From IMG/VR virus record IMGVR_UViG_3300010157_000035, positions 62,001 through 126,000 of that record: a stretch of DNA of 64,000 nt; one strand, written 5' to 3'. A program made the position numbers and the translations under genes. Shown here one piece after another: positions 1-64,000 of this stretch. This DNA is from a virus. How positions within the stretch are numbered: position 1 is the first letter of the stretch; the number at the start of each line of letters is the position of its first letter. A model generated the notes under the pieces. It saw only the letters and a list, made by a program, of their open reading frames with translations, made no database searches and was not told where the DNA came from.

Positions 1-283
1 CAAAGTTTGCGCTGTATTCGCCAGCATGTTCAGGGTCTATCACCTGCACTCGATTGTAAGGATCCGCTTCAGGTTCCTGTTCTTCATCATCATACTCTTG
101 ATCGGGCAAGTGTAAACTGGACAGTGAAACACGTTGTAGTTCATACTGCGGATAACGCAGGATCAATTTTTTTAAGAACCCGCCGCCCTTTTGATCGTCT
201 GGGTGTATACCATCTACATAATTCCAAACCTGTTGAGCCGAAGCAGTTTTAACAGATTCAACAACAAACTCATGGGCTTTCAT
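1..283 (-). CDS. Internal-protein-like protein, N-terminal 94 residues (runs off window)
   Basis: The frame is open from the ATG at 283 to the window edge, so the C-terminus is missing. The first residues, MKAHEFVVE, resemble the capsid-targeting peptide of T4 internal protein III (MKTYQEFIAE) and the start of the gene at 1207-2355 (MKANEFITE). In T4 the prohead protease cuts such peptides after Glu. Residues 20-35 carry a WNYVDGIHPDDQ segment and 60-75 are very acidic. The ATG overlaps the stop of the upstream GH19 gene (ATGA), implying coupled translation. No enzymatic domain is recognised in the visible part; an internal virion role is inference. Confidence 0.7.
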   Translation of the reverse strand, partial: MKAHEFVVESVKTASAQQVWNYVDGIHPDDQKGGGFLKKLILRYPQYELQRVSLSSLHLPDQEYDDEEQEPEADPYNRVQVIDPEHAGEYSANF

Positions 284-1206
284 CGTTGTGCTACTTGATA
301 AGATTTAAATTGGTCTTTGCGTGACTGTAGGCCTTTTGCGGCAGGATTGATAGTTTTAGTTACAGCCGCGGTGTTGCCGAAATCTTTTATTTTTGTAGCA
401 ACACGATTTTGCCAATACCATACTGCCACTTTGGCAGCAACGTCGGGTCTAGCAGCCAAATCTGGTTGTTGTGCTAATGGCAATCCTAATGCAGCACCAG
501 CTCTAGTATAATTGTCACGCCCGGTCAATTGTATAAACCCACGTCCTTTGAAACGTTCACCATCACCTTTGACCTTGTTGCCTAGGATCCGTGCCTTGCG
601 TGGGTTCTGTTCGTACTTTTTAGTAAAGTAAGTTGGACTACCACGTTCTTCCATACTGGCAAAGTTTGCACTTTCATGGGCACATTGTGCCAAAAACTGT
701 GCCAATTCGGTACCTTTGATTCCGCTGGCCACGGCAACTGCTTTTAATTGATCTACTAGTGAAGATTGTTGTGCAGGTGCCGCTTGTTGTGTTAAGGCAG
801 CTGGTCGTACCGGTGCAGCTGCTGTTGATTGAGCAGTTGTTGCGGCTGGTGCTTGTGCAACAGGTGCAGTCATTTTTGCATTTGCTGCGCCACCACCTAG
901 GGCCATTGCTCCAGCCAGTGCAGCACCACCTAGGGCACTTTTCCATCCTTCTTCTAGTTCTTCTAACTCCTCAGCAGGCCAACTGATAAAACTATTGCCG
1001 TTGATGTCGCCGGCTCGCACAACAAACGCACCACCGTTGTCGTATCCTTCGTCTTGGCCAATTTCCCAACCCATTGACGCCAGTGTGCGTTCGGCACGTG
1101 GATCTTCGTCACCTTGCCACCATTGTGCGGCCAGCTGACGTAGGATTTCTTCTTCGTCGGGCTGTCTATCGTCACCACCTGCGGGTGCAAATTCGCGTAG
1201 TCTCAT
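280..1206 (-). CDS. GH19 chitinase/lysozyme-type protein with unique N-terminal domain
   Basis: Residues about 150-305 form a glycoside hydrolase family 19 domain, which in phages cleaves peptidoglycan glycan strands. AHESANF (catalytic Glu near 176) and the GRGFIQLTGRDNY segment are visible. Residues 1-100 are an unrecognised acidic module (WWQGDEDP, GGAFVVRAGD) and 105-150 a Gly/Ala/Pro-rich linker. A second, compact GH19 enzyme sits in the lysis cassette at 16808-17419, so this longer one more likely acts in the virion, for example in entry. It begins one base after the stop of the 1207-2355 gene and overlaps its downstream neighbour by four bases. Confidence 0.85.
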   Translation of the reverse strand: MRLREFAPAGGDDRQPDEEEILRQLAAQWWQGDEDPRAERTLASMGWEIGQDEGYDNGGAFVVRAGDINGNSFISWPAEELEELEEGWKSALGGAALAGAMALGGGAANAKMTAPVAQAPAATTAQSTAAAPVRPAALTQQAAPAQQSSLVDQLKAVAVASGIKGTELAQFLAQCAHESANFASMEERGSPTYFTKKYEQNPRKARILGNKVKGDGERFKGRGFIQLTGRDNYTRAGAALGLPLAQQPDLAARPDVAAKVAVWYWQNRVATKIKDFGNTAAVTKTINPAAKGLQSRKDQFKSYQVAQR

Positions 1207-2355
1207 TTAGCAATTCCATCTACGACGTGCTTTACATATGGCCTTGTCTGGAGTTTTAGCACAGCTGATGTTGTGCATTTTCATTTGACCACGACTGCGA
1301 CTACAATAACTCTTGCGGCGCTTTGATGCTTTACTACCCTTCTTCAACTTTGAAGGCTTGGTAGTCACAGCAGTTTGTAGTTTTGATCCTGGGTGTTCTC
1401 TGCGATATGTTTTAACAGCCTTACGACTCATGCCATCTGTTTTGTCGCGATTGTTGGCTTTTTGCCATGCTTCGGTTTCTGATAGATTTTCTTTGGCAGG
1501 TTCCTGTGTCACAGCAAACACATACAACTCATCATCTGACAAACTTTCTAAATCTTCCCAGATTGCTTCTGCATCTACACCATTGCGATCAGCAAGATCA
1601 GTTATAATGCTTTCTATTAGATCAAACTCTTCAGACAATTCTTGTTGACCCCCGATAGCTTGTAGCATAGCACGAGCAACCACACGATCTTTTTCTTTTT
1701 CATCTTCGGGCAATTGAGCATACTGTTGAGTCATTAGTTTCTGACGCTGTGCTATCTTGGCTTGTAGTTTTTCTGGAGCCATTGTTTTGGAATCATCAAA
1801 CATCTGTGGATTTTTAACAAACGCCTGTGCTGTTACATTCCAACCTTTGTGGATGGCATCGCTAATTGCCTCAATATCTGTAACACCACGATCAATCATT
1901 TGTTTGGCAAAGGACGCAGATTTTAAGTTGGCCTGCCAACCAAATGTATTGCCTGGACTACTACGACCATAACCATATGCTGCATCCAATGCTGCATCAC
2001 TAATTTGTGCCAACTGTTGAACACTTAGTTGTTGACCTTCGTTAATGCTTTCATTGGGCACACAGTTACGAACTGGTCCACCATTTTTGCCCTTCTTGGT
2101 ACCTTCTGCGTGTTTACCTGGCCAACAACGGGTATATCCATTTGCGTCTTTTTGACCTTTCTTGATTTCCATGACATTGCCGTGTGTTTCACACATGCCA
2201 CAGTCTTCACACACCATTTCCATCTCAACCGATTCGTTGTGCTTTTTCTTACCAGCACAGTGCGCCCGTTGGCTGAAACCTTTGGGGTGGCTACAGTTGA
2301 TACTGCTTTTGTATTTTTGACTCCACTTTTCAGTTATAAATTCATTAGCTTTCAT
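1207..2355 (-). CDS. Modular internal-protein-like protein with cysteine-rich basic C-terminus
   Basis: The start MKANEFITE matches the T4 capsid-targeting peptide pattern (aromatic-[I/L]-x-E near residue 9), with possible cleavage after ITE. A Cys/His-rich segment follows (CxxCGMCETHG near 50), then SINEGQ near 105, another I-x-E-G site. The C-terminal 75 residues are very basic, with SKASKRRKSYCSRSRGQMK and a final RRRWNC, a tail I recall from other large-phage proteins but cannot name. No enzyme is recognised. ATG overlaps the stop of the 2082-residue gene, so the four genes from 8600 to 1 look like one translational unit. Confidence 0.75.
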   Translation of the reverse strand: MKANEFITEKWSQKYKSSINCSHPKGFSQRAHCAGKKKHNESVEMEMVCEDCGMCETHGNVMEIKKGQKDANGYTRCWPGKHAEGTKKGKNGGPVRNCVPNESINEGQQLSVQQLAQISDAALDAAYGYGRSSPGNTFGWQANLKSASFAKQMIDRGVTDIEAISDAIHKGWNVTAQAFVKNPQMFDDSKTMAPEKLQAKIAQRQKLMTQQYAQLPEDEKEKDRVVARAMLQAIGGQQELSEEFDLIESIITDLADRNGVDAEAIWEDLESLSDDELYVFAVTQEPAKENLSETEAWQKANNRDKTDGMSRKAVKTYRREHPGSKLQTAVTTKPSKLKKGSKASKRRKSYCSRSRGQMKMHNISCAKTPDKAICKARRRWNC

Positions 2356-5300
2356 TTTTTGTGTCCTCTACGCATATTTAGTTGCCAACGGGCCAGCTGT
2401 CCTTTTCGACCCTTTGCGTGGCTGGCCTTTTCTAGTTGAGCCATAGTGGCACCCTTAGGTATGCCATGACGCTGACTATCTCCTGGACGTCCAGGGCCCT
2501 TGCCATCAGCAAAGTTTTCCGCCACATCTTGCTGACCAATTTGAACCAACCACTCTAATTCATCATCAGCATCCTTGACATCATAGAATTTGACATTGGG
2601 AATCTTTTTTGCGGCAAACCACTTGTTGGCCACTTTAACCATAAGGGCACGATGTTGTGGATCACGAACATCCGGCTCGTAGCCTCCTGTTAAGTTGACC
2701 CATAACGCACTTGGATTGCCGTTCCGATCATAACCTAGCAATTCACGCCATTGCTGTTGCAATCGATCTGGCACATACTGGTCTAACTCTGTGTCACTCA
2801 TCCACTCTTGCCCAATGTCAACACCTTCCGCCACACCTTGCTTGCCCGAGATATTTTGTACCGCTTTTAAGTGTCCAGCACCCACCACATAGACTCCGGC
2901 TTTTCTTGTGGCTAGGTATTGGTCTCTAGTATCAACTGTGGCCGCTCGTGCTATCTTGCCTGCACGATTGGGATATTGCTCCCAATTGCTGGGCCACATC
3001 AAAGCCTCGCCGGCTTTGAGGAATTGAGTGAGATTTTCTTCAGTAGCCGGCTGTTGACTCATTTTGACAAAATCATATTTGCCTTCGCTGGCCAATGATA
3101 GAAATTTTTCCAGTGCCGAGGCAGTGAATCCCATGCCTTGGAACGAGTTGTCTTGGGCAGTGACCATGAGTCTATTGAATATGGTGTCTTTGGGATCCAC
3201 ACCTACTCGTTGTATTCTATTGTTGGCATCTACATTGGCAAACAAAACATAAATCCATTTTGGATCATTGGGGCTGGCAGTTTTTGCTACCTCGTCATCA
3301 AAACTGCCCACATAGCGGTCAATCACCCCGCGAGTGTAGGCACGATCAGCACCGTTGCCTTCGTACCAGGCACCGTGTTGAGCCGCTATGGCTTGAACTT
3401 TTTTCAATGTCTCAGGAGACAACTCCAAGGGCTGGCCGTGTTGTTGTCCAACTATTACGGTGTTGGGGTTTAGGAATATGGCAGATTCTGTCAACTTGCC
3501 TTCCGCCACACCTTGTTTGCCAATTTCTTCTATGTCCTTGTCTGCTACTATTCGCACAGGAATACTTTTTGTACCCGACAATTTATATGCCCAGAATCTA
3601 TGATGACCATCTAATACCTGATATCCATTTTTATATTTGCGAACCAACAATGGTGGCAACTTGTCACCCTTCTTTAAGCCAGCAACAATCTTTTCAACAT
3701 TGGCTTGGCTTTTTGGTTGATTCATCTTTGAATCTGGCTCAAAGCCCACAAGTTTATTAGCGGGTATGTTGACAACTGGTAGGCTATCAAACCCTGTGTC
3801 ATCTACTTCTGCCCCAAAATAGCCAGGATCTGTGTGGAGTTTGACCTTGCCTTCCGCCACCGCCGGCGCTTGTTTTGTTAGAGTATAAGTTGCGCCGCCT
3901 GGCATATCGCTTCTTGCTAAATCGTAACCGCTACCAGTGACGTAGCGTCGAAGCATTCTATCATACAGTCTAGCTCTGCTGCCGGTAGGGTCATCCTCTT
4001 TTTCTGCACTGAAGTTTAACCGCGCTGGTTTCTTCTTAGCAATAAATTGTTGCATGGCAGTCAATACTGTGGCAAACACACGAGGAGCATCGCCTTCACC
4101 GGTGATTTCCATGTTTTCATCACGCTCAAACTCTACCATCCAACTGTTGTCGCCTTGAGCCATAAACAGCACGATCAGTTCACTGCCGTCATCCAAGTCA
4201 GCTGTGGCATGCCAGTCACCATTTTGTTTGCTCCATTGTATAGTGTAAGGTTGATCAAAGGCTTCTGTGATTGGTTCGGTCGGAGTCCATTCGAAACTTT
4301 CAACTGGCACTGAATATTTGTCACTGAGTTTTTGTAACAGTGCATCTAGCGTGGCAACAGGAATATTTTGGGCGACCACACGTCGGCCCTGACTGCCTGG
4401 AACTGGACGATAGTATACATCCACATGTTCAGGATCAATGATACGTGTTTCTGCCACAGGCTTGGTCCAAGCACGGGCCGGCACATTCAATGTTTTTTCC
4501 AAATGTTTCAGCGTGGCCGTTGTCAGCAGGTCAGTGCTGTCACGACCGGGTTGATAATACCACCGGCCCTTTTGAGTTTGTCTTAGGCCCATGATTCTCA
4601 AATCAAGATGGTCGAAACTGCGGCCGCCTTTGGCCACATCAAAGAAGTAGAGTGTATCAGCAGGGTTTGCACTTTCTGTAACGCTTTCCGTCATGATCGG
4701 CACCACTTCAACATCTGCACCCGGTGCAGGAGATAACGATCCTTGACTGCGTTGATCCTGCAACCAGGTTTGAGCAATGCGATTGGCATCTGCTTGATTG
4801 TTGCCCACACCACGGAAGCGCCACACTTCTTCTCCGTCCAACATGACTTTCCACTGTCCACTAAAACTGTTGCCTGCCGGTGCTGAACTGGTCTGATATC
4901 TGTTGCCAAACAAGTCTCTGAATGAGTAATTCGTGTCACGACCATCGGTCCTGTTCTGCGGGAAATTCTGTGCCACGTCTACAGGCACTTCAGGAATGTC
5001 ATCCGAGGCTGGCGCAGACTGCAGGCTCAGCACGTCAGGACGCACACCATTTCTACGGGCTGTGTCGTGTAGCACGGCTAGAGCCTGATCCCGACTGGCA
5101 CCACTCACAGTGTTCAGTGTTTCTCCAGTGGCACTGTAGATTATGCGCCAGTTGCTGTTTGATTCGGTGCCTCTAGTTCTCACACCAAAACGGTCATAAT
5201 TTTCAGCGGCAATGCTTCCCATGGCCATGCGTTGTGCTTGAGCACGATCGGTTATGGGTCGGCCGTCCACACTGAGGTTGGCAGCCGAGTTACCAGTCGC

Positions 5301-8300
5301 TCTGTTGTAGATTTCCCAAGGGCCTGGGCCGGTGGGTCGTAGACTGTTAGGCAGGGCGCCTTGATCAGCATCACCCACGGGTCTGGCACCAAACACCAAT
5401 CTAGCATCTACTGTGCCTATGCCGTGGGGCCCAAAATTGATATAATCATCTAATCTTGTGTTTACATCTGATTGATTGCGAGCAGAGAATTCAGTGTCGG
5501 GAATTACCTCACCAGTGCGTCTATCGAACAGTTCATAGGTTCCTGTGCCGGTCTGTGTTGCGCCAGGTTTGTCTGGTTGTTCATCGTAGGGCCGTAAAAC
5601 TTCAGCATCCATTTGAGCCAGAGTGTTGACCAAGAGCGGTTCGCCCCATTCTTTTGCAGCCTTCTGTTTGGCTTCTTCTTCTGAGGTAGCAACCACTTCC
5701 ACTGTGTAACTATATTGGCCAGCATTCTTGCCGTATTTGTAAACTTTCCACCACATTTTTTGGCCGTCATGCTTGCCACGCTTGATATTGCGTTGTAGTT
5801 GTGCTTGTTTGACAAAGCTTCTCAGTGCAGCTTTGGGAATCTTGCCAGCCACATAGTCACTGAAGTATCGGATAGTGTCAACATCTTTGTTACCGTCGCT
5901 CAACAACTTGTATAGTTTAGTCAAATATTCTTGGCGGTATGCATCAGGATCAAGTGCCGCACTCATAGCCACTGTGAAACGCAATAGAGTGTTTTCAATT
6001 TGATCAAAGTTCTCATCCAACCAGTCACCGCCGGGTGAGCGGAATTCAATGTGTCCGTCCTTGGTGTTGATTGACGTATACTTGCTGGTGATACCTGAGT
6101 GTATGGCCTTGCTGGCCAACTGGTCCATGTTGCCCTTCATCTTGTCCAACAGTTTGGCCGCATTGTCAGGATTGTCACGTACGGCTTTTTTAACAATGTC
6201 CAAGGCTGACTTGGCATAGGTATTGCCGGCACGCCCAAATGCATCCAACACATAATTGTCGCCCATGAGCAAGGCCAGTTTCACAAAGTCTAGTTTCTGT
6301 CTACTATAGTCGGGCACTGAGATGTTGATGTGCAAGCCGGTTGAATCATTGGTATAGCAACCATATTCTTTGGCCCAGGCCCGGACCTTGTTTAGGTCAC
6401 CTAGTATTTCATCAATGGGCAAGGGTGGTGATACAAACTCCAAGCCTTGGTCGCCGGAATTGTCCGGTTCTAAACTGCCATCGGGTTCAACCACATAACG
6501 CAACTGTGTAGGACTGGGTCTGATCACCGAGCCTGAATGATAGTTGCCACTGGCTCTAACATCACGCCCAATGGCATTTTCAAACTCTTGTGCCACATCT
6601 TCAATGTTAGCTTCGCCACCGCCTTGTGATCGCCAGTGCGGCCAATTCATACTGTATGAACCTTCAACATAACTCATGCGATCTAGATCTGCATCATCCA
6701 ACCAGTCGCTTTCATCATAACTTTCTTGATTTTCTTCACGGAACTCTTCATAGGCTGATTCATAGTCTCTACTATCAGGGTCAGCATGAATATTGGCTGC
6801 ATATTCTTCCAAGGCTTCGTTGCGAGCATCACCCGCCAAATCGTCGGGATTCCATACAGATTCATCCACATTGTTCTTGACCCATTCAGCAATGTATTCC
6901 TCACCACCTCGTGTCCAGTCCGTGGCTATTTTGTCATCCAACCACTCTAAATAGTCCTCGTGCATTTTTTCACGCATACGATCACAATCACGGCGACTGT
7001 TGTAGTCACCATCATAGAAAAAGTCATAGGCATCCTGTATGCTACGGCAACGCTCGTCCATGTCATAGTCAGGTTCTAAATCTTCGTCCCCACTGCCTTC
7101 AACATTGGGCACAATCATTTCAAATTCCATGCCTGCAATGGCACCGGTTTTAGCAGCCTCTCTGCGCAGGTTCTTGCTCCCCATGTTGATTTCAAATAGA
7201 TCTTGCTGTTTGAAATGATCCAGTTCTGTTGCCAACTGTTCAAACAGACCATTGGGGTTGGCTATCTGTGGATGACCTTGACTGTCGGTCTTGAGTTTTA
7301 ATTTATTGGCTTCTCGGCCCACTTGTCCTGGTTTAATGTCCACCGTGAGCGCCATACTATAGCGTGGATCTTTAGCCTGCCGCTTGGTAGGAATATAACC
7401 TGATGCACTTTCGTGAACTTCGTCGGCATGTAAATCATCGGCTTGGCCCACAGCAAAGTATTCTGGATGCATTCTAGCATAGTCACGCATGAGTATGCCG
7501 GCTCTGGCATTGGCTTCATTTTCCCATGGTGATCCAGTTTCGCCAGCAGTGCTATCCATGCGCTTGCCATCACGCTCGTGTTGATGTTTGTGTGTGAGTT
7601 CATGTGCCACAGTGCGCAGCACATCCATGATGTGACGATCGCCCCAGGCCACTTCCAACAGGTGTTGATCATTGATGTAGCGGCCAAAGGTGGTGTGTGT
7701 CACAGGCCATTGCGGATCTCGACGCAGTTTGATTGTGGGCATGGATTTGATCTTCAGTTCAGCAACACAGAAACCAATAAAGTCTTTGAGTATTGCTTCA
7801 TCTGACGGTACCGACGCTTCTTCAAGCGCCACTGTATCAGCTTCGACTACAGTAGGAGTGCGGAAGCCATATGTTGTTCGTGGTACAACTGCTTTTTCTT
7901 TGAGACTAAATTCTCTATCCTTGGCCGTATTGCGGGCATCGTATAACTGTTTAATCAAACCCTGACTACGCAACATTTTAAATGCTAAATTTTCTGGACC
8001 AAACTCACCGTGATTTTCCAATCCAGTCTGACGCATCTTTTTAATTTTTTCCGCTAAACGTGTTATGCGTTTTAAATTACCGGACTTAATGGCCGATTCA
8101 ATTTGCCGGCCAACTTTTTCAAACTTGTTGCGGGTGCTGGTATCATCCACTACACTCCGTACTCTACGTGGAACCTGTAACCAGTCGTTGTTTAGTATAG
8201 AATATATGCCCTGACTGACGTGCGGCTTGTCGGCATCTTGCACATATAGTTCTACATCGGCGCCACCAATTTTAATATCGTGTTGTTCGTTATACTGAAA

Positions 8301-8600
8301 CTTTTTGGCATCAAACAGTTCACGGTAAACAGGATTATCTGGCATGTCTACTACCAAGTGTAGGTCGATATCACTGTTGGGCGTATATGTATAAGCCGCA
8401 TTTGATCCGCTGATGGTAATGTCCTTAATTGCTAGATCTGTTACACCCAAAAACTCACGAAAGTCGTCGGCTATTTCCAGCAAGCGTTCGCGCACTTCGG
8501 GGCGCAAATGCTCACGATTGTCCCACAAGCGTGGATTCAATTGATCATTGAATTTAACAGCGTCGTCAAGATTATATGAGTTTAATTCCGTGATGTTCAT
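2352..8600 (-). CDS. Giant multi-domain protein: nucleotidyltransferase, zinc peptidase, amidoligase, ParB-like modules
   Basis: The 2082 residues hold, in order: MNITEL start (I-T-E, like the T4 Alt start); a nucleotidyltransferase near 65-90 (GSNAAY..NSDIDLHLV); a zinc-metallopeptidase near 333 (AHELTH plus downstream ENEANARAG); a putative amidoligase (PF12224-like) about 490-855 (MEFEM, TGLHINIS, HIEFRSPGGDW); three short repeats about 1025-1160 ([WY]E[IL][YF].R.TG type); and a ParB/sulfiredoxin-like domain about 1600-1680 (LDGHHRFWA). Linkers VAEGK (about 1582), GKQGVAEG (about 1695 and 1922) and QQDVAEN (about 2023) separate C-terminal modules. The tail GPGRPGDSQRHGIPKG is basic. It looks like a processed internal virion polyprotein; substrates are unknown. 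Confidence 0.8.
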   Translation of the reverse strand: MNITELNSYNLDDAVKFNDQLNPRLWDNREHLRPEVRERLLEIADDFREFLGVTDLAIKDITISGSNAAYTYTPNSDIDLHLVVDMPDNPVYRELFDAKKFQYNEQHDIKIGGADVELYVQDADKPHVSQGIYSILNNDWLQVPRRVRSVVDDTSTRNKFEKVGRQIESAIKSGNLKRITRLAEKIKKMRQTGLENHGEFGPENLAFKMLRSQGLIKQLYDARNTAKDREFSLKEKAVVPRTTYGFRTPTVVEADTVALEEASVPSDEAILKDFIGFCVAELKIKSMPTIKLRRDPQWPVTHTTFGRYINDQHLLEVAWGDRHIMDVLRTVAHELTHKHQHERDGKRMDSTAGETGSPWENEANARAGILMRDYARMHPEYFAVGQADDLHADEVHESASGYIPTKRQAKDPRYSMALTVDIKPGQVGREANKLKLKTDSQGHPQIANPNGLFEQLATELDHFKQQDLFEINMGSKNLRREAAKTGAIAGMEFEMIVPNVEGSGDEDLEPDYDMDERCRSIQDAYDFFYDGDYNSRRDCDRMREKMHEDYLEWLDDKIATDWTRGGEEYIAEWVKNNVDESVWNPDDLAGDARNEALEEYAANIHADPDSRDYESAYEEFREENQESYDESDWLDDADLDRMSYVEGSYSMNWPHWRSQGGGEANIEDVAQEFENAIGRDVRASGNYHSGSVIRPSPTQLRYVVEPDGSLEPDNSGDQGLEFVSPPLPIDEILGDLNKVRAWAKEYGCYTNDSTGLHINISVPDYSRQKLDFVKLALLMGDNYVLDAFGRAGNTYAKSALDIVKKAVRDNPDNAAKLLDKMKGNMDQLASKAIHSGITSKYTSINTKDGHIEFRSPGGDWLDENFDQIENTLLRFTVAMSAALDPDAYRQEYLTKLYKLLSDGNKDVDTIRYFSDYVAGKIPKAALRSFVKQAQLQRNIKRGKHDGQKMWWKVYKYGKNAGQYSYTVEVVATSEEEAKQKAAKEWGEPLLVNTLAQMDAEVLRPYDEQPDKPGATQTGTGTYELFDRRTGEVIPDTEFSARNQSDVNTRLDDYINFGPHGIGTVDARLVFGARPVGDADQGALPNSLRPTGPGPWEIYNRATGNSAANLSVDGRPITDRAQAQRMAMGSIAAENYDRFGVRTRGTESNSNWRIIYSATGETLNTVSGASRDQALAVLHDTARRNGVRPDVLSLQSAPASDDIPEVPVDVAQNFPQNRTDGRDTNYSFRDLFGNRYQTSSAPAGNSFSGQWKVMLDGEEVWRFRGVGNNQADANRIAQTWLQDQRSQGSLSPAPGADVEVVPIMTESVTESANPADTLYFFDVAKGGRSFDHLDLRIMGLRQTQKGRWYYQPGRDSTDLLTTATLKHLEKTLNVPARAWTKPVAETRIIDPEHVDVYYRPVPGSQGRRVVAQNIPVATLDALLQKLSDKYSVPVESFEWTPTEPITEAFDQPYTIQWSKQNGDWHATADLDDGSELIVLFMAQGDNSWMVEFERDENMEITGEGDAPRVFATVLTAMQQFIAKKKPARLNFSAEKEDDPTGSRARLYDRMLRRYVTGSGYDLARSDMPGGATYTLTKQAPAVAEGKVKLHTDPGYFGAEVDDTGFDSLPVVNIPANKLVGFEPDSKMNQPKSQANVEKIVAGLKKGDKLPPLLVRKYKNGYQVLDGHHRFWAYKLSGTKSIPVRIVADKDIEEIGKQGVAEGKLTESAIFLNPNTVIVGQQHGQPLELSPETLKKVQAIAAQHGAWYEGNGADRAYTRGVIDRYVGSFDDEVAKTASPNDPKWIYVLFANVDANNRIQRVGVDPKDTIFNRLMVTAQDNSFQGMGFTASALEKFLSLASEGKYDFVKMSQQPATEENLTQFLKAGEALMWPSNWEQYPNRAGKIARAATVDTRDQYLATRKAGVYVVGAGHLKAVQNISGKQGVAEGVDIGQEWMSDTELDQYVPDRLQQQWRELLGYDRNGNPSALWVNLTGGYEPDVRDPQHRALMVKVANKWFAAKKIPNVKFYDVKDADDELEWLVQIGQQDVAENFADGKGPGRPGDSQRHGIPKGATMAQLEKASHAKGRKGQLARWQLNMRRGHKK

Positions 8601-8606
8601 AGATAG

Positions 8607-8612
8607 TATTTA
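8607..8612 (-). promoter_or_regulatory. TAAATA late-promoter-like motif, 6 bases before the 2082-residue gene
   Basis: The minus strand reads GGTAAATACTATCT then ATG. TAAATA is the core of the T4 late promoter TATAAATA. At this distance the predicted transcript would start at or next to the ATG, so the mRNA would be leaderless or nearly so. No Shine-Dalgarno sequence is visible. Confidence 0.5.
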
Positions 8613-8622
8613 CCGGATAAAC

Positions 8623-8643
8623 AAAAGCCGCTAACTTAGCGGC
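8623..8643 (-). terminator. Intrinsic terminator after the glycosyltransferase gene
   Basis: On the minus strand a perfect 7-bp GC-rich hairpin (GCCGCTA, loop AGT, TAGCGGC) is followed by TTTTGTTT. It lies between the stop of the glycosyltransferase gene and the start of the giant gene, separating the two transcription units. Confidence 0.8.
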
Positions 8644-8668
8644 CTGTGTAGAACAAACAAAAATTAAT

Positions 8669-9535
8669 TTATTTTTTCTTTTTCTTGCTTGAGGCTAGCA
8701 CTGTGGCTTCAACTGGTGCAGGCGGTGTATTGCTTAGGGCTTGTCCATTAGACATGGCCAAATTATGCAGATCTTTGTAAAGTTGATCCTGTGTCTGGAA
8801 GTCAAATACGTAGGTTCCGGTGTGTTTAAGCAGGACACGTTTGTCCACCCAAACTTTACCGCCGATGTCACGCCAGTTTTCACAGAATGTCCAGTCTTCA
8901 CTGTAGTAGCGATTTTCGCGCACTGCTGTGTCAAAGTAAGTTTTCATGTAAGGATTGAGTTCTGCAGGCAAACCAATGTCGTTGATAAAAGGTTTGGTAG
9001 CAGGATGAGCATTTAGTTTCTCAAATACATCACGCTTGATCAACATGAAACCTGTGCCAGTTTTGCTGACTTCTTGTAAGGTGCCGTCTTCTGACACTTC
9101 TGCACCATCAAATCCGTTCACACACCATTTGACCGGCAACGATTTCATTGGATATAATCCACCAATGACATCTTTTTGTGCGTTCAGCATGACCAGCAGG
9201 TGCCAGGGTTCCCAACCAATGTCAGCATCAACAAACATCAAGTGAGTGCTTTCTTTGTTGTGCAGGAACTTGGCTGTGAGCGTATTTCTAGCACGACTGA
9301 TCAAACTTTCATTGGTCATGGTTTCCATGGTCCAATCAATGCCCAATTGACGACAAGTGTTGGCCCACTTGATGTAGCTCATAAATGTCGATTCTGTTAG
9401 CATGCCACCATAACACGGCATACAAATATGCACACGGGTAGTTTTTAAATAGTCAACGTTGACTTGGATCTGTTGTTGACCTGGCTGTAATGCCGGTGCT
9501 TGTGTTGTTGGTGTTGCGTCTTGGGTTTCAGCCAT
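8669..9535 (-). CDS. Glycosyltransferase family 2-like protein
   Basis: 288 residues. The central part has the features of the GT2-like proteins common in large phages: CMPCYGGM near 39, NESLISRARN near 75 and FVDADIGWEP near 100, whose DAD is the probable metal/nucleotide-sugar-binding DxD. A short Gln/Pro-rich N-terminus and a Lys-rich tail (SSKKKKK) flank it. Acceptor and sugar cannot be told; targets could be phage DNA, virion or host envelope. It has its own leader with a hairpin and AGGAACTT before ATG, and a terminator directly downstream, so it appears monocistronic. Confidence 0.7.
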   Translation of the reverse strand: MAETQDATPTTQAPALQPGQQQIQVNVDYLKTTRVHICMPCYGGMLTESTFMSYIKWANTCRQLGIDWTMETMTNESLISRARNTLTAKFLHNKESTHLMFVDADIGWEPWHLLVMLNAQKDVIGGLYPMKSLPVKWCVNGFDGAEVSEDGTLQEVSKTGTGFMLIKRDVFEKLNAHPATKPFINDIGLPAELNPYMKTYFDTAVRENRYYSEDWTFCENWRDIGGKVWVDKRVLLKHTGTYVFDFQTQDQLYKDLHNLAMSNGQALSNTPPAPVEATVLASSKKKKK

Positions 9536-9545
9536 AAGTTCCTCT

Positions 9546-9571
9546 ATTAAAGTGTATGATATTTAATAGAG
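9546..9571 (-). promoter_or_regulatory. Leader hairpin upstream of glycosyltransferase gene
   Basis: The minus strand has CTATTAAA, a 10-base loop and TTTAATAG, an 8-bp AT-rich hairpin just before the ribosome-binding site AGGAACTT. An ATTAAATA motif, late-promoter-like, overlaps the 5' arm and a TATACT sits upstream, so the region is probably a promoter plus leader. Confidence 0.4.
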
Positions 9572-9585
9572 TATAACACACACGG

Positions 9586-10359
9586 CTATTTTTTCCTAGT
9601 CTTGCGTTCGTCAATATAGTCTTGACCGTCCTTAACGGTTTTGATTTTGCTCTTTAGCCATTGAATATTTTCTTGTATTCGAGCCAACTTGTGCTCACGC
9701 ATCACACTCACAGGATTATCGCCGGCGAATACTGCTTCCTGTCCGTATATGACACCTTCTTCAGGTTGATTTACTCCTAATCGTTGATCAAACATGTCTC
9801 GTAGCTCTGGATCTGGTGTGCCATATAGGTCTGTTATAATTTGATCACGATCACTATCGTTGCCATCCAAATACAATTTGCGAATTTGGCTAGCACTATT
9901 GGCATCTACACCTCGTACTCGAAAGTTCACAGTAGGAGTCACCACAACATACCCATGTTGAGTCATGGGCATCATGCCTTTTTCGTTGTCGGGCAAAGGT
10001 TGTAAGTAACTAGCAGATCCGTCTTTTTTAGGAGCAAAGTTAAAACGTTCGGCATCCTTGGCGCTGACAGCAAATATCAGTGCTGTGTCGGCCTTTTCTT
10101 CGGCCGACAAGCCGGATGTAATTTCTACAGCTTGGTACGGGTTTTTGACATTGACCACATGCCCGGGCGGAACACCCAGTTTGGTCATCATTGCGACTTT
10201 GTCACCGAAACTAAACGGACTTGTGTCTGCGGCCTGCACACTACTACTGGCAATATATACACTGTTTTCGCCAAACTTGTTGGTCAGCCAATCGTAACTG
10301 GCCATGTGGCCCAGGTGAAAAGGATGGAAGCGCCCAGGATATATTACAAGATAATTCAT
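9586..10359 (-). CDS. HxGH nucleotidyltransferase (nicotinamide-nucleotide adenylyltransferase-like)
   Basis: Residues 9-18 read GRFHPFHLGH, the class-defining HxGH signature of the cytidylyltransferase/NMNAT superfamily, which transfers a nucleotidyl group to a phosphorylated substrate. Length (257) is close to phage NMN adenylyltransferases, so NAD synthesis is a reasonable role, although substrate specificity is not readable. The C-terminal 50 residues are charged and helical-looking. The gene ends with TAG, showing amber is a normal stop in this genome. A TAAATA motif lies 7 bases before ATG. Confidence 0.75.
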   Translation of the reverse strand: MNYLVIYPGRFHPFHLGHMASYDWLTNKFGENSVYIASSSVQAADTSPFSFGDKVAMMTKLGVPPGHVVNVKNPYQAVEITSGLSAEEKADTALIFAVSAKDAERFNFAPKKDGSASYLQPLPDNEKGMMPMTQHGYVVVTPTVNFRVRGVDANSASQIRKLYLDGNDSDRDQIITDLYGTPDPELRDMFDQRLGVNQPEEGVIYGQEAVFAGDNPVSVMREHKLARIQENIQWLKSKIKTVKDGQDYIDERKTRKK

Positions 10360-10366
10360 TGTAATA

Positions 10367-10372
10367 TATTTA
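10367..10372 (-). promoter_or_regulatory. TAAATA late-promoter-like motif before the adenylyltransferase gene
   Basis: The minus strand reads CATAAATATATTACAATG, matching T4 TATAAATA at seven of eight positions, with seven bases between motif and ATG. Predicted leader is near zero. Confidence 0.5.
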
Positions 10373-10375
10373 TGG

Positions 10376-10813
10376 TTACATGTTTTCTAGCAACCACAGG
10401 TATATAGGCGTGGTAAATCGTAAACCAACTACACCGTTACAACCCATTTCGCCATAGAATTGATCCTGTACCAGTTCTTTTGTACCGTTAAAATTGTGAT
10501 CATACGTGGCCAACTTGGTTACCATATGCCCAAGTTTAATTTCATCAAATGCCAAATTGGAAATAGACAATGTTGCATCTGACACAATATTACCTTGCTC
10601 ATCTATTTTAGTATGCGTTTCCGTTTTGTTCTTTAATATCAGCCGCAATTCATGATCACCGTCGGCGTCGTTGATGTCTATTTTGATCAGTTGCTGGCCT
10701 TGCACATGATTGATATCAACAAATTTTTCATCGTCGACCCAGGCTTCGAACCCCAATTCAGCTCGACTGTCAGAGGTGTTTAAATTAAAAGAGATACTGA
10801 TAGTGTTTGTCAT
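10376..10813 (-). CDS. Unrecognised 145-residue protein, beta-rich
   Basis: No family recognised. The first half is rich in alternating hydrophobic/polar strands with an acidic DINDADGDHEL segment near 50-60 that resembles a Ca-binding or carbohydrate-binding beta sandwich, but this is only a resemblance. It abuts the gene at 10814-11176 without gap and belongs to a small block (10376-12021) that looks virion-related; no function is assigned. Confidence 0.6.
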   Translation of the reverse strand: MTNTISISFNLNTSDSRAELGFEAWVDDEKFVDINHVQGQQLIKIDINDADGDHELRLILKNKTETHTKIDEQGNIVSDATLSISNLAFDEIKLGHMVTKLATYDHNFNGTKELVQDQFYGEMGCNGVVGLRFTTPIYLWLLENM

Positions 10814-11176
10814 TTAATACGCTGCAGTAACGGTGTTTATATTGCCGGCAGCAAAATCAGTAATGGTTGCTCGTAGCCAAGTAAAATTGCCAATTACAGT
10901 GTTGCTAGTAATTTGGGTCGCCACATTGGCCGCAATCACATTGGCTATTTCAAACCAAGGTGCTGAATCTTGAAGATCATTTAAAGTAGCTTCCACGGAG
11001 ATATTACCTTGAAAACCTGCCACATTGGCTGTTAAAGTTTGAATAGCACCTTGTCCACCGTAGTAGTTGGCAGCAGGAACTGCATTACTAACAAACGTAT
11101 TGCCACCAGCATAACCATTGCCCGGTATGCCTTGTTGCAAAAACGGCACTAGTGTTTGTGTAGTATATGCGGTCAT
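10814..11176 (-). CDS. Small virion-structural-like protein
   Basis: 120 residues rich in Ala, Asn, Thr and Gly (GNGYAGGNTFVSNAVPAANY; TWLRATITDFAAGNINTVTA), a composition like phage tail or baseplate decoration proteins and similar to the nearby tail-fibre repeats. No defined domain is seen. The start overlaps the stop of the preceding 54-residue gene as ATGA. Confidence 0.6.
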   Translation of the reverse strand: MTAYTTQTLVPFLQQGIPGNGYAGGNTFVSNAVPAANYYGGQGAIQTLTANVAGFQGNISVEATLNDLQDSAPWFEIANVIAANVATQITSNTVIGNFTWLRATITDFAAGNINTVTAAY

Positions 11177-11337
11177 ACTTGTTGAATTTCCACAATGATG
11201 TCTGACCCAGCCAGTTCTTCTGCTATTGCTTGCAAAGCAATTAACATATCGTCTGTAGAAAGTTTACCACCTGGGGCAGCATCTTTAATCAATTTTGATA
11301 GTTTGATCACAACTAATTCTTCGTGTATTTTAGCCAT
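11173..11337 (-). CDS. Small acidic helical protein, 54 residues
   Basis: ATG at 11337, TGA at 11173-11175 overlapping the next ATG. The sequence MAKIHEELVVIKLSKLIKDA followed by GGKLSTDDMLIALQAIAEEL is amphipathic and helical-looking, ending IIVEIQQV. The ATGA coupling to the next gene and a TAAATA motif 7 bases upstream support a real gene. Function unknown. Confidence 0.65.
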   Translation of the reverse strand: MAKIHEELVVIKLSKLIKDAAPGGKLSTDDMLIALQAIAEELAGSDIIVEIQQV

Positions 11338-11343
11338 AGTCAA

Positions 11344-12021
11344 CTATTTAGCCGGGATTATTTCTAATGTTTTTCTTATTAGTCCCGGCACCACCAAACT
11401 CAACATGGTCAACCAAACGGGTTCATTATAATCAATGAAGAAATAATCTTGTGTTCGTGTATATTTAAAATTGATCCAATTTTTTAGTGCAGGACTAATT
11501 CTAATACCGGACTGATTTGCTAAAAAGTTTTTTAAATGAGTTTTTTGCTCGGCAGTTAATTTGCCTACTTTAAAATAACTGCGCCATTGATATTTGGGAT
11601 CTCGTAATTGAATTGTATTTCTAGGGCGACTCACAACAGCTTGACTATATTCAACGTAAGACACGCCTGGTAATTTAGCCACTTGATCAATTAACATTCG
11701 ATCGTTAGCGTAAACATACCCAGTGAACGCACTAACTACCAACTTAAAATTTGCTGGCGTAGTCAATAATACATCAGCCAATACGTGCAAATTTTTAACT
11801 GTTGTTTCGGTAATTTTATTTGACTGATTGGATAATTGTGTCACAAGTGGTCGGTTATTCATAGTTTGACTTATTGACCGCCAGGCAATCCTACGCTCAA
11901 TCATACTGTCAATGTGTGCATGTTCCAGAGTTCTTAAACAACTAACTTCTTCCAAATGAAACCTTACGCAATACTCAAATTGACTGTAAAATAATCGATC
12001 TTTGACAACAGGTTTAAACAT
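11344..12021 (-). CDS. Unrecognised 225-residue protein
   Basis: A mixed protein without a recognised domain. It has a predicted hydrophobic stretch near the C-terminus (PVWLTMLSLVVPGLIRKTLE) and a central LLTTPANFKLVVSAFTGYVY segment. It overlaps the end of the ClpA-type gene by eight bases, so it is probably co-transcribed with it. The stop is TAG. Confidence 0.6.
   Translation of the reverse strand: MFKPVVKDRLFYSQFEYCVRFHLEEVSCLRTLEHAHIDSMIERRIAWRSISQTMNNRPLVTQLSNQSNKITETTVKNLHVLADVLLTTPANFKLVVSAFTGYVYANDRMLIDQVAKLPGVSYVEYSQAVVSRPRNTIQLRDPKYQWRSYFKVGKLTAEQKTHLKNFLANQSGIRISPALKNWINFKYTRTQDYFFIDYNEPVWLTMLSLVVPGLIRKTLEIIPAK
11345..11350 (-). promoter_or_regulatory. TAAATA motif, 7 bases before the 54-residue gene
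   Basis: The minus strand reads GCTAAATAGTTGACTATG. The motif overlaps the TAG stop of the upstream gene. Late-promoter-like core with very short predicted leader. Confidence 0.35.
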
Positions 12022-14290
12022 TTGCGCCTGTTTGGTTGAGCACGATGTATCCGTCTTTGTCTACTGTAGGAGCCAGCACCAGAGGTTCAATATCAAATTC
12101 AACAGTATCTTCGACCATTGTGGCAGTTATAGTGCAGTTGTCCAGGCGATCAAACAAGATACGCTTACTAAGCGGCACACGGATTAATTCGTCAATTTTA
12201 CGGCCCAGTGGTCTAGCACCCATTTTGCTGTCGTAACCTTTGTCAGCCAACATGTCAATCACTGACTCGGTCAAGTTTAACCGGATGTTTTTGTTTAACA
12301 AACTATCTTTGAGTTCGTCGACAAATTTAAGCACAACCTTCTTGATGGCCAATGTATCTAACTTGTCAAACTTACACACACAGTCAATACGGTTGCGTAG
12401 CTCGGGCTTAAAGAACTCTTTCATGGCTTTTTCTTCACTGCCAGTGCGTTCTAAACTTTGTCCAAATCCAATGTTGTTGTTTTCATTGTCTCTGGCACCC
12501 AAGTTTGATGTCATAATAATGATACAGTTTTTAAGATCCACTGTTTTGCCACTGCTTGATGTAATACGTGCTTCATCCAACATCTGCAACATGATGTTGA
12601 TCACGTCAGGGTGTGCCTTTTCGATTTCATCAAACAGCAAGATACTAAACGGATTTTTACTTACATCACTGATCAGTTTACCGCCGCCCACTGTGCCGGA
12701 CTCAAAACCCACATAGCCTGGAGGAGCACCAATGAGACCCGACACAGTATGACGTTCTTGGTATTCACTCATATCATACTTGAGCAGTTTCATATCTAGA
12801 TGCTCACCGAGCAATTTAGCCAACTCTGTTTTACCTGTGCCAGTTGGGCCCAAGAACAAGAAACTGGCAATAGGACGCTTGGCATTGCCGATGCCACTGA
12901 AGTTGATATACACACGTTCCAGCACACGATCCACTGCCGCATCTTGTCCATATAATTTTTGCTTGATGTTGGTTTCTAAATCAACAATCTTGGCACTGCG
13001 TTCATTCTCCAATCGATCCAAAGGAACCGCGGTAACTCGACTCAATTGCTCCATGATCATTTGCTTGTTGACAGTTACATTGCCCGCATCTCGTACACGT
13101 TCCTTGGCACAGGCACCGTCTAATAGATCAATTGATTTGTCGGGATTTTTACGATCGTGTATGTAACGTCCACTCAAGTGAACTGCGGCTGTGATAGCTT
13201 CGGTGTCAATCAACACATTGTGAAACGATTCCAATCGTGGGCTAAGTCCAATAAGGATTTGCTCTGTTGTTACTGCATCAGGTTCATCAATGCTGACCCG
13301 ATGGAAGCGACGCATCAACGCACGATCTTTTTCAAATGATTCGTAGTATTCTTCCCAGGTGGTTGACGCTACCACTTTGATATTGCCTCTAGTGATGGCA
13401 GGTTTAAGCATATTGGCCATGTCTAAACTGCCTTGACTGCTGGCACCTGCGCCTTGCATAGTGTGTGCTTCGTCCACAAACAAGATACAGTTTTTCTTGG
13501 TTTCAAGTGCAGTAATAACGGCCTTGAACTTTTCTTCAAACTCGCCGCGATACTTGGATCCAGCCAACAGGCTTCCTACTTCTAAACTCCACAGTTCGTG
13601 TCCTTTAAGGAATGCTGGAACACGGTTGGCCTGCATTTCCTGCGCTAGGCCTTCGACGATGGCAGTTTTACCCACACCAGGATCGCCTACCATCAGCACA
13701 TTGGCTTTGAACTTGCGGGCCAACACTGTGATCATTTCATCTAGTTCGTCGGTGCGGCCAATCATGGGCTCTAATCGATCTTCTCTGGCCAAGTCAGTCA
13801 AATTAACACAGTGCTCGGCCAGTATTTCTGTTGCCTGTTGGTCAGTGAGTCGAACATCACTTTGTTTATAATTGGTTTGATAAAATTCTGCAAATTCTTG
13901 TTTTTTCACTCCAAATTTAAGCAAGAAATAGTGTGCATGACTATTGGTCTCGCTCATTATGGCCAAGTATAAATCCAAGGTGCTAACACTTCTGCGACCA
14001 GTAAACAGCACCTGTGTTAGTGCGCGATTAAACACACGTTCCAGCGCATTGGTTTTCTTGGGTGGAACTGGAGTTGCTGCAACTATTGTGACTATACCAC
14101 TGAGATAAGATTCTAGCTCTTGTTGTAGTCGTCCTGTGTCAGTGCCGAACTTGTCTAATACACGACAGAAAGGATCATGTTTAATTAACGACAACAACAC
14201 ATGTTCAGTCATTACATATTCATGATGACTATCACGTGCCATTTTGACTGCGGCATCGACTATTTGTTCAATTTCGGGATTGTTTTGCAT
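12014..14290 (-). CDS. clpA: ClpA-type AAA+ unfoldase
   Basis: 758 residues, the normal ClpA length, with a Clp N-domain (1-140), AAA-1 with Walker A GDPGVGKT near 203 and AAA-2 with GPTGTGKT near 482, plus the ClpB_D2-small C-terminal domain. An IGF tripeptide near residue 606 (NNNIGFGQ) occupies the position of the ClpP-docking IGL loop of E. coli ClpA, so it probably docks on ClpP to unfold substrates for degradation. No ClpP gene is visible, so host ClpP is the likely partner. No middle coiled-coil of ClpB is present. A sigma70-type promoter lies directly upstream with AAAGGAA as ribosome-binding site. Confidence 0.92.
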   Translation of the reverse strand: MQNNPEIEQIVDAAVKMARDSHHEYVMTEHVLLSLIKHDPFCRVLDKFGTDTGRLQQELESYLSGIVTIVAATPVPPKKTNALERVFNRALTQVLFTGRRSVSTLDLYLAIMSETNSHAHYFLLKFGVKKQEFAEFYQTNYKQSDVRLTDQQATEILAEHCVNLTDLAREDRLEPMIGRTDELDEMITVLARKFKANVLMVGDPGVGKTAIVEGLAQEMQANRVPAFLKGHELWSLEVGSLLAGSKYRGEFEEKFKAVITALETKKNCILFVDEAHTMQGAGASSQGSLDMANMLKPAITRGNIKVVASTTWEEYYESFEKDRALMRRFHRVSIDEPDAVTTEQILIGLSPRLESFHNVLIDTEAITAAVHLSGRYIHDRKNPDKSIDLLDGACAKERVRDAGNVTVNKQMIMEQLSRVTAVPLDRLENERSAKIVDLETNIKQKLYGQDAAVDRVLERVYINFSGIGNAKRPIASFLFLGPTGTGKTELAKLLGEHLDMKLLKYDMSEYQERHTVSGLIGAPPGYVGFESGTVGGGKLISDVSKNPFSILLFDEIEKAHPDVINIMLQMLDEARITSSSGKTVDLKNCIIIMTSNLGARDNENNNIGFGQSLERTGSEEKAMKEFFKPELRNRIDCVCKFDKLDTLAIKKVVLKFVDELKDSLLNKNIRLNLTESVIDMLADKGYDSKMGARPLGRKIDELIRVPLSKRILFDRLDNCTITATMVEDTVEFDIEPLVLAPTVDKDGYIVLNQTGANV

Positions 14291-14320
14291 GTATTCCTTT
14301 TAATAATACGCCTTACAGTT

Positions 14321-14349
14321 ATTATACTACCGTTAGAATAGAATTGCAA
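14321..14349 (-). promoter_or_regulatory. Sigma70-type promoter of the clpA-like gene
   Basis: TTGCAA (14349-14344), 17-base spacer, TATAAT (14326-14321) on the minus strand; the ATG is at 14290, leaving a leader of about 25 bases with AAAGGAA. Confidence 0.65.
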
Positions 14350-14362
14350 CCTATATGGTTAT

Positions 14363-15145
14363 TTATTGGTCACGACTTTGGACAATGGCCGCCATCAATG
14401 ATTCAGGAATATGTGCAGGTATCACAGCATTAACCCGCACAAACATATCGCCAGGTGCATTGCCTTTTTGCCCAAGTCCTCGTCCTTGTAATCTAAACGT
14501 GGTTTTGGCCTGTGTTCTGGGCGGTACAGTTAAGGTAAGTTGATTGCCCAAAACGTCTTGAATTACAATATCCTTACCTAAAATGAGGTCCCACACGCTT
14601 ACGTCTTGGTCTACAGTCAAATTCGGGCCTTGACGATGCCATTTGGGATTGGGGTGAATTCTAAAGGTTATTACTAGGTCAATACCACCTGGGCCTACAC
14701 CAGCGTATTGAACACTATCACCATCATCGATATTGGCAGGTATATCTATTTCTATAACTTGTGTGCCTTGAGGAGTGCCTACACTGATAGTTTTGCGGCC
14801 AGCTACGGCCACATCGTTTAGTGTAATCCACAAGGTCATTTGTGCTCGATTCACCCGTTGATGTGGCTGTTGGAACCTGGCACCGAACACATCAAATATA
14901 GTGTTAAAATCAAATCCGCCTGGCCCCTGATGTTGAAAATTAAAACCCTGCGGACGCGGATTGTTGTATTCGGCACGTTTTTGCTCGTTGCCTAGTATAT
15001 CGTATGCGGCTTGAATTTCTTGAAATCGTGCTTTGTCTCCACCTTTGTCAGGATGATGCTGACTGGCCAATTTACGATAGGCCCGTTTGATTTGGTCAGG
15101 AGTAGCGTTGCGGTCAACGCCCAGAGTTTGGTAGTGGTCAGTCAT
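14363..15145 (-). CDS. DnaJ/CbpA-type J-domain chaperone
   Basis: Residues 1-65 are a J domain with the HPD signature near 32 (ASQHHPDKGGD), which stimulates DnaK ATPase. A short Gly/Phe-rich stretch (FNFQHQGPGGFDFN) follows, then two DnaJ C-terminal beta domains. There is no CxxCxGxG zinc finger, so the architecture is that of class II J proteins such as CbpA. Length 260 is slightly short for the class. The start is three bases after a terminator T-run and has no Shine-Dalgarno. With the ClpA-type gene just downstream it forms a proteostasis pair. Confidence 0.9.
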   Translation of the reverse strand: MTDHYQTLGVDRNATPDQIKRAYRKLASQHHPDKGGDKARFQEIQAAYDILGNEQKRAEYNNPRPQGFNFQHQGPGGFDFNTIFDVFGARFQQPHQRVNRAQMTLWITLNDVAVAGRKTISVGTPQGTQVIEIDIPANIDDGDSVQYAGVGPGGIDLVITFRIHPNPKWHRQGPNLTVDQDVSVWDLILGKDIVIQDVLGNQLTLTVPPRTQAKTTFRLQGRGLGQKGNAPGDMFVRVNAVIPAHIPESLMAAIVQSRDQ

Positions 15146-15148
15146 GTC

Positions 15149-15186
15149 AAAAAAAAAGCAAACAGCATATTAATTATACTGTTTGC
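15149..15186 (-). terminator. Intrinsic terminator immediately before the dnaJ-like start
   Basis: The minus strand has GCAAACAG, a 13-base loop and CTGTTTGC (8-bp stem, 15186-15158) followed by nine T (15157-15149), then GAC and the ATG of the J-protein gene. It ends the transcript of the secreted/lysis genes upstream. Its loop contains the TATAAT of the next promoter. Confidence 0.85.
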
Positions 15187-15201
15187 CTGGAGTGATTACA
15201 A
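15173..15201 (-). promoter_or_regulatory. Promoter embedded in the terminator, for the dnaJ-like gene
   Basis: TTGTAA (15201-15196), 17-base spacer, TATAAT (15178-15173). The -10 box is inside the terminator loop, so a new transcript would begin within the 3' arm of the terminator stem and carry its T-run as leader. Confidence 0.5.
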
Positions 15202-15420
15202 TTACTTCTTGGGTGCTTTTTCTGGAACCCGGGTTCCGTCTACCTTTTTATGCACTTTGATTTTTTTGCACGTCTGTGTAGTTTTTCCACTTTTGTCTCG
15301 AACCACTTTGCCAGCTTTGTCTACTTTGTCTCTACAGACTTCTTTGGTGGTTACTTCAGCATAGGCCGGGTTGGTGACAATTAACACAATCAAAGCGATC
15401 ATTGATATTATGTAATTCAT
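15202..15420 (-). CDS. Small secreted basic protein
   Basis: 72 residues with a signal peptide (hydrophobic core IISMIALIVLIVTNP, probable cut after AYA near 20) and a Lys-rich mature part containing two Cys (VCRDK, TCKKIK). GGAGGTAATC precedes ATG. It lies just after the lysis genes and may be a periplasmic accessory, but no family is recognised. Confidence 0.65.
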   Translation of the reverse strand: MNYIISMIALIVLIVTNPAYAEVTTKEVCRDKVDKAGKVVRDKSGKTTQTCKKIKVHKKVDGTRVPEKAPKK

Positions 15421-15422
15421 GA

Positions 15423-15566
15423 TTACCTCCAGAAAAATAACACAACTTTAAGTTTGTCAATATATTTTTGCAAATATTTTGCTTGTATGTTTTTTGCAAA
15501 GTCAGGTTGTGGAAAGTTCCAACCTACAAATGCTCCTACTGCGATCCAAAATACAGTGTCTAACAT
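15423..15566 (-). CDS. Small single-span membrane protein, 47 residues
   Basis: The start at 15566 was chosen because AAGGAGAAACATC gives a strong ribosome-binding site; the frame extends further upstream without such a signal. A hydrophobic segment (TVFWIAVGAFVGWNF) is followed by a basic amphipathic tail (YLQKYIDKLKVVLFFW). It is adjacent to the holin and could modulate lysis; that is inference from position. Confidence 0.6.
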   Translation of the reverse strand: MLDTVFWIAVGAFVGWNFPQPDFAKNIQAKYLQKYIDKLKVVLFFWR

Positions 15567-15582
15567 GATGTTTCTCCTTATA

Positions 15583-16107
15583 TTATAATGCTGGGAATGA
15601 TTGTGCTGGCCCGGTGGGCTTACTGCCAAATGCTGGCGGTGTGGTTGTTATGGTTGGCGCAGCTGCAGTCGCTCCTGCTCCAAAGCCTGCACTGCTACCA
15701 AAGCCGCTTGCGGCTGGTGTTGGTGTTGCAGTTGTGCTTCCAAAGCCGGTGGGTGCTGTGGGCTGGATTGGTGTCGGCGGCGTATATGTTGTTCCTCCGC
15801 TTGTTGGCAGGGCGATGCCCCCGTTGTTGGCTCCATTTAGTTTCTCCTGTGTGCGACCATAGGCCGCAATACCCAGCACAGCACCCATGGAGATGTGGAA
15901 CAATCCAGCACCTTGTAGAGTGAGTGGTTGCCATTGCACATTAACACCACCGTGGAACATGGCCTGTGTCAGGCTCCACAAGATAGGTGCAATAACAAAG
16001 TCAAAGAAGCAGACCAACATATACATCCAGCCCATCATTGGACGCCACTTTGAATTCATCCAATCTTCTTTTTTCTTTTCACTTGCGCTCAGTGTTTCAT
16101 CTGCCAT
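15583..16107 (-). CDS. Holin, 3TM family-like, with Pro/Gly/Thr-rich tail
   Basis: Residues 15-90 match the three-helix holin family known from gene-transfer agents (SKWRPMMGWMYMLVCFF; GAGLFHISMGAVLGIAAYGR), which permeabilises the inner membrane to release endolysin. The C-terminal 80 residues are low-complexity Pro/Thr/Gly/Ala with repeated GFGS motifs, unusual for a holin. AAGGAG precedes ATG. Neighbours are endolysin and spanins, supporting the role. Confidence 0.8.
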   Translation of the reverse strand: MADETLSASEKKKEDWMNSKWRPMMGWMYMLVCFFDFVIAPILWSLTQAMFHGGVNVQWQPLTLQGAGLFHISMGAVLGIAAYGRTQEKLNGANNGGIALPTSGGTTYTPPTPIQPTAPTGFGSTTATPTPAASGFGSSAGFGAGATAAAPTITTTPPAFGSKPTGPAQSFPAL

Positions 16108-16123
16108 GGTTTGCTCCTTGTTG

Positions 16124-16381
16124 TTATTTTACTTCCTCAAAAGTTTTCTTTTGAGTGTTATACCAGTCGACCCATCCCCGTTGTAGTGTAGCACATTCGT
16201 GGTATGTGGTGTAGTTTGACACAACTGTTTTGGTCAACACACTGAATACTGTTGTTTCAGTATCAATAGTTTTCAATTGTGGGCATGTTTCTAGCAGTTG
16301 CGTTGGAGCTTCAGGAAACCGGCGTGCCACTGGAACTGTTGTGCAACCTGCCAGTAACATGACTAATAAGAGGTATTTCAT
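16124..16381 (-). CDS. Outer-membrane lipoprotein, o-spanin-like (Rz1-like)
   Basis: 85 residues starting with a lipoprotein signal (lipobox LAGC, Cys 13) and a short periplasmic domain. Its start overlaps the stop of the upstream single-span coiled-coil protein by ATGA. Such a pair bracketing endolysin and holin is the i-spanin/o-spanin arrangement that fuses inner and outer membranes in the last step of Gram-negative lysis. Assignment rests on architecture and position, since spanin sequences are poorly conserved. Confidence 0.75.
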   Translation of the reverse strand: MKYLLLVMLLAGCTTVPVARRFPEAPTQLLETCPQLKTIDTETTVFSVLTKTVVSNYTTYHECATLQRGWVDWYNTQKKTFEEVK

Positions 16382-16806
16382 CGACGGTCTCCGGCTGCAT
16401 CATTGTGTGCTTTGACAACTTCCTTGGGCACCGGGCAAGTGTTGTCATATTTTGCAACTTCACGATCTACGTATTGAACAATATCGTTGCCTTGGGTCCT
16501 GTAATACTCACGCTTGGTAACAATTTTGGTTACAATTTTTACATTTTCTGCTTGGCTCCGGGCTTCGGCCGCTGCCACTTGCTGTTCCAGATCAGCCACG
16601 CGGGCTAACCATGCATGGTTGTCACTGATGGCACCGGTCATATACAAACCAAATGCAGTTATGATGGCCGCAATCCATTGAATAGGCGCACGATACAGTG
16701 ATACCAGTGGAACAAATTTTAGAACCGAACTTGCCGCAAGACCCGCCAGTCCGGTCAACAGGACCAAGTAAAATACAATGTCAGGCAACCACTTTAAAAT
16801 CCACAC
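16378..16806 (-). CDS. Inner-membrane i-spanin-like protein
   Basis: 142 residues with two hydrophobic segments (FYLVLLTGLAGLAASSVL; PIQWIAAIITAFGLYMTGA), followed by a coiled-coil periplasmic region (ARVADLEQQVAAAEARSQAE) and a polar tail. The start is GTG at 16806, two bases from the endolysin stop; an ATG two bases earlier is out of frame. Position between endolysin and o-spanin supports the call; two membrane segments rather than one is atypical. Confidence 0.7.
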   Translation of the reverse strand: MWILKWLPDIVFYLVLLTGLAGLAASSVLKFVPLVSLYRAPIQWIAAIITAFGLYMTGAISDNHAWLARVADLEQQVAAAEARSQAENVKIVTKIVTKREYYRTQGNDIVQYVDREVAKYDNTCPVPKEVVKAHNDAAGDRR

Positions 16807-16807
16807 A

Positions 16808-17419
16808 TCAAGCTCCGAACACTAGTAATGCGTGGTTATAATGTTTTTGGCGATCTTCTAGGCCAATGGTGCCACCGTTGATGCGTTTGGTCATTGTCAG
16901 GATATCACCCGAGTCGGCGTATTGATTCAAGTTGTTGCTTTCCCAGAACCAGCAGGCACTTTGTATAGCACCTTCAAATGTTTGTAAGAAGTCAGGAACA
17001 GCTTCTACTGGCATTTCTAAACTGTCGGCAAAGGCTTGATAGTTGGCTTTGCCGGTCAACTGAATAAGTCCACGACCGCAGTAACGGAAGCCGTCACCTG
17101 ACGCTTCGTCACCATTGCCCATTCTGTTGGCATAGACCCGATTGGCAATCATTTCGGGTTGATGAGCAAACTGTTCTGCACTGGAGTCAGTGAAATACTT
17201 GGGGAAAATTTTTCTCAGTGTTTCGGCCCGATAGTTCAAGTTTTCGTGTAGTGCAGTAAAGTTACCACTTTCGTGTGCCGATTGAGCAATAAAAGCAGCC
17301 ACACGCTGTGGTGTGTTGATTTCATAATCTGGTAGTATTTTGTTTAAGGCTTCGGCCCAGTGCTCTAAATATGGGTTATTGCCAATGCATTGTTGTAGCT
17401 GTTGTGGTGTAATTTGCAT
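16808..17419 (-). CDS. Endolysin, glycoside hydrolase family 19
   Basis: A compact 203-residue GH19 catalytic domain without extra modules. Catalytic Glu 50 lies in SAHESGNF, and GRGLIQLTGKANYQ near 113-126 is the typical substrate-cleft motif. It hydrolyses peptidoglycan. No signal peptide is seen, so export depends on the holin. Spanins and holin follow in the same operon. AACAAGGTACTGATATT gives a ribosome-binding site before ATG. Confidence 0.92.
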   Translation of the reverse strand: MQITPQQLQQCIGNNPYLEHWAEALNKILPDYEINTPQRVAAFIAQSAHESGNFTALHENLNYRAETLRKIFPKYFTDSSAEQFAHQPEMIANRVYANRMGNGDEASGDGFRYCGRGLIQLTGKANYQAFADSLEMPVEAVPDFLQTFEGAIQSACWFWESNNLNQYADSGDILTMTKRINGGTIGLEDRQKHYNHALLVFGA

Positions 17420-17445
17420 AATATCAGTACCTTGTTAGATACTAA

Positions 17446-17451
17446 TATTTA
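17446..17451 (-). promoter_or_regulatory. TAAATA late-promoter-like motif before the lysis cassette
   Basis: The minus strand reads ACTAAATATTAG, 26 bases before the endolysin ATG, leaving a leader with AAGG. It overlaps the stop of the DUF2061 gene. Late timing suits lysis genes. Confidence 0.45.
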
Positions 17452-17655
17452 GTTGGTCCTGCCCCATTTGACCCTGTTCCACACTCTTTCATGCGCCCAA
17501 AATAACCCTACTTTGGTCAAGATTTCTGTCAAGGCAATACCACTGGCTAGCAGTGCCTGTCCTGTAATCAACCAACTGATAAGGAAAGTATCTATAGTGC
17601 CAGTGATACGCCAGCTAACTGCCTTGGCAAGGCTACGAACTGGCGTATCATTCAT
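17449..17655 (-). CDS. DUF2061 small membrane protein
   Basis: 68 residues matching DUF2061: SLAKAVSWRITGTIDTFLIS, a second hydrophobic segment and the end FWAHERVWNRVKWGR. Function is unknown; from memory, bacterial members often lie near sulfate-assimilation genes, which fits the APS-kinase-like fusion four bases upstream. Probably an inner-membrane protein with two spans. Confidence 0.85.
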   Translation of the reverse strand: MNDTPVRSLAKAVSWRITGTIDTFLISWLITGQALLASGIALTEILTKVGLFWAHERVWNRVKWGRTN

Positions 17656-17659
17656 GATG

Positions 17660-18499
17660 TTATTTTAATCCTAACTCTTTACGAATCTTTGTAGCACTGA
17701 TGTCAGTGACTGATTCATCAAAAGTTTCCTCTCCGGCAGTGTAACCTACACCTCGTCCCCAACCTATGTGAACAATATTAGGCACTACTTGTATTTCGTA
17801 TTGTCCTTGATAGATAGGATCTAGATCACGCCGAATAAACTTTTTAACCTGTTCTACTTCAAATGGATTTGACCCTTGCCAACCTTGAACGTCACGTATT
17901 TGAATAACTACCTGGCCGGTCTTGGCAATCAATCGTTCAAACAAGGCACGGTGTCCATCATGCCATGGTTGCCAGCGACCCAACATCTGCACAGTTTCTC
18001 GTTTCCAATCAAACACAGGTCGGCGACGCTGGTCTATAATGTGCTGGCCAATAAATTCAGCCCACTTTTCTGCATTTTGTTCCGTGACACGGAAGTCATA
18101 TACTTCAGGTTCAACAAAGGCTGCATTGGTATCTGCATAACGGCCTTCACGAATTGTATCGACCCAGATAGTCCAGTCGGCTTTGAAATTGTTACGCTGT
18201 TCGACCAAGGGTGCAACAAAGTCACAGATAACATAATCGCCACCGGACTCGATACTGAACTGAAACATGCGTATACTTTGACGAATACGTCCGTCATTGC
18301 TGAAGTCCCAATCGTTGTATTTGCGACGAATATCGTCGGCGTTGAACCAAGTGACGTGTGGTCGGAATCCGGTGATGGGCAACATTTCAGCATTGCTTAG
18401 ATCTGCTGTTCCGTGCAGTTCTAAATAGCGTTTGAGTTCTGCAGCCAATGTTGTTTTGCCCGAACCCGGTAATCCCATTATCAATATACGTTGGGTCAT
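17660..18499 (-). CDS. APS-kinase-like / HxGH nucleotidyltransferase fusion
   Basis: The start at 18499 is preferred (AAGGA at -8, ATGA overlap with the upstream stop) over the ATG two codons earlier. Residues 9-16 are a P-loop (GLPGSGKT) followed by WFNADDIRRKYNDWDFS, the pattern of adenylylsulfate kinases that make PAPS from APS. After about 160 a second domain with WQPWHDGHRAL near 180 and ISATKIRKELG at the end is an HxGH nucleotidyltransferase. Together the domains could activate sulfate or another group. Two sulfotransferase-like genes follow upstream in the same operon. Exact substrates are not readable. Confidence 0.75.
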   Translation of the reverse strand: MTQRILIMGLPGSGKTTLAAELKRYLELHGTADLSNAEMLPITGFRPHVTWFNADDIRRKYNDWDFSNDGRIRQSIRMFQFSIESGGDYVICDFVAPLVEQRNNFKADWTIWVDTIREGRYADTNAAFVEPEVYDFRVTEQNAEKWAEFIGQHIIDQRRRPVFDWKRETVQMLGRWQPWHDGHRALFERLIAKTGQVVIQIRDVQGWQGSNPFEVEQVKKFIRRDLDPIYQGQYEIQVVPNIVHIGWGRGVGYTAGEETFDESVTDISATKIRKELGLK

Positions 18500-19125
18500 C
18501 GCCATTTCCTTGAAGTGTGTCTTGCTAAATCATCTGTTGGATGATGTGCTACCGGTTGAAAGTATTTTTGATTAGTGTCATCTTGGAGTATTTCCGCAAT
18601 GTAAGCATTGTTGTAATCTATTGGAAACTCTAATAGAATACTTAGTTGCCTCAAATAGTCACAAGAATACAATTGCAGTAACTCGTAGCTGAGATATACA
18701 GGATTCCATGTGGCCAATCGTTGATACTGTTCTACAGCTATATTGTATGTGGGCTCACCACGCAACCGAGTTTCTTGAAACGACAAGATATTACGATCTC
18801 GCCCGATGATAGCAAATCGTACATTGATGCCACAGCCCATGGCCTGTGCTGCAAAGCCGATTAAATTGGGCACAGTGCGTTCACCATTGTTCATGTAAGG
18901 ACAACTTACACCGGTCACATAATAATCGCTTTGATTCCAATCGAAATTTTTCAATAGATCGGTGTTGTTCCAACAGTCAGCAAATGGTTCTTGATCATGC
19001 CCGATCCAATAGGTTTGATTCAATTCTTTCCACCCATACACTGCTGGATGCAAGGCAAGTATTTTACTCCAGACATGATTACCAGATCCTTGTGGACCTG
19101 ATATAATCAACAACTGTTTTTTCAT
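18496..19125 (-). CDS. Sulfotransferase-like P-loop protein
   Basis: Residues 10-19 (GPQGSGNHVW) resemble the 5'-phosphosulfate-binding loop of PAPS-dependent sulfotransferases, and GRDRNILSF at 108-116 the 3'-phosphate-binding Arg/Ser motif. Length 209 is short for the family. It would transfer sulfate from PAPS to an unknown acceptor. It overlaps both neighbours by four bases (ATGA), so it is translationally coupled to the APS-kinase-like fusion. A generic P-loop kinase is the alternative. Confidence 0.6.
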   Translation of the reverse strand: MKKQLLIISGPQGSGNHVWSKILALHPAVYGWKELNQTYWIGHDQEPFADCWNNTDLLKNFDWNQSDYYVTGVSCPYMNNGERTVPNLIGFAAQAMGCGINVRFAIIGRDRNILSFQETRLRGEPTYNIAVEQYQRLATWNPVYLSYELLQLYSCDYLRQLSILLEFPIDYNNAYIAEILQDDTNQKYFQPVAHHPTDDLARHTSRKWR

Positions 19126-19808
19126 ACTAGATATTTGACCAACGGTCCTGCTACGGCCATCATCTGACGAGTTTTCTCTGTTTTAAGTCCTGTGACCTGT
19201 AGTGTTGGACGCATGTAGCGACTGGCATTGGCCGTGGCATGTGGAACATTGGCCCAGTCGAATATGTGAACATCTCCGGCTTGCCAATGCGAATATGTGT
19301 GAGTACCAAATAGATAGAATTGTCCAGGGCGCCAATCATCTAACATTACGGTCATACGCACTACCTGTTCTGGATCATCGGGACAGCGTTCTTGTAATTT
19401 GTCTATGTGCAGATTAAACATTTGACCAGGTTGTTGATAATGCATACGTATCTTGGGATCTTCCAGCCCAAAGTATTCACTTATTCTAGTCAACGTAGGA
19501 TATGCACTGATATCAAATACCGCATCGGTTAACTCAAGGTCTACTGGTGCACCTGTTGTGCGTAAATCATTTTCTTCTTGTGCCAGCATAGGGCTAACTG
19601 TGTTGTCATCGTTGCCGTAAAATTTACGTGTGGCCCAAGTTATAGGTTTGCCCTGTGCTTGAGCGACTTCATCTGACCATGTGCCTACAAAGCGGCCCAA
19701 CACTTGGAACCACTCACCTGGTTGATCCTTGCGAGAATCATTGAAATGATAACGACTATGGTCTACACACCACTGCCAACTGCTGTCATAATCTGCTTGA
19801 TTTTTCAT
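19122..19808 (-). CDS. 2-oxoglutarate/Fe(II) oxygenase, Asp/Asn beta-hydroxylase-like
   Basis: The double-stranded beta-helix iron ligands are visible: HID (His134, Asp136) in FNLHIDKLQ and His190 in VPHATANASRY, with Arg 197/200 for 2-oxoglutarate. VRMTVMLDDWRPGQFYLFG is typical of the aspartyl/asparaginyl beta-hydroxylase group. It would hydroxylate a peptide or small molecule. It sits between two sulfotransferase-like genes with four-base overlaps on both sides. Confidence 0.8.
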   Translation of the reverse strand: MKNQADYDSSWQWCVDHSRYHFNDSRKDQPGEWFQVLGRFVGTWSDEVAQAQGKPITWATRKFYGNDDNTVSPMLAQEENDLRTTGAPVDLELTDAVFDISAYPTLTRISEYFGLEDPKIRMHYQQPGQMFNLHIDKLQERCPDDPEQVVRMTVMLDDWRPGQFYLFGTHTYSHWQAGDVHIFDWANVPHATANASRYMRPTLQVTGLKTEKTRQMMAVAGPLVKYLV

Positions 19809-20425
19809 ATTACTTTTACCTCTAGGTCAGACGCCATATAGTCTTGCTGATATTCTTCTGGCGGTTGTGGAATACCTAATATTTCTGCTAGTTCTTGATT
19901 GTTGCGAACAACAAGGCCATCATAATTAGCCCATGCCCGGCCTATGTCTCGATTTTGCCAATCAATGATTTTACTCATTTCACGCAAATTCTTATAATAC
20001 TTATCGTAGCTGGGATAGGTAATATTAAAATGTCCGCAACGCACCCACCAGCCCAGACAAGCATCGTTGTCACGCAGGGCTAAAATAATAGGACAGTCGG
20101 GCCACGTAGATTTAATAAAGTCTACATGGTGTGCAAACACATGACTTTTGATAATACGTGTACCTTCGCCTGAAAAAGGCCGATCAAACTCTGCTTCACA
20201 TTGTTCTTTTGTATAGTCACTGAGCTTGTCAAAGAAATCGCCAAACTCCATTCCAGGATCAAAGTATACTCCAAGATGCATCAGGTCTAATTTGCCCGAA
20301 GCATCGTGGTAGTAGGTTCTATCTTCGGTATAGTCAGTACGATCTATACTGGGACTATAGTAGATATTTTTAATCAAGCTCGACCATTTACTGCCTGGAG
20401 CACCGGCACAAAAAATATACTTCAT
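19805..20425 (-). CDS. Second sulfotransferase-like P-loop protein
   Basis: Residues 8-16 (GAPGSKWSS) and LALRDNDACLGWW near 115-127 parallel the two PAPS-binding motifs seen in the 18496-19125 product, although overall similarity between the two is low by eye. 206 residues, cytoplasmic. Overlaps both neighbours by four bases. Substrate unknown; a more general P-loop role cannot be excluded. Confidence 0.55.
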   Translation of the reverse strand: MKYIFCAGAPGSKWSSLIKNIYYSPSIDRTDYTEDRTYYHDASGKLDLMHLGVYFDPGMEFGDFFDKLSDYTKEQCEAEFDRPFSGEGTRIIKSHVFAHHVDFIKSTWPDCPIILALRDNDACLGWWVRCGHFNITYPSYDKYYKNLREMSKIIDWQNRDIGRAWANYDGLVVRNNQELAEILGIPQPPEEYQQDYMASDLEVKVI

Positions 20426-21414
20426 TCTTTACTCAAATCAATTCGTTGTAGCACTGGCAAGAATGTTTCACGTAAACTTTCCATTTGTTTTTTCAAACCT
20501 GCTGGAGTAAGTTCGGCCTCTTCATAGAATACTACGTTTTTCTCACGCCATTCGGCATATTCCTTGCTGCGAATTGCGGCACTGAATGTTTTCTGATACC
20601 ATGCAACAATTTCTTTGTCTGTGTTGGGGGGCAATTCAATTGACCAAGCTGCGTATACATTAATTCCCGGTGCCACAGTGTTCAACAGTGGCACATCCGG
20701 ATACTGTGGCATTGTGCGTGTACCAGTAAATCCAATGGCTTTGACTTTGCCGGCTTCGACCAATGGCCTAGCCACAGCAATAGGCATAATACCAAACTCT
20801 GTGCCTACTTTTCCATCGTACTGTGCCACGCTGGTCACTGCTGGCAATGGACCGTTGAATTTGATTGGCTTGATCAGATCACGATTGCCATGTGCTTTGT
20901 TAATCAAATATTCGTATGCTGTTCTATGTGCTCCGCCGCCTACAGCAATATTAATAGGCCGAGTAGACTTAGCAAGATAACGCACAAAGTCAACTGGTGT
21001 TTCTACTGTGCTTTTTGGGCTGGCAACCAATACCAGCGGACTCTTGCCCATGGTCAATACATCAACAAAACTGTCCCATTGATATTTTTTAATCTTTGCT
21101 TCCCAAATATCATTGGTGACATAGCTGCTCATATGGCTTGGCAAGTTGATGGTATAGCCATCTGCAGGTTGTTGTATGAAATGGTTGTTGGCCACTGCAC
21201 TGTCGGCACCCGGGCGATTTTCCACCACATAAACAAACTTGGGATTTTTCTTCTGCACAATTTCGGCCAGTTTACGGAATGCTATCTCGTTTCCGGCACC
21301 GGGTGTGTTGCCCACAACAACTGTGACTGTTTTTGTAGGTTCCCAAGCATGGGATACCGAACATGCGCCCATTCCGGCCATGGTAATAAACAATGCTGCA
21401 AATAATCGTTTCAT
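20422..21414 (-). CDS. Bug-family (TctC-type) periplasmic solute-binding protein
   Basis: 330 residues, full length for the family. A signal peptide (FAALFITMAGMGACSVSHA) is followed by TVTVVVGNTPGAGNEIAFRK, ENRPGADSAVA, IAVGGGAHRTAYEY and GIMPIAVARPLVEAGKVKAIG, all hallmarks of Bug receptors of tripartite tricarboxylate transporters. These bind carboxylates in the periplasm. No TctA/TctB membrane gene is visible, so it would feed a host transporter or act otherwise. Bug genes are massively expanded in Burkholderiales, pointing to host origin. Overlaps the sulfotransferase-like gene by four bases. Confidence 0.9.
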   Translation of the reverse strand: MKRLFAALFITMAGMGACSVSHAWEPTKTVTVVVGNTPGAGNEIAFRKLAEIVQKKNPKFVYVVENRPGADSAVANNHFIQQPADGYTINLPSHMSSYVTNDIWEAKIKKYQWDSFVDVLTMGKSPLVLVASPKSTVETPVDFVRYLAKSTRPINIAVGGGAHRTAYEYLINKAHGNRDLIKPIKFNGPLPAVTSVAQYDGKVGTEFGIMPIAVARPLVEAGKVKAIGFTGTRTMPQYPDVPLLNTVAPGINVYAAWSIELPPNTDKEIVAWYQKTFSAAIRSKEYAEWREKNVVFYEEAELTPAGLKKQMESLRETFLPVLQRIDLSKE

Positions 21415-21415
21415 T

Positions 21416-21967
21416 TTATTCCTTAAAAGTTAAATTTAAAATTTCATCTGGTAACCAAGGCGTTTTCATACGTTCCGGGTGCCAGACCACTCCTGCTGTT
21501 TGACCATCAATCCACGCTTCACAATTGCCTTCGGCGTCAGTGGCTAATACCGTACCAGACCGATGCAATTTTTTAATTGCCAAAGTATGATAGCTATTGA
21601 CCGCTATTAGCTCACCAAAGTAATTTACGTTGTGCGTGGTATTATGATGTCCTGCTACTTCTTCTACTCGACCACCTAATACATCAGTTAACAAAAAACA
21701 ACCATGACAAACACCAACAACTGGTTTTTTACGCAAGGCCATTTGTCCTGCTAACTTTAATTCTACTGTGCGGCGAAGAGCAGTGTCGTCTCCACCTGTG
21801 ATGATTAATACATCTAATTCTTGTGCTACTGCTTCAAAATCTTGATCTGTTCTATTTGCTACTGGAACAAGCGTATGACCCTGTAAGTATGAATACCATC
21901 CATGCTGGGTGGCATCATACGCTTGACCGTTATGATATAGGATTCGTTGTGTTAATCCTATATTCAA
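21416..21967 (-). CDS. Class I glutamine amidotransferase / gamma-glutamyl hydrolase-like
   Basis: The catalytic triad is recognisable: Cys87 in GVCHG, His163 and Glu165 in VWHPERM. 183 residues without a fused synthetase domain, closest by pattern to peptidase C26 / gamma-glutamyl-GABA hydrolase-type enzymes. It would hydrolyse glutamine or gamma-glutamyl amides. The start is TTG, just after the stop of the ferritin-like gene; no in-frame ATG occurs early. Lies at the end of the 17.4-22.7 kb accessory operon. Confidence 0.8.
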   Translation of the reverse strand: MNIGLTQRILYHNGQAYDATQHGWYSYLQGHTLVPVANRTDQDFEAVAQELDVLIITGGDDTALRRTVELKLAGQMALRKKPVVGVCHGCFLLTDVLGGRVEEVAGHHNTTHNVNYFGELIAVNSYHTLAIKKLHRSGTVLATDAEGNCEAWIDGQTAGVVWHPERMKTPWLPDEILNLTFKE

Positions 21968-21968
21968 A

Positions 21969-22664
21969 TTACCAACCGTATGCGTCTGCTACCAATGCTT
22001 TACCAGCATCTGCGGCAACAGTGTTCTTGCATGAAATTTCATACAAGTCTTTACGCATGGCGGCAACCAAAGTTTCAACTTTGGCAGCAACGTCTGCGTC
22101 TGTAACCAACTGCTCTAACTTGCGAGCACCGATCTTGCTGTGGAAGCCTTCGTCGCGAGCAATTTTAGCATAGCTCTTGGAGATAAATGGATCTTCGATG
22201 CAGTCGGCCATTTGATCCCACACTGCTTCGGCACGGCCTTCGGCTACCAACTGGTAAGCTGCCAAGGCAACTGGATCATTTTCTGCGCCGTATTTGGCCA
22301 ACAAACCAGCGCCTTTGGCAGTGGGTTTGGCAGCTTCTTTGGCGATAGCAGCTTCAACATCAACCGGTGCACCAGTGATGTGTTCAATTACTTCTTTGAC
22401 CATGCGGAAATGAACAGCTTCGTCGTGTGCTTGTTGTGTCAACAACTGCAATTCAACTGGATCTGCATCAGCAGGCATTGTTGCAATAGCTTGGCTGATT
22501 TCAACCATGTTCATACGCTCGTTGACCATGCGGCCAACAAAGTGCTCGACCAACTCTTCTTGAGCAGGCTTGCTGTCAAAGTATGCTTTCACATTGTGTT
22601 GACTAGCTTGGAATAATGCTTGATTGTCTGCCACGATCTTGGCAACAAATTCTTTACTGTTCAT
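21969..22664 (-). CDS. Ferritin-like di-iron protein
   Basis: 231 residues, mostly helical. Two ExxH-type motifs are visible, DEAVHFRMV near 85 and DEGFHSKIG near 172, with further Glu in NERMNM and AEAVWDQM; this is the ligand set of a ferritin-like four-helix di-iron fold, reminiscent of PaaA/oxygenase-type members. It could store iron or oxidise a substrate; function is not assigned. AAGGAG precedes ATG. The leader contains a strong hairpin at 22691-22730. Confidence 0.65.
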   Translation of the reverse strand: MNSKEFVAKIVADNQALFQASQHNVKAYFDSKPAQEELVEHFVGRMVNERMNMVEISQAIATMPADADPVELQLLTQQAHDEAVHFRMVKEVIEHITGAPVDVEAAIAKEAAKPTAKGAGLLAKYGAENDPVALAAYQLVAEGRAEAVWDQMADCIEDPFISKSYAKIARDEGFHSKIGARKLEQLVTDADVAAKVETLVAAMRKDLYEISCKNTVAADAGKALVADAYGW

Positions 22665-22690
22665 ATAATCTCCTTAAATAGTTATGATGA

Positions 22691-22730
22691 ATTTACAAGG
22701 GAGGCAAAATTTTTTATCTCTCTTGTAAAT
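22691..22730 (-). promoter_or_regulatory. 5'-leader hairpin of the ferritin-like gene
   Basis: Arms 22691-22703 and 22718-22730 form a 13-bp stem with one G-U pair (ATTTACAAG core) and a 14-base loop. A GATAAATA late-promoter-like motif (22739-22732, minus) ends two bases before it, so the stem would be the very 5' end of the mRNA. It could stabilise the RNA or act as an operator in this divergent region. Confidence 0.5.
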
Positions 22731-22731
22731 T

Positions 22732-22739
22732 TATTTATC
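22732..22739 (-). promoter_or_regulatory. GATAAATA late-promoter-like motif
   Basis: Seven of eight positions match T4 TATAAATA. It faces the ferritin-like gene and is placed so that transcription would start within the first bases of the 13-bp hairpin. Confidence 0.4.
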
Positions 22740-22758
22740 AAAGAACGGAAAATTTCGT

Positions 22759-22845
22759 ATGAACACTAAAATTTTTAACCTTTTTAAAGAAATTTTAATG
22801 AACACCAAAATTTTTAACTTGAACTGGAAAAACTATGTTAATTAA
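22759..22845 (+). other. 28-codon upstream ORF made of two copies of a methyltransferase start
   Basis: ATG at 22759 to TAA at 22843-22845. It encodes MNTKIFNLFKEIL then MNTKIFNLNW, twice repeating the first codons of the methyltransferase at 23504 (MNTKIFNLIKENL). It overlaps the start of the 22835 gene by 11 bases. It may be a leader peptide or debris of repeated duplications. Confidence 0.45.
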
Positions 22846-23494
22846 CCCCTATTCACCGAACACAACATTTAAAAATTTCCCGGACCTGAATGCTAAATTA
22901 TTAAAACACTATGATCGACTGTTTGATACTGTGGGTGATCTTGAAATTAGTCCCAGATACCTTTATGAATCAGGGTTGAAAATAGGATTCCGAGACATTT
23001 GCTATTACATTGATCAGTTATATAACAATCAACCCGAATCGGTTATTGACGTAGGCTGTGGAGAATGTGTTTGGAAAAACTGGTTCCCGAACATTGTGGG
23101 ATTTGATCCTAATACAAATGAATTTTCAAAACAAGATTTTGTTGATTTTTTTGATGAGGATTTCAGTCGAGGACATGCAAAGAATTGGACTTGCGGAATG
23201 GCGCTGAACAGCCTTCATTTCATTAAATGGAGTGAGGTGCCCAAACAAATTGATCTAGCAATGAATATAGTAAAAGATCAATTTTTATTTACATTTAATT
23301 TTAATGTTTTACCTAACAAGCCTAATGTTCCAATGGAACAATTGATTTTATTATTTGATGATATACTGCATTCAACAGGATACAAAATTAACTTATTAGA
23401 TTATCCCACACTTCAAGGATTTCCGCAAAGTAAAATAGACAAATGGGCACATATAAATGGACATGTGCGTTTTATATTGCAACACAAACAATGA
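22835..23494 (+). CDS. SAM-dependent methyltransferase-like protein
   Basis: 219 residues. The glycine-rich SAM loop SVIDVGCGECVW near 66-77 and the acidic loop VGFDPNTNEF define a class I methyltransferase. The N-terminal 60 residues (LINPYSPNTTFKNFPDLNAK) are not recognised. It is one of only three plus-strand genes. No Shine-Dalgarno is obvious; translation may depend on the upstream 28-codon ORF whose stop overlaps its start. Substrate unknown. Confidence 0.7.
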   Translation: MLINPYSPNTTFKNFPDLNAKLLKHYDRLFDTVGDLEISPRYLYESGLKIGFRDICYYIDQLYNNQPESVIDVGCGECVWKNWFPNIVGFDPNTNEFSKQDFVDFFDEDFSRGHAKNWTCGMALNSLHFIKWSEVPKQIDLAMNIVKDQFLFTFNFNVLPNKPNVPMEQLILLFDDILHSTGYKINLLDYPTLQGFPQSKIDKWAHINGHVRFILQHKQ

Positions 23495-23503
23495 AAGATA
23501 TCA

Positions 23504-24223
23504 ATGAACACCAAAATTTTTAACCTGATTAAAGAAAATTTAACTACAGCCTTTAATTTGCCCAAGTATGCCGACATCGTAATTGACGCCGATACTATTG
23601 TGCAAGACCTGCCCTGGACTCCGGCACGTTATAGAAAGTTCAAAGATGCTGTGGAAGCAGAGTTGAGTTTGCCTTGTGAGTATATAGGCACCGTACGGGA
23701 TATAACACATGACCTAAGTGAGCGTTATATCAATCGCTTTTTTGGCGAAATTTGGAAGCCTAGAACAGGCGATTATGATTACACAGGATGGGAACTAGCA
23801 GATGAAATTAATAAACAGAATCCTCGAAGCGTTTTGGACGTTGGTTGCGGGTATCACCCATTTAAGGGTAGGATTAACAATTTACTTGGTATCGACCCTT
23901 ACAACAACTGTGCTGACTATATGGTTGATATTTTGGATTATGTGGGGAGCCATGATGTTGTTATTGCACTAGGATCAATCAACTTCAACGATCGTGATGA
24001 AATAGAAAGTCGCTTTAAAAAATGTGTGGATATACTGGATGCAGGCGGTCGATTTTACTTGCGGGCCAATCCAGGTATTACACACAAGACCGGTCCGTAT
24101 GTGGAAATATTTCCGTGGACATTTGAAATAGTAAAAGAGTTTGCTGAAAAATACAATTTAAAATTGTTAGAGTTTAAAAAAGATACTAATGATCGATTGT
24201 ATTTTGTTTATCAAAAACTTTGA
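23504..24223 (+). CDS. Class I methyltransferase with acyl-carrier-like N-terminal region
   Basis: Residues 105-239 are a methyltransferase (SVLDVGCGYHPFKG, LLGIDPYN) related to the preceding gene. Residues 1-75 resemble an acyl carrier protein by spacing of hydrophobic and acidic residues (IVQDLPW, AELSLPCEYIGTVRDI) but lack the phosphopantetheine-accepting DSL serine, so any carrier function would be lost. The 3' end overlaps the convergent SGNH gene by 38 bases. Substrate unknown. Confidence 0.7.
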   Translation: MNTKIFNLIKENLTTAFNLPKYADIVIDADTIVQDLPWTPARYRKFKDAVEAELSLPCEYIGTVRDITHDLSERYINRFFGEIWKPRTGDYDYTGWELADEINKQNPRSVLDVGCGYHPFKGRINNLLGIDPYNNCADYMVDILDYVGSHDVVIALGSINFNDRDEIESRFKKCVDILDAGGRFYLRANPGITHKTGPYVEIFPWTFEIVKEFAEKYNLKLLEFKKDTNDRLYFVYQKL

Positions 24224-24869
24224 TCATATAATCACCAGCGGCACAGTGTGCCGCTTCTAGTGGGTGGCCGCCAGACCCAATCGGATGCCCGTTGCGTTTG
24301 GTCCACTCTAGGAAATTTTGTCCATCGAAATCAGTTATAAAAGGTCGTATATAAGCCTGAAGATCCAATATGGCTGGCGAAACATGCCAGCGTTGATCAA
24401 ACAATAACTCGTCTAGACTGGTCATAATAAACGGTATATTGCGTTGTTGTAAGGTATCGATTGCTAGTTTTATGCTGGTTAAACTCACTAACTTATCACG
24501 AAATTCAGAATGTAGATCTCGATAGTATATTTGTGCAACTGTGCTTTGATCCGTTGGGCTTATAGTATTCCAAGGGTCTATGGCTTGATCACCGTGATTG
24601 TCAACGTAATAATCAAAACGTTCAATCCAAGTCCATCCAATTACAAATACATCTAAACTGTCGCTACTGGCTGCTTGATCTAATACTCGTGTTAATATTT
24701 GTAAATTTCCAGACCCGCCATGAGAAAAACATCGATATTGTCGGTTGAGGTGACGTGCCAAGTGTGCTGGCCAGGTGGATTGACTTGGCATATCTCGTAC
24801 GCCAACAAATGTTTGATCGGATAATTCTGTTCCGTGTATGAAACTACACCCAAAACTTTTTAATCGCAT
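24186..24869 (-). CDS. SGNH/GDSL-type hydrolase
   Basis: 227 residues from the ATG at 24869; a TTG two codons earlier is less likely. Block I (FGCSFIHG, nucleophile Ser), block III-like GGSGN and a C-terminal GHPLEAAH with the catalytic His are visible. Such esterases deacylate or deacetylate lipids and glycans. A TATAAT sits five bases before ATG, suggesting a leaderless message, although no good -35 is seen. It converges on and overlaps the plus-strand methyltransferase. Confidence 0.7.
   Translation of the reverse strand: MRLKSFGCSFIHGTELSDQTFVGVRDMPSQSTWPAHLARHLNRQYRCFSHGGSGNLQILTRVLDQAASSDSLDVFVIGWTWIERFDYYVDNHGDQAIDPWNTISPTDQSTVAQIYYRDLHSEFRDKLVSLTSIKLAIDTLQQRNIPFIMTSLDELLFDQRWHVSPAILDLQAYIRPFITDFDGQNFLEWTKRNGHPIGSGGHPLEAAHCAAGDYMIKVFDKQNTIDH
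24237..24255 (+). terminator. GC-rich hairpin after the plus-strand methyltransferases
   Basis: AGCGGCAC, loop AGT, GTGCCGCT: a perfect 8-bp stem 14 bases after the methyltransferase stop and inside the coding region of the opposing gene. No U-run follows, so it may be a 3'-end stabiliser or weak terminator. Confidence 0.35.
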
Positions 24870-24910
24870 AGGCAATTATATACCTATATTACGCAGTTGA
24901 ATCAGAATTT

Positions 24911-25480
24911 TTACAGTATGCCAGCGGCTGATTGAATGGCTTGTAATGCTCGATCTCGTTTATCATAGTTACTGACCACTGGTATACCGGCAGCAACACG
25001 CACTTCATTTAGATCTCGTTCATAACGTTCGCGGTAAGCTCTTGGGCTCAACGGAACTAACCGATCGAACTCATCTCTACTAAAAGGAGTTTCTTTACCT
25101 TTATAGTGCATGGTCCACGCCGAACTGTCGTCAAATTCAGTCAGGGTATTTAGATCATCCAACAACTGTTCTACATTGCCACCAGCCGTTGAGCGACGGC
25201 GAATTTCCACATAGACCAAATACCGATTGGGTTTGATTTCACCTGGACTACGATCAGCATCCAACACAAAGTCGTAACCCTTTTCAAACCAATTCATTAG
25301 GTCTTTGGCGGCCTGTTGATCACGCACAAAGAAGCTGATGACTATGACATCGTCGTCATCGCCCATTTTGCTTGAAAATTCGTCCACGTGAACCGTGGGC
25401 TTCATCATGCCGTCAAGGTCTTTAAACCCTAGGCTTTCAGAAAGCAGGTTGTTGAGGTTGTTGGAGTTGTTGTTGTGCAT
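24911..25480 (-). CDS. Unrecognised phage protein, 189 residues
   Basis: ATG at 25480 is preferred to a GTG six codons earlier. After an Asn-rich start (NNNSNNLNNLL) the chain has acidic and beta-rich parts (KMGDDDDVIVISFFV; NRYLVYVEIRRRS) and a helical Arg-rich C-terminus. It overlaps its upstream neighbour by 44 bases in another frame. No known domain; probably virion or metabolism-related phage protein. Confidence 0.6.
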   Translation of the reverse strand: MHNNNSNNLNNLLSESLGFKDLDGMMKPTVHVDEFSSKMGDDDDVIVISFFVRDQQAAKDLMNWFEKGYDFVLDADRSPGEIKPNRYLVYVEIRRRSTAGGNVEQLLDDLNTLTEFDDSSAWTMHYKGKETPFSRDEFDRLVPLSPRAYRERYERDLNEVRVAAGIPVVSNYDKRDRALQAIQSAAGIL

Positions 25481-26027
25481 TTTGGGCCTGTGAATCACTT
25501 TGATAACTTTCTTGATCTAGATCCTGCTCGTAGGCATCATCTAAGTCAGCTAAATCAATATCTTGATCTTCTAATTCTACTGAGCCTGTGCGTATATCAC
25601 TCATCAAGGCTTTGGGCATGGATATTTCTACTAGCCATACGGGTTTTTCTGTTATGCGAGCTTTATGGGTGCCTGGACGATAATCACTAGGATCTTCAAT
25701 CTTGATCGGCACTTTCATTTGTGTTTTTTTGTATTTGACCACACAATCAAACGGCAATAATCTACGCCCGCCTCTTGGATCTGGCATTAGCTTTTCTGGC
25801 CACATAAAAATGCAAGTCACACGGTATTTGCTGATCTCAGGGCCAGATACCAATTCGCCAATTTGCCAGTTTTTAAAAGCATACAAATCCAGCTCATCCA
25901 GCACACGCTCAAAGTCCAGTAGGGTCAGGAGACTGCCTTCACTGAGATAGATATCCTGAATGTTTTGGGCTATTTGCCAATAGTCGGCACCGTCTTTGAA
26001 TATAGCTTGATCAATGGTTTTGCTCAT
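25437..26027 (-). CDS. Unrecognised phage protein, 196 residues
   Basis: A globular N-terminal 140 residues (DYWQIAQNIQDIYLSEGSLL; YRVTCIFMWPEKLMPDPRGG) and a Gln/Asp-rich disordered tail (QNAQQQLQQPQQPAF). No domain recognised. It has a late-promoter-like CATAAATA five bases before ATG and lies divergent from PhoH. Confidence 0.6.
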   Translation of the reverse strand: MSKTIDQAIFKDGADYWQIAQNIQDIYLSEGSLLTLLDFERVLDELDLYAFKNWQIGELVSGPEISKYRVTCIFMWPEKLMPDPRGGRRLLPFDCVVKYKKTQMKVPIKIEDPSDYRPGTHKARITEKPVWLVEISMPKALMSDIRTGSVELEDQDIDLADLDDAYEQDLDQESYQSDSQAQNAQQQLQQPQQPAF

Positions 26028-26032
26028 ACGAT

Positions 26033-26038
26033 TATTTA
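26033..26038 (-). promoter_or_regulatory. TAAATA motif, 5 bases before the 196-residue gene
   Basis: The minus strand reads CATAAATAATCGTATG; seven of eight matches to TATAAATA and an expected start at the A of ATG, so leaderless. The rest of the 166-base divergent region up to PhoH shows no clear plus-strand promoter. Confidence 0.5.
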
Positions 26039-26193
26039 TGGTGATTTCGATCTAAGCAGAGAGTTTGAATATCTGGAGTGTAGCCTAATACTTATGCCGT
26101 TTTTGAATCATTTACTACCCACACTAAACTCAAGGAACTAGATCCGTAAATACTTGGACAGCAAAAGGTGCTGTTAGAAGTAACTCAACTACA

Positions 26194-26943
26194 ATGGAGT
26201 ATAAATTGAGTAGACAAAGAGCAGCAAAATCACAAAAACGTCATGACATGACATATCAAGAAAATACAATCCGCTTCGATCAAGTAAAACCAGTAAAACA
26301 ACGACCCATTGATATTGTGCCACGCACAAGAAATCAAGAACGTTTGGTGCTGGCTTTGCAAGATGCAGATCAGCCGATTGTGATCACAGCAGGACCAGCA
26401 GGAACAGGAAAAACATATTTAGCCATGCTGGCAGCAGTAAAGGCATTTAGAGCAGGTGAGGTCAATCGTATAGTATTGACGCGGCCCGCAGTGGGTGTAG
26501 AAGATGAACAGCACGGGTTCTTGCCCGGTGATTTAAATCAAAAGATGGATCCATGGGTTCGTCCATTGACTGATATACTACGTGAGTATTATCGTCAGCC
26601 GGACATTGCTGCCATGATCCAGGAGCAACGAATAGAGATAGCTCCATTGGCCTTCATGCGCGGCCGCACTTTTAAAAATGCGTATATTATCGCTGACGAG
26701 ATGCAGAATGCAACTCCCAATCAGTGCAAAATGCTAATGACCCGTATTGGCCAAGGTAGTAAAATTGTAATCACGGGCGACGTAGAACAAGCGGATCGCA
26801 ACCGCGGCAATAATGGTCTAATGGACCTGTGCCAAAGACTGGGGGAAGGGGGTGTAAAAGGAATAGCTGTTTGCAATCTTGACAATCAAGACATACAGCG
26901 GCATAGAATCATTGATTCTGTGCTACGACTTTACTCCGATTAG
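26194..26943 (+). CDS. phoH: PhoH-family ATPase
   Basis: 249 residues. Walker A GPAGTGKT at 67-74, Walker B IIADEMQN near 168 and the family motifs LTRPAV, LPGDLNQKM and ITGDVEQAD are present, matching PhoH-like P-loop proteins widespread in phages. Function is uncertain; related proteins are linked to RNA metabolism and phosphate stress. The start lacks a Shine-Dalgarno and a further ATG lies at codon 19. Plus-strand gene among minus neighbours; stop is TAG, directly followed by a terminator. Confidence 0.92.
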   Translation: MEYKLSRQRAAKSQKRHDMTYQENTIRFDQVKPVKQRPIDIVPRTRNQERLVLALQDADQPIVITAGPAGTGKTYLAMLAAVKAFRAGEVNRIVLTRPAVGVEDEQHGFLPGDLNQKMDPWVRPLTDILREYYRQPDIAAMIQEQRIEIAPLAFMRGRTFKNAYIIADEMQNATPNQCKMLMTRIGQGSKIVITGDVEQADRNRGNNGLMDLCQRLGEGGVKGIAVCNLDNQDIQRHRIIDSVLRLYSD

Positions 26944-27668
26944 GAAACCAGTAGCCCAGCAACTTGTTGGGCTAGTTTTTTATATATGTCTGCACCAGGA
27001 TGTAGTAAATCTCTAGCTGTGCCACCAGGCCATGGATAATCCATGGCGTTATCTCTGGGCAAAATTATACTCTGTATACCCAAAGAATTGCATAGCTGTT
27101 TAAATGCCAAGGCGTTCTTTTGAAGATTCAACTGTTGATTAGAGGGCGACGTGAACCAAGTTTTAATAAAGAAATCGTTGGCACAGGGATTTTGAGTATC
27201 ACTAGCTATAATATTCAAGCTCATTGGAAATGATTCATCCAATAGCTCAATACGATGCATATCTGTTTGTAGCCATATGGCATACTGAGGGCGTAGCAAT
27301 GGCAAATAATGCAATGCAAATCTAACGGCTGTATCGTTGCTACTGCCAGCATGTCCAAGATTGGCCACCGACAGACCGGTGATAGCAGACAACTGTTCAG
27401 GCCAGGTATCTCGACTGTGAACTCCGGTGCCCATGGTAAAACTACAACCAAAACACACTGCATCAAATGGCTGATCAAATTCTTTTGTTCTAAACCCGTG
27501 ACTATTGTATTGGTAGTCAATCTGTGTATTTATAAATCCAAGATCATGTAGTCGTTGATATGCTACTGGATTTTGTAGGCTCTGAATATAGTTATTTTTA
27601 TTGTCGCTGGTATCCCAGTGTAGGGTTCGACCTGCTACTTGTGAATAATTGTGTATCAACGGCGTCAT
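26940..27668 (-). CDS. Second SGNH/GDSL-type hydrolase
   Basis: 242 residues with FGCSFTMGTG (nucleophile Ser near 73), AGSSND (block III) and RDLLHPGADIY (catalytic Asp/His). The N-terminal 60 residues are specific. It shares family but little sequence with the 24186-24869 product. The start overlaps the stop of the HAD gene (ATGA) and the end overlaps phoH by four bases in convergent orientation. Substrate, perhaps an O-acylated glycan, is unknown. Confidence 0.75.
   Translation of the reverse strand: MTPLIHNYSQVAGRTLHWDTSDNKNNYIQSLQNPVAYQRLHDLGFINTQIDYQYNSHGFRTKEFDQPFDAVCFGCSFTMGTGVHSRDTWPEQLSAITGLSVANLGHAGSSNDTAVRFALHYLPLLRPQYAIWLQTDMHRIELLDESFPMSLNIIASDTQNPCANDFFIKTWFTSPSNQQLNLQKNALAFKQLCNSLGIQSIILPRDNAMDYPWPGGTARDLLHPGADIYKKLAQQVAGLLVS
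26953..26981 (+). terminator. Intrinsic terminator of phoH inside the opposing gene
   Basis: A 9-bp stem (AGCCCAGCA with one G-U, 26953-26973) is followed by GTTTTTT. It lies ten bases after the phoH stop and is encoded within the C-terminal codons of the convergent SGNH gene. Confidence 0.8.
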
Positions 27669-28267
27669 CCGGTAACGATCTCGTAAATGTGCTTCCAGTT
27701 TTTAACTACAGTAATGCCTTTGTGATAATAATGCATGTTATGCCCGTGTTCTACCAGTAGACTTTGTAGGCCTACATTGTAGCCAGCTTCGGCATTTTCT
27801 GGTTTGTCCTCAAGCCAATAGCATCCAGAGCCTTTGTATTCTTCCAAGGCCTCTTCTTTGTCAGCACCGGTGTCCAAGCACACAATACGTTCAAATACCG
27901 ACGTCCCGAACAATTTATTTAGATTCATTTCGCGAAGTTTTTGTGCATTAGGATCCAAACTCAAACTGGTGATACAGTGAAATCTAAATCCGTATTCTTC
28001 ATGCAGTCGCTTGACATAATACATGGCATCACGTAGTGCAGGTAAAAATCCAATTGCGGCCGATTCATTAAAGATGCGTATCAGTTTTTTAACTTGCTCT
28101 TTTGGTATACCGTAACGCACACTCATATCATAATTGAGTTTACTGCCCGAGACTTCTTCAAAGCCGTGTTCTTGCATCCAAACATTAAATGCCCATTCCC
28201 AATCTAATAGCACACCATCAGCGTCGGTTAGAATCAGTTTGTTTAAATTTTGATATTTTGATTTCAT
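27665..28267 (-). CDS. HAD-superfamily phosphatase-like protein
   Basis: 200 residues. Motif I DADG (Asp15, Asp17), a motif II ITS near 101 and motif IV WLEDKPENA near 155 fit a HAD hydrolase of the 5'-nucleotidase/phosphatase type. The final 30 residues are basic and aromatic. A strong sigma70-type promoter ends six bases before ATG, predicting a leaderless transcript. It heads an operon with the SGNH gene. Confidence 0.75.
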   Translation of the reverse strand: MKSKYQNLNKLILTDADGVLLDWEWAFNVWMQEHGFEEVSGSKLNYDMSVRYGIPKEQVKKLIRIFNESAAIGFLPALRDAMYYVKRLHEEYGFRFHCITSLSLDPNAQKLREMNLNKLFGTSVFERIVCLDTGADKEEALEEYKGSGCYWLEDKPENAEAGYNVGLQSLLVEHGHNMHYYHKGITVVKNWKHIYEIVTG

Positions 28268-28273
28268 ACTGTT

Positions 28274-28302
28274 ATTATACTACAAAGCACAGTTTTGGTC
28301 AA
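28274..28302 (-). promoter_or_regulatory. Sigma70-type promoter of the HAD gene
   Basis: TTGACC (28302-28297), 17-base spacer, TATAAT (28279-28274), then AACAGT and ATG. The expected transcription start coincides with the start codon. The same TATAAT-ACAGT-ATG arrangement recurs at 44266-44260. Confidence 0.75.
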
Positions 28303-29207
28303 CCGGCTGTGTTTGGGCAGTTGTATTGGCATCCAGGATGTTGATCCAGTGTTTGATAAAACTCTATGGTCTGCGGCTGTTGTAAAATTTCAGACAGGGT
28401 ATGTTGACGAATATCGTATTGCGGTTTGTTTTTACCAAATGGTGTTTTGTAATAAAATCTATGGTCGGCAAGATAGCAACATGGAATATAATGTCCGCCG
28501 GCTGTAATAAAATGCTCATGGCCGGTATGGCATTTGGGTGTCAATGCTGTTGCGGCATTTTCTAATTTCCATTTGGCCTGCACAGCGTAACGAGAACTAA
28601 TCAACGACTTGTCTGGGATCAAGTGCTGAGTTTTTTCGTCAAATCGGTCACTGAATCCCACATAGAAATTCTTGATGCCAATTGTCTGACTGAGTTTTTC
28701 TACCTGTTCAATATCAGTTTGATTGAACGCAAAAGGTATATATTTCCAATGACTATTGCAATTGGAACCAGCAACAACATCTAGTCCAACTCGAATTGAA
28801 TCCCAATCGGCGTTGATTCGATATTGGGTAAAATTTTCAGGAGTACCGTCGATACTGAACGTTATGTTGTCCTGGGACGATAACATATCAACTAACTCTT
28901 GCCACCAGTTATGTGTTTTATAACTGCCATTGGTGGTGATCATCACCACAGCACCTTTTTGTTTTAACCGCCGGACAAAATTGATAAAATCATAATGATA
29001 TATCGGATCACCGTAGTCGCCGCATAATTTTATACCTATATTGGTCAAATCAATATCAAGAAACTGCAACAATAAATCAATATCAAGACTTTGATTTTTC
29101 CAGTGCTGTGGCCACTGTTCAATAAATTGAGTTCTTGCACAACCAGGACATTTTAGTGTGCAAATATTAGTAGGTTCAATGTGAAATCCAGTAATTGATT
29201 CAATCAT
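28299..29207 (-). CDS. Radical SAM protein with C-terminal SPASM-like cysteines
   Basis: 302 residues. The CxxxCxxC cluster (Cys16, 20, 23 in CTLKCPGC) binds the radical-SAM 4Fe-4S cluster; CGDYGDP and TTNGSY follow as in the TIM-barrel core. The C-terminal region has CHTGHEHF, PCCYLAD and CQYNCPN, like an auxiliary-cluster domain used in peptide or sugar modification. Substrate not evident. A second radical SAM gene lies at 29492. Confidence 0.8.
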   Translation of the reverse strand: MIESITGFHIEPTNICTLKCPGCARTQFIEQWPQHWKNQSLDIDLLLQFLDIDLTNIGIKLCGDYGDPIYHYDFINFVRRLKQKGAVVMITTNGSYKTHNWWQELVDMLSSQDNITFSIDGTPENFTQYRINADWDSIRVGLDVVAGSNCNSHWKYIPFAFNQTDIEQVEKLSQTIGIKNFYVGFSDRFDEKTQHLIPDKSLISSRYAVQAKWKLENAATALTPKCHTGHEHFITAGGHYIPCCYLADHRFYYKTPFGKNKPQYDIRQHTLSEILQQPQTIEFYQTLDQHPGCQYNCPNTAG

Positions 29208-29213
29208 GAGTCA

Positions 29214-29495
29214 TTATGGTTGCATTGCGACTGCCTTGGGTAATTCATGACCGTTTTGTTGCAATAATCTTTCCATGATGTTGGTATAGAACGGATAATA
29301 GTAGCCAACAATTCGATCCCAGTCTTTAGGAATAGCAGTATCACGCAGGGCAGCTTTGAGAACTATTTGTTCTTTAAAGTCCAAAATTACACTGGCAGTT
29401 TGCCAATCTTTATTTTTGACTCGAGTTGCCACAGTCATGACTTCGTCGATTTTACCAGAGGGCTGGTAATAATATGTTAGCATCAGGTATCTCAT
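29214..29495 (-). CDS. Unrecognised 93-residue phage protein
   Basis: No domain recognised; contains MRYLMLTYYYQPSGKIDEVM and a hydrophobic YYYPFYTNIMERLL stretch near 66-79. It is wedged between two radical SAM genes and overlaps the upstream one by four bases, so translation is coupled. Whether it is a partner or merely a neighbour cannot be told. Confidence 0.65.
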   Translation of the reverse strand: MRYLMLTYYYQPSGKIDEVMTVATRVKNKDWQTASVILDFKEQIVLKAALRDTAIPKDWDRIVGYYYPFYTNIMERLLQQNGHELPKAVAMQP

Positions 29496-30628
29496 GTGAT
29501 GTGATTTTTTTGATATTTTTTTATGATTGAATGATATGTGTCTAGATTTTTCGCTTTAGGAGCGCAAAGACCACAACGACATACGGGTATTTTACATTGT
29601 ATTACAGGCTGTCCGTTATTTAGTTGTGTTTTTAGTTGGTTGATGATTTTGTCAGGCTCATCTAAATTTCCAATTGGCCCAACGGTTCCATCAAATGTCA
29701 TTTTGCAATCTTTATTGACATATACTTCTCCATTGACCTGTTTGATAAAAAGAAAAAATTGATTCACACTACAATACCAGTCTGGAAATTTATTATCGAG
29801 AACGTAATAGTGGCGTTCCTTGTAATTCTGATCTAGACAACTTTGTCTGCCGCCACAACAGGCTCGTCCGACCTGACTGAGATTGGAAGACGCACCAACA
29901 TCAGTATTGATAATTTCAAAGATTTTTGTTCCGTATGTTTTATTTTGATATATTGAATTAAACCATTTTATTTGTTGTTGATCATACGATTGATTTAAAC
30001 TGGCGCCGTCGATTTGTTTGGGCAATGAGCGTATTTGATTTTCATCAAGCCATAATAAAAAATCTTGAGATTGTTGAAATAGTTGCGGATTATCATGCAG
30101 CATCACAATACATTTTAATCTCTTACCCGAGTCTCTAATAGACAATAGATTGTGTTTAAACTGTTGTTTTTGACGGTCGGTACATTCCACATGAGAACTC
30201 ACGGTGAATTCATCAATATAAGGAATTATTTTTGATAATTTTTTATCGGATATTATGGCATTGGTTGTTGTAGTAACTGTTAATTTCCAACGGTCTGCGT
30301 ATGGTTGATATTTTTGTTGTATTTGAGATAATATTTCTACTATATCAGGGTGGTGTAAACTTTCTCCACCATACACATTGAGCACAACATACCGTAGTCC
30401 ATTAGGCTTGAATTGCATGTATTGATCCGCATATTCAAACATAAACTCTAGAGCTTGGATACATTTGTCTTTTGGAGGATGTTTGGTAGAGTTATCGTGT
30501 CCTCCGTTTAATCCTGAGTCACAATAACTACAATCAAGATTACACTTCATTGTGAGTTCCCAATCCAATAGAAAAGAGATTCTATTGTTGGGATCTATTG
30601 CAGGTTCAAGAACCTCATATGCCGGCAT
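29492..30628 (-). CDS. Radical SAM protein, long form with many cysteines
   Basis: 378 residues. Cys29, 33, 36 in CNLDCSYC give the SAM cluster motif, with NVYGGESLHHPDI after it. A second Cys-rich region contains RACCGGRQSC, CSVNQFF and CKIPVCRCGLC, suggesting one or two auxiliary Fe-S clusters as in SPASM/twitch enzymes. It would catalyse a radical modification of an unknown peptide, nucleotide or sugar. Separated by two bases from the clamp-loader gene stop. Confidence 0.8.
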   Translation of the reverse strand: MPAYEVLEPAIDPNNRISFLLDWELTMKCNLDCSYCDSGLNGGHDNSTKHPPKDKCIQALEFMFEYADQYMQFKPNGLRYVVLNVYGGESLHHPDIVEILSQIQQKYQPYADRWKLTVTTTTNAIISDKKLSKIIPYIDEFTVSSHVECTDRQKQQFKHNLLSIRDSGKRLKCIVMLHDNPQLFQQSQDFLLWLDENQIRSLPKQIDGASLNQSYDQQQIKWFNSIYQNKTYGTKIFEIINTDVGASSNLSQVGRACCGGRQSCLDQNYKERHYYVLDNKFPDWYCSVNQFFLFIKQVNGEVYVNKDCKMTFDGTVGPIGNLDEPDKIINQLKTQLNNGQPVIQCKIPVCRCGLCAPKAKNLDTYHSIIKKYQKNHIT

Positions 30629-30630
30629 TG

Positions 30631-31551
30631 TTACAGCCTGCTTAGTTCACACAGTGTGGCACTTAAATTGATTTCTTGATCAGCTACCATTGGCATTGCA
30701 GCCATGCCGTTGCGAATAATAATGATTGCTTGGTCTTGACGTTCTACATCAGTGGTCCAGAGATCTAAATTGTCATACATCCAGCGAAAAATATCTTCGG
30801 TTTCTTCTGGAGTGCTTTGCTGACAAATTAGTGTTCGGGCTTCACGAATTTTGCCCGACTTAAACAACTGAACACAATCCAGTTTCCAATCGCCTACACT
30901 CTTGTCTGCGCTGTTGGGTGCATTCAACACGCCAGACTGACTATTTTGTTGTAATAACTGTAAGCACTTACGCAGATCTGGATAAGTGGCACGGACATAA
31001 CTATCTAAGGTATCAATATCAAATTCAATTTCTTCTGTCACTAACACCGTGGCAGCGCGGGCTGTAAATTCAGTATGATCACTTTTTAAGATATGTAACT
31101 GTTGCAGTCTTGAATGTAGCGGCGGAATAATTTTATTAGGATAGTTACAAGTTAAAATGAATCGAACGCTGTGACTATAGTCTTCCATTAAGTTACGCAT
31201 GGCAGGTTGAACTGAATTAGGATTCAAATAGTCTGCTTCGTCAATAAACACAACCTTAAACTTACCAAATGGCATAGTCTGACAAAAACTGATCAGTTTA
31301 TCTACCCATTCAATCTTACGACCTTCTTTTGATCCGTTAGCATATAGGACATCATACTCATCAACACCTAGTTCATTGATCAGTAGTTTTCCTAATGTGG
31401 TTTTGCCTGTGCCAGGACTGCCGCTAAACAATAGATTTGGAATACTTCCATCTCGAATCCATGACTCTACTTGTTGACGTTGATTATCATCAACAAACAC
31501 ATAACCATCTACAGTTTTTGGTCTATATTTCTCTATCCAAAGTTCTTTCAT
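30631..31551 (-). CDS. Clamp loader ATPase subunit (T4 gp44-like)
   Basis: 306 residues of RFC/gp44 type: MKELWIEKYRPKTVDGYV start, Walker A GSPGTGKT at 44-51, Walker B VVFIDEAD near 103, and the SRL segment replacing the SRC motif (PLHSRLQQ). It loads the sliding clamp at primer junctions. In T4-like phages the clamp is also needed for late transcription. No gp62 or gp45 homologue is evident beside it. Confidence 0.92.
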   Translation of the reverse strand: MKELWIEKYRPKTVDGYVFVDDNQRQQVESWIRDGSIPNLLFSGSPGTGKTTLGKLLINELGVDEYDVLYANGSKEGRKIEWVDKLISFCQTMPFGKFKVVFIDEADYLNPNSVQPAMRNLMEDYSHSVRFILTCNYPNKIIPPLHSRLQQLHILKSDHTEFTARAATVLVTEEIEFDIDTLDSYVRATYPDLRKCLQLLQQNSQSGVLNAPNSADKSVGDWKLDCVQLFKSGKIREARTLICQQSTPEETEDIFRWMYDNLDLWTTDVERQDQAIIIIRNGMAAMPMVADQEINLSATLCELSRL

Positions 31552-31572
31552 TCAATACCTTTAATCAACTGT

Positions 31573-31761
31573 TTAAATTAATTCTTGGGCCACACCCAAC
31601 AGCTCTGCTACTAGAAACAAACAGGCTGCAATTTGTATGTCGTAATAGGCTAAAAATCCACAGGCCACAATACGCAGTCCGCTTTTGGTAAAAGTAATAA
31701 CACGATGTTTGATGATGTTTGGATTTTCTACTTGTGTTTTGGTAGGTCTAGTCAATGCCAT
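31573..31761 (-). CDS. Small membrane-associated protein, 62 residues
   Basis: Polar basic start (ALTRPTKTQVENPNIIKHR) and a hydrophobic C-terminal half (IVACGFLAYYDIQIAACLFL). AAAGGAA precedes ATG. No family recognised; may be a single-span membrane protein. Confidence 0.6.
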   Translation of the reverse strand: MALTRPTKTQVENPNIIKHRVITFTKSGLRIVACGFLAYYDIQIAACLFLVAELLGVAQELI

Positions 31762-31779
31762 TTTGTTTTTCCTTTGATG

Positions 31780-32001
31780 TTATTGTTTGAGTATTTCTAC
31801 TAGTCTGTCTTGTTCCCATTTTTCTTCGCCTGAAAAAGTTGGTAGCTTTTTATACTCGGCGTCTAACCAACATTTTAACATATACAATTCTTGTTTGCAA
31901 GCTCGTCCGGTAAAACCGTCGTTGTAAGGACTATGTATTTCGCCTAGACTCTGGCGTATAATAGAATACGCTGACGCTACATCGGGTTTACGAAATCCCA
32001 T
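31780..32001 (-). CDS. Unrecognised 73-residue protein
   Basis: Soluble, helical-looking (ASAYSIIRQSLGEI; KQELYMLKCWLDAEYKKLP). No domain recognised. It sits six bases from the GroES-like gene in the replication/chaperone block and is probably co-transcribed. Confidence 0.6.
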   Translation of the reverse strand: MGFRKPDVASAYSIIRQSLGEIHSPYNDGFTGRACKQELYMLKCWLDAEYKKLPTFSGEEKWEQDRLVEILKQ

Positions 32002-32007
32002 ACCGCT

Positions 32008-32409
32008 TTATTCGTTGGATTTGTTAGGAACGTAAACAGCATCGCTATGTGTGTCATCGCGTGGACGGTCTGGCTCGTCTGAAACCAACAAGATATCATT
32101 GGGATCAATTTTACGAATGGTTATTTTATGGTCAGCGGTGCCATCGTCAATATCAATGCCCCTTGTCCAACGGCCATGTGCTACCATAATCCATTGACCC
32201 ACAACGACATCCGTTTGCTTTGGACCCACAGCATATACACGACCCCAGCGTGGGCGAATACCCAGACTGGTTCCATTATCATTGGGTATAATAATACCGC
32301 CCTGACTTAATCGAGTATCAAACTCCATGTCTGCTACTAATATGTTATCATTTAAAGCCTTGAGTTGGCTTTGAGAGATTCGGTGTGGTTCAAATGCTAA
32401 TTTAGTCAT
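32008..32409 (-). CDS. GroES-like co-chaperonin
   Basis: 133 residues. ALNDNILVADMEFDTRLSQG, GGIIIPNDN and the GRVYAVGP..VVVGQWIMVAHG stretch match the GroES beta-barrel with its mobile loop region. T4 gp31 and cyanophage homologues replace host GroES to fold the capsid protein with GroEL. The tail after 110 is polar and unrelated. AAAAGGACC precedes ATG. Confidence 0.8.
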   Translation of the reverse strand: MTKLAFEPHRISQSQLKALNDNILVADMEFDTRLSQGGIIIPNDNGTSLGIRPRWGRVYAVGPKQTDVVVGQWIMVAHGRWTRGIDIDDGTADHKITIRKIDPNDILLVSDEPDRPRDDTHSDAVYVPNKSNE

Positions 32410-32418
32410 ACGGTCCTT

Positions 32419-32922
32419 TTAAATCCTTCTTACGCCTTGCGCCTGTGCTTGTTGGCGACGTGTTTTTTCCAATTCTTGTTTGACTTCTCTAGATCTAGCA
32501 ATAGCGCCGGCTAGGCCGCCGCCCTGGGCCGGTGTCGGAGTATTCTGACGCTCTGGAGACACTGGAGGAGGTGCTGTCACTATAGGTGTGGCTGGTTCTG
32601 GAACAACCACTGGTTCTGCAGGTGGCTCGTCTATTGGCAGATCTGAAAAACTATCGGTGGGGTCAACCACGGGCTGTTGAACTGCTTCTTTGGCCGAACG
32701 TGTGCTTGAATGTGCTGGTCCAGCAGATACATTGGTTTGCTTTTTATACCTACGTTGAGCTTGTTGATTTTTTGGCTCAACTATTTCGTTATTACTGTTC
32801 AAACGATCGCCGCGAGCATTTACATTCATGTTGCCCACAGCTCGAACTCTTTCGTTTTGCAATAACAATGATCCCATGTCTACTGTTTTACCCATGGCTG
32901 ATTTATAAACGTTGCGTGTCAT
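32419..32922 (-). CDS. Pro/Gln-rich phage protein with conserved N-terminus
   Basis: Residues 1-45 (GKTVDMGSLLLQNERVRAVG) are a block I recall from other T4-like phage genomes without function. The middle is a Pro/Val-rich linker (PPAEPVVVPEPATPIVTAPP) and the end a basic coiled helix (REVKQELEKTRRQQAQAQ). Probably virion-associated. AAGGAAATC precedes ATG and a TTAAATA motif lies 24 bases upstream. Confidence 0.65.
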   Translation of the reverse strand: MTRNVYKSAMGKTVDMGSLLLQNERVRAVGNMNVNARGDRLNSNNEIVEPKNQQAQRRYKKQTNVSAGPAHSSTRSAKEAVQQPVVDPTDSFSDLPIDEPPAEPVVVPEPATPIVTAPPPVSPERQNTPTPAQGGGLAGAIARSREVKQELEKTRRQQAQAQGVRRI

Positions 32923-32946
32923 TTTGATTTCCTTAGCATATACCTG

Positions 32947-32952
32947 TATTTA
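32947..32952 (-). promoter_or_regulatory. TAAATA motif before the Pro/Gln-rich gene
   Basis: The minus strand reads GTTAAATACAGG; a leader of roughly 20 bases with AAGGAA follows before ATG. It overlaps the stop of the DnaE-like fragment gene. Confidence 0.4.
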
Positions 32953-33471
32953 ACGCAGAAATTCACGGCAGTCTAAATTATAGAATAGGCTGTCAATTCG
33001 ATGAACGCCCAATTTGTATAAAACATAACTGGCCACACTCGATCCACGTCCTACTCCCCAAATGACACAATTAATGGTCATAACATCCACTAGGTATTTT
33101 AAATATCGTAACAGGTCAAACAGATTGCGTTCTTGGAATAGCAATAATTCTTCCCCGCATCGCTGTAGTTCAGCTTCAGATTTACAAAGTCCAAGTATAT
33201 GTTCTGCAATATCCAACTGCTTATATTCCGCAGGCATGTGCCAACTATTTTGTTGTGTCAAATGAAACTCTGGAACTGCTATGTCGCTGTTATGAGGGAA
33301 GCTCCAACGAAACAATGATTCTGGCTTTTCAATCAGCCCGACTAAATTTTCAAGATCAACCGTTTCATCAACTGTCATGCGTTGTAAAGAATCGACAGTG
33401 CGCCCTTGCATCAACAAGTCACAAATGTCATCTTCTGAAAATACTAGTTCACCGAATTTATTTTGTTTCAT
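32950..33471 (-). CDS. C-family DNA polymerase (DnaE)-like fragment
   Basis: 173 residues from ATG 33471; an upstream TTG is unlikely. The C-terminus, VIWGVGRGSSVASYVLYKLG then HRID and CREFLR, resembles the DnaE/PolC motif GPGRGSxxGSLVxYxLGIxxxDP..FERFLN that precedes the catalytic palm. The catalytic Asp motif and PHP domain are absent. It may be a relic or a protein that repurposes the fold. It overlaps the upstream gene by 14 bases. Confidence 0.6.
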   Translation of the reverse strand: MKQNKFGELVFSEDDICDLLMQGRTVDSLQRMTVDETVDLENLVGLIEKPESLFRWSFPHNSDIAVPEFHLTQQNSWHMPAEYKQLDIAEHILGLCKSEAELQRCGEELLLFQERNLFDLLRYLKYLVDVMTINCVIWGVGRGSSVASYVLYKLGVHRIDSLFYNLDCREFLR

Positions 33472-34069
33472 TGGGCTGTTTAAAATCTGCAAACACTACA
33501 ACATTTCCTGGAGAGTTTGCTGCAGGTTCGTCGGACCAGGCCAATTCCAACTCTCTCCAATCTGTGCTGGTTGGTATAGATAATACTTTTTCAGATTTAT
33601 TAGCGAGCACAAAATCACTGTGAGCTAAGTCGGGACTAGTCCACCAGTCGGGTTGTTTGAATCCAGAAGTGTTTTCAAAATCAGAATGTAGATACGTCAT
33701 ATTAGCACCGTATGTGCTGGATATTTCAGTTTCCATAATAATCATACGATCTTCTGTAATGGCATTTAACTTGTAGTATAACATTATTCCTACCAATTGG
33801 TCAACAGGATCATTTGGCATGGTTGTAATATCGAGCCCAGCTTTGGAAAAAAGAGTGCATTGTGCTTTTTGGTTACTGTTGATAAAAATAGTATTGTCGA
33901 TTTGAGTGTAGACAAAATACTTAATTCGTTCAAATGAAATACTTTGGTCAACAGAATTTTCACTGTTGGTGGTCATCCACAATCTAAGAGTGTAGTTGTT
34001 CATGATCAGTTTATTGTCATGGTATATGCCCGCGGTAAATTGTATGTCGTGTTTAAGTCTAACGTTCAT
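33458..34069 (-). CDS. Unrecognised phage protein, 203 residues
   Basis: Beta-rich, no recognised domain (MNNYTLRLWMTTNSENSVDQ; EDRMIIMETEISSTYGANM; WWTSPDLAHSDFV). The start overlaps the stop of the next gene upstream (ATGA). Probably in the replication/late block; function unassigned. Confidence 0.6.
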   Translation of the reverse strand: MNVRLKHDIQFTAGIYHDNKLIMNNYTLRLWMTTNSENSVDQSISFERIKYFVYTQIDNTIFINSNQKAQCTLFSKAGLDITTMPNDPVDQLVGIMLYYKLNAITEDRMIIMETEISSTYGANMTYLHSDFENTSGFKQPDWWTSPDLAHSDFVLANKSEKVLSIPTSTDWRELELAWSDEPAANSPGNVVVFADFKQPNETK

Positions 34070-34287
34070 GAGATGTCGATTACTCCATCAAAGTTGGTGT
34101 CGGTGTTGCGGCGAATTTTTTCTTGGTATTTGTTTTGATGGCTTTCAATGGCCATTCTGAGTTGATTGCAAAGATGGCCATTGCCCATGCTGTAGGCTAT
34201 GCCCAATTTGCGACTTAGTTCGGTAATTTTTTCCAGCAGTTGTTCGGGTGTAAAATCTTCCAAACTACCAATTAAAGGATGTTCCAT
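34066..34287 (-). CDS. Small phage protein, 73 residues
   Basis: A charged helical protein (FTPEQLLEKITELSRKLGIA; NQLRMAIESHQNKYQEKIRR) of a kind seen in T4-like phages, without assigned function. Its stop overlaps the downstream start. Confidence 0.65.
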   Translation of the reverse strand: MEHPLIGSLEDFTPEQLLEKITELSRKLGIAYSMGNGHLCNQLRMAIESHQNKYQEKIRRNTDTNFDGVIDIS

Positions 34288-34332
34288 ATACTGATTGTAT
34301 ATGATCTCGTGACAAAAGTCAATGAGTTTTGG

Positions 34333-35241
34333 TTAGCTAAATGTGGCGCCGTTGTTGCCAATACAGAACCATTTGCTTTGAGCTATGTTGGCCACATTGC
34401 TGTTGATATATTGTAGTGTGCAGGCCTGGCCAGTTGCAGTGAATAGGATATTTCCGGTGCCTGAAGTTTTCCATCCGGCATTGGAAACAGTGATTCTCAT
34501 GTTGCCCGAAGCTGAATACATGGCCAAAGTTTTAATTTGTCCAGGAACACCTGCAAGCAATTGAGCTGTAGTAGAAGTGACTGTGCTGAAATAACTGGTA
34601 GTTACTGCTGCATTAACGTTTGCAGTGTCGGTTAAATTTTCACTGCTGTTGTTGAATGGCTGTAACACTTTGTTAACTTCTCTAACTGTAATGGTACTTC
34701 CACCATTGCTGGTTGAAAATTCAAAACTATAAACACCAGTGGCAGCAAACGAAATAGTATTGGTTGAAGTATTAAGACCTTGTATTCCTGTGTTGTTTAC
34801 TGTGACTGCGGCCGGCAATACCAGTGTATGAATTGTGCTGGCCACTGTGACTTGAACCACTACAGATGCGGCCGCTCCAGCTGCTGGAAAATTAGTAAAA
34901 CTTAGACTTACAGCACCGTTGGTTGTTAGGGTTTGATAACTGGCCAAGGCATAGTTGATAACAGTTGTTCCGCTCACTGTGTTTAACACAACTACATTTT
35001 CGCTCATGTTAGATAATAGTGCATTGGATAAAGGACTGCCCAACATATCGTTGTCAAGTGTAGTTCCAGTTAATGCTGCTTTTAACACTGCTTTGCTTTG
35101 CAGATCTGAAATTTCGTCAGCTGCATATTGAAAGTTCGTAGAGGTATTTGTGAAATTATCACGGAATCCTTGCGAATTATTGTCCTGCCCGGCTACTGGG
35201 TAAGCACCGTTAATGTTGTTTGGGTTAATTGCACTTGTCAT
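34333..35241 (-). CDS. Tail fibre-like structural protein
   Basis: 302 residues rich in Ser, Thr, Asn and Ala. The start (NPNNINGAYPVAGQDNNSQG; FRDNFTNTSTNFQYAADEIS) is a module seen in phage tail proteins; the rest is beta-rich (HTLVLPAAVTVNNTGIQGLN). It lies at the downstream end of the fibre cluster. GATAAATA lies 25 bases upstream. Confidence 0.75.
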   Translation of the reverse strand: MTSAINPNNINGAYPVAGQDNNSQGFRDNFTNTSTNFQYAADEISDLQSKAVLKAALTGTTLDNDMLGSPLSNALLSNMSENVVVLNTVSGTTVINYALASYQTLTTNGAVSLSFTNFPAAGAAASVVVQVTVASTIHTLVLPAAVTVNNTGIQGLNTSTNTISFAATGVYSFEFSTSNGGSTITVREVNKVLQPFNNSSENLTDTANVNAAVTTSYFSTVTSTTAQLLAGVPGQIKTLAMYSASGNMRITVSNAGWKTSGTGNILFTATGQACTLQYINSNVANIAQSKWFCIGNNGATFS

Positions 35242-35265
35242 ATGTATTCCTAATTTATCCTATAA

Positions 35266-35271
35266 TATTTA
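35266..35271 (-). promoter_or_regulatory. TAAATA late-promoter-like motif before a tail protein
   Basis: The minus strand reads GATAAATATTATAGG; a leader of about 20 bases with TTAGGAATAC precedes ATG at 35241. Confidence 0.5.
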
Positions 35272-35287
35272 TCAAACTCTAATAAGG

Positions 35288-35734
35288 CTAAGAATAATAA
35301 CTTAAAGTTACAATTCCTTGGGCACCTGCACTATTAATGCTGCCGCCATTTGATCCAGCAGATACAACACCACCGGTGGGCACTAAACAATTGCCGTTTT
35401 CTCCAGAGTATGCGCCATTGTCGCCACCGGTCACAAGTCCACCTGCACCACCAAATTGGCCACCACCTCCACCACCTCCACCTGCGCCGTCTCCGCTGCC
35501 TTTGCCTTGCCCATACCCACCATATGTGGTACCAGCATTACCCGGAGTGTTTTGATTGGGGAGGCCAGCACTATACTGCCCGCCACCGCCCCCGCCACCA
35601 CCACCACCGGCCACAGCTAGTATTACGGTGTTTACAGAAACTACCGAAGCGGCACCGCCACCGCCACCCCCTCCGCTATATCCAGAGCCCCCAAAACTTC
35701 CACCTAACCCCCCGTAATAATCTGTAATGGCCAT
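35288..35734 (-). CDS. Glycine-rich tail-tip adhesin-like protein
   Basis: 148 residues with long glycine runs (SGYSGGGGGGGAASVV; VAGGGGGGGGGGQYSAG; DGAGGGGGGGGQFGGAGG). The alternation of Gly blocks with short variable loops recalls the polyglycine-sandwich receptor-binding tips of T-even gp38 adhesins, with specificity in the loops. Very high C on the plus strand marks it. Homology is not proven. Confidence 0.6.
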   Translation of the reverse strand: MAITDYYGGLGGSFGGSGYSGGGGGGGAASVVSVNTVILAVAGGGGGGGGGGQYSAGLPNQNTPGNAGTTYGGYGQGKGSGDGAGGGGGGGGQFGGAGGLVTGGDNGAYSGENGNCLVPTGGVVSAGSNGGSINSAGAQGIVTLSYYS

Positions 35735-35742
35735 ATTTTTTC

Positions 35743-35943
35743 CTACAAACTATGTTTCCAAGCGGTGTAGGCTTGAATAATTGGACTATCGTCAACCGGC
35801 ATACCGCTTATGATACTGACCAATAAGGGTGCGTTTGGTATCACTTTTATCAGAACATCAGCATTGTCGGACAACATGCGAAACACTTGGGCCTGATCTG
35901 TTTTGTTTAAAGTTAATATATTTTGTGTTAATAGATCTATCAT
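35743..35943 (-). CDS. Small helical protein, 66 residues
   Basis: LLTQNILTLNKTDQAQVFRM and PIIQAYTAWKHSL suggest a helical protein; located between two glycine-rich tail proteins and overlapping the upstream gene by four bases. It may be a tail accessory or chaperone. No family recognised. Confidence 0.55.
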   Translation of the reverse strand: MIDLLTQNILTLNKTDQAQVFRMLSDNADVLIKVIPNAPLLVSIISGMPVDDSPIIQAYTAWKHSL

Positions 35944-36878
35944 GGTTTTTTTCCTTCAATCAATCGTCCTAGTTCGGCTACAAGTTTAAGTAAGACAAAT
36001 ACAGGAATCAACATCAACCCTTTTCCAAATCCAGCTGGTTTGTTGCTTGGCCCAACGACTCGTTGCCATACACCGACTATTTTACATATCGGTGTTCCGA
36101 TGGCCATAATGGCTTTACCTGTATTGTTGGGCAACATACTTTCTGACATTTGATAGGCCATTTCTTCGGCCCACGGTGTAGCAATAGCTTGTGCCCATCG
36201 AGTAGACCAAGACCGGGCAGCATTGCTAAAATCTTCATCTGACATCCAAGGCATCATTTTAGGTCCGCGTCCGTCCATCCAGTCCACTACTATTTCAGCC
36301 CAGGCGCGATAACCATTGTAGATATCTGGATGAGATTTAACTAACTCTGCACCAAATGCTTGATCTGCAAGATATATTTCTTTGCTCATTAGTCCAAGTT
36401 CATATAGTTTGGTGCAAATAATCTTGCCACCCCCACCGCCACCGCCGCCGCCGGATCCACCTGCGCCACCTCCGCCTCCAACATAGGCGTTGATTACATC
36501 TCCTGGGCTTGCAGGTATATTTCCACCGGTGATAGTTAATCCAGGATACCCTACTCGCCCTGGCTGGCTGTCTGGGCCACCTCCACCACCTCCACCACCA
36601 GTCATTGTAACAATGGTCAAATTACCAGAAAAAGTTGCTGGAAGAATTATAAAATTACTTCCCACATTATTAAAACTAACAGTAGTTAATCCTGTGCGTT
36701 TAGCTCCATAAAAATCGCCAAGGCTAATAGGACCCGACGCTGGTACATTTGGTGCATAATCAGTGTCTAGCACATAGGCACCACCACGATAATAATTCTC
36801 TAACTTGATTGGTGTTGGGCCGCCAAACTCTGCCTGTATGTCAACGAGACTTATAGGTCCTGAAGTAGGCAAAGTCAT
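35940..36878 (-). CDS. Tail adhesin with glycine-rich centre and globular C-terminal domain
   Basis: 312 residues: an N-terminal fibre module (SGPISLVDIQAEFGG; SGPISLGDFYGAKR, a tandem motif), Gly-rich blocks near 95-105 and 133-149, and a C-terminal domain (CTKLYELGLMSKEIYLADQ; PDIYNGYRAWAEIVVDWMDG) seen at the ends of other phage tail proteins and then a hydrophobic end (LMLIPVFVLLKLVAELG). The last part may act as an attachment or folding domain. Confidence 0.75.
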   Translation of the reverse strand: MTLPTSGPISLVDIQAEFGGPTPIKLENYYRGGAYVLDTDYAPNVPASGPISLGDFYGAKRTGLTTVSFNNVGSNFIILPATFSGNLTIVTMTGGGGGGGGPDSQPGRVGYPGLTITGGNIPASPGDVINAYVGGGGGAGGSGGGGGGGGGKIICTKLYELGLMSKEIYLADQAFGAELVKSHPDIYNGYRAWAEIVVDWMDGRGPKMMPWMSDEDFSNAARSWSTRWAQAIATPWAEEMAYQMSESMLPNNTGKAIMAIGTPICKIVGVWQRVVGPSNKPAGFGKGLMLIPVFVLLKLVAELGRLIEGKKP

Positions 36879-37933
36879 TACAAGGTTCCAGATCCAGTTA
36901 TATTGCCGATGGTGGTAAAGTTGCCACTTGAATCTAACTTAGCAATATTACTTCCGCTAAAACTAAAAAACAATGTATTTCCACTAGGAGTTATAGACCA
37001 GCCGCCAGATAAACCAACTGCTGACACATTGCCAATGGCGCCACCGGTGATTGAAACAGCATTGGCATTTTGGCTAGACATAGTTCCCAGACTGGCACTT
37101 TGGAAGGCAGTTATTTGATTGTTAACAAAAGCCGCGGTGGCCACTTGATTGTTGTTTGTGCCAGTTGATGCTGTTGGTGCTGTAGCTATTCCAACCAATT
37201 GAGTTGTACCAGTAACTGATACATTAGCCGCCACTGATAAATTACCACCCGTAGTAATATTGCCCTGTGCTGATATTGTACCTAGCACACCCAATGCATT
37301 AGATCCTTTGTTATAGGTCAATCCGCCAACAGCATCAACGTTGCCAGAGGTATTGAATAAAACTTGCGAAGTTGATCCAGGTGCACCTGTGATGTTTCCA
37401 ACAATGCTGCCCTGAAAAGCTCCCACAAACTTGCCAGCAGTCACAATGTTACCAGTGGCTGACACAATACCTTGTGCCAGCACATTACCTTGAGTGCTGA
37501 TATCACCAGTGGAAGTTATGTTTCCGCCAGCATTGACATTACCAGTAATTGACGCAGTTGAACCAAGGCCTAAGATACCTGTGACTGATATGTTGCCAAC
37601 AGTGGCATTGCCGGTGGCACTAATCGATCCAGCTGTTAATAAGTTACCACCTGTAACATTGCCTGTAGCACTGACACGCCCGCCGGTGGCAATGTTGCCT
37701 ACTGCAATATTACCAGTGATTGATACAGCGCCATTGGTTACCAAGTTCCCACCTGTGACATTGCCAGCGACTGACAACGAAGTCAACGTGCCAACACTGG
37801 TAATATTTGGCTGTGCAGCATTGGCAACATTGCCTGCTGTGTTGGCAAATGCTATTGGGGCAGCAAAATTTGCATCTAGCTGACTTAATGGAATTGGGCT
37901 GGATTCTGTGCCGAATGTGAATGGAACTGTCAT
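36878..37933 (-). CDS. Tail fibre protein with NITGGN-type repeats
   Basis: 351 residues dominated by 12-15-residue repeats of type SATGNVTGGNLLTAGSI, predicted to form a beta-helical shaft. N-terminus (VPFTFGTESSPIPLSQLDAN) is probably the attachment part. Shares its repeats with the 685-residue gene at 40401-42458, implying exchange. The stop overlaps the next start as TAATG. Confidence 0.85.
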   Translation of the reverse strand: MTVPFTFGTESSPIPLSQLDANFAAPIAFANTAGNVANAAQPNITSVGTLTSLSVAGNVTGGNLVTNGAVSITGNIAVGNIATGGRVSATGNVTGGNLLTAGSISATGNATVGNISVTGILGLGSTASITGNVNAGGNITSTGDISTQGNVLAQGIVSATGNIVTAGKFVGAFQGSIVGNITGAPGSTSQVLFNTSGNVDAVGGLTYNKGSNALGVLGTISAQGNITTGGNLSVAANVSVTGTTQLVGIATAPTASTGTNNNQVATAAFVNNQITAFQSASLGTMSSQNANAVSITGGAIGNVSAVGLSGGWSITPSGNTLFFSFSGSNIAKLDSSGNFTTIGNITGSGTL

Positions 37934-37936
37934 TTT

Positions 37937-40399
37937 TTATCCTAAAATATTGCGTCGGGGGAATACGAGATATTTATCGTATACATTGGTGTTAGAATAC
38001 ATGTCAACTGGCGCAGTGAACTGCATACTTCCGCCGTCAAACGTAGTACCCGGTGGTGTTGCATAAGTCCAATTGGTCAGTGTAAAATAGTCATCTTCCC
38101 AGGTGGTTATTGCATCTGCGTCGTTGATCCAGCTGCCGATATTTTGACCATTTTGATTCCAATATGCAGGATCAGTGGGCAACGTTCCTGGCACAGTCGC
38201 TTGTATACATTCGTATATTTTATTAATTCTGACGTCGCCGCGTATAGTTTGATATTCCACAACCTGCCCAACTTGGTATGATTCAGTCGAAGAGAATATA
38301 GGTAATCCAATAAGGTCAAACGTGGTCAAGCTAGCTGGGTACGGGATCGCTGAATTGTCGGAATAGCCCCAATGTTGATCGGCTCTATTCCAATTCCGGG
38401 TTAATAGATTGTCTAATTCGTAACGATCAACTTCAAAGTCAATCACGTTGAGTTGGTCAATAAAATCTTGACCAATATAATAGGCCAATTGTTCACCGCG
38501 TCCGGGATTGGCATAGGCTATGACCCAGGCCGGAGTAAAGCCCAAAGTTTGGCCATTGGCCTGTTTACAAATCATCCACAAGGGCAATGTATTTGAAATT
38601 TGTCCTACTACATCAATAACTTGATCTCGCATGTTGATCAAACTGTTAGGATATACTGTGCTGACACTCACTGTTGAGTTTTTAGGATACGGTAATTCGG
38701 CAGTGACAGGATAGGGTAGTGTGACATCTTTACTGACACTTTGGCCTTGTGCGTTGACCAGGTCATCAATGATTCTACTGTAGACCACTTCGTAGATGAC
38801 CGTTCCTGAACTATCAATGGCCTGTGCAACTTCGATAGAACCCAGCACAAGATTTTTCCAATAGTGGTTAATGTCTAAACTGGCTACATATTCATCCAAT
38901 GTGGCGGCACTAAGACCATACGCATGATAATAAGTTACATTTTTTGCCACACCAAAGTTGGGATCGGTTGGGCGATATAATAAGTTTTGTTGAAAAATAT
39001 CACTATTTTGTAGCAGACTATTGATCACGGCCCGATCATTGAGTGGTGGCATGGCCTGAATATAAAGATTGTCGTAAGGCTCGTTATAGGCTCGGTTGAC
39101 TCGAATTGAAAATACTTTGTTAGAGCTGATTAAACCGTCAACACTATAAGCGGTAACTGTAAAATAGTAAACCAAATCAAATGTAGTAGTGTTGTTGTCA
39201 AATGTAGTTGTGCCCATGTCCAAGGCAAAAGTATTAAAACTTACTCGCCCGGCAATTTCACCCGAGGGTAATAATTCTAAACCTTGAGGTAATAAACTAT
39301 CACTGCCTGACAGCAGTTGATATTGTAGTGTTACACCACTTCTATTTACAGCCGCTACATAAAATGTGCTAGTGGCACCGTTGTCGATTGTTCCAAGATT
39401 GTCAGGAACCAACCAAGTTACATCAGCACTTACTGGTCCGATTACAGTTAATGAAAACGCATATGGAGGACTAATGTAGTCAGGGTAGGCAACTAATTGC
39501 AGATAAATGTTAAAAGAATACGTTTGATTGTTTATACCCAATGGAGGAATGTTTCCATAGAACCAACCTGAATTGGGATCTAATGTCAGTCCAGGTATGT
39601 CGGCGTCAGTAGAATACTGAAATTGATCACCATTTAAATCTACACCATTGAATTGATAAGCAAAGAAATTGTCACTACGCACAGTACCAATTGATCCGGG
39701 AGTATTTAATAATACTGGCACAAGTATAGGTGTTCCGTCGGCAGTAATAAATGTGTTGTCTGAGGTGATATATGTATCGTCAGCCGAAAGACTATTTCTA
39801 CTCCATACATATATACTGAATGATCTATTAACAGTTCCGTTTACTGTGCCATCGGTCAGTTGTAGTGTAAACGCATAGTCAGTGTTTGCGCTACTAAGGC
39901 CAATTAAACCAGATATCAATCCGGCAGTGCTGATAGTTAAACCAGGAGGTAAGCTGCCTGCTATCAGTTTAACTATGGTATTATCCGGGCCTGTGTATTG
40001 TATTTGCAAATCTGTAATTAAACTGGCATCATACAACTGAGCCAGTTGCCCTGCCGGTGTAACAAATGCAGGAATCGCGGTATTGGCCACTTCAATGGTA
40101 AACGTTCTGTCGGCCAGTCGATTGATTACCATACCGGTTCGTGTATACGCTCTTACGGCAAACTTACTCAGAGTGTCTACTGGCACATCAAGTGGAACGC
40201 CTTGAATTGTTGCCCGGGCGTTTGGAACTCCGGTGATAATTCCTGTTTCATTAATCTGCATACCGCGAGGTAATGCACCAGCTATTAGCTGATAATATAC
40301 AGTATTGTCAGCTGTGGCCAATAAAGGAAGACTGTAAAAGACTCCTTCGGGTATGGTCCCTAGGCTACCAGCAGGAGTTTGCCAAACCGGTTGTGACAT
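37937..40399 (-). CDS. Large virion protein with Ig-like putative domains
   Basis: 820 residues. Several repeats of LPxGLxI..TGxISG type (GALPRGMQINETGIITGVP; GSLPPGLTISTAGLISG; LLPQGLELLPSGEIAGR) are He_PIG/cadherin-like modules. The C-terminal half has non-repetitive regions (RGEQLAYYIGQDFIDQL; SESYQVGQVVEYQTIRGD). Most likely a baseplate- or fibre-associated structural protein. It is the longest of the fibre cluster. Confidence 0.8.
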   Translation of the reverse strand: MSQPVWQTPAGSLGTIPEGVFYSLPLLATADNTVYYQLIAGALPRGMQINETGIITGVPNARATIQGVPLDVPVDTLSKFAVRAYTRTGMVINRLADRTFTIEVANTAIPAFVTPAGQLAQLYDASLITDLQIQYTGPDNTIVKLIAGSLPPGLTISTAGLISGLIGLSSANTDYAFTLQLTDGTVNGTVNRSFSIYVWSRNSLSADDTYITSDNTFITADGTPILVPVLLNTPGSIGTVRSDNFFAYQFNGVDLNGDQFQYSTDADIPGLTLDPNSGWFYGNIPPLGINNQTYSFNIYLQLVAYPDYISPPYAFSLTVIGPVSADVTWLVPDNLGTIDNGATSTFYVAAVNRSGVTLQYQLLSGSDSLLPQGLELLPSGEIAGRVSFNTFALDMGTTTFDNNTTTFDLVYYFTVTAYSVDGLISSNKVFSIRVNRAYNEPYDNLYIQAMPPLNDRAVINSLLQNSDIFQQNLLYRPTDPNFGVAKNVTYYHAYGLSAATLDEYVASLDINHYWKNLVLGSIEVAQAIDSSGTVIYEVVYSRIIDDLVNAQGQSVSKDVTLPYPVTAELPYPKNSTVSVSTVYPNSLINMRDQVIDVVGQISNTLPLWMICKQANGQTLGFTPAWVIAYANPGRGEQLAYYIGQDFIDQLNVIDFEVDRYELDNLLTRNWNRADQHWGYSDNSAIPYPASLTTFDLIGLPIFSSTESYQVGQVVEYQTIRGDVRINKIYECIQATVPGTLPTDPAYWNQNGQNIGSWINDADAITTWEDDYFTLTNWTYATPPGTTFDGGSMQFTAPVDMYSNTNVYDKYLVFPRRNILG

Positions 40400-40400
40400 A

Positions 40401-42458
40401 TTAAATTATAACAGCGATAATAACTTTTTTGCCGTCCTCAAGATTGGTTTCAAGAGCCTTGGCAAACACAGCCTGTCCATATAAACGACTGCGGCCAACG
40501 CTTTGAGCATGTCCTGCAGTCGAACTGGTTACCAGACTGTCACCCTTAACTACAGACCCAACGACATTGACCGGCACTCGTCCACGCAATGCCACTGGTA
40601 ATCCTGGCATGGCGGCATTCATTAAATGCGCCGGATTGGTAGATATTGCACCAGCTACCCGTTCATCAGCAACGTCGGTGCTGATAGTTATTTCTTGCTC
40701 GCCACCAAACACAACCACAGTGCCTGGTGTGTAATCTGTGTCAGCTAGATAATTTTCAGCCAAGTCAGCATATTGAGCACTAGTGGCTTTAGCAAACACA
40801 GTGTTAAAATAGCTGCTCGAACTACCAATATTGCCAACGGCGTTGCTGTTGTTGTTTGTTATGCTGCCCACTGATACAGTGCCAGTTGACACGGTTATAT
40901 TGCCAGCTGTTATGTTGCCGGTTACACTCAACGAGCCAATGGTGCCAATTCCAGTGGCAATCACACCAGTTAGTGCAGATCCGTTACCAACAAAATAGTT
41001 ACCAGTTATGTTGCCAACAGCACTTACCAATCCACCTGTTACTACGTTGCCACCAGTTATGTTGCCAACAGCACTTACCAATCCACCAGTTAATACATTG
41101 CCACCTGTTACATTGCCGGCTGTGATTGTGCCAGTGGTTAATACTGTATTGGACCCCCACGCGGCCAGCAGTGTGTTGACATTGCTGTCGCCATAATTGC
41201 TGACGCCGGTTAGTGCAGATCCGTTACCAACAAAATAGTTACCAGTTATGTTGCCAACAGCACTTACTTGTCCACCAGTTAATACATTGCCACCTGTTAT
41301 GTTGCCAGTGACATTGACTGCGGTTCCGGTATGTGCAGTAGCCGATACATTTCCGCCGGCATTGACGTCAAGGGTAGCACGAAGATAATTGCCCGAAACA
41401 TTGCCTGCAGAACTGACATTACCTGTGGCGCTGACCACACCGCCAGTTGATACATTAGCACTTGTTACATTGCCCGTGACACTGACTGCGGTTCCGGTGT
41501 AATTTGTAGCACTGATATTACCAACTGTGGCATTCCCGGTAGCACTGATCACACCAGTGGTCAATACATTGCCACCTCTGACATTGCCAGTGGCACTTAC
41601 TTGACCACCAGTGGTCAAGTTTCCACTTATAACATTACCTTGGCTACTTACAACTCCTAATACTATAAATGTGTTAGAATCTCTGTTAAAAGTCATACCG
41701 GCGACGGCATCAGCATTGCCGTTGGTATTGAATATAACTTGAGTATTGCTGCCAGGGACTACAAAGTTACCGGTGATGTTACCAAAAAAGTTGCCAACAA
41801 AATATTGATCTGTTACAATGTTGCCAGTGGCACTAACTTGCCCACCAGTGGTTAAATTTCCACCTGTGACATTGCCGACAGTAACACTATTATTAGTTAC
41901 ACTTAGATTACCACTGGTAATATTACCAGTGGACGAAATTGTATTTGATCCAAATGTGGCCAACAATGTGGTAACATTTGAATTGGTGTAAGTTGCTGGA
42001 AGCCCAGTTAATTGACTACCGTTGCCTAAAATGTAACTGCCAGTGACATTGCCAAGAGCACTAACAACACCTTGAACATATTGTCCAGTGGCAGCAACCG
42101 TTACAACATTTGAGAATCCGCTGACTCCAGTAATTACATTACCATTGATGTTGGTAATGGCTACATTACTGGTTCCATTTTGAATGGTAGTAACGGTTAC
42201 ATTGCCAATTTGACTTATCTGTGCCCAAATAACACTGGTTCCATCATAATCTGCAAAGCAATAGTAAAAATACGTGCTGTCGTAGGCATACCAACCGGCT
42301 TGATCACCTATCTGTCCAACTAAAGTAGTAGGAGGAGAGACCTGGGCACGAGCATAAAGTTCTGTAAAATTTTCATTGGTAATGATAAAAGAGTTGCGTA
42401 AAGGGGTGCCCTGCCCGTCATTTGGTTCGGCTCCTACTTGGATAACTTGTTGGGTCAT
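40401..42458 (-). CDS. Long tail fibre with NVTGGN repeats and chaperone-like C-terminus
   Basis: 685 residues. After a globular start (PNDGQGTPLRNSFIITNENF) most of the chain is NVTGGNVLTGGQVSAVGNIT-type repeats. The end (SAQYADLAENYLADTDYTPG; ERVAGAISTNPAHLMN) resembles peptidase_G2/intramolecular-chaperone tails of fibres that may self-cleave after trimer folding. Near-identical 59-base DNA repeats at 40969 and 41209 support shaft-length variation. Confidence 0.85.
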   Translation of the reverse strand: MTQQVIQVGAEPNDGQGTPLRNSFIITNENFTELYARAQVSPPTTLVGQIGDQAGWYAYDSTYFYYCFADYDGTSVIWAQISQIGNVTVTTIQNGTSNVAITNINGNVITGVSGFSNVVTVAATGQYVQGVVSALGNVTGSYILGNGSQLTGLPATYTNSNVTTLLATFGSNTISSTGNITSGNLSVTNNSVTVGNVTGGNLTTGGQVSATGNIVTDQYFVGNFFGNITGNFVVPGSNTQVIFNTNGNADAVAGMTFNRDSNTFIVLGVVSSQGNVISGNLTTGGQVSATGNVRGGNVLTTGVISATGNATVGNISATNYTGTAVSVTGNVTSANVSTGGVVSATGNVSSAGNVSGNYLRATLDVNAGGNVSATAHTGTAVNVTGNITGGNVLTGGQVSAVGNITGNYFVGNGSALTGVSNYGDSNVNTLLAAWGSNTVLTTGTITAGNVTGGNVLTGGLVSAVGNITGGNVVTGGLVSAVGNITGNYFVGNGSALTGVIATGIGTIGSLSVTGNITAGNITVSTGTVSVGSITNNNSNAVGNIGSSSSYFNTVFAKATSAQYADLAENYLADTDYTPGTVVVFGGEQEITISTDVADERVAGAISTNPAHLMNAAMPGLPVALRGRVPVNVVGSVVKGDSLVTSSTAGHAQSVGRSRLYGQAVFAKALETNLEDGKKVIIAVII
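40969..41267 (-). repeat. Pair of 59-base identical direct repeats in fibre shaft
   Basis: 40969-41027 and 41209-41267 are identical by eye and exactly 240 bases (80 codons) apart, so recombination between them would remove or add 80 residues in frame. They encode the segment GNITGNYFVGNGSALT. Many shorter degenerate copies surround them. Confidence 0.8.
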
Positions 42459-42478
42459 AGATAATTGTCCTCTTGCTG

Positions 42479-42484
42479 TATTTA
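42479..42484 (-). promoter_or_regulatory. TAAATA motif within a hairpin, before the long tail fibre gene
   Basis: The minus strand reads GCTAAATACAGCAAGAGG 20 bases before ATG. It lies in an imperfect hairpin (CCTC-TGCT / AGCA-GAGG with a bulge). GAGGAC may serve as ribosome-binding site. Confidence 0.45.
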
Positions 42485-42521
42485 GCAGAGGGCCAATTCT
42501 AGACTACGTGGGGTATTTTAT

Positions 42522-42848
42522 TTAACCTGGGCTAAAACTACTGCCGCAGCCACAGGTGGTTTGTGCTGTGGGATTTTTGATACTAAAAGTAGCACCGTAT
42601 TGGTCTTCTTTGTAGTCTACTTCTGCACCTTGTAGATATCCGCCGCTCATGCTATCAACTAGCACTTGAACTCCGTTATAGTTTAAGTCCCAGTCATCTT
42701 CGTTTTTTATTTCGTCTAGGGTAAAACCGTATTGCATTCCGCTGCAGCCGCCGCCTTGGACAAATACACGTAGTTTAAGTTCGGGATTGTTTTCTTCGGC
42801 AATGATATCTCGTATTTTTGCCACTGCGTTGTCGGTAATTGTGATCAT
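42522..42848 (-). CDS. erpA: A-type Fe-S carrier (ErpA/IscA-like)
   Basis: 108 residues from ATG 42848, which overlaps the SOD stop (ATGA). All three ligand cysteines are present: Cys in [11 protein letters not shown] and the pair in TTCGCGSSF. Such proteins carry 4Fe-4S clusters to apoproteins. [18 protein letters not shown] is the family core. Co-operonic with superoxide dismutase. The phage's own radical SAM enzymes are possible clients. AMG of host origin is likely. Confidence 0.92.
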
Positions 42849-43399
42849 ATTCTTTCGTTGCAAACGTTCCAGTCAATAATTTTCCAGATGTTATCTAGAT
42901 AACGCTCTTTGTCCCATTGGTAATCTAGGCTCCATGCGTGTTCCCACCAGTCCACTAGCACACAAATATCTGTCCTAACCTGATGGTTTGGAATGGTTTT
43001 AATTGTGCCCGCGGTGCTGAGATATACCCAGCCTGATCCTTGAATCTTCATCGCGACTTCTTTGAACGCCGCTTTAAAATCTTCGTAGGTTTCGAAGTTG
43101 GTTTCAATTAGTTCTAGCACAGCGCCTTTGGGGCGATTAGCTCCTTTGGGTTCTCGAAGTTGTGGAAAAAATTTATTATGTAAAAAACTACCAGCACGGT
43201 TAAAATCTGCATTGCCTTCACCCGCATTGTAGCGTTTGGCATAGCCTTTGGCCAAATGCTCGTAATGGTATTCAATTGTAGCCGGGCTCATTACAGGCTC
43301 CAACGCCTTGTGTGTGTAGGGCAAAGGTGTGGTTTCCAACTTGGCTGGCCGAGTCGAAGCTTCTAATAATTCAATATCTTGTCTTATACTAACATGCAT
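42845..43399 (-). CDS. sodB: Fe/Mn superoxide dismutase
   Basis: 184 residues from ATG 43399; an upstream GTG would overlap IF-1. All metal ligands are in place: His45 (TIEYHYEH), His74 (FLHNKFF), Asp150 and His154 (VDWWEHAW). It converts superoxide to oxygen and peroxide. Metal choice is not certain. No signal peptide, so cytoplasmic. GATAAATA lies four bases before ATG, predicting a leaderless late transcript; the ErpA gene follows by ATGA coupling. Confidence 0.93.
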
Positions 43400-43403
43400 A
43401 GGG

Positions 43404-43409
43404 TATTTA
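43404..43409 (-). promoter_or_regulatory. TAAATA motif, 4 bases before the superoxide dismutase start
   Basis: The minus strand reads GATAAATACCCTATG, seven of eight matches to TATAAATA. It overlaps the infA stop region. Transcript start would fall at the ATG. Confidence 0.45.
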
Positions 43410-43625
43410 TCTACGGCGAGTAATACGACCACGGGTTAGATCGTAGGGACTAAATTCCATTTCTACACTGTCGCCCATCAGGACCTTGATGTTGTTTTTA
43501 CGCATACGACCACTGAGGTTGGCCAGCACAGGCTTTTCAAAGTTTTCCATTTTGATACGAAACATGGTATTGGGTAAAACTTCTGCTACAACCCCTTCCA
43601 TTTTTATTACATCTTCTTTGCTCAA
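43407..43625 (-). CDS. infA: Translation initiation factor IF-1
   Basis: 72 residues, full length. The OB-fold sequence [20 protein letters not shown], the basic [15 protein letters not shown] and the end [14 protein letters not shown] match bacterial IF-1 closely. It would bind the 30S A-site. The family start position is a TTG codon here (TTGAGCAAAGAA); the next ATG (codon 9) would remove conserved residues. IF-1 in a phage is unusual. It is eight bases upstream of the SOD gene. Confidence 0.93.
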
Positions 43626-43643
43626 TTAATAAGTTCTTTCATT

Positions 43644-44033
43644 TTAGCGACGCATTTTACTTATATCTTTGGCTTCCTCATCTGAAAATACCGGAACAGC
43701 ATTTGACTTGTGCATGGTAGCGATCCCTTTGACTTTGGTACCTGTGTAAACTTTGGCCGGTGCTAGAGTAGCATTGCCACCAGTGTTGCGACTGGGAATA
43801 TGATGTGTGGTAAAACGGCCGGCGGGCGCGGACAATTTATAATCGAGTGGCTCGGCCTTTAAGGCCCGGCTACGTTTTTTCTCGTCTGCGTCTACTTCCC
43901 ACTTCTTTTTTAACTCTTGCCATGATGCATCGAGCTCACGTGATTTACGAGCTTCGTCGGCGTTGCGAAATTTCACTCGGCCTTTCTTTTTGCCGTTGAG
44001 ACTAAGATACGGGCCTACTAGGTGCATGGTCAT
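43644..44033 (-). CDS. Conserved phage protein, 129 residues
   Basis: A basic protein I recall as common in large phages but without function: LVGPYLSLNGKKKGRVKFRN, a Lys-rich helix, HHIPSRNTGGNATLAPAKVY and GIATMHKSNAVPVFSDEEAK at the end. The basic character suggests nucleic-acid binding. Its ATG overlaps the stop of the 76-residue gene upstream (ATGA). Confidence 0.7.
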   Translation of the reverse strand: MTMHLVGPYLSLNGKKKGRVKFRNADEARKSRELDASWQELKKKWEVDADEKKRSRALKAEPLDYKLSAPAGRFTTHHIPSRNTGGNATLAPAKVYTGTKVKGIATMHKSNAVPVFSDEEAKDISKMRR

Positions 44034-44260
44034 TTTTGTAATAACTCCATAGTGTATTCGGTATCACGCATATAGGCCACAGGTTTGAGCCAACCGTGAC
44101 GAATGCATTCCTGTATAAGATCTTGATAGTTTTCTGGACATCGCTGACTGATTTCAATTGCGGCTCGTGACACCAGTGTAAAGCCATCAGGCGAGAATGT
44201 AAAATCTGGGTCACTTGGACGCAAAGTTTTATAGGATCGACCCTGAGAAATCTTAATCAT
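44030..44260 (-). CDS. Conserved phage protein, 76 residues
   Basis: Contains PDFTFSPDGFTLVSRAAIEI, RCPENYQDLIQECIRHGWLK and PVAYMRDTEYTMELLQ; no domain recognised. The promoter TTGACC-N17-TATAAT ends five bases before ATG, so its mRNA is predicted leaderless. It heads an operon with the 129-residue gene and perhaps infA. Confidence 0.7.
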   Translation of the reverse strand: MIKISQGRSYKTLRPSDPDFTFSPDGFTLVSRAAIEISQRCPENYQDLIQECIRHGWLKPVAYMRDTEYTMELLQK

Positions 44261-44265
44261 ACTGT

Positions 44266-44294
44266 ATTATAGCAGATAATTGGGCGCAGGTCAA
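44266..44294 (-). promoter_or_regulatory. Sigma70-type promoter of the 76-residue gene
   Basis: TTGACC (44294-44289), 17-base spacer, TATAAT (44271-44266), ACAGT, then ATG. Near-consensus. Predicted leaderless. Confidence 0.8.
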
Positions 44295-44298
44295 CCGT

Positions 44299-44610
44299 TT
44301 ATTTGAACAAGATCACAGCCATTATGACGGCTTGTATTATAAACCCAACACCTATTGTGACAATGTTTAAGGTGTCCTTGAGCACAATGGCTCGACCAAA
44401 CAACAACAACAGGCCGGCCCAAATGAACAGCACAATATCTAGGCCCGGAGTGCGATCACTTAACCCGGTTAATAACGCTATCAAAGAAGGAATGGTAGCG
44501 GAATGCATTAAGATCACAGCCAACCACCCTAGCGTATCGGCACTTACTTTGGGCAATTGCTGATCTAACCATGCTCTTGCACACTTGATCCAACCGTCGA
44601 GTTTTTCCAT
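44299..44610 (-). CDS. Small polytopic membrane protein
   Basis: 103 residues from ATG 44610, chosen because AGAGAGGATATAAAC precedes it. Three hydrophobic segments (LGWLAVILMHSATIPSLIAL; LDIVLFIWAGLLLLFGRAIV; IVTIGVGFIIQAVIMAVILF) follow an amphipathic start. It sits two bases after the SleB-type hydrolase gene and might help its action at the membrane, but no family is recognised. Confidence 0.65.
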   Translation of the reverse strand: MEKLDGWIKCARAWLDQQLPKVSADTLGWLAVILMHSATIPSLIALLTGLSDRTPGLDIVLFIWAGLLLLFGRAIVLKDTLNIVTIGVGFIIQAVIMAVILFK

Positions 44611-44612
44611 GT

Positions 44613-45173
44613 TTATATCCTCTCTGAATAAAATACGTGTCGACCAATTTTGGCCACTTGTGGTTTGCCCCATTGAGCTTGAACATAGTCTGCATGAAAA
44701 TACAGAGCATTCTTCAAGCCGGGTAGTCTAAAACCTTCTAGTAATACTTTTTTAGCCACTTCTTCTGACTCTTTCCAATAGGCTGGATAAATGGGTCTAA
44801 TTCGACTGGATCCGTCACACATCCAACTGAATTGGCAAACTTCTCGGCCTAAGACCATGTTCTTTTGATAAACCACACCGCAAATATCGGATGCAAATTT
44901 GCCGCTGTCTACACGGTTAATAGTGACTTGGGCTACAGCGACCTTACCTTCAAAAGGTTCGCTTGCACTTTCCCAATAGATGTTTTTGGTTAAACAGGCC
45001 AGTTGTCTGGTTCTGTCCTCGACGCTGATAAAACCTTGTCGAGCTGTTTCGTTTGTTACTTTTAGGATATCTAATTTATATTGTGTTACTGTGATTACAG
45101 CAAACATCACAATCATAAAACCACAAAATTGAAAAATTTTGTTACCTACGTCAGTTATCGAATTTAATTTCAA
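44613..45173 (-). CDS. SleB-type cell wall hydrolase with N-terminal membrane anchor
   Basis: 186 residues starting at TTG with GAGGAG six bases upstream. One N-terminal hydrophobic segment (GFMIVMFAVITVTQY) is a signal anchor. The rest is the Hydrolase_2 (SleB/CwlJ) domain: NIYWESASEPFEGKVAVAQV with the catalytic Glu, VTINRVDSGKFASDICGVVY and CQFSWMCDG. It would cut peptidoglycan in the periplasm, independent of holin. It is the third wall hydrolase in this window. Confidence 0.8.
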   Translation of the reverse strand: MKLNSITDVGNKIFQFCGFMIVMFAVITVTQYKLDILKVTNETARQGFISVEDRTRQLACLTKNIYWESASEPFEGKVAVAQVTINRVDSGKFASDICGVVYQKNMVLGREVCQFSWMCDGSSRIRPIYPAYWKESEEVAKKVLLEGFRLPGLKNALYFHADYVQAQWGKPQVAKIGRHVFYSERI

Positions 45174-45352
45174 TGCCTTCTCCTCATCACAAGACTGTGC
45201 GTGTCAGCGGAGGTGCCCAGGATGAGCGCATTGACGGTGGCTGTAGATTCGACAAAAGACCTCGGGCCTCAGTGCCATATTCTCCGAATTGACTGTTGTT
45301 GCTGGCCAATTCGGACCGTTTGTCAATGAAGAGGATTTCCGAAGCCCTCTCT

Positions 45353-45380
45353 AAAAAAGACCAGCTTTGCGGCACTGGTC
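45353..45380 (-). terminator. Intrinsic terminator of the small RNA candidate
   Basis: Minus strand: GACCAG (45380-45375), 10-base loop, CTGGTC (45364-45359), then TTTTTT (45358-45353). Perfect 6-bp stem. Confidence 0.8.
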
Positions 45381-45462
45381 CATCCGTTGTGGAGTAGATC
45401 TAAGATTATAATCCTACGCTAAACATCTGTTAGCTTGGTTGTGTATTCTACTCTCTAAAATA
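45353..45462 (-). ncRNA. Candidate small structured RNA of about 110 nt
   Basis: Between a TATAAT (45474-45469) and the terminator no gene fits. The RNA would fold into a three-way junction: P1 GAGUAGA/UCUACUC (45453-45447 with 45398-45392, 7 bp), P2 GCUAA/UUAGC (45434-45430 with 45422-45418, 7-base loop), P3 AGGAU/AUCUU (45415-45411 with 45406-45402, one G-U, 4-base loop), then the terminator stem. It looks tRNA-like in outline but has no T-loop, D-arm or U33, so it is not called a tRNA. The rest of the 45174-45533 gap shows no gene. Confidence 0.4.
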
Positions 45463-45468
45463 CTTATT

Positions 45469-45474
45469 ATTATA
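45469..45474 (-). promoter_or_regulatory. -10 box TATAAT of the small RNA candidate
   Basis: TATAAT is perfect but no good -35 hexamer lies 16-18 bases upstream, so an activator or another sigma would be needed. Confidence 0.4.
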
Positions 45475-45533
45475 CACCCTATGCCGGCAAAGATCTACGA
45501 TTTTTGATAGGTTTTTGCCGTTAACTGGGCATA

Positions 45534-46067
45534 TTACTCTGTCACTGGCGGTGGCATGGCCTTCAAACGGTCCCATGTGGCCTGTTTATCTTTGATGTGC
45601 TGTTCAAGTTGACGATACTGTTCGCCCAGAGCACGGAGTTCTTCCCATTCCTCTTCCAATTTGGTGTTAGGTGTTAGGATGTTCAATCGTTCCTCAACCC
45701 GTTCCATCCAATCTCGCATACTTTTTTCGCCTATCACAAGATCGGCATTATCGCCTTGAATAACAACTTTACCACTTTGATTCATGGTGTAAGGACTGTT
45801 AACAGTGTATGGGCTAGTAGTTCCGGTGGTCCAAACATGCCCAGCAGTATTACTAAATGTAAACGGACTTCCGGTAAGACTAATGTTGCTGTAAGTGGTT
45901 CCGTTGATGTTGCCATCAATATTGCTCACAGTCAACGGCGGAATAGCACCATATTGTGGATCGGCCCATCCGTTGGTTTTTTTATAGTAGCCGTCTAACG
46001 ATATTGTGACAGTATCGTTAAGCTCAGAGACGAGCTCGTCTAAGGTTTTTTCTTGCGTAAGGTCCAT
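45534..46067 (-). CDS. Conserved phage protein, probably virion-related, 177 residues
   Basis: Three parts: a short helical start; a beta-rich Thr/Ser/Asn centre (GTTYSNISLTGSPFTFSNTA) like tail proteins; and a conserved helical end (QGDNADLVIGEKSMRDWMER; RLNILTPNTKLEEEWEELRA) familiar from T4-like phages without function. A start-overlap of 28 bases with the upstream gene suggests coupling. Confidence 0.65.
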   Translation of the reverse strand: MDLTQEKTLDELVSELNDTVTISLDGYYKKTNGWADPQYGAIPPLTVSNIDGNINGTTYSNISLTGSPFTFSNTAGHVWTTGTTSPYTVNSPYTMNQSGKVVIQGDNADLVIGEKSMRDWMERVEERLNILTPNTKLEEEWEELRALGEQYRQLEQHIKDKQATWDRLKAMPPPVTE

Positions 46068-46210
46068 GTGCCGTCCTTGTTATCTATCCACTCTAGAACA
46101 TCACCTTCCGTCCACTCCATGTGTTCGCAGAGCTCATCACCCAGGAGCAATAACATTTCGCCTGGGTGATCAGGGTCTTCTACTATAGTTGTAATAGAAC
46201 TATACCGCAT
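46040..46210 (-). CDS. Small AbrB/MazE-like protein, 56 residues
   Basis: ATG at 46210, TAG at 46040-46042. LLGDELCEHMEWTEGDVLEW and NKDGTWTLRKK resemble the swapped-hairpin fold of AbrB/MazE DNA-binding proteins (a polypeptide that grips DNA as a dimer). 56 residues, in a different frame from and overlapping the next gene by 28 bases. Regulator is the best guess. Confidence 0.6.
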   Translation of the reverse strand: MRYSSITTIVEDPDHPGEMLLLLGDELCEHMEWTEGDVLEWIDNKDGTWTLRKKKP

Positions 46211-46211
46211 G

Positions 46212-46400
46212 TTATTTTGCGGCTAGAGCTTCTTTTTCTACTGTGATTTCTTTACGACGTTCTTTGATTGCTTTGCTCATTTCTTGCAAGGCTTTTCTAG
46301 CACGAGCCGCGGCAGCTTTAACACCCTTGGCTGTGAACTTTTCGTTTTCGGTAAGATAGTTATCAAACGCTGTTTTGATTGCGTCATGGTTTTGTGACAT
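46212..46400 (-). CDS. Histone H1-like DNA-binding protein
   Basis: 62 residues: TENEKFTAKGVKAAAARARK and ALQEMSKAIKERRKEI match the Hc1/histone H1-like proteins of bacteria, Lys/Ala/Arg-rich helices that condense DNA. A TTGACA-N16-TATAAT promoter lies 39 bases upstream with a leader hairpin and AAAGGAAA. Likely binds host or phage DNA. Confidence 0.75.
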   Translation of the reverse strand: MSQNHDAIKTAFDNYLTENEKFTAKGVKAAAARARKALQEMSKAIKERRKEITVEKEALAAK

Positions 46401-46438
46401 TGTATTTCCTTTATAATAAAGTGCCTAAGCACCCTTTA

Positions 46439-46466
46439 ATTATACACTATAAAGACACGATGTCAA
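46439..46466 (-). promoter_or_regulatory. Sigma70-type promoter of the histone-like gene
   Basis: TTGACA (46466-46461), 16-base spacer, TATAAT (46444-46439). Perfect hexamers. A short GTGC-TTAG-GCAC hairpin begins the leader. Confidence 0.8.
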
Positions 46467-46472
46467 GAAATA

Positions 46473-46715
46473 TCAAAGACTAATATGCCGTTTTGTCCAG
46501 GCATCCCAAATGACCATGTTGTCCCAACCATGTGTCCAAGTGACCATAAACAGGCTCAAAGTATTTTGATTATAGATGTGCATACGATTGTCGTCAACAC
46601 GAGCCCGTATGTTTCGGCTAGTATTGATCCATCGAGTCAGTTGGCTTTTTGCGTCAGGTGCCCGTAAGATTACCGTATATAGGGCGTCCCCATTTTTATT
46701 TGAAGGTGCAGTCAT
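46473..46715 (-). CDS. Unrecognised 80-residue protein
   Basis: LYTVILRAPDAKSQLTRWIN, NIRARVDDNRMHIYN and LFMVTWTHGWDNMVIWDAW: compact, aromatic, beta/alpha. No family recognised. Its start abuts the stop of the 76-residue gene (one-base overlap), so the two are coupled. Confidence 0.6.
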   Translation of the reverse strand: MTAPSNKNGDALYTVILRAPDAKSQLTRWINTSRNIRARVDDNRMHIYNQNTLSLFMVTWTHGWDNMVIWDAWTKRHISL

Positions 46716-46945
46716 TAATGTAAAGATTGATCCGAAGATCTTGGTGAACCAAATTCACTCACATGTTTAACAAAGTCGTCATCTAACAGTATACGCTCAT
46801 CGTCATACTCTTGTGAAACTTCGTTTGGAACTCCTAACAAGCGCATGAGTCCGCCTGTGTGAATTTCCGTAATACCTTGCTGATACAAAACCAACAACAG
46901 TTGGTTAATGGCCATCCTAATGGGATAATCAAGGTCGTCTAACAT
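46715..46945 (-). CDS. Conserved small phage protein, 76 residues
   Basis: AINQLLLVLYQQGITEIHTG then GLMRLLGVPNEVSQEYDDE: a helical domain seen in other phages, function unknown. The acidic C-terminus (DDERILLDDDF) is typical. Confidence 0.65.
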   Translation of the reverse strand: MLDDLDYPIRMAINQLLLVLYQQGITEIHTGGLMRLLGVPNEVSQEYDDERILLDDDFVKHVSEFGSPRSSDQSLH

Positions 46946-46972
46946 ACAACATACTTAGCTCAAATGATCAAG

Positions 46973-47257
46973 TTATTGACGATATCTCAACTCAATTTCG
47001 CTAACTGTAGATGGCTTGGTGCCAGTTGTAGTTAATTGTATTTTGGTTAATGCAGGATCTTGACAAATGGATTGATTATTGAGTGCCCTAGGAAGTCTAC
47101 AGTCTTGTTGCGTTACTGCACTGGCAGTATGATCAGCAATGCCTTTGCCTGTGGTTTCGTTAACGACCACACTCGACACGCCTAGCCCGGTCCACACCAA
47201 TGGAGCCGCACAACCGGATAACAAAAAAAGAAAAGATACTGCAAGTATCTTGTTCAT
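46973..47257 (-). CDS. Lipoprotein with DC..C pattern, 94 residues
   Basis: ATG at 47257. A lipobox FLLSGC (Cys near 16) follows a hydrophobic core; GKGIADHTASAVTQQDCRLP and QSICQD match a proteobacterial lipoprotein type of unknown function. The envelope location again indicates a Gram-negative host. Possible role in superinfection exclusion is speculation. Confidence 0.7.
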   Translation of the reverse strand: MNKILAVSFLFLLSGCAAPLVWTGLGVSSVVVNETTGKGIADHTASAVTQQDCRLPRALNNQSICQDPALTKIQLTTTGTKPSTVSEIELRYRQ

Positions 47258-47299
47258 GGTATAAGTTAGGGGACTTATTGGCACTGCCCCTGGTACCTA

Positions 47300-47632
47300 T
47301 TAAGCCGTTACTTTGGCTGAAGTTTTTGCAGTGGCCTTGATACTAGCGCCTGCTACTTTGACTTCGCCTTTCTTGGCGACCTTGGTCTTCTCAGCCAATT
47401 TGTTGGCTACAGCATAACCAGCATCACCTTCGGTAATGCCCAAGCTCTGCAAATGCTGGAGAGCTTGCAATTTGGTCATTGGGCTTGGGAGCTCAACCAA
47501 ATTGATGTTGGTGCATCCTGCTTTGTTCAGGATCTTGATACGAGCCACCAAGTCGTTAGCGAAACGAGCTTTCACTGTTCCGTTAGAATTAGTTGCGGTA
47601 CCTGCTACGGTAAAAAGTTTATCTTGCGACAT
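47300..47632 (-). CDS. Conserved phage protein, 110 residues, Ala/Lys-rich tail
   Basis: FTVAGTATNSNGTVKARFAN, NINLVELPSPMTKLQALQHL are a module I recall in many T4-like phage genomes with no function; the tail (KTKVAKKGEVKVAGASIKAT) is basic. It has its own near-consensus promoter and a leader hairpin just at the predicted transcript start. Confidence 0.7.
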   Translation of the reverse strand: MSQDKLFTVAGTATNSNGTVKARFANDLVARIKILNKAGCTNINLVELPSPMTKLQALQHLQSLGITEGDAGYAVANKLAEKTKVAKKGEVKVAGASIKATAKTSAKVTA

Positions 47633-47680
47633 AAGTTGCCTTTCGTTGTTGCCTGTTAAAAAGTTGATTTAAAATACACA

Positions 47681-47697
47681 TGCTAAATTGTTTAGCA
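47681..47697 (-). promoter_or_regulatory. Leader hairpin at predicted transcript start
   Basis: TGCTAAA, loop 3, TTTAGCA: perfect 7-bp stem located at +1 of the 47705-47733 promoter. May protect the 5' end of the RNA or be an operator. Confidence 0.4.
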
Positions 47698-47704
47698 TAT
47701 CCAT

Positions 47705-47733
47705 ATTATAGCGGACTGTTGTTTGAATGTCAA
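47705..47733 (-). promoter_or_regulatory. Sigma70-type promoter of the 110-residue gene
   Basis: TTGACA (47733-47728), 17-base spacer, TATAAT (47710-47705). Perfect consensus in both hexamers. The rest of the 47633-47764 gap holds the leader. Confidence 0.85.
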
Positions 47734-47764
47734 CCATAATGTAGATTCCGGTTAACCAAAAGTA

Positions 47765-47902
47765 TCACTTTTGATTAAATTCTTTTTTGCTGATTTTGTC
47801 TTTGGTCCATTCTGCGCTGCCGGACAGATCTTTACCAAGACCCGACACGGTGTTACACGCGGTCAATAGACCAATCATTGCAATGACAATTAAAGATTTC
47901 AT
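47765..47902 (-). CDS. Entericidin-like small lipoprotein, 45 residues
   Basis: ATG at 47902, TGA at 47765-47767. Signal with lipobox LTAC (Cys near 15) then NTVSGLGKDLSGSAEWTKDK, the pattern of EcnA/EcnB entericidins, tiny cell-envelope lipoproteins linked to a toxin/antidote cell-death module in enterobacteria. Coupled by ATGA to an upstream 42-residue membrane peptide. An envelope or lysis-timing role is inference. Confidence 0.7.
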   Translation of the reverse strand: MKSLIVIAMIGLLTACNTVSGLGKDLSGSAEWTKDKISKKEFNQK

Positions 47903-48027
47903 TGTGCTGCCTCTTTGGTTACTTGTTGAACTTTGGATACACCGTTATCAAACATCCGAGCAATGCCCGAAAATCCCACGGTGCAGAGAACGATACCAAA
48001 AATGGCACCAATGATAAATGTTTTCAT
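47899..48027 (-). CDS. Small single-span membrane peptide, 42 residues
   Basis: ATG at 48027. MKTFIIGAIFGIVLCTVGFS is a hydrophobic span or signal, followed by a short polar tail (MFDNGVSKVQQVTKEAAQ). ATGA overlaps on both sides join it to the 217-residue gene and the entericidin-like gene. Function unknown. Confidence 0.65.
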   Translation of the reverse strand: MKTFIIGAIFGIVLCTVGFSGIARMFDNGVSKVQQVTKEAAQ

Positions 48028-48677
48028 TCGGAAACTCCTAACACTTTGACACGGTTGAGTTGAGTGGCCAGGTTATTGTGTCGCTTCACCGTGCCACGAA
48101 TAGTTGTGTGAGTATCGGGTTCGATTGACTCACGATACGAAAAGTAAACTGAATGATTGTTGTCAGTAATGGCTGTGATAAACCAAGTATTAAATTTTTC
48201 ACTGTAGCTGCTGCGAACCACTTCTACTGTGAGCTCAACCTTGTCACCTACCTTGCCAACCAGGCCATCACAACGAGCAAGTCTAGCATCTACTGATTCT
48301 TTTCTTAATTGTCTAGCATAACCGTGCGGCATGGCTGTGATCACACTCATATCGTAACGGCTGGTAATCTCATCCAAACTGCACACTCGAGCAGTTATCC
48401 TAGCCCATTCGTTTAGTTCGGTTCGCAAGGCCTGCAAGGTAACAGCCGAGGCCAAGTGTCGACGACAGTCCACACCCATAGTACGATCAGCATCAGTAAT
48501 CATACTGGCGTCAGACAAAGCTCGCTCAACAATAACACGATTGGGTGAACGCACAACCTGATCACCGATCATTTCGGGTTGCTTATAGTAACCGTTGTTG
48601 ATACGGAAGGCAGTGCAAGCCGCAGCCCAGAGCAAGTTGGCATCAACTGCGGCCATTGTATCGCGATTCGCTTTCAT
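48024..48677 (-). CDS. Unrecognised phage protein, 217 residues
   Basis: No recognised domain. A helical N-terminal half (NLLWAAACTAFRINNGYYKQ; TLQALRTELNEWARITARVC) and a beta-rich C-terminal part resembling an OB-like fold (GKVGDKVELTVEVVRSSYSE; DTHTTIRGTVKRHNNLATQL), so nucleic-acid binding is possible. In a tight ATGA operon. Confidence 0.65.
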   Translation of the reverse strand: MKANRDTMAAVDANLLWAAACTAFRINNGYYKQPEMIGDQVVRSPNRVIVERALSDASMITDADRTMGVDCRRHLASAVTLQALRTELNEWARITARVCSLDEITSRYDMSVITAMPHGYARQLRKESVDARLARCDGLVGKVGDKVELTVEVVRSSYSEKFNTWFITAITDNNHSVYFSYRESIEPDTHTTIRGTVKRHNNLATQLNRVKVLGVSE

Positions 48678-48838
48678 GCCATTTCCTTTGCGGTGTTCAT
48701 AAAAAATTTCAATGCCTGACGAACTTTGGGATCTAATGTACGATAGTTCTCGACCATGTGCTCAATTGCCTCTAGATCTTCTAAATCTTGTTGCACAGCA
48801 TAGGCTTCCATGATTTCGCAGGCTTGATCTATGTTCAT
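48674..48838 (-). CDS. Small acidic helical protein, 54 residues
   Basis: ATG at 48838, stop overlapping the next start (ATGA). DLEDLEAIEHMVENYRTLDP and VRQALKFFMNTAKEM are strongly helical. Function unknown. Confidence 0.6.
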   Translation of the reverse strand: MNIDQACEIMEAYAVQQDLEDLEAIEHMVENYRTLDPKVRQALKFFMNTAKEMA

Positions 48839-48839
48839 T

Positions 48840-49028
48840 TTATTTCTTAAATGAAACGCCAGTTGTGCCGCCTACAACACCGCCTAGGACCAGTGACGCC
48901 ATCCAGGTATCAAATGTCACGGGTATTGCCAAGGCAGGAAACAAGGTATTCAAGGACCAAATGGTTGCAATTGGTGCAAGTATAATAAGCAATATCACAA
49001 ATGCCACGATAAGAAAAACTTTATTCAT
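48840..49028 (-). CDS. Small membrane protein, 62 residues
   Basis: Two hydrophobic segments (VFLIVAFVILLIILAPIATI; WMASLVLGGVVGGTTGV) with a short basic end. One base separates it from the 54-residue gene. Inner membrane; function unknown. Confidence 0.65.
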   Translation of the reverse strand: MNKVFLIVAFVILLIILAPIATIWSLNTLFPALAIPVTFDTWMASLVLGGVVGGTTGVSFKK

Positions 49029-49040
49029 ATGTTACTCCAA

Positions 49041-49388
49041 TTAATCTAAACGGCTACCAGCGTAGGCTGTGAACCCGTATTTCTTAAACACTTGAGCGGC
49101 TGCTTCTGCACCGGCTTCCAGTGTGTCCACGTTCTGAACATACATGCCTGCTGGATTCCAAATTTGGAAAGCACCGGTATGGCTCTTGCTGACACCGGCT
49201 TCTTTGAAAGCCCGGCCTAATTTGGTATTGCCTTTGACACCAAAAATGTCAACCCAAGCAAAGCCACAAGCAAACTGATCACGGCCGCCTAGTTTATCTT
49301 GGAAGAATCGTTCAGCGGCTTCACGAGCGGCTGACTTGGCTTCGGCTACAATTGCATCTACTTTGATACCGTTAACTGTAACTGACAT
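49041..49388 (-). CDS. Conserved phage protein, 115 residues
   Basis: Start at 49388 chosen for AAGGAGTTCAAG. Contains AIVAEAKSAAREAAERFFQD and DQFACGFAWVDIFGVKGNTK, GAFQIWNPAGMYVQNVDTLE. I recall this type from phage genomes; the function is unknown. It is driven by one of the repeated leader promoters at 49419-49447. Confidence 0.65.
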   Translation of the reverse strand: MSVTVNGIKVDAIVAEAKSAAREAAERFFQDKLGGRDQFACGFAWVDIFGVKGNTKLGRAFKEAGVSKSHTGAFQIWNPAGMYVQNVDTLEAGAEAAAQVFKKYGFTAYAGSRLD

Positions 49389-49418
49389 CTTGAACTCCTT
49401 TTTAGTTTCTATACAAGT

Positions 49419-49447
49419 ATTATACAAAAATGGGTGTTTCTGGTCAA
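49419..49447 (-). promoter_or_regulatory. Repeated-leader sigma70 promoter, copy 1
   Basis: TTGACC (49447-49442), 17-base spacer, TATAAT (49424-49419), followed by the shared leader ACTTGTATAGAAACTAAAAAGGAG. Identical leader at copies 49759 and 51294. Confidence 0.9.
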
Positions 49448-49452
49448 CCGTT

Positions 49453-49728
49453 TTATGCGGCTTCCAACATGTTGGCCGGCACCTTCCACAAGCCAGATGG
49501 AGTGCGAACTGTGACAAACTTGATGGCAATTTTGGTCACATCACCTACCATGACCTTGCCGGTACGGCTTGATGTAAACTTGACCATTTGACCCGGCTTG
49601 ATTGAATTCTTCACGTCCTTGGTCAATCGGGCACGGTTAAACTTGACAGCATCGATCATGCTACTCAGTTCTACATTGGTCCAATTACCGAACATGATTG
49701 CTTGGTTGACTTCTTGAATGGTTTTCAT
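49453..49728 (-). CDS. Conserved phage protein, 91 residues
   Basis: Start at 49728 with AAGGAGCCCAGA. TIQEVNQAIMFGNWTNVELS at the start and QMVKFTSSRTGKVMVGDVTK, a SH3-like/beta part, at the end. No function known. Own promoter copy 2. Confidence 0.65.
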   Translation of the reverse strand: MKTIQEVNQAIMFGNWTNVELSSMIDAVKFNRARLTKDVKNSIKPGQMVKFTSSRTGKVMVGDVTKIAIKFVTVRTPSGLWKVPANMLEAA

Positions 49729-49758
49729 TCTGGGCTCCTTTTTAGTTTCTATACAAGT

Positions 49759-49787
49759 ATTATAGCAAATCGGGCATTTCTGGTCAA
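49759..49787 (-). promoter_or_regulatory. Repeated-leader sigma70 promoter, copy 2
   Basis: TTGACC (49787-49782), 17-base spacer, TATAAT (49764-49759), same leader. The -35 box overlaps the stop codon of the upstream gene (49784). Confidence 0.9.
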
Positions 49788-50011
49788 CCACCCTTTTTTA
49801 GGGCAAAAAACACAGCATCTACGCTGTTGCGAAAATACAACACCAGCTGCGTGTCTAAGCGACCTTTTTTGCGCCATTCTCTATCGTCGAGTAACCTATA
49901 GAACCAACGACGGTCTGCTTGAGTACCACCGGGGCCAAACAGTTTGGTAGCCTGTTCAACGTCATCATTGCTCAATGTCCAAGCGCCACAGTTGATCCTG
50001 GTGGTTTTCAT
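49784..50011 (-). CDS. Unrecognised 75-residue protein
   Basis: NCGAWTLSNDDVEQATKLFG and DTQLVLYFRNSVDAVFFALK suggest a small alpha/beta protein. Overlaps the upstream 157-residue gene by four bases (ATGA). Function unknown. Confidence 0.6.
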   Translation of the reverse strand: MKTTRINCGAWTLSNDDVEQATKLFGPGGTQADRRWFYRLLDDREWRKKGRLDTQLVLYFRNSVDAVFFALKKGG

Positions 50012-50481
50012 GCAGGTACTTCTTCCTTCACTGCTTCAAGTGCTTCTGCCAATGGTGTTAACTTATTGCTTAAGGCCGTTGAGCCATAAGTGTCACCCAC
50101 ATACCATGTACCATCTTTCATCACATAGTAAAACTCAGCACCGCAACCCTTGGTACGGTCCAAAAAGTCTTCAAATGAATGATCTACTGACCAAGTGCAT
50201 TCTGTTTCGCCGCGATCGCGATCGTAAAAGGTACACATGTTGCCATAGCGTTGTTCATAGTCGCTACCAGCCTCAGCATCCAAGCAACTGAAAGGATGCT
50301 TTACACCAATCTCAGGGCGTAGGCTACTCAAGTCGCCTAGGGCAACCAGTTGGTTGGCTTTGCTTGAGTCATAATGCTCTTGCAAAATAGCACCATTGTG
50401 TTCCAGATAGCCGTCCCAATGACAGTAGACAGACTTTGCGATTGGACCATGCATGACTGCGATACGTGAACGAGTTCCCAT
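50008..50481 (-). CDS. Conserved phage protein starting MGTRSRIAV, 157 residues
   Basis: MGTRSRIAVMHGPIAKSVYC and HWDGYLEHNGAILQEHYDSS are characteristic of a widespread phage family with unknown function. Also WYVGDTYGSTALSNK. Three Cys and a high aromatic content. It precedes the 75-residue gene by ATGA coupling. Confidence 0.7.
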   Translation of the reverse strand: MGTRSRIAVMHGPIAKSVYCHWDGYLEHNGAILQEHYDSSKANQLVALGDLSSLRPEIGVKHPFSCLDAEAGSDYEQRYGNMCTFYDRDRGETECTWSVDHSFEDFLDRTKGCGAEFYYVMKDGTWYVGDTYGSTALSNKLTPLAEALEAVKEEVPA

Positions 50482-50490
50482 TTTTATTCC

Positions 50491-50715
50491 TTAGAAGTAA
50501 AAGGCAGAGGTAAAATTACAACGACTATAAACGATTTCACGCACTTCAGTGTCCATGGCTTCACCATAGATCTCAGGGTTAGACTCGCTTAGGATTCCTA
50601 ATATTTGATATGTTTCGGGCCAAGTCAATTCTGCAGTCTTGGCAAAGTTTACCAAGTCACCAATTGCGGCATTGCCGCGATCTGTGAACATACCATAATC
50701 TCTTACTGCAATCAT
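50491..50715 (-). CDS. Unrecognised 74-residue protein
   Basis: Start at 50715 with AAGGAGTCAGAA. RDYGMFTDRGNAAIGDLVNF and LTWPETYQILGILSESNPEI are helical. No family recognised. Confidence 0.6.
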   Translation of the reverse strand: MIAVRDYGMFTDRGNAAIGDLVNFAKTAELTWPETYQILGILSESNPEIYGEAMDTEVREIVYSRCNFTSAFYF

Positions 50716-50739
50716 TTCTGACTCCTTGTGTATCAATTA

Positions 50740-50988
50740 TTAACCTATTACTACCACACGACGGACTTCTGTCTTGTAGTCGCCTGTTTCTTCGTCATAG
50801 ACATCCTCATCGTCTGTGACCAGTTTGTCCATACGGTGATAGTCGCTGAACTCCACAATGCCCTCAGACACTTGGTTAACCGCAGGGGCTACTTCGGTGC
50901 GCCAGTGGTCGCCATAGTTGTAGCTGAAATGCACTTCGGCATCAGGGTTCATATAGCCCAGGGATTCAATAAGTTCTCGAACTTTCAT
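50740..50988 (-). CDS. Conserved small phage protein, 82 residues
   Basis: Start at 50988. VRELIESLGYMNPDAEVHFS is the familiar N-terminal half of a small phage family; the C-terminus is acidic (DDEDVYDEETGDY). One base of the upstream gene's stop overlaps nearly at the start, so coupled. Function unknown. Confidence 0.65.
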   Translation of the reverse strand: MKVRELIESLGYMNPDAEVHFSYNYGDHWRTEVAPAVNQVSEGIVEFSDYHRMDKLVTDDEDVYDEETGDYKTEVRRVVVIG

Positions 50989-50989
50989 A

Positions 50990-51262
50990 TTACATGCTCC
51001 AATAAGATTCGCTTGCGGGTGAGCAGAAGTAAGGCGTATCATAACGCTCTTGGAATTCTTTACCACCTATTAGGTTTTGCTTGGTGACAAAAGTTTCAAA
51101 CACTTCAACAACAAAACCCAAACCGCGTTTAGCATCGGCCGCGGCATTGATGTAGTCCTTGGTGCTAGGTGCAAAATCCTGCTTGGCATACAAACGACGA
51201 CCTGCTTTGACACGTCGATCAGTTCGGTAAATTTCTAATGTGTATTCTTTTAGTTGGGACAT
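50990..51262 (-). CDS. Conserved small phage protein, 90 residues
   Basis: EYTLEIYRTDRRVKAGRRLY followed by YINAAADAKRGLGFVVEVFE; AAGGAGCAG before ATG and the repeated leader promoter upstream. Function unknown. Confidence 0.65.
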   Translation of the reverse strand: MSQLKEYTLEIYRTDRRVKAGRRLYAKQDFAPSTKDYINAAADAKRGLGFVVEVFETFVTKQNLIGGKEFQERYDTPYFCSPASESYWSM

Positions 51263-51293
51263 TTTTCTGCTCCTTTTTAGTTTCTATACAAGT

Positions 51294-51322
51294 ATTATAA
51301 CCGAAATGGCTTTTTTGGTCAA
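51294..51322 (-). promoter_or_regulatory. Repeated-leader sigma70 promoter, copy 3
   Basis: TTGACC (51322-51317), 17-base spacer, TATAAT (51299-51294), the same leader ending AAAAAGGAG. Confidence 0.9.
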
Positions 51323-51328
51323 CCTAAA

Positions 51329-51655
51329 TCAATGTGTATTTAGAGCTGGCGCATATTCGCGAATCAGCTCGCGCTCACGTGCATGGGCTGGCTTGCGACC
51401 GCGGACTTTTTCAACAAATTCAACAGTATGCATCTCAGCACCATATTCACGGATACTGTTGCATAAAGCCCACACTTTTTCTTCAGTTACTGCACGGCGA
51501 ACGTGCTTCTAAAAACGCACTTTTAGGGCCCGTTTTATGCTACCTGAGCACACGGTAATACCAATGTAGTAATCGCCTGTGACCAAGTTGGTTATGGTGT
51601 AGACAGCATGGTTGCTGTCTTGACGGCGTTTTCGGGTTTGCTTTTTAACTTCCAT
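51329..51655 (-). pseudogene. GIY-YIG endonuclease-like gene with in-frame amber codon
   Basis: ATG at 51655, TGA at 51329-51331. The frame reads YTITNLVTGDYYIGITV, a GIY-YIG type start, then KVRF, a TAG at codon 49 (51509-51511), then KHVRRAVTEEKVWALCNSIR and a conserved-looking end (HARERELIREYAPALN). Both halves belong to one domain, so the amber disrupts a homing-type nuclease. TAG ends several other genes here, so genome-wide recoding is unlikely; a mutation, readthrough or suppression are possible. The promoter lies six bases before ATG (leaderless). Confidence 0.7.
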
Positions 51656-51661
51656 ACAAGT

Positions 51662-51690
51662 ATTATAGCAAATGGAGTATTTTGAGTCAA
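51662..51690 (-). promoter_or_regulatory. Sigma70-type promoter of the GIY-YIG gene (leaderless type)
   Basis: TTGACT (51690-51685), 17-base spacer, TATAAT (51667-51662), ACTTGT and ATG. The sequence after -10 is like the shared leader (ACTTGTATGGAAGTTAAAAA) but here ATG replaces ATA, so the leader itself became coding or the reverse. Confidence 0.85.
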
Positions 51691-51727
51691 CCGAATTGTG
51701 GCCACTGAGTTAGTGGGCACTGACCAC

Positions 51728-51755
51728 AAAAAACCCTACAAAAAGTAGGGTTTTT
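51728..51755. terminator. Bidirectional intrinsic terminator after ahpD
   Basis: AAACCCTAC, loop AAAAA, GTAGGGTTT: 9-bp stem (51731-51739 with 51745-51753), flanked by A and T runs on both sides so it could work in either direction. Confidence 0.85.
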
Positions 51756-51778
51756 GGGTGTTGTTTTTACACAACAGA

Positions 51779-52285
51779 TCAGCTGTTTAGCACTCGAGCC
51801 ACTGAATTCATAACTGACGCGATACGGCCAATGTCACGAAGTTGTTCCACAGTATAGCCTTCTTGCTTCAATGTTTCATAGTGTGCTTTTACACAGAAAT
51901 GACACTTGCCCACAATGCTTGCGGCCAAACTAAATGCTTCAAAATTGCTTTTGGTTGTGCCGCCATGATTAGCAATAGCGTTCATACGTAAACCTGCTGG
52001 CAAACCTTTTAATGCAGGATCATCGGCCATCTCAACATAGGGGTACCAAACGTTGTTTTGGGACATGATGCTGGCCGCTGTCATTGCTGACTCGGCATAT
52101 ACCGGAGAATCTGCCAAAATTACTGATAGGATTTTACCATTGCCAGTTGCGGCCAGTGCGGCCACAGCACAACCCATGGCCACATCTGCATCTAATGTGC
52201 TACGAAGTAATACTGCATCCAGATTCAATTTTGTATCTTTGGCATAGTCTGGCAAAGCACCTTTTACTGATTCAATAAAACTCAT
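51779..52285 (-). CDS. ahpD: Alkylhydroperoxidase AhpD
   Basis: 168 residues. The redox CxxC is Cys128-Cys131 in KCHFCVKAHYE with His135, the same spacing as mycobacterial AhpD, which reduces AhpC and itself has peroxidase activity. The helical fold is consistent throughout. The AhpC gene lies 1.3 kb upstream with a homing gene in between, as if the pair had been separated. Terminator immediately after. TTTCCTTTTAATG-type upstream region gives AAAGGAA. Confidence 0.9.
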   Translation of the reverse strand: MSFIESVKGALPDYAKDTKLNLDAVLLRSTLDADVAMGCAVAALAATGNGKILSVILADSPVYAESAMTAASIMSQNNVWYPYVEMADDPALKGLPAGLRMNAIANHGGTTKSNFEAFSLAASIVGKCHFCVKAHYETLKQEGYTVEQLRDIGRIASVMNSVARVLNS

Positions 52286-52307
52286 TTTGTTTTCCTTTTA
52301 ATGTTAT

Positions 52308-52577
52308 TCATTCATCAACTCCGAAATGTTCTCTAATCTCTACAGCACAATCCTGCCTACCTGACCTAGCATCAATGTTATCTTCGCCATCTACATCTTG
52401 ACAAATAGAAACACATTCTCGCACAATCAACTCGGCGAACTTTTCCAAATCAATAGACGCATACATCTTATCACCAAGTTGTGGATAGACATTGTCTGAC
52501 CATTCAACTCTGCCCCAATTACCAATAGTTGCAACAGGACTTACCTGTTCAGCAAGTTCGTTTATTCGTTTGTTCAT
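52308..52577 (-). CDS. Conserved small phage protein, 89 residues
   Basis: RINELAEQVSPVATIGNWGR at the start and SIDLEKFAELIVRECVSICQ, ending REHFGVDE, are typical of a phage family of unknown function often present in several copies. Its stop region and that of the upstream homing gene share a conserved tail (HFGV.E). Promoter inside the homing gene. Confidence 0.7.
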   Translation of the reverse strand: MNKRINELAEQVSPVATIGNWGRVEWSDNVYPQLGDKMYASIDLEKFAELIVRECVSICQDVDGEDNIDARSGRQDCAVEIREHFGVDE

Positions 52578-53482
52578 TCTTCAACTCCGAAATGTTTCTT
52601 GTTTAGTATAACACAATCAGCAGGTGTAGTCAAATCAGACTTAACCAAGTTTTCTATAGTTCTTCTAGACAACCCAGTTTTTAATCTGGCTTCTGACATT
52701 GATGAATAAACTACACCATCGATTTCAATAGATTTGGCATTGTGTGGAAGTCTTCCATACATAGGATTTTTTGATCCTAGTTTTGACTCAACTTTTAACG
52801 CACTTTTCTTTTCTATTTTACCTTTATACCATCCTTCGGGGATGTTATCTAGATTATTACAGACAGAATTAGTTGTTCCGTTTGTGATAAAAAATAATCC
52901 AAACATTGGATTAAGTTCGCCCGGTTGGCTAGATTTTTCTTTCTGATAATCTGCCTGTCCCCAGTAAAATCCTTCCGGAAGAATATTATGTTTTATTTGG
53001 TATGACACATTCCCATCAGTAATCCACTTCTTCCCCTTGTTGCCGGCACCGTGCTTCTTAATGGTAAGAGGTGAAAATCCCGGATAAAATCCTTCAGGAA
53101 TACTATCACCTGCGAATATCGCTTTGTCAACAACTCCATTGGTAACTGGAATCTTTCCGAGGTGTAAGTTACTCATTCGTTCGGCTAAAAGTTTTTTAGT
53201 AGAATCATAAATCTTACTACCGTTCTTACCAGACATCAATACTAACGCAAATGCCATTTTACCTCTAGACTCACCTTCAGTCATTCTTACTAAAAGTTTA
53301 TGACAGATAAAATGTTCTCTAGCAGTTAAGTTAACTAGATTACCAGAAGAATTATCCCCGCCCATCGAACGAGGAATAATATGATGAGTTTCTTTGTAAT
53401 GGTCTTTTGATAGCACTCTTGATCTAGCAGTTTCTATTATAGAAAAGTAGATACGAGTGTATCGGTTGGTGATAAATATCAT
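52574..53482 (-). CDS. HNH homing endonuclease with NUMOD-type repeats
   Basis: 302 residues from ATG 53482, chosen for AAAGGAGCAATCAGC; the frame stays open upstream to 53566. HNH core: HHIPRSMGG and NLVNLTAREHFICHKL. NUMOD3-like GELNPMFG and GSKNPMYGR and a NUMOD1-like end (YSSMSEARLKTGLSRRTIE) are DNA-binding modules of homing nucleases. EGFYPGFSP/EGFYWGQ/EGWYKGK form three small repeats. It separates AhpC from AhpD and ends in HFGVEE, the tail of the 89-residue family. Confidence 0.85.
   Translation of the reverse strand: MIFITNRYTRIYFSIIETARSRVLSKDHYKETHHIIPRSMGGDNSSGNLVNLTAREHFICHKLLVRMTEGESRGKMAFALVLMSGKNGSKIYDSTKKLLAERMSNLHLGKIPVTNGVVDKAIFAGDSIPEGFYPGFSPLTIKKHGAGNKGKKWITDGNVSYQIKHNILPEGFYWGQADYQKEKSSQPGELNPMFGLFFITNGTTNSVCNNLDNIPEGWYKGKIEKKSALKVESKLGSKNPMYGRLPHNAKSIEIDGVVYSSMSEARLKTGLSRRTIENLVKSDLTTPADCVILNKKHFGVEE
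52605..52633 (-). promoter_or_regulatory. Sigma70-type promoter within the homing gene, for the 89-residue gene and ahpD
   Basis: TTGACT (52633-52628), 17-base spacer, TATACT (52610-52605). It ends about 20 bases before the 89-residue ATG. Confidence 0.75.
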
Positions 53483-53566
53483 TGCTGATTGCTCCTTTGT
53501 AGCATTAGAGTAGTTGGGGATTGCCGTCCCGTGAACTACACTATTATTTATCACCAATCCTTCCAT

Positions 53567-54112
53567 TTACTTGCCTAGTGTTTCTTGACCCACTTGTCTA
53601 TTACACTGACACAATTCTCCAGTTTGGCAAGAATCCAATACACGAAGTGTTTCTTCTGGTGAGCGACCCACATTCAAGTTGTTGACTGTAACGTGTTGGA
53701 TCGTGTTGTCTGGGTCAACAATAAATGTTGCACGAAGTGCGGCACCTGCTGGCGCATAGAATACACCCAGTTGTTCAATCAAGCTCAACTCACCACGCTG
53801 TGTGTCTGCGAACTGCATGTGGGTAATTTTCTTTAGATCGGCGTGTGCCGTTTGCCATGCCACTTTGCAGAACTCATTGTCTGTGCTACCTGTAAGCAAT
53901 ACTGCGTCACGGTCAGCAAAGTCACTGGCTAGTTTATCGTAGGCTACGATTTCTGTAGGACATACAAATGTAAAGTCCTTTGGATAGTAAACGATTACTT
54001 TCCACTTGCCAGCAAAGCTCTCGTCTGTGATTTCGAAGAATGCATCTTCTGGTTGTCCTGGCTTAACACCTGTTACAGCGAATTTTTCTAATTTATCACC
54101 AACTGTTTTCAT
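53567..54112 (-). CDS. ahpC: Peroxiredoxin AhpC
   Basis: 181 residues. Peroxidatic Cys51 in FTFVCPTE and C-terminal resolving cysteines in SCQTGELCQCNRQVG, the three-Cys layout of AhpC enzymes reduced by AhpD. It reduces peroxides and peroxynitrite. Together with the encoded AhpD it would form a self-contained system lacking AhpF. The ATG overlaps the stop of the 82-residue gene (ATGA). Confidence 0.95.
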   Translation of the reverse strand: MKTVGDKLEKFAVTGVKPGQPEDAFFEITDESFAGKWKVIVYYPKDFTFVCPTEIVAYDKLASDFADRDAVLLTGSTDNEFCKVAWQTAHADLKKITHMQFADTQRGELSLIEQLGVFYAPAGAALRATFIVDPDNTIQHVTVNNLNVGRSPEETLRVLDSCQTGELCQCNRQVGQETLGK

Positions 54113-54357
54113 AATATTTCCTTTAAAGTTTGTTTGATATCTTGATGTTTGACGACAATAAAATTCTTTACTTCGCCATTGATTCGGATTGGTAAATCCA
54201 AGTGAATAGTTATTTCTGGGCCAGCAGGACTGACTACGCGATCGTTTCCAACTGTTCCTACAAAAGGAATGTCGTTGAATCGACCAAATACTCTATCGCC
54301 GATTTGATATGTTGATTGGTAACCTATGCGGTTGAAATAATCAGTTTGATTGCCCAT
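54109..54357 (-). CDS. Conserved phage protein, 82 residues, beta-barrel-like
   Basis: YQIGDRVFGRFNDIPFVGTV and EITIHLDLPIRINGEVKNFI suggest a small SH3-like barrel. GCAGGAG precedes ATG. Coupled to ahpC, so it may be a partner; function unknown. Confidence 0.6.
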   Translation of the reverse strand: MGNQTDYFNRIGYQSTYQIGDRVFGRFNDIPFVGTVGNDRVVSPAGPEITIHLDLPIRINGEVKNFIVVKHQDIKQTLKEIL

Positions 54358-54378
54358 AATAACTCCTGCAAGTAAGTA

Positions 54379-54407
54379 ATTATACTAGTTTTTCTGGAAG
54401 ATGTAAA
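54379..54407 (-). promoter_or_regulatory. Sigma70-type promoter of the ahpC operon
   Basis: TTTACA (54407-54402), 17-base spacer, TATAAT (54384-54379). Lies in the 3' end of the methyltransferase gene. Confidence 0.7.
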
Positions 54408-55590
54408 TTCCTTCTGACTTGTAAGCCTTCTCAAGTTTGCCGTTTCCGACCCCTGGGCGCACATTTAAAATCATGTCCACAGTTTCTACGTGTCGAAATC
54501 CTACAGATTCAGCCAATCGAATCCAGCGGTCAACAATTTTAAACTCTTGCTTGCCGTTCTTATAATCAGCGATGTTCACAGCATATAGACTGTCTGCGGC
54601 CAAAGCCTTATGTGTCATTGCAACAGTCTTGGCCACGTAGTCATCAAACCATTCATCTAAGGTGGTATAACGATTCATACACTGAGTAGGCTCGTCCGTG
54701 TAAGTTTCCAAATTGAAGTAAGGTGGACTTGAAAATGCTGCATCATAAAAACCCGGTTCAGGCTCAAATTCTTCGCTAGGAACACAATGCATCCGATATC
54801 CGGCACCATGCCCTTGTTCGTCTAGTAATGCACCCAGGGCTTCAAGTCCTTGAAAGGTTCTGGTGTTGGGATCTAAACCCGTATAGTGATAACGTAGATT
54901 GCTGGTCATTGAGCCAAACATGCGTCCGCCATAGCCTGAACTAAAGTCCAACAAGTTGCCACGGAACACAGGGCAAATGTGTTCCCATACTGCACGAGCA
55001 TTCATGGGCTTGAAGTTTTGTATAGTGCCACCATTGACTAGTTCCAATGCTCTGCGTATGTTTTTGGGTATGACTGTGTCTTCACCTTCATCTCTGTGAA
55101 CATAGGCCAACTTAATGGCACGTTTGAGTTTGTTATCGTGATTGAATCTAGCACGAATGCTCACTGTGGCATTGTCGTTCCACTTGGCGTCCTGCATGTT
55201 AGGAAACCAAAAGCGACCAAAAGCTAGACCTTCGTTGTTGCCCACACCCAGTTGACTGTTTCTAACTGATTTGGTTTTGGTTGCCAAGTCATTGACCTGA
55301 GCACGACATCCATCTAGGCTGTAGTAAGTAATAGGAACTATGCCCACTGATCTATAGATGTCAAATACTTCTTGTTGGATAGATTCTTTGCCAGCATCGT
55401 CAGCCTTGGTCCATACATCTTTGCCCAAGGCGCGAAGTCTCGGCATAACCGGTTCGTAGCCCGTGCAGACATCAACAGTAGGTGTGTATCCCCACTCGTC
55501 ACATAGTTGTTGGTAGTATTGATCAATCAAACTGTCTTGGTCCACTGGCTTGTTCATATGGAAGTTGGATGCCTCGATATGCTGTTTCAT
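54385..55590 (-). CDS. DNA methyltransferase (N4-cytosine/N6-adenine type)
   Basis: 401 residues. Motif IV FSSPPYFN near 288 and motif I-like LLDFSSGYGGRMFGS near 213 mark an amino-methyltransferase of DNA. Length and the FKPMNARAVWEH segment agree with phage enzymes. An alternative ATG at codon 12 exists. The gene overlaps the upstream nuclease-like gene by 68 bases, so the pair could be a restriction-modification unit or a solitary enzyme protecting phage DNA. Confidence 0.85.
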   Translation of the reverse strand: MKQHIEASNFHMNKPVDQDSLIDQYYQQLCDEWGYTPTVDVCTGYEPVMPRLRALGKDVWTKADDAGKESIQQEVFDIYRSVGIVPITYYSLDGCRAQVNDLATKTKSVRNSQLGVGNNEGLAFGRFWFPNMQDAKWNDNATVSIRARFNHDNKLKRAIKLAYVHRDEGEDTVIPKNIRRALELVNGGTIQNFKPMNARAVWEHICPVFRGNLLDFSSGYGGRMFGSMTSNLRYHYTGLDPNTRTFQGLEALGALLDEQGHGAGYRMHCVPSEEFEPEPGFYDAAFSSPPYFNLETYTDEPTQCMNRYTTLDEWFDDYVAKTVAMTHKALAADSLYAVNIADYKNGKQEFKIVDRWIRLAESVGFRHVETVDMILNVRPGVGNGKLEKAYKSEGIYIFQKN

Positions 55591-56167
55591 ATTTACGATG
55601 CGGAATTGCTTGTGCTGTAATCAGATCTTTGATTCTAAAACGACCTTGAACCCTGCGTTGTCGTTTACTGTCAATCTTGGCATCAATTTGACAAAGTCCT
55701 TGACCGTAAGTTTCATAAATTTCCTTGCGTTTTTGTTTCCACAGCTTCCTATGCGCTCGTTGTCCTTCTGGTCCGTGCGGCACACTCTTAACATATTCAA
55801 CAAATTGTTCAACAGTTTCTTTGTTAACATTGGCCCATAACAGATTGTAATGAGCAGGAGTGACGTCAAATTCGTAGATGCAGGTATAGCGTTTGACTGT
55901 GGGCGTTATCTGTTGCCATACACCAACCACCATAGTAAATTCCGTGTCTCGACAATGGTCAATAAATCTAAGTATATTAGCACAGCCAATGTCTCGGCCT
56001 TTGCTGACTTTGATACTGTAATTGACGTCGCTCTCAATGCCTTTGACCACATCCATAGTGGCAAAGTAGGCATGAGTTAATCGGGTTTGATATTCGGCTT
56101 TGCTCAGGCCAGTGATAGATCTGACTACACTGTCCTCAAATACCACACCATGGCTTTGAACTTCCAT
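55523..56167 (-). CDS. Restriction-endonuclease-like protein
   Basis: 214 residues. EVQSHGVVFEDSVVRSITGL and, near 45, ESDVNYSIKVSKGRDIGCAN resemble a PD-(D/E)XK nuclease core (Asp ... IKxxK). FTMVVGVWQQITPTVKRYTC and a Lys-rich RKLWKQKRKEIYETYGQG follow. Similar proteins sit beside methyltransferases in phages and large viruses. Catalytic residues need confirmation; a homing role is an alternative. Overlaps the methyltransferase gene. Confidence 0.6.
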   Translation of the reverse strand: MEVQSHGVVFEDSVVRSITGLSKAEYQTRLTHAYFATMDVVKGIESDVNYSIKVSKGRDIGCANILRFIDHCRDTEFTMVVGVWQQITPTVKRYTCIYEFDVTPAHYNLLWANVNKETVEQFVEYVKSVPHGPEGQRAHRKLWKQKRKEIYETYGQGLCQIDAKIDSKRQRRVQGRFRIKDLITAQAIPHRKYETAYRGIQLPYEQASGPRQFD

Positions 56168-56168
56168 G

Positions 56169-56726
56169 TTAAATCACCAAGTGTTTAAAGTAATCAAAAT
56201 GTCGTTCCAAGGTCCAAGTAGTTGGATCTACTGCTGTTCCGTCGTGTGTTTGATACGTAGCCTCAAATACATTAGTGTATCGACGAAACGGCAACCACAT
56301 GTCTGGAGTCTTGCTGGCCCATCCAGCATCTTTCAGTGCCATGTGTTTGGCACGACTTAAAACTACAGTAGGAGCATTAAGAGCTTGATCCACAGTGATA
56401 CAGTCAGCTAACAACAGATCGCGAATACGGGCCGCTGGTATCAAGTGTTCAAAGTCACAGTCTTCATCGGCACCAATTTCGTGATAGTGTGCTTTCATAC
56501 CATCACGTTGTTGAATACAGTATTCGTGATATCTACGTAGGTTATCATCAATGTCGTTGCGTATTTCTCGTAACTCTTGCTGGTTATTTTCCACGCCGTG
56601 GTACTCTTCTACTAACCTAGTGAGATTTCTACGGCAACGAGCAGCTACTGTACGATATGTTTCAGGACTGCGTTGAGTCTTACCATAGATTGGTGCTGTG
56701 AATTGGTCCAAGGATTCTTTAAGCAT
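56169..56726 (-). CDS. HNH-like nuclease candidate
   Basis: 185 residues. A helical, charged N-terminus (RCRRNLTRLVEEYHGVENNQ) and then CDFEHLIPAARIRDLLLA with NAPTVVLSRAKHMALKDAG, which resembles an HNH core (E-H-x-I-P ... T-x-x-L-x). One base separates it from the nuclease-like gene and it overlaps the upstream homing gene by eight bases, so it may be a third component of the same cassette. Confidence 0.5.
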   Translation of the reverse strand: MLKESLDQFTAPIYGKTQRSPETYRTVAARCRRNLTRLVEEYHGVENNQQELREIRNDIDDNLRRYHEYCIQQRDGMKAHYHEIGADEDCDFEHLIPAARIRDLLLADCITVDQALNAPTVVLSRAKHMALKDAGWASKTPDMWLPFRRYTNVFEATYQTHDGTAVDPTTWTLERHFDYFKHLVI

Positions 56727-57183
56727 TTTCCGTTAATACCTGGTTAGATGTTTTAACAAAAGTTTCAAAGATTGAGTCAGACCAAGTGCTTTTAGCATTA
56801 TTGGCCCAGTGTGTTAACAGTCTTACATTTCCTTTGACATACCCTCTGGTGTTGTCGATGCGATCAACACTAGCACGATATGGATTTTTATATTCTGGAG
56901 TGCCGCTGACATGATCCAACCATTGGCCAGTTAATGAACATTTTCCATTTTGAGCAATCCATAATTCAGCCAGGTAAGGCAAATCCAAATTGCAGTCCCA
57001 TTTAAATTTTTTTGCTCGTTTTTTAGAATTTGATAAGTTTTCACTTAATCCCATCACGACCTGATACCAGGCCGGAACTTTTTCAAACATGACTTTATAA
57101 TTTGTGTCGTATGGATGTGTGGGCACCAACGACATTAACTTTTTTTTGTTGTTCAACAACTCAATAAATTTTTGCTCGTTCAT
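56719..57183 (-). CDS. HNH homing endonuclease
   Basis: 154 residues from ATG 57183 (GAGGAGAATTGAA upstream). The HNH core is clear: CSLTGQWLDH, ASVDRIDNTRGYVKGNVRLL, HWANNAKSTW. N-terminal helices probably bind DNA. It lies between the ParB-like gene and the HNH-like gene, a common landing place for homing genes. Confidence 0.85.
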   Translation of the reverse strand: MNEQKFIELLNNKKKLMSLVPTHPYDTNYKVMFEKVPAWYQVVMGLSENLSNSKKRAKKFKWDCNLDLPYLAELWIAQNGKCSLTGQWLDHVSGTPEYKNPYRASVDRIDNTRGYVKGNVRLLTHWANNAKSTWSDSIFETFVKTSNQVLTENA

Positions 57184-57184
57184 T

Positions 57185-58234
57185 TCAATTCTCCTCAGGA
57201 AACAAGCCAGGAGCCGTATTACCATCTTCGATACCAACCTTGGCGCCAGCACCGTGGAATGGTAAGTTTAAATCGCCACCATTGCGTAGGTGCAATTCAC
57301 GCAGGAAGTTACTCATGGCAGTTGGAGCGACCCAACCTGCGCCAGGGTGACTGTGCTCCCATTGAATCTTTGCTTTGGCATGCATCAAGTGACTGCTTCT
57401 AAACGTCTGCCTACAAGATTCTAATAGTGTTTTCATCCAGTCTGCGGGTAACTGAACTGTGCCAGCAGTGCCAGCCAGTCGTTGCAATTCATAGAGGCCA
57501 ATAAAAACACCTTGATCAATTTCTTCTTGTAATGGATACACAGATTTAACAGCCGCAAGTATCTGACTCAAGATCCGACCAGTCTCGTCTAGCTCAATGC
57601 CTTTTTGTGCATACTTAAAGTGACTAAAGAAGTAGTCGTTGTCACCACGTAGGTTATCACTGGCACGGCTACCTTTGTCTTGCAGGTCAATACCGTTGTT
57701 GTCAAATTGATCTTGCATAGTTCTGGCACGAACGTTCTTGATATCACGACTGCCATTTTTGTAACGCACCAAAGCATTACGATGCAAGTCGCCGGGATTA
57801 AGACGCTTGACTCCAGTGTCGTTTAACATTTCAAACGCATACGAAGCAAAGTTTGGGTCATCAGTTTCTACTACAGCACAAGGAATTTCTGTATAGCCAA
57901 GGATGGCTGCGGCCAAGGTACGATGTTGAGCATCATACAAATAGATATTACTGCCCTTAATACGGCATGCACTTCCTGGACTACAAATACGTGGATCCCA
58001 TTTTTTCATAATGTTGATAACATGTTTATGAATAACGTCACGTTGGACTTCATAGTCAATCCAAAGATCTTCTATGGTAATCATGGTACTATGTGGGAAT
58101 GTATGAACTAGAGCTTTTGCACGAGCTCGCCAAGCCGCCAGATCTTTTTCTGTGACTTCGTAGTGTGCTTTGAGCTGTGATTCTACTTCTGCGACAACTT
58201 CCGTAAATTTACGGACAAGGCGTTTTGCGGCCAT
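57185..58234 (-). CDS. ParB-like domain protein
   Basis: 349 residues from ATG 58234 (GAAGGAAAAAG upstream). Residues about 50-130 are a ParB/sulfiredoxin fold (DLWIDYEVQRDVIHKHVINI; YLYDAQHRTLAAAILGYTEI; PCAVVE). The C-terminal 200 residues are specific. Phage ParB-like proteins are CTP-binding or nuclease regulators; the role is unknown. It has its own promoter. Confidence 0.75.
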   Translation of the reverse strand: MAAKRLVRKFTEVVAEVESQLKAHYEVTEKDLAAWRARAKALVHTFPHSTMITIEDLWIDYEVQRDVIHKHVINIMKKWDPRICSPGSACRIKGSNIYLYDAQHRTLAAAILGYTEIPCAVVETDDPNFASYAFEMLNDTGVKRLNPGDLHRNALVRYKNGSRDIKNVRARTMQDQFDNNGIDLQDKGSRASDNLRGDNDYFFSHFKYAQKGIELDETGRILSQILAAVKSVYPLQEEIDQGVFIGLYELQRLAGTAGTVQLPADWMKTLLESCRQTFRSSHLMHAKAKIQWEHSHPGAGWVAPTAMSNFLRELHLRNGGDLNLPFHGAGAKVGIEDGNTAPGLFPEEN

Positions 58235-58298
58235 TTTACTTTTTCCTTCGTTACCCGACACAATGCGGGATTAGTTGATAAATTGTTACTACAGCACT

Positions 58299-58327
58299 AG
58301 TATAACATCATTATAACTTGGTGTCAA
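58299..58327 (-). promoter_or_regulatory. Sigma70-type promoter of the ParB-like gene
   Basis: TTGACA (58327-58322), 17-base spacer, TATACT (58304-58299). Leader of about 60 bases. Confidence 0.8.
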
Positions 58328-58335
58328 CCTGTAGG

Positions 58336-58530
58336 TTAGTGCCCACTAACCCTGCGAGATTCGTTTACCAATGGTTGAAATCGCTGGCTAAATGCATCCA
58401 ACAGACATGAGTATTTTTGCCCGGTAGTGGCATTATTATAGTAAACCCACAGTTCCTTTTCAACCTGTCGAACTTCTTCTACTACAAATATCTTACCATC
58501 CGGTGATGTAAATCGTGTTGCCATTGTCAT
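58336..58530 (-). CDS. Unrecognised small protein, 64 residues
   Basis: FTSPDGKIFVVEEVRQVEKE, LWVYYNNATTGQKYSCLLDA: beta-rich; AGAGGTATAAT precedes ATG. No family recognised. Confidence 0.6.
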   Translation of the reverse strand: MTMATRFTSPDGKIFVVEEVRQVEKELWVYYNNATTGQKYSCLLDAFSQRFQPLVNESRRVSGH

Positions 58531-58531
58531 A

Positions 58532-59281
58532 TTATACCTCTTTTAGTCCTGTTGTAGTGATGCTAACTAGTCGTTCTTTAGGAGCCGCCAGCATATTTTG
58601 ATAATCAACCAAATAAAAAACATAGTCATCCAGTTCAGCCAAAGCCGTTTTAATTGGATCCGCTCCGGTGATAAAATATTCAACCCAAATCCACGGACGG
58701 TGTTGCTTTATGGTTGCAAGTGCGCCGGTTAGTGCTGGAACTTCGTAGCCTTCTACGTCCAGTTTAAAAAAATCCAGTCTGGCCAATGCCATAGCGTCAA
58801 TACTGGTGATGTTTACCACACGGTCGTTCATCCAACCATCTTCATCTACGGTAGTTTCATCTGTTAACGACACAGTACCAAAATCTTGCACTTCACTGTA
58901 ATTGACCTCGGGCAGTTGGGCTATACCGGGTTCTGCACCAAGTCCGCAATTGTGCAGATACACATGGCGATATCCATTCAGTGCCAAACTGCCACCCAAG
59001 GCTTGGAATAATTGACGCTGTGGTTCAAAGCTAACGATCCTAGTGCCGCGGCCTTGTGTTCTATGGGCCACAGGCACAGTAAAGAATCCAACATTGGCTC
59101 CACCATCCACAATGACCGCATCTGCAGGCAAGGTATCAATAATGGCAAAGATATTGGCCAGTTCTGACTCGATATGGGTACGTCCAGTTTTGACCAATGC
59201 TTCTGCTTGAAACAAACAGGTCCTAGCCACAATGAATCGACCATATACACTGTCTAACACTACAAAATTATCTACTGTCAC
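58532..59281 (-). CDS. FkbM-family methyltransferase
   Basis: 249 residues. VDGGANVGFFTVPVAH near 58 and FFKLDVEGYEVPALTGALAT near 170 are the two hallmark motifs of FkbM SAM-dependent O-methyltransferases, often acting on sugars. Length is typical. The acceptor is unknown. It starts one base after the 88-residue gene stop. Confidence 0.85.
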   Translation of the reverse strand: MTVDNFVVLDSVYGRFIVARTCLFQAEALVKTGRTHIESELANIFAIIDTLPADAVIVDGGANVGFFTVPVAHRTQGRGTRIVSFEPQRQLFQALGGSLALNGYRHVYLHNCGLGAEPGIAQLPEVNYSEVQDFGTVSLTDETTVDEDGWMNDRVVNITSIDAMALARLDFFKLDVEGYEVPALTGALATIKQHRPWIWVEYFITGADPIKTALAELDDYVFYLVDYQNMLAAPKERLVSITTTGLKEV

Positions 59282-59282
59282 A

Positions 59283-59549
59283 TCAACTCCATTTCATTAC
59301 AAATGCCAAGTAATCACGCTCGCTATCAAAATAGAAAATATATTCCCCGGGTCGATCGTTAGAACTCACAGTGACCAGTTGCCATCGCCATTGGTCTATC
59401 AATGATTTTTTGGACCAGTCCAGGATCTCTTCCAACACACCATAGTTTTTTTGAATTCTACAGGCATGATCAAAACTGTCTTTGTCCCGCATAAACTGCA
59501 TGGGACTTTGTAACAACTGATCAGCAGATTCAACTTGGACGTTAGGCAT
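59283..59549 (-). CDS. Small phage protein, paralog family member A, 88 residues
   Basis: YFDSERDYLAFVMKW at the end. Similar ends (RDQQDALLFKLKF; TFDDPAKADLYIKKHY) occur in the products at 59943 and 60148, suggesting a tandem family. WRWQLVTVSSNDRPGEYIF is the centre. Function unknown. Overlaps the upstream gene by eight bases. Confidence 0.65.
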   Translation of the reverse strand: MPNVQVESADQLLQSPMQFMRDKDSFDHACRIQKNYGVLEEILDWSKKSLIDQWRWQLVTVSSNDRPGEYIFYFDSERDYLAFVMKWS

Positions 59550-59949
59550 GTGACTGCAAGGACTCGGTTAATAACTCGGTAGGCAATTGCCAAAGTGCAT
59601 AACTTTCTGCAATGTCAGATACATATCCTGCACCAGGCCGGCCTGATTTAGGACTGGTCATTTCATAAAAGAAAAATTCTACTCCATCTTGTGTCCAAGT
59701 GCGTTTGGTGTAGTAGTGCGGATATCCTTCAAATGCATCCAGACTACGTTCGCAATCAGCAGTAATGTTCCATAAGACTCCGGCTACTTCTGCACCTCTG
59801 CATGGCTCAACGGTGGCGTGGTTGTAGAATTTCAATTGCCAATCCTGCAGAATAAAAGCACCATCGGCTTGAGCTTTAGGACAACGCCATGACATGGCTT
59901 CTGGATGCATGTTGGCACCATAAGCAAAATATAAATTCTTTTCTAACAT
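59542..59949 (-). CDS. Gamma-glutamylcyclotransferase-like protein
   Basis: 135 residues. YFAYGANMHPEAMSWRCP (the YGSN-type substrate loop) and AFEGYPHYY, with the catalytic Glu near 74, match the GGCT/AIG2 fold that releases 5-oxoproline from gamma-glutamyl peptides. Overlaps the neighbour upstream by seven bases. Role could be glutathione breakdown or toxin-like metabolism; unknown. Confidence 0.8.
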   Translation of the reverse strand: MLEKNLYFAYGANMHPEAMSWRCPKAQADGAFILQDWQLKFYNHATVEPCRGAEVAGVLWNITADCERSLDAFEGYPHYYTKRTWTQDGVEFFFYEMTSPKSGRPGAGYVSDIAESYALWQLPTELLTESLQSHA

Positions 59950-60161
59950 ACGACCTCGCTGAATTTCAATTTAAAAAGTAATGCATCTTGTTGGTCTCGA
60001 AAAATCCAATCCATTGAGTTGCCACCAATATCAGTTATGTATCTACCACCAGGCAAGCCGAACAGATCAATGGCGTCAATACAGATTTGATCCCACCTCA
60101 ACATGTCATCTTTGTTGTCCAGGGCAACCGTGATTGAGTGGATATATTCAGGGTCGTGCAA
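59943..60161 (-). CDS. Small phage protein, paralog family member B, 72 residues
   Basis: SITVALDNKDDMLRWDQICI, GGNSMDWIFRDQQDALLFKL: similar size and end to family member A. Overlaps both neighbours by short stretches. Confidence 0.6.
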   Translation of the reverse strand: MHDPEYIHSITVALDNKDDMLRWDQICIDAIDLFGLPGGRYITDIGGNSMDWIFRDQQDALLFKLKFSEVVC

Positions 60162-60393
60162 TGTAGTGTTTCTTTATGTAAAGATCAGCTTTGGCTGGAT
60201 CGTCGAAGGTATAAAACAGAATATTATCAGTAATACCAAAGTGATTACAAAAACTTTGCCCGTATCTAATGCCGTACAAGGCATCAAAACTGAACTCCTG
60301 GCGCCATTGCTCGAATTGTTGTTGAGAGATAGATTTACGAATTTTACTATCTTGATCGGCAAAGGCCACTATCTGTTCAAAAGGGTTTGTCAT
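60148..60393 (-). CDS. Small phage protein, paralog family member C, 81 residues
   Basis: FEQIVAFADQDSKIRKSISQ, NILFYTFDDPAKADLYI. ATG at 60393 lies five bases after TAAAAT of a TTGACA promoter, so it is predicted leaderless. Function unknown. Confidence 0.6.
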   Translation of the reverse strand: MTNPFEQIVAFADQDSKIRKSISQQQFEQWRQEFSFDALYGIRYGQSFCNHFGITDNILFYTFDDPAKADLYIKKHYIARP

Positions 60394-60396
60394 ACT

Positions 60397-60888
60397 CTAT
60401 TTTAACACGCTTTCTCTATTTGTGTCAATCTCTAACCAAGTATGATCTCCTATATATTTGACCTGCGTCAGGTATTCATAATCTTCGGGTACACCGGTAT
60501 TCCATTCTGTAGGACCGGTCATGACCAAGAGAGTTCGTTCACGTCTCCGGTGCCATACCAACCAATACGAGTTGCCCATCACAACTTGAAACTGATATTC
60601 TGCGGCATGCACCCGGTCAGTGACTTCTAGTCTACGTCGAATATCTTCGGCTTGTTTTTGTAGCACTGCGACCAATTCCATAATACGATCATATTCCTGC
60701 TGGGCATACATCCTGGCATGATTGATCATGAGATCTTTTTGTTTTTCTACCGGCACTAGATCAAATGCGGGTCCTAGGGTGCTGGTAGCGTAAGGCGTTA
60801 TGTTTCGATTGAAAAAGGCAACTAAAGTGTTGCCAGTAGAAATATCAAAACTGTCTCTGCCTTTGGCAATGTTGGATTCTTCTGTCAT
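60397..60888 (-). CDS. DUF2452-like protein
   Basis: 163 residues from ATG 60888, overlapping the upstream stop (TGATG). ATSTLGPAFDLVPVEKQKDL, HARMYAQQEYDRIMELVAVL, RRRLEVTDRVHAAEY and GNSYWLVWHRRR match DUF2452, found in phages and some eukaryotes, function unknown. Confidence 0.85.
   Translation of the reverse strand: MTEESNIAKGRDSFDISTGNTLVAFFNRNITPYATSTLGPAFDLVPVEKQKDLMINHARMYAQQEYDRIMELVAVLQKQAEDIRRRLEVTDRVHAAEYQFQVVMGNSYWLVWHRRRERTLLVMTGPTEWNTGVPEDYEYLTQVKYIGDHTWLEIDTNRESVLK
60399..60428 (-). promoter_or_regulatory. Sigma70-type promoter before family member C
   Basis: TTGACA (60428-60423), 18-base spacer, TAAAAT (60404-60399), AGAGT, ATG. Overlaps the stop of the DUF2452 gene. Confidence 0.55.
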
Positions 60889-61565
60889 CAGTCCCAAAGA
60901 TTCTGGTAGTATTTTCCAAACAGCACAAACCCATTTTTGATACGTTTCTGAACCTTTTCTATACCTTTGTAATCACATTGGTAAGTGTGATTAGGGCCGT
61001 CTTCCCATTTATACATGGTGGCCTTGCCGGTTTCGTCCCATGCACAAGCCACTGTTTTCTGATCAAACTCGCCCGAACGAAACTTCTCTTCCCACGAGTC
61101 ATCTGTTTTACATTCGAACGCAAAAATCATTTCACCCAGCACCCAATCCCAACGTCGGAAGTGGTTGGCATCAGTATCCCACTCGTTTTCTTTGGCTGGT
61201 GCTTCTGTGCTACGCAAGCCTAAGCCTTTGGGCACATCTTTGTCATCCACATACGGAGCACCGTGTTTATCTTTATTCAACTGTCGAAGCATGGGCAGAA
61301 CAATTTCAGCCAAAGTGTGATCCATGCTCCAGGTATCCCACCGATCAATTTTGACATACGTGATTCGAGGATGCACAACGTCTAAAAACTTACGCACGGC
61401 AACGCAAATGGGATTTAAGAAGTTGACCCACTTGACATATCGGCCTTGGCCTGTATCTTCGTGGTCGTAAAATACACCCTCATCCTTTTCCCAAAAACAA
61501 ACAGTTTTTAAGATGGTGTATGGTGAGATCCAATGATCACGATATTTGCTAATGTAAACTTTCAT
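60888..61565 (-). CDS. Conserved phage protein, 225 residues
   Basis: Start at 61565 with AAGGATTAGA. VYISKYRDHWISPYTILKTV, YVKIDRWDTWSMDHTLAEIV, FRRWDWVLGEMIFAFE form a well-conserved phage family that I recognise but for which no function is known. Its start overlaps the stop of the 134-residue gene. Confidence 0.7.
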   Translation of the reverse strand: MKVYISKYRDHWISPYTILKTVCFWEKDEGVFYDHEDTGQGRYVKWVNFLNPICVAVRKFLDVVHPRITYVKIDRWDTWSMDHTLAEIVLPMLRQLNKDKHGAPYVDDKDVPKGLGLRSTEAPAKENEWDTDANHFRRWDWVLGEMIFAFECKTDDSWEEKFRSGEFDQKTVACAWDETGKATMYKWEDGPNHTYQCDYKGIEKVQKRIKNGFVLFGKYYQNLWD

Positions 61566-61966
61566 TCTAATCCTTTTTCCTTTACACCATCTTTGTACCA
61601 TTCGGTAAGAGGTTCATTGAATATTTCTCGAATCTTTATCATCTGCCCATCCATGAACAAGGCCTTGTATTCTATCCAGGCATTGCTTTCCCATGATTTC
61701 TGCGGGGTTTCTAATGCATGCCGATAAAAACGTATTTCCCCATCAAACTCATTACAGCATATCCAATGCTGGTTTGACTGTTTTATATAGCCGCCCAACA
61801 ATGCTGCATCATCCTCAACCCACTCGGCATCGTATTCTTCATGCCATAGATACCAATACCCGTCATCCTGATTCTGTTCTATCTTGTAATTATCCAACAA
61901 CTGAGCCGGAGTATCTTTTGTTTGATACTCCTCGCCTCGATAACGGATATTATCAAACATGCCCAT
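61562..61966 (-). CDS. Conserved phage protein starting MGMFDNI, 134 residues
   Basis: GMFDNIRYRGEEYQTKDTPA and YWYLWHEEYDAEWVEDDAAL are a widespread phage type; acidic and aromatic. Function unknown. Confidence 0.7.
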   Translation of the reverse strand: MGMFDNIRYRGEEYQTKDTPAQLLDNYKIEQNQDDGYWYLWHEEYDAEWVEDDAALLGGYIKQSNQHWICCNEFDGEIRFYRHALETPQKSWESNAWIEYKALFMDGQMIKIREIFNEPLTEWYKDGVKEKGLE

Positions 61967-61976
61967 AGTTCAACGA

Positions 61977-62180
61977 CTACCAGGTGCTTACATCAGTGAT
62001 ATCAATTGTGGTGTCAACATCTTTGTCGTTATCGTTGAACAGATTGAATGTAACTACCAGTCCTGTGCCAATGCCACTGGTGTGATCCACTTTGATCGTA
62101 AACCATTCTACTTCTTTAAAATGAGTATATATCTCGGTTAACTTGCCCAGCTGTTTACGGTTAAGTGCCAATTCAGTCAT
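61977..62180 (-). CDS. Small phage protein, 67 residues
   Basis: ATG at 62180, preferred over a TTG two codons earlier; overlaps the upstream TAA by one base (TAATG). TELALNRKQLGKLTEIYTHF and KVDHTSGIGTGLVVTFNLFN. Function unknown. Confidence 0.65.
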   Translation of the reverse strand: MTELALNRKQLGKLTEIYTHFKEVEWFTIKVDHTSGIGTGLVVTFNLFNDNDKDVDTTIDITDVSTW

Positions 62181-62362
62181 TACCAACTCCCATCATCAAT
62201 CCAAACACTAACAGTTAAAAAAAGAAATCGAACATACCAGCCCTTTTCATTGGGTCCGGCCCACTCACCTCTAAACTCACGACCGGCGCCGCCCAAATAA
62301 GACCAGTGGAATGGATTTAGATTCAATCTAACTGTGATGCCACTGTATCTTAGCCAGTTCAT
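62180..62362 (-). CDS. Small aromatic phage protein, 60 residues
   Basis: Many aromatic residues and a FRGEWAGPNEKGWYVRFLFL core. Overlaps neighbours by ATGA and TAATG. Function unknown. Confidence 0.6.
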   Translation of the reverse strand: MNWLRYSGITVRLNLNPFHWSYLGGAGREFRGEWAGPNEKGWYVRFLFLTVSVWIDDGSW

Positions 62363-62799
62363 CGATACTCCCGATCTAAACTAACGTTGGTCAAGCCAGC
62401 CACTGTTTGAAACTGATCCCATGCACTTTTTGCCGCAGGATTACTTTCCAGTTCGCTACTAGGCAAAACAGTTTCTAACCAAATCTCTGGACGGCGAGCA
62501 GGTTTTACGCCAAACTTGCGTGGCTGATGTAGTCGACCAGTTTCCCAAAGTTCAATGCTGACACTACGGAAACGATCTTCATCGTGGTAGCCGGCCCATT
62601 CGGGATTGCTGTGGCTAAAAAATCCACGGCTGTATGCATTGTCTGTGCCACCACCGTAGCCAATCCAAATACCTGACCATTGCTTGTCATCATGCGGATC
62701 GAAATCGGTACGAGTAATCAGCACTAGCACATCCGCAATGTCTACCTTGCCGTCCACAATGTCTCGAACGCATCGACTATAACTAAGTCCGATTTTCAT
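62359..62799 (-). CDS. Conserved phage protein, 146 residues
   Basis: ATG at 62799 overlapping the upstream TGA (TGATG). KIGLSYSRCVRDIVDGKVDI, VLITRTDFDPHDDKQWSGIW and PARRPEIWLETVLP: alpha/beta, conserved in large phages; function unknown. Confidence 0.65.
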   Translation of the reverse strand: MKIGLSYSRCVRDIVDGKVDIADVLVLITRTDFDPHDDKQWSGIWIGYGGGTDNAYSRGFFSHSNPEWAGYHDEDRFRSVSIELWETGRLHQPRKFGVKPARRPEIWLETVLPSSELESNPAAKSAWDQFQTVAGLTNVSLDREYR

Positions 62800-62990
62800 C
62801 AATCAATCTCCATGGTTGTTTCATTGTCAAACGTAAAATACTCCGAAATTTCCAACAACACAGCATCAGCAATCTGTTCTTCAATGTAGGCCCGTGTGGG
62901 GGTTTCTGAATATTTATATGCACGGTTCATACCGTATTTGACTCCGCGCTCGATACAATCTACCAACACTGTATATTCTTTTACTTTCAT
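62799..62990 (-). CDS. Small phage protein, 63 residues
   Basis: MKVKEYTVLVDCIERGVKYG, helical acidic end. Overlaps both neighbours by a few bases. Function unknown. Confidence 0.65.
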   Translation of the reverse strand: MKVKEYTVLVDCIERGVKYGMNRAYKYSETPTRAYIEEQIADAVLLEISEYFTFDNETTMEID

Positions 62991-63910
62991 TCGACCTCCA
63001 AATACTTTAGTTCAAAGTTGTTTGCACATGTTTCATAGCCAATGTATCCACGTGGGTTACACACCACTCGGGTCTCACCAATCCGGTAGTCACTGGCGTT
63101 GTGCATGTGACCATGCACCCATAGTCGGATACGTGGACGATCTGCAATAAATTCATCCAGCTCACTGCGGAACGCACCATTCATCACTGTGTCGGCACGA
63201 TAATACTCTGCTACACTGCGACTGCTGGGTGCATGATGCCCGACCACAATGTAGTTGCCGGGATCCTGAACCACGGTATTGATATAGGCCAACATCTGCT
63301 GATGCTCTTCTACAGTATCTTCTGGGCTCCAGTTGGCCGGCTCTTCTTTGCGTTTATGCCCAATGACAATCATTTGACCTGCTTCATTTGTGAGATACCG
63401 CCCACCATTCTGGCCATCTTCAGTCCACAGTGGGTTGGGTTCGTAAAGTGGTACTTTACGTGCTATGGTCCGACGGCTGTTCACCACTCCACGGAAATCA
63501 TTCATGGCCGTTTTGGTATGCATCAAGGTTATCGGGTCCTCACGATTCATATCAGTCCACAAGGTACCACAGATAAAGGTATGATCCTGATGACGCCATG
63601 TTTCTTTTTCAAGAATATGCAAATTTCCAAAATCCAAATGCTCTCGAAGAATACTATAACTTTTAGCCGCGTCACCGTGATAGTGTTCATGGTTACCCAG
63701 GATGTAAACCACGTGCGGAAATTCACTGCATGCCTGCTCAAAGAATTTACGATACTGTTGTGCCTGTTCTTGCTTGAAACCACGTGGACTAACAAAGTCG
63801 TCGGCCACACAGATATCTCCGGCCAGGATCAGCACATCAGCTGCTTGATCATTGGTTAGATCAATTGGACCAAATTCCAAATGAATATCAGACGCTAGAG
63901 CTATTTTCAT
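62987..63910 (-). CDS. Calcineurin-like metallophosphoesterase
   Basis: 307 residues with all motifs: SDIHLEFG (Asp8, His10), LILAGDICV, YILGNHEHY, VVGHHAPSS and VHGHMHNASDY. Binds two metals and hydrolyses phosphoesters. Phage members include RNA/DNA or nucleotide phosphatases; substrate unknown. ATGA overlap with the 63-residue gene downstream. Confidence 0.9.
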   Translation of the reverse strand: MKIALASDIHLEFGPIDLTNDQAADVLILAGDICVADDFVSPRGFKQEQAQQYRKFFEQACSEFPHVVYILGNHEHYHGDAAKSYSILREHLDFGNLHILEKETWRHQDHTFICGTLWTDMNREDPITLMHTKTAMNDFRGVVNSRRTIARKVPLYEPNPLWTEDGQNGGRYLTNEAGQMIVIGHKRKEEPANWSPEDTVEEHQQMLAYINTVVQDPGNYIVVGHHAPSSRSVAEYYRADTVMNGAFRSELDEFIADRPRIRLWVHGHMHNASDYRIGETRVVCNPRGYIGYETCANNFELKYLEVE

Positions 63911-64000
63911 TGATTTCTAATTCTGCTTTGAACTGTGCTACGATTACAGGATCGCCGGCTACCAAGTAGGCCGCTTTGCCCGGAAAACGAGTTTGCAAGG
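63888..64000 (-). CDS. C-terminal end of an unknown phage protein (partial)
   Basis: Only the last 37 codons are in the window: FPGKAAYLVAGDPVIVAQFK and an acidic end. It overlaps the next gene's start by 23 bases. Identity cannot be told. Confidence 0.5.
   Translation of the reverse strand, partial: LQTRFPGKAAYLVAGDPVIVAQFKAELEINENSSSV

Follow-up and report, generated by a model that had tools for sequence, protein, structure and literature searches.

Organization of the locus

The window, that is, the whole stretch of 64,000 nucleotides that was analyzed, is part of a fragmentary 130.6-kb phage record (G000). This record encodes a clamp-loader-like AAA+ ATPase and a DNA polymerase that is split over two ORFs, the second of which matches phrog_262; we infer that the clamp loader and the polymerase are of the T4 type, and the phage is probably T4-like. 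One protein of the window has an I-TevI-type DNA-binding domain. The operon described here lies on the minus strand. It encodes a giant modular product of 2082 amino acids with the start MNITELNSYN (2352..8600), which was recognized from its ORF and from homologues of its modules in other contigs; a 382-amino-acid protein with the start MKANEFITEK (1207..2355), composed of the tag MKANEFITE, a WSQKYKSSINC module and a C-terminal DUF6321 module; a 308-amino-acid GH19 endolysin-like protein (280..1206; PF00182, 7.8e-13; phrog_181 endolysin); and a 429-amino-acid protein with the start MKAHEFVVES (2..283 in the window), which runs past the window edge to G000:60994. In the last of these proteins, QGVTE/A precedes an FDQPY module (here and below, the slash marks a module border). 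The three tag-like starts named in the preliminary description, MNITEL, MKANEFITE and MKAHEFVVE, were all present in the ORFs and their translations, and comparison supported their likeness to T4 capsid-targeting sequences; MKANEFITE and MNITE fit a targeting start that ends in L/I-x-E, and MKAHEFVVE has Val at P3. The three products had been described as consecutive, which was not the case, as the GH19 protein, whose start MRLREFAPAGG carries no x-Glu tag, is encoded between the second and the third.

The VAE[GN] sites that had been placed at about residues 1582, 1695, 1922 and 2023 of the giant product were found at residues 1581, 1698, 1923 and 2026, and other sites of the linker type lie at 1303 (MTES), 1307 (VTES) and 1444 (ITEA). 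The motif [VMI][AT]E[GANSE], which was picked after the giant product had been seen, occurred 20 times in the 37,961 residues of 141 selected G000 ORFs, and 11 of these 20 sites fell in three proteins totalling 3,321 residues (binomial 1.8e-7). At the DNA level, caaggtgtggcggaagg at ≤3 mismatches was found three times in the window, each time in the giant gene, where chance predicts 0.12 copies; none of 100 shuffled sequences contained as many as three. These sites form the longest three-copy direct-repeat family in window positions 1-8700, where one two-copy family is 1 base longer.

Modules of the giant product

The giant product consists of modules strung together by linkers of the KQGVAEG type; all positions given below are on the minus strand. 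It begins with the tag MNITE (8586..8600), in which residues 3-5 form hydrophobic-x-Glu and the next residue is Leu, a feature shared with the start of T4 Alt. The corresponding N-termini of homologues read MNIHEL, MNLHEL, MNSKEL, MQLNEL and MNLKEL, with hydrophobic-x-Glu in four of the five, and ORF156 of the cyanophage S-CREM2 starts with MKKLISEL. Residues 1-235 (7896..8600) form a nucleotidyltransferase-like module (phrog_36119, E 6e-43; PF01909, 20.5 bits at a cut-off of 21), residues 268-394 (7419..7799) a peptidase-like module with a HELTH motif seen by eye, and residues 468-938 (5787..7199) an amidoligase-like module (PF12224 over residues 665-781, 28.3 bits at a cut-off of 22). The peptidase-like module recurs in other contigs behind the tags MRARDFLLE and MRAVEFLVE, and a homologue of the amidoligase-like module is carried by L178.

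Further along the chain, the junction ITE/A (residues 1444-1447; 4260..4271) precedes the FDQPY module (residues 1447-1583; 3852..4262), which is paralogous to the C-terminal domain of the MKAHEFVVE protein. The VAE/G motif of the following linker (residues 1581-1584; 3849..3860) leads to a ParB/sulfiredoxin-fold module (residues 1584-1700; 3501..3851; ParB-like Pfam, 21.3 bits at a cut-off of 26.3). A KQGVAE/G linker (residues 1695-1701; 3498..3518), with the DNA core caaggtgtggcggaagg at 3499-3515, then leads to the module of residues 1701-1925 (2826..3500), for which L101 holds a homologue that covers giant residues 1651-1925 and is 45% identical. The module of residues 1926-2028 (2517..2825) has linkers at both ends, namely a second KQGVAE/G (residues 1920-1926; 2823..2843; DNA core at 2824-2840) and QQDVAE/N (residues 2023-2029; 2514..2534), which shows three mismatches to the core. 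The C-terminal NFADGK module (residues 2029-2082; 2355..2516) has homologues in the linker-bearing loci. In the one structure model that was made, the linkers had pLDDT values of <50 and flanked a folded module.

Among the activities that had been named for this product, only the amidoligase scored above its Pfam cut-off, whereas the nucleotidyltransferase and the ParB-like module scored below theirs; the ParB-like fold was nevertheless supported separately, and the peptidase retained its HExxH motif but gave no Pfam match at E 0.1. Pfam searches with 20 common modules gave a family for 7 of the 20 at E 0.01 (ParB_N, DUF6321, DUF5872, DUF6886, Acetyltransf_1, GP88 and DUF5035), three of them above the curated cut-off. 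We also considered "basic internal protein" as a general feature and rejected it; basic charge is not a general feature of the modules because only the last units were clearly basic (4.0 vs 0.4 and 0.5 per 100 amino acids).

Conservation of the linker as DNA

The linker peptide pattern matched at least 119 stretches of viral DNA, in which it joins very different modules. The modular giant product with VAE linkers between unrelated modules, as recognized in the preliminary description, is part of this wider set; conservation of the linkers as DNA, and their marking of exchange points, lay beyond what could be seen there. Among the matches listed were 139 linker copies, 85 of which had one form, AAGCAAGGTGTGGCGGAAGG, out of 512 synonymous possibilities. 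In a DNA-blind test of 242 contexts, codon use at the linker was far from that in the same ORFs, with GCG at 91% vs 8%, GTG at 86% vs 18% and GGT at 96% vs 45%.

Near copies of the linker (≤3 of 18 mismatches) stood in register in open frames in 325 cases, and in one case did not. Among these 325 copies, one deviated at the second base of the Val codon, two at the first and one at the second base of the Glu codon, and 7 to 55 at each of the other positions where a change is clearly non-synonymous, so the residual variation spares the protease-type core, and comparison of the copies reveals P3 and P1 to be conserved. Val occupied P3 in 304 of the 325 copies, which departs from the published T4 gp21 motif L/I-x-E.

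That Glu and a hydrophobic P3 are so strongly conserved would also be expected if the linker were selected only as a peptide, as a protease site or a flexible linker, and its DNA identity reflected recent common descent. In line with this, module pairs of >95% identity showed similar codon agreement in module and linker (0.92 and 0.97). In pairs at 25-50% amino acid identity, however, four-fold codons of the modules were alike at 576 of 1747 positions (0.33) and those of their linkers at 119 of 147 (0.81), and at 50-70% identity the corresponding values were 0.39 and 0.80. Together with the linker codon use, this comparison shows conservation of the DNA beyond descent and largely refutes a constraint at the protein level only, which we regard as very unlikely.

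Linkers within one locus were no more alike than linkers of different loci, and linkers that follow a shared module differed at 3.77 of 21 nucleotides, those that precede one at 4.21 and random pairs at 4.39; the effect on the upstream side is small. Since the linkers are not homogenized within loci and hardly travel with their neighbors, conversion within one genome fails to explain their DNA identity. When 17-mers of the loci were ranked by distinct flanks, the linker came first with 162 copies and at least 131 flanks, a rank favored because the loci were fetched by the linker, and the next unrelated 17-mer had 14 copies and 10 flanks. In a blastn search of 50,697 isolate phage records with a 42-nt query, 17 records matched at chance level (best E 2), with exact runs of ≤18 bases among the matches listed, and a 20-nt pattern matched two stretches of bacterial genomes, estimated to be about chance level.

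Tags, linkers and module borders

For five module starts, which were picked after Glu had been seen before several of them, we found Glu before 69 of 69 copies and hydrophobic-x-Glu before 65 of 69, with 0-1 residue between. In copies without the DNA linker, the values were 49 of 49 and 45 of 49; the random positions used as a control gave 12.4% for Glu and 3.9% for hydrophobic-x-Glu. Glu stood before all 24 copies of the NFADGK module in the loci, including 15 of 15 without the DNA linker. Modules were preceded by hydrophobic-x-Glu after a linker as well as after an N-terminal tag (MRAxEF[IV]xE); the DUF6321 module border in the 382-amino-acid protein of the window (ENLSETEAWQK) is an exception.

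Tag-borne and linker-borne copies of a module had a border offset of 0 in 66 of 118 pairs, 32 of these 66 being contributed by one family, and the median offset was >3 in 14 of the 24 families that have both kinds of copies. Comparison of these copies shows that tags and linkers share module borders in part of the families. A strict tag started only 16 of 85 linker ORFs (a loose tag, 43 of 85) and was also found in 53 of 651 other ORFs; an 810-amino-acid linker protein has no clear tag. As a separate observation, Arg was encoded by AGA or CGA in 27 of 27 matches of a DNA pattern for MRA tags, and in 53 of 54 MRA tags vs a background of 46%.

Exchange of modules at linkers

Copies of a module mostly have different neighbors. 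Families with at least three copies had 122 followers, 112 of which were distinct, and the same module in different loci was followed by the same family in 26 pairs and by a different family in 293 pairs. In particular, the 14 copies of the ParB/sulfiredoxin-fold family, which are spread over 12 loci, have 13 distinct units before them and 10 distinct units after them. Comparison of loci at ≥85% identity revealed that homology often breaks at linkers: 62 of 112 ends lay inside a linker (random, 4.2%) and 83 of 112 within 15 nt of one (random, 9.8%), although ends at linkers are expected in part because linkers are module borders. Across all identities, 428 of 600 ends were not inside a linker. 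Ongoing domain shuffling is likewise described for phage domain mosaicism (PMC10684548); the word linker does not occur in the accessible text of that survey, whereas in the arrays a single fixed DNA joint is shared by many modules.

Since the linker-bearing sequences come from metagenomes and the repeat measures about 20 nt, unrelated modules might have been joined at such short repeats during assembly. We consider such an artefact exceedingly improbable, as it could neither create the linker nor hold its frame, and the same junctions with identical 60-residue contexts occur in different metagenomes (for example, L044/L074, L072/L107/L115 and L022/L030). Moreover, as judged by eye, some of these modules also occur in the isolates S-SM2, DSL-LC02 and S-CREM2, where their order differs.

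Shufflons and integrons have a short repeated DNA site at cassette borders, which in shufflons also lies inside a coding frame. The linker is a conserved short DNA site of this kind that bounds cassettes, and its DNA might accordingly be the site of a recombinase or homing endonuclease in a site-specific cassette system, with the peptide merely tolerated. The short and nearly fixed DNA in hundreds of contexts, the lack of homogenization within loci, the loose tie to neighbors and the single linker orientation in each record (98 matches over the 20 records, compared with 3 in a read-backwards control) all agree with such a system. It would leave unexplained, however, why the copies keep to one reading frame (325 vs 1), why, despite their variation, P3 stays hydrophobic and P1 stays Glu, a restriction that would be superfluous for a pure DNA site, and why modules without the DNA linker still follow hydrophobic-x-Glu. 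Furthermore, neither the tyrosine integrase PF00589 (controls 14/14) nor the serine recombinase PF00239 (controls 10/14) was found in any of the 20 linker-bearing records, which may be incomplete fragments. The arrays differ from shufflons and integrons in that neither recombinase was found in the 20 records, in having one orientation per record and in a site that also reads as a protease motif, and we judge a pure cassette system to be rather unlikely.

Head genes in linker-bearing records

A T4-type gp21 prohead protease and gp23 were found in 5 of the 20 linker-bearing records, and a portal in 4 of the 20. In the five gp23 sequences, L40 and E42 were invariant and position 41 varied (L-x-E). 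Neither gp21 nor gp23 was found in the other 15 records, two of which are about 262 kb long; a gp23 profile gave no match in the 15 records in a search run without a positive control, and an HK97-type protease was found in 0 of 15 linker-bearing records. In G000, a fragmentary record, gp20, gp21, gp22 and gp23 were not found. The prohead protease gene, for which the preliminary description suggested a search elsewhere in the genome, was located in relatives and was not found in G000 itself.

The modules might also act as one uncut chain, associated with the virion or tail or active in the infected cell, with VAEG as a spacer. The search of G000, in which no protease was found, and the two records of about 262 kb in which no T4 head genes were found are compatible with this explanation. 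Against it, tag and linker place the same Glu before the same module in part of the families, stand-alone copies of modules use the tag, and five relatives carry gp21 together with a matching gp23 site; we consider an unprocessed chain improbable. The earlier proposal of a packaged polyprotein that is cut into effectors is in turn supported in part, by the tags, the x-Glu borders, the low model confidence of the linkers around a folded module, the gp21 and gp23 of relatives and the S-CREM2 homologues described below; no protease gene was found in the fragmentary G000, and the linker has Val at P3.

Comparison with phage head proteins

The T4 capsid-targeting sequences and the gp21 motif L/I-x-E are described in the accessible text of PMC9026906, and the T4 Ip proteins are reported to be injected and to act against restriction in that of PMC12373910. 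As far as these sources go, IPI-IPIII and Alt resemble the arrays in a short N-terminal tag that ends in hydrophobic-x-Glu, in diverse small cargo behind a common tag, and in a gp21-type protease and gp23, which five linker-bearing relatives carry. Unlike the T4 internal proteins, the arrays have many modules per chain, internal sites and a linker that is conserved as DNA; the array linker also has Val rather than the Leu or Ile of gp21 sites at P3, and its cutting and the injection of the modules are putative. In SPN3US, head proteins are cut by the prohead protease after A-x-E (PMC10052503). According to the accessible text of that paper, SPN3US and phiKZ share with the arrays Glu at P1 and several cuts within some propeptides, but their cuts remove propeptides, whereas the array sites sit between modules; the term polyprotein is absent from the same text.

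Modular cyanophage proteins, namely SSM2_109 of S-SM2, WJZ48406 of DSL-LC02 and ORF137 of S-CREM2, are encoded between terminase genes. Similar to the arrays, they contain DUF6321-type, WSxKYK and DUF5872-like modules (the DUF5872-like ones by eye), several of them behind hydrophobic-x-Glu, but no KQGVAEG DNA linker was seen in them with the 42-nt query. The virion proteome of S-CREM2 lists ORF156, ORF137, ORF160 and ORF154 (Table 3 of PMC10665884). By comparison, ORF156 is a homologue of the first, nucleotidyltransferase-like module of the giant product and ORF137 a homologue of the DUF6321 module of the 382-amino-acid protein, so two module homologues are listed in the virion of another phage. 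In the accessible text of that paper, peptide counts are low (for ORF137, 4 peptides and 4.1% coverage), the authors allow for co-purification of regulatory proteins, and no cut ends are reported for the virion proteins. Tag-like starts were found in 6 of 26 listed non-structural ORFs vs 4 of 166 unlisted ORFs of S-CREM2 (p 5e-4), in a test that was not blind, as the pattern was set after some starts had been seen. Candidate hydrophobic-x-Glu bonds in S-CREM2 are MNE before DWQKANRKDKTDGM, ISE before GKKDACYHK, and those after MKKLISE and MKNFSSFLTE.

Discussion

We favor, with some confidence and from sequence comparison, an explanation in which the products are cargo of the phage head with tags and hydrophobic-x-Glu linkers that a prohead protease cuts, and in which the linker DNA doubles as an exchange point. 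Packaging and cutting of the array proteins by the prohead protease are likely. The operon would encode head cargo proteins of a probably T4-like phage, whose short N-terminal tags (MKxxEF[IV]xE and relatives) would direct them into the prohead as capsid-targeting sequences. The tag would then be removed by a prohead protease of the gp21 type, which would also cut after the hydrophobic-x-Glu of each linker, and the released small modules may stay in the head, be injected with the DNA and act as effectors. The linker DNA, about 18-21 nt in one frame, would be the point at which related phages exchange modules, the simplest mechanism being homologous or annealing recombination at the short shared linker.

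We read the linker as one joint with two roles, a protease site and an in-frame exchange site. Any in-frame module with a linker on both sides could then be swapped as a ready-processed injected protein. More tentatively, and with somewhat less than even confidence, we propose that this is an undescribed exchange system, in which a joint of ~20 nt draws in frame on a community-wide pool of hundreds of modules and doubles as a prohead-protease site; because of this double use, recombination at the joint would automatically give an injected protein whose targeting and cutting are both correct. Within literature searches that left most subscription journals outside their scope, KQGVAEG occurred in none of 5.39 million papers, and among the entries listed no title or abstract combined these ideas.

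If this is true, phages would assemble and re-assort multi-effector polyproteins as integrons do genes, but with domains as the units and delivery by the virion already included. Joint and tags also provide a sequence handle that predicts which uncharacterized phage proteins are packaged, and the S-CREM2 homologues listed in the virion make this prediction testable. Phage proteins that are injected into the host, the T4 Ip proteins among them, block its defenses. A joint for both cutting and swapping would explain how such an injected arsenal is re-assorted with targeting and processing intact, and suggests a route by which such viruses could rapidly renew the proteins that they inject into host cells.

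Organization of the operon and its record

The window corresponds to positions 62001-126000 of a virus record (G000) with a total length of 130,621 bp. In order of transcription on the minus strand, the open reading frames of the operon encode a 2082-aa protein (the giant; window 8600-2352, start MNITELNSYN), a 382-aa protein (2355-1207, MKANEFITEK), a 308-aa protein that is GH19 endolysin-like by domain match (1206-280, MRLREFAPAG) and a 429-aa protein (283 to past the window edge, MKAHEFVVES). The preliminary description had reported three consecutive products with T4-like starts; the starts are real, but the GH19 gene lies between the second and third. The VAE[GN] sites that it had noted in the giant were borne out, at residues 1581, 1698, 1923 and 2026, and upstream of them the giant also contains MTES, VTES and ITEA. 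An 810-aa protein encoded at G000:55839-58271 contains GVAEE, GVAEG and GMAEG, and a GVTEA site occurs in the 429-aa protein. The giant, 810-aa and 429-aa proteins, with 3,321 of the 37,961 residues, hold 11 of the 20 such motifs.

Other features were observed in this record. A ClpA/ClpB-like AAA+ ATPase (758 aa) adjoins a DnaJ protein that has both the J and the C-terminal domain (window 12014-15145). A TctC-type tricarboxylate-binding protein (window 20422-21414; PF03401, 6.6e-18) has a signal-peptide-like start, which looks similar to that of G000:3127-4038. Three adjoining ORFs of 220-231 aa with alike starts (G000:4058-6055) are probably tandem paralogues, and a protein with an I-TevI-type DNA-binding domain (window 52574-53566) is probably a homing endonuclease. 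The DNA polymerase at G000:48474-51131 is apparently split between ORFs of 377 and 482 aa that a short gap separates, of which the second matches phrog_262.

Constraint on the linker DNA

From one GVAEG site to the next the codons are nearly identical, and the 17-nt core of the linker, the KQGVAEG-type joint between modules, occurs in the window three times when up to 3 mismatches are allowed, against 0.12 expected. A peptide-only KQGVAEG pattern yielded at least 139 copies in at least 119 stretches of viral contigs, some plainly chance copies in short frames; one DNA form, out of 512 possible, accounts for 85 of them. Over the 242 contexts of a DNA-blind set, the linker codons were GCG for Ala in 91% (8% in the remainder of these ORFs), GTG for Val in 86% (18%) and GGT for Gly in 96% (45%).

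Common descent of the modules could be proposed as the cause of this identity, and the decisive control was codon agreement in homologous module pairs. At 25-50% amino acid identity, four-fold codons agreed at 576/1747 positions in the modules and 119/147 in the linkers of the same pairs; at 50-70%, the counts were 884/2242 and 72/90. Agreement in modules and linkers was 0.51 and 0.74 at 70-85% identity, 0.68 and 0.81 at 85-95%, and 0.92 and 0.97 above 95%. Because linker codons agree more than the four-fold codons of the modules, module descent does not explain the linker DNA identity.

The element is also tied to reading frame. Among near copies with up to 3 mismatches in 18, 325 were in register in open frames of at least 100 codons and 1 was not; allowing up to 5 mismatches raised these counts to 430 and 29. 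The 98 linker matches in 20 whole virus records fell on a single strand per record, and the backward-read pattern gave 3; 19 of these records had been picked for bearing the linker, so that 20/20 is no measure of prevalence. Separately, Arg of the MRA start tags was encoded by AGA or CGA in 53/54 cases versus a 46% background (loci L003, L008-L126 and L172-L198), and this tag, too, may therefore be constrained as DNA.

Module shuffling at linkers

The 151 ORFs with 421 linkers contained 270 inner units (median 80 aa, range 40-578), and 572 units grouped into 382 families, including 291 singletons. The ParB-like family present in the window (14 copies, 12 loci) was preceded by 13 different units and followed by 10; for the second-ranking family (11 copies), these numbers were 11 and 10. 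Followers were distinct in 112/122 cases among families with at least three copies, and when the same module occurred at two loci, 26 pairs shared the family of the next unit and 293 did not. Where identity was at least 85%, DNA homology ended within the linker in 62/112 cases and within 15 nt of it in 83/112, compared with random expectations of 4.2% and 9.8%; over all identities, the counts were 172/600 and 250/600. Linker copies from one locus resembled each other no more than copies from different loci did, and they were hardly tied to either adjoining module, as expected if exchange occurs in or at linkers across a large pool.

We modelled the ParB-like module, including the linkers on either side, with AlphaFold2 from a 10-sequence alignment (mean pLDDT 68, pTM 0.63). 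Secondary structure was predicted at 17-124. The two linkers fall in the segments 1-15 and 126-139, where pLDDT was below 50, as it also was at 53-59. Foldseek matched the model to ParB and sulfiredoxin folds (best E 2.7e-6).

A probable protease-type site

The 325 near copies were selected by few DNA mismatches, and only differences between positions are informative. The Val codon deviated once at its middle base, and the Glu codon 2 and 1 times at its first two bases, compared with 7 to 55 deviations at other clearly non-synonymous positions. P3 was V in 304 copies, M in 13, L in 6, A in 1 and I in 1; P1 was E in 322, K in 2 and A in 1. These patterns, and two further comparisons given next, suggest that the linker is a protease-type site as well as a DNA element.

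Modules found behind both a tag (a short capsid-targeting-like start) and a linker had a border offset of 0 in 66/118 pairs, 32 of these 66 from one family; the median was 3 or less in 10/24 families and not in 14/24. Examples are MKANEFITE|KWSQKYKSSINC versus GVAE|EWSQKYKNSINC and MRAQEFVAE|AFDRPY versus GVTE|AFDQPY. Five module starts, chosen after several had been seen, were traced through all loci, with a spacing of up to one residue between Glu and module and 2 chance hits omitted: Glu preceded 69/69 copies and hydrophobic-x-Glu 65/69, the window's own DUF6321 module being one of the 4 exceptions. Among copies without the DNA linker, which include the cyanophage isolates S-SM2 and DSL-LC02, the counts were 49/49 and 45/49 (hydrophobic-x-Glu: WSxKYK 16/16, NFADG 12/15, FDQPY 6/6, ASGYIP 9/9, DWQK 2/3), compared with 12.4% and 3.9% at random positions. 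A stricter tally, which required Glu directly before the pattern and took in chance hits and the ParB-like start, gave 33/65 and 25/65. The strict tag began 16/85 linker ORFs versus 53/651 other ORFs of the same loci (p 0.003), and the loose tag 43/85 versus 96/651. According to the accessible part of PMC9026906, T4 gp21 cleaves after L/I-x-E, Alt loses a 7-residue propeptide, and short propeptides serve as T4 targeting sequences, with 10 residues sufficing for IPIII.

Head genes in linker-bearing records

Of the 20 linker-bearing records, 5 yielded peptidase S77 (gp21), and it was these 5 that also yielded gp23; the T4 portal was found in 4 and RecA/UvsX-like proteins in 6. Leu40 and Glu42 were invariant in the five gp23 sequences, with M, L, A, V and A at residue 41, the pattern expected of an L-x-E maturation site. 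Neither gp23, gp21 nor an HK97-type protease was found in the other 15 records, including the two of about 262 kb (G006 and G013), in which the T4 portal was also not found. In G000, a fragment, we did not find gp21, gp22, gp23 or portal.

Homologues listed in the S-CREM2 virion proteome

A virion proteome of the T4-like cyanophage S-CREM2 is published (PMC10665884). In protein searches, giant residues 14-234 matched S-CREM2 126042-126722 (38.8% identity), within ORF156 (126012-126725), and the DUF6321 module matched 109258-109518 (68.1%), within ORF137 (108049-109521). In the accessible part of that source, ORF156 (6 peptides, 15.2% coverage), ORF137 (4 peptides, 4.1%), ORF160 and ORF154 are virion-listed. 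ORF160 carries, by eye, a module like the DUF5872-like one, placed behind ISE, and ORF154 starts MKNFSSFLTE. Under a looser definition set after several S-CREM2 starts had been seen, and with ORFs 85, 144 and 164 left out, tag-like starts occurred in 6/26 listed non-structural ORFs versus 4/166 unlisted ones (Fisher p 5e-4), and in 1/24 listed structural ORFs, endolysins included. For ORFs of at least 150 aa, the counts were 4/21 listed non-structural versus 0/50 unlisted. The authors mention possible co-purification of regulatory proteins (PMC10665884, accessible part). A virion-listed S-adenosylmethionine hydrolase (S-CREM2 3837-5081) also has a tag-like start, MKDFDSFLEE, and could act against restriction.

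Proposed function

KQGVAEG was not found in a literature text search, and searches for phage polyproteins with a prohead protease and, separately, for conserved domain linkers gave, among the papers listed, no title or abstract describing such a joint. To our knowledge, no system matches the DNA part of our reading. The nearest analogues known to us are shufflons and integrons, but searches of the 20 linker-bearing records for tyrosine and serine recombinases gave none. Short-homology exchange, a recognising enzyme, or both are candidates for the constancy of the linker DNA.

The protein part would extend the known T4 system of targeting sequences, gp21 and injected Ip proteins, which block restriction (PMC12373910, accessible part). 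We take the operon to encode cargo of the phage head, which the start tags would target and a head protease would cut after hydrophobic-x-Glu, with linkers that would double as in-frame exchange points.
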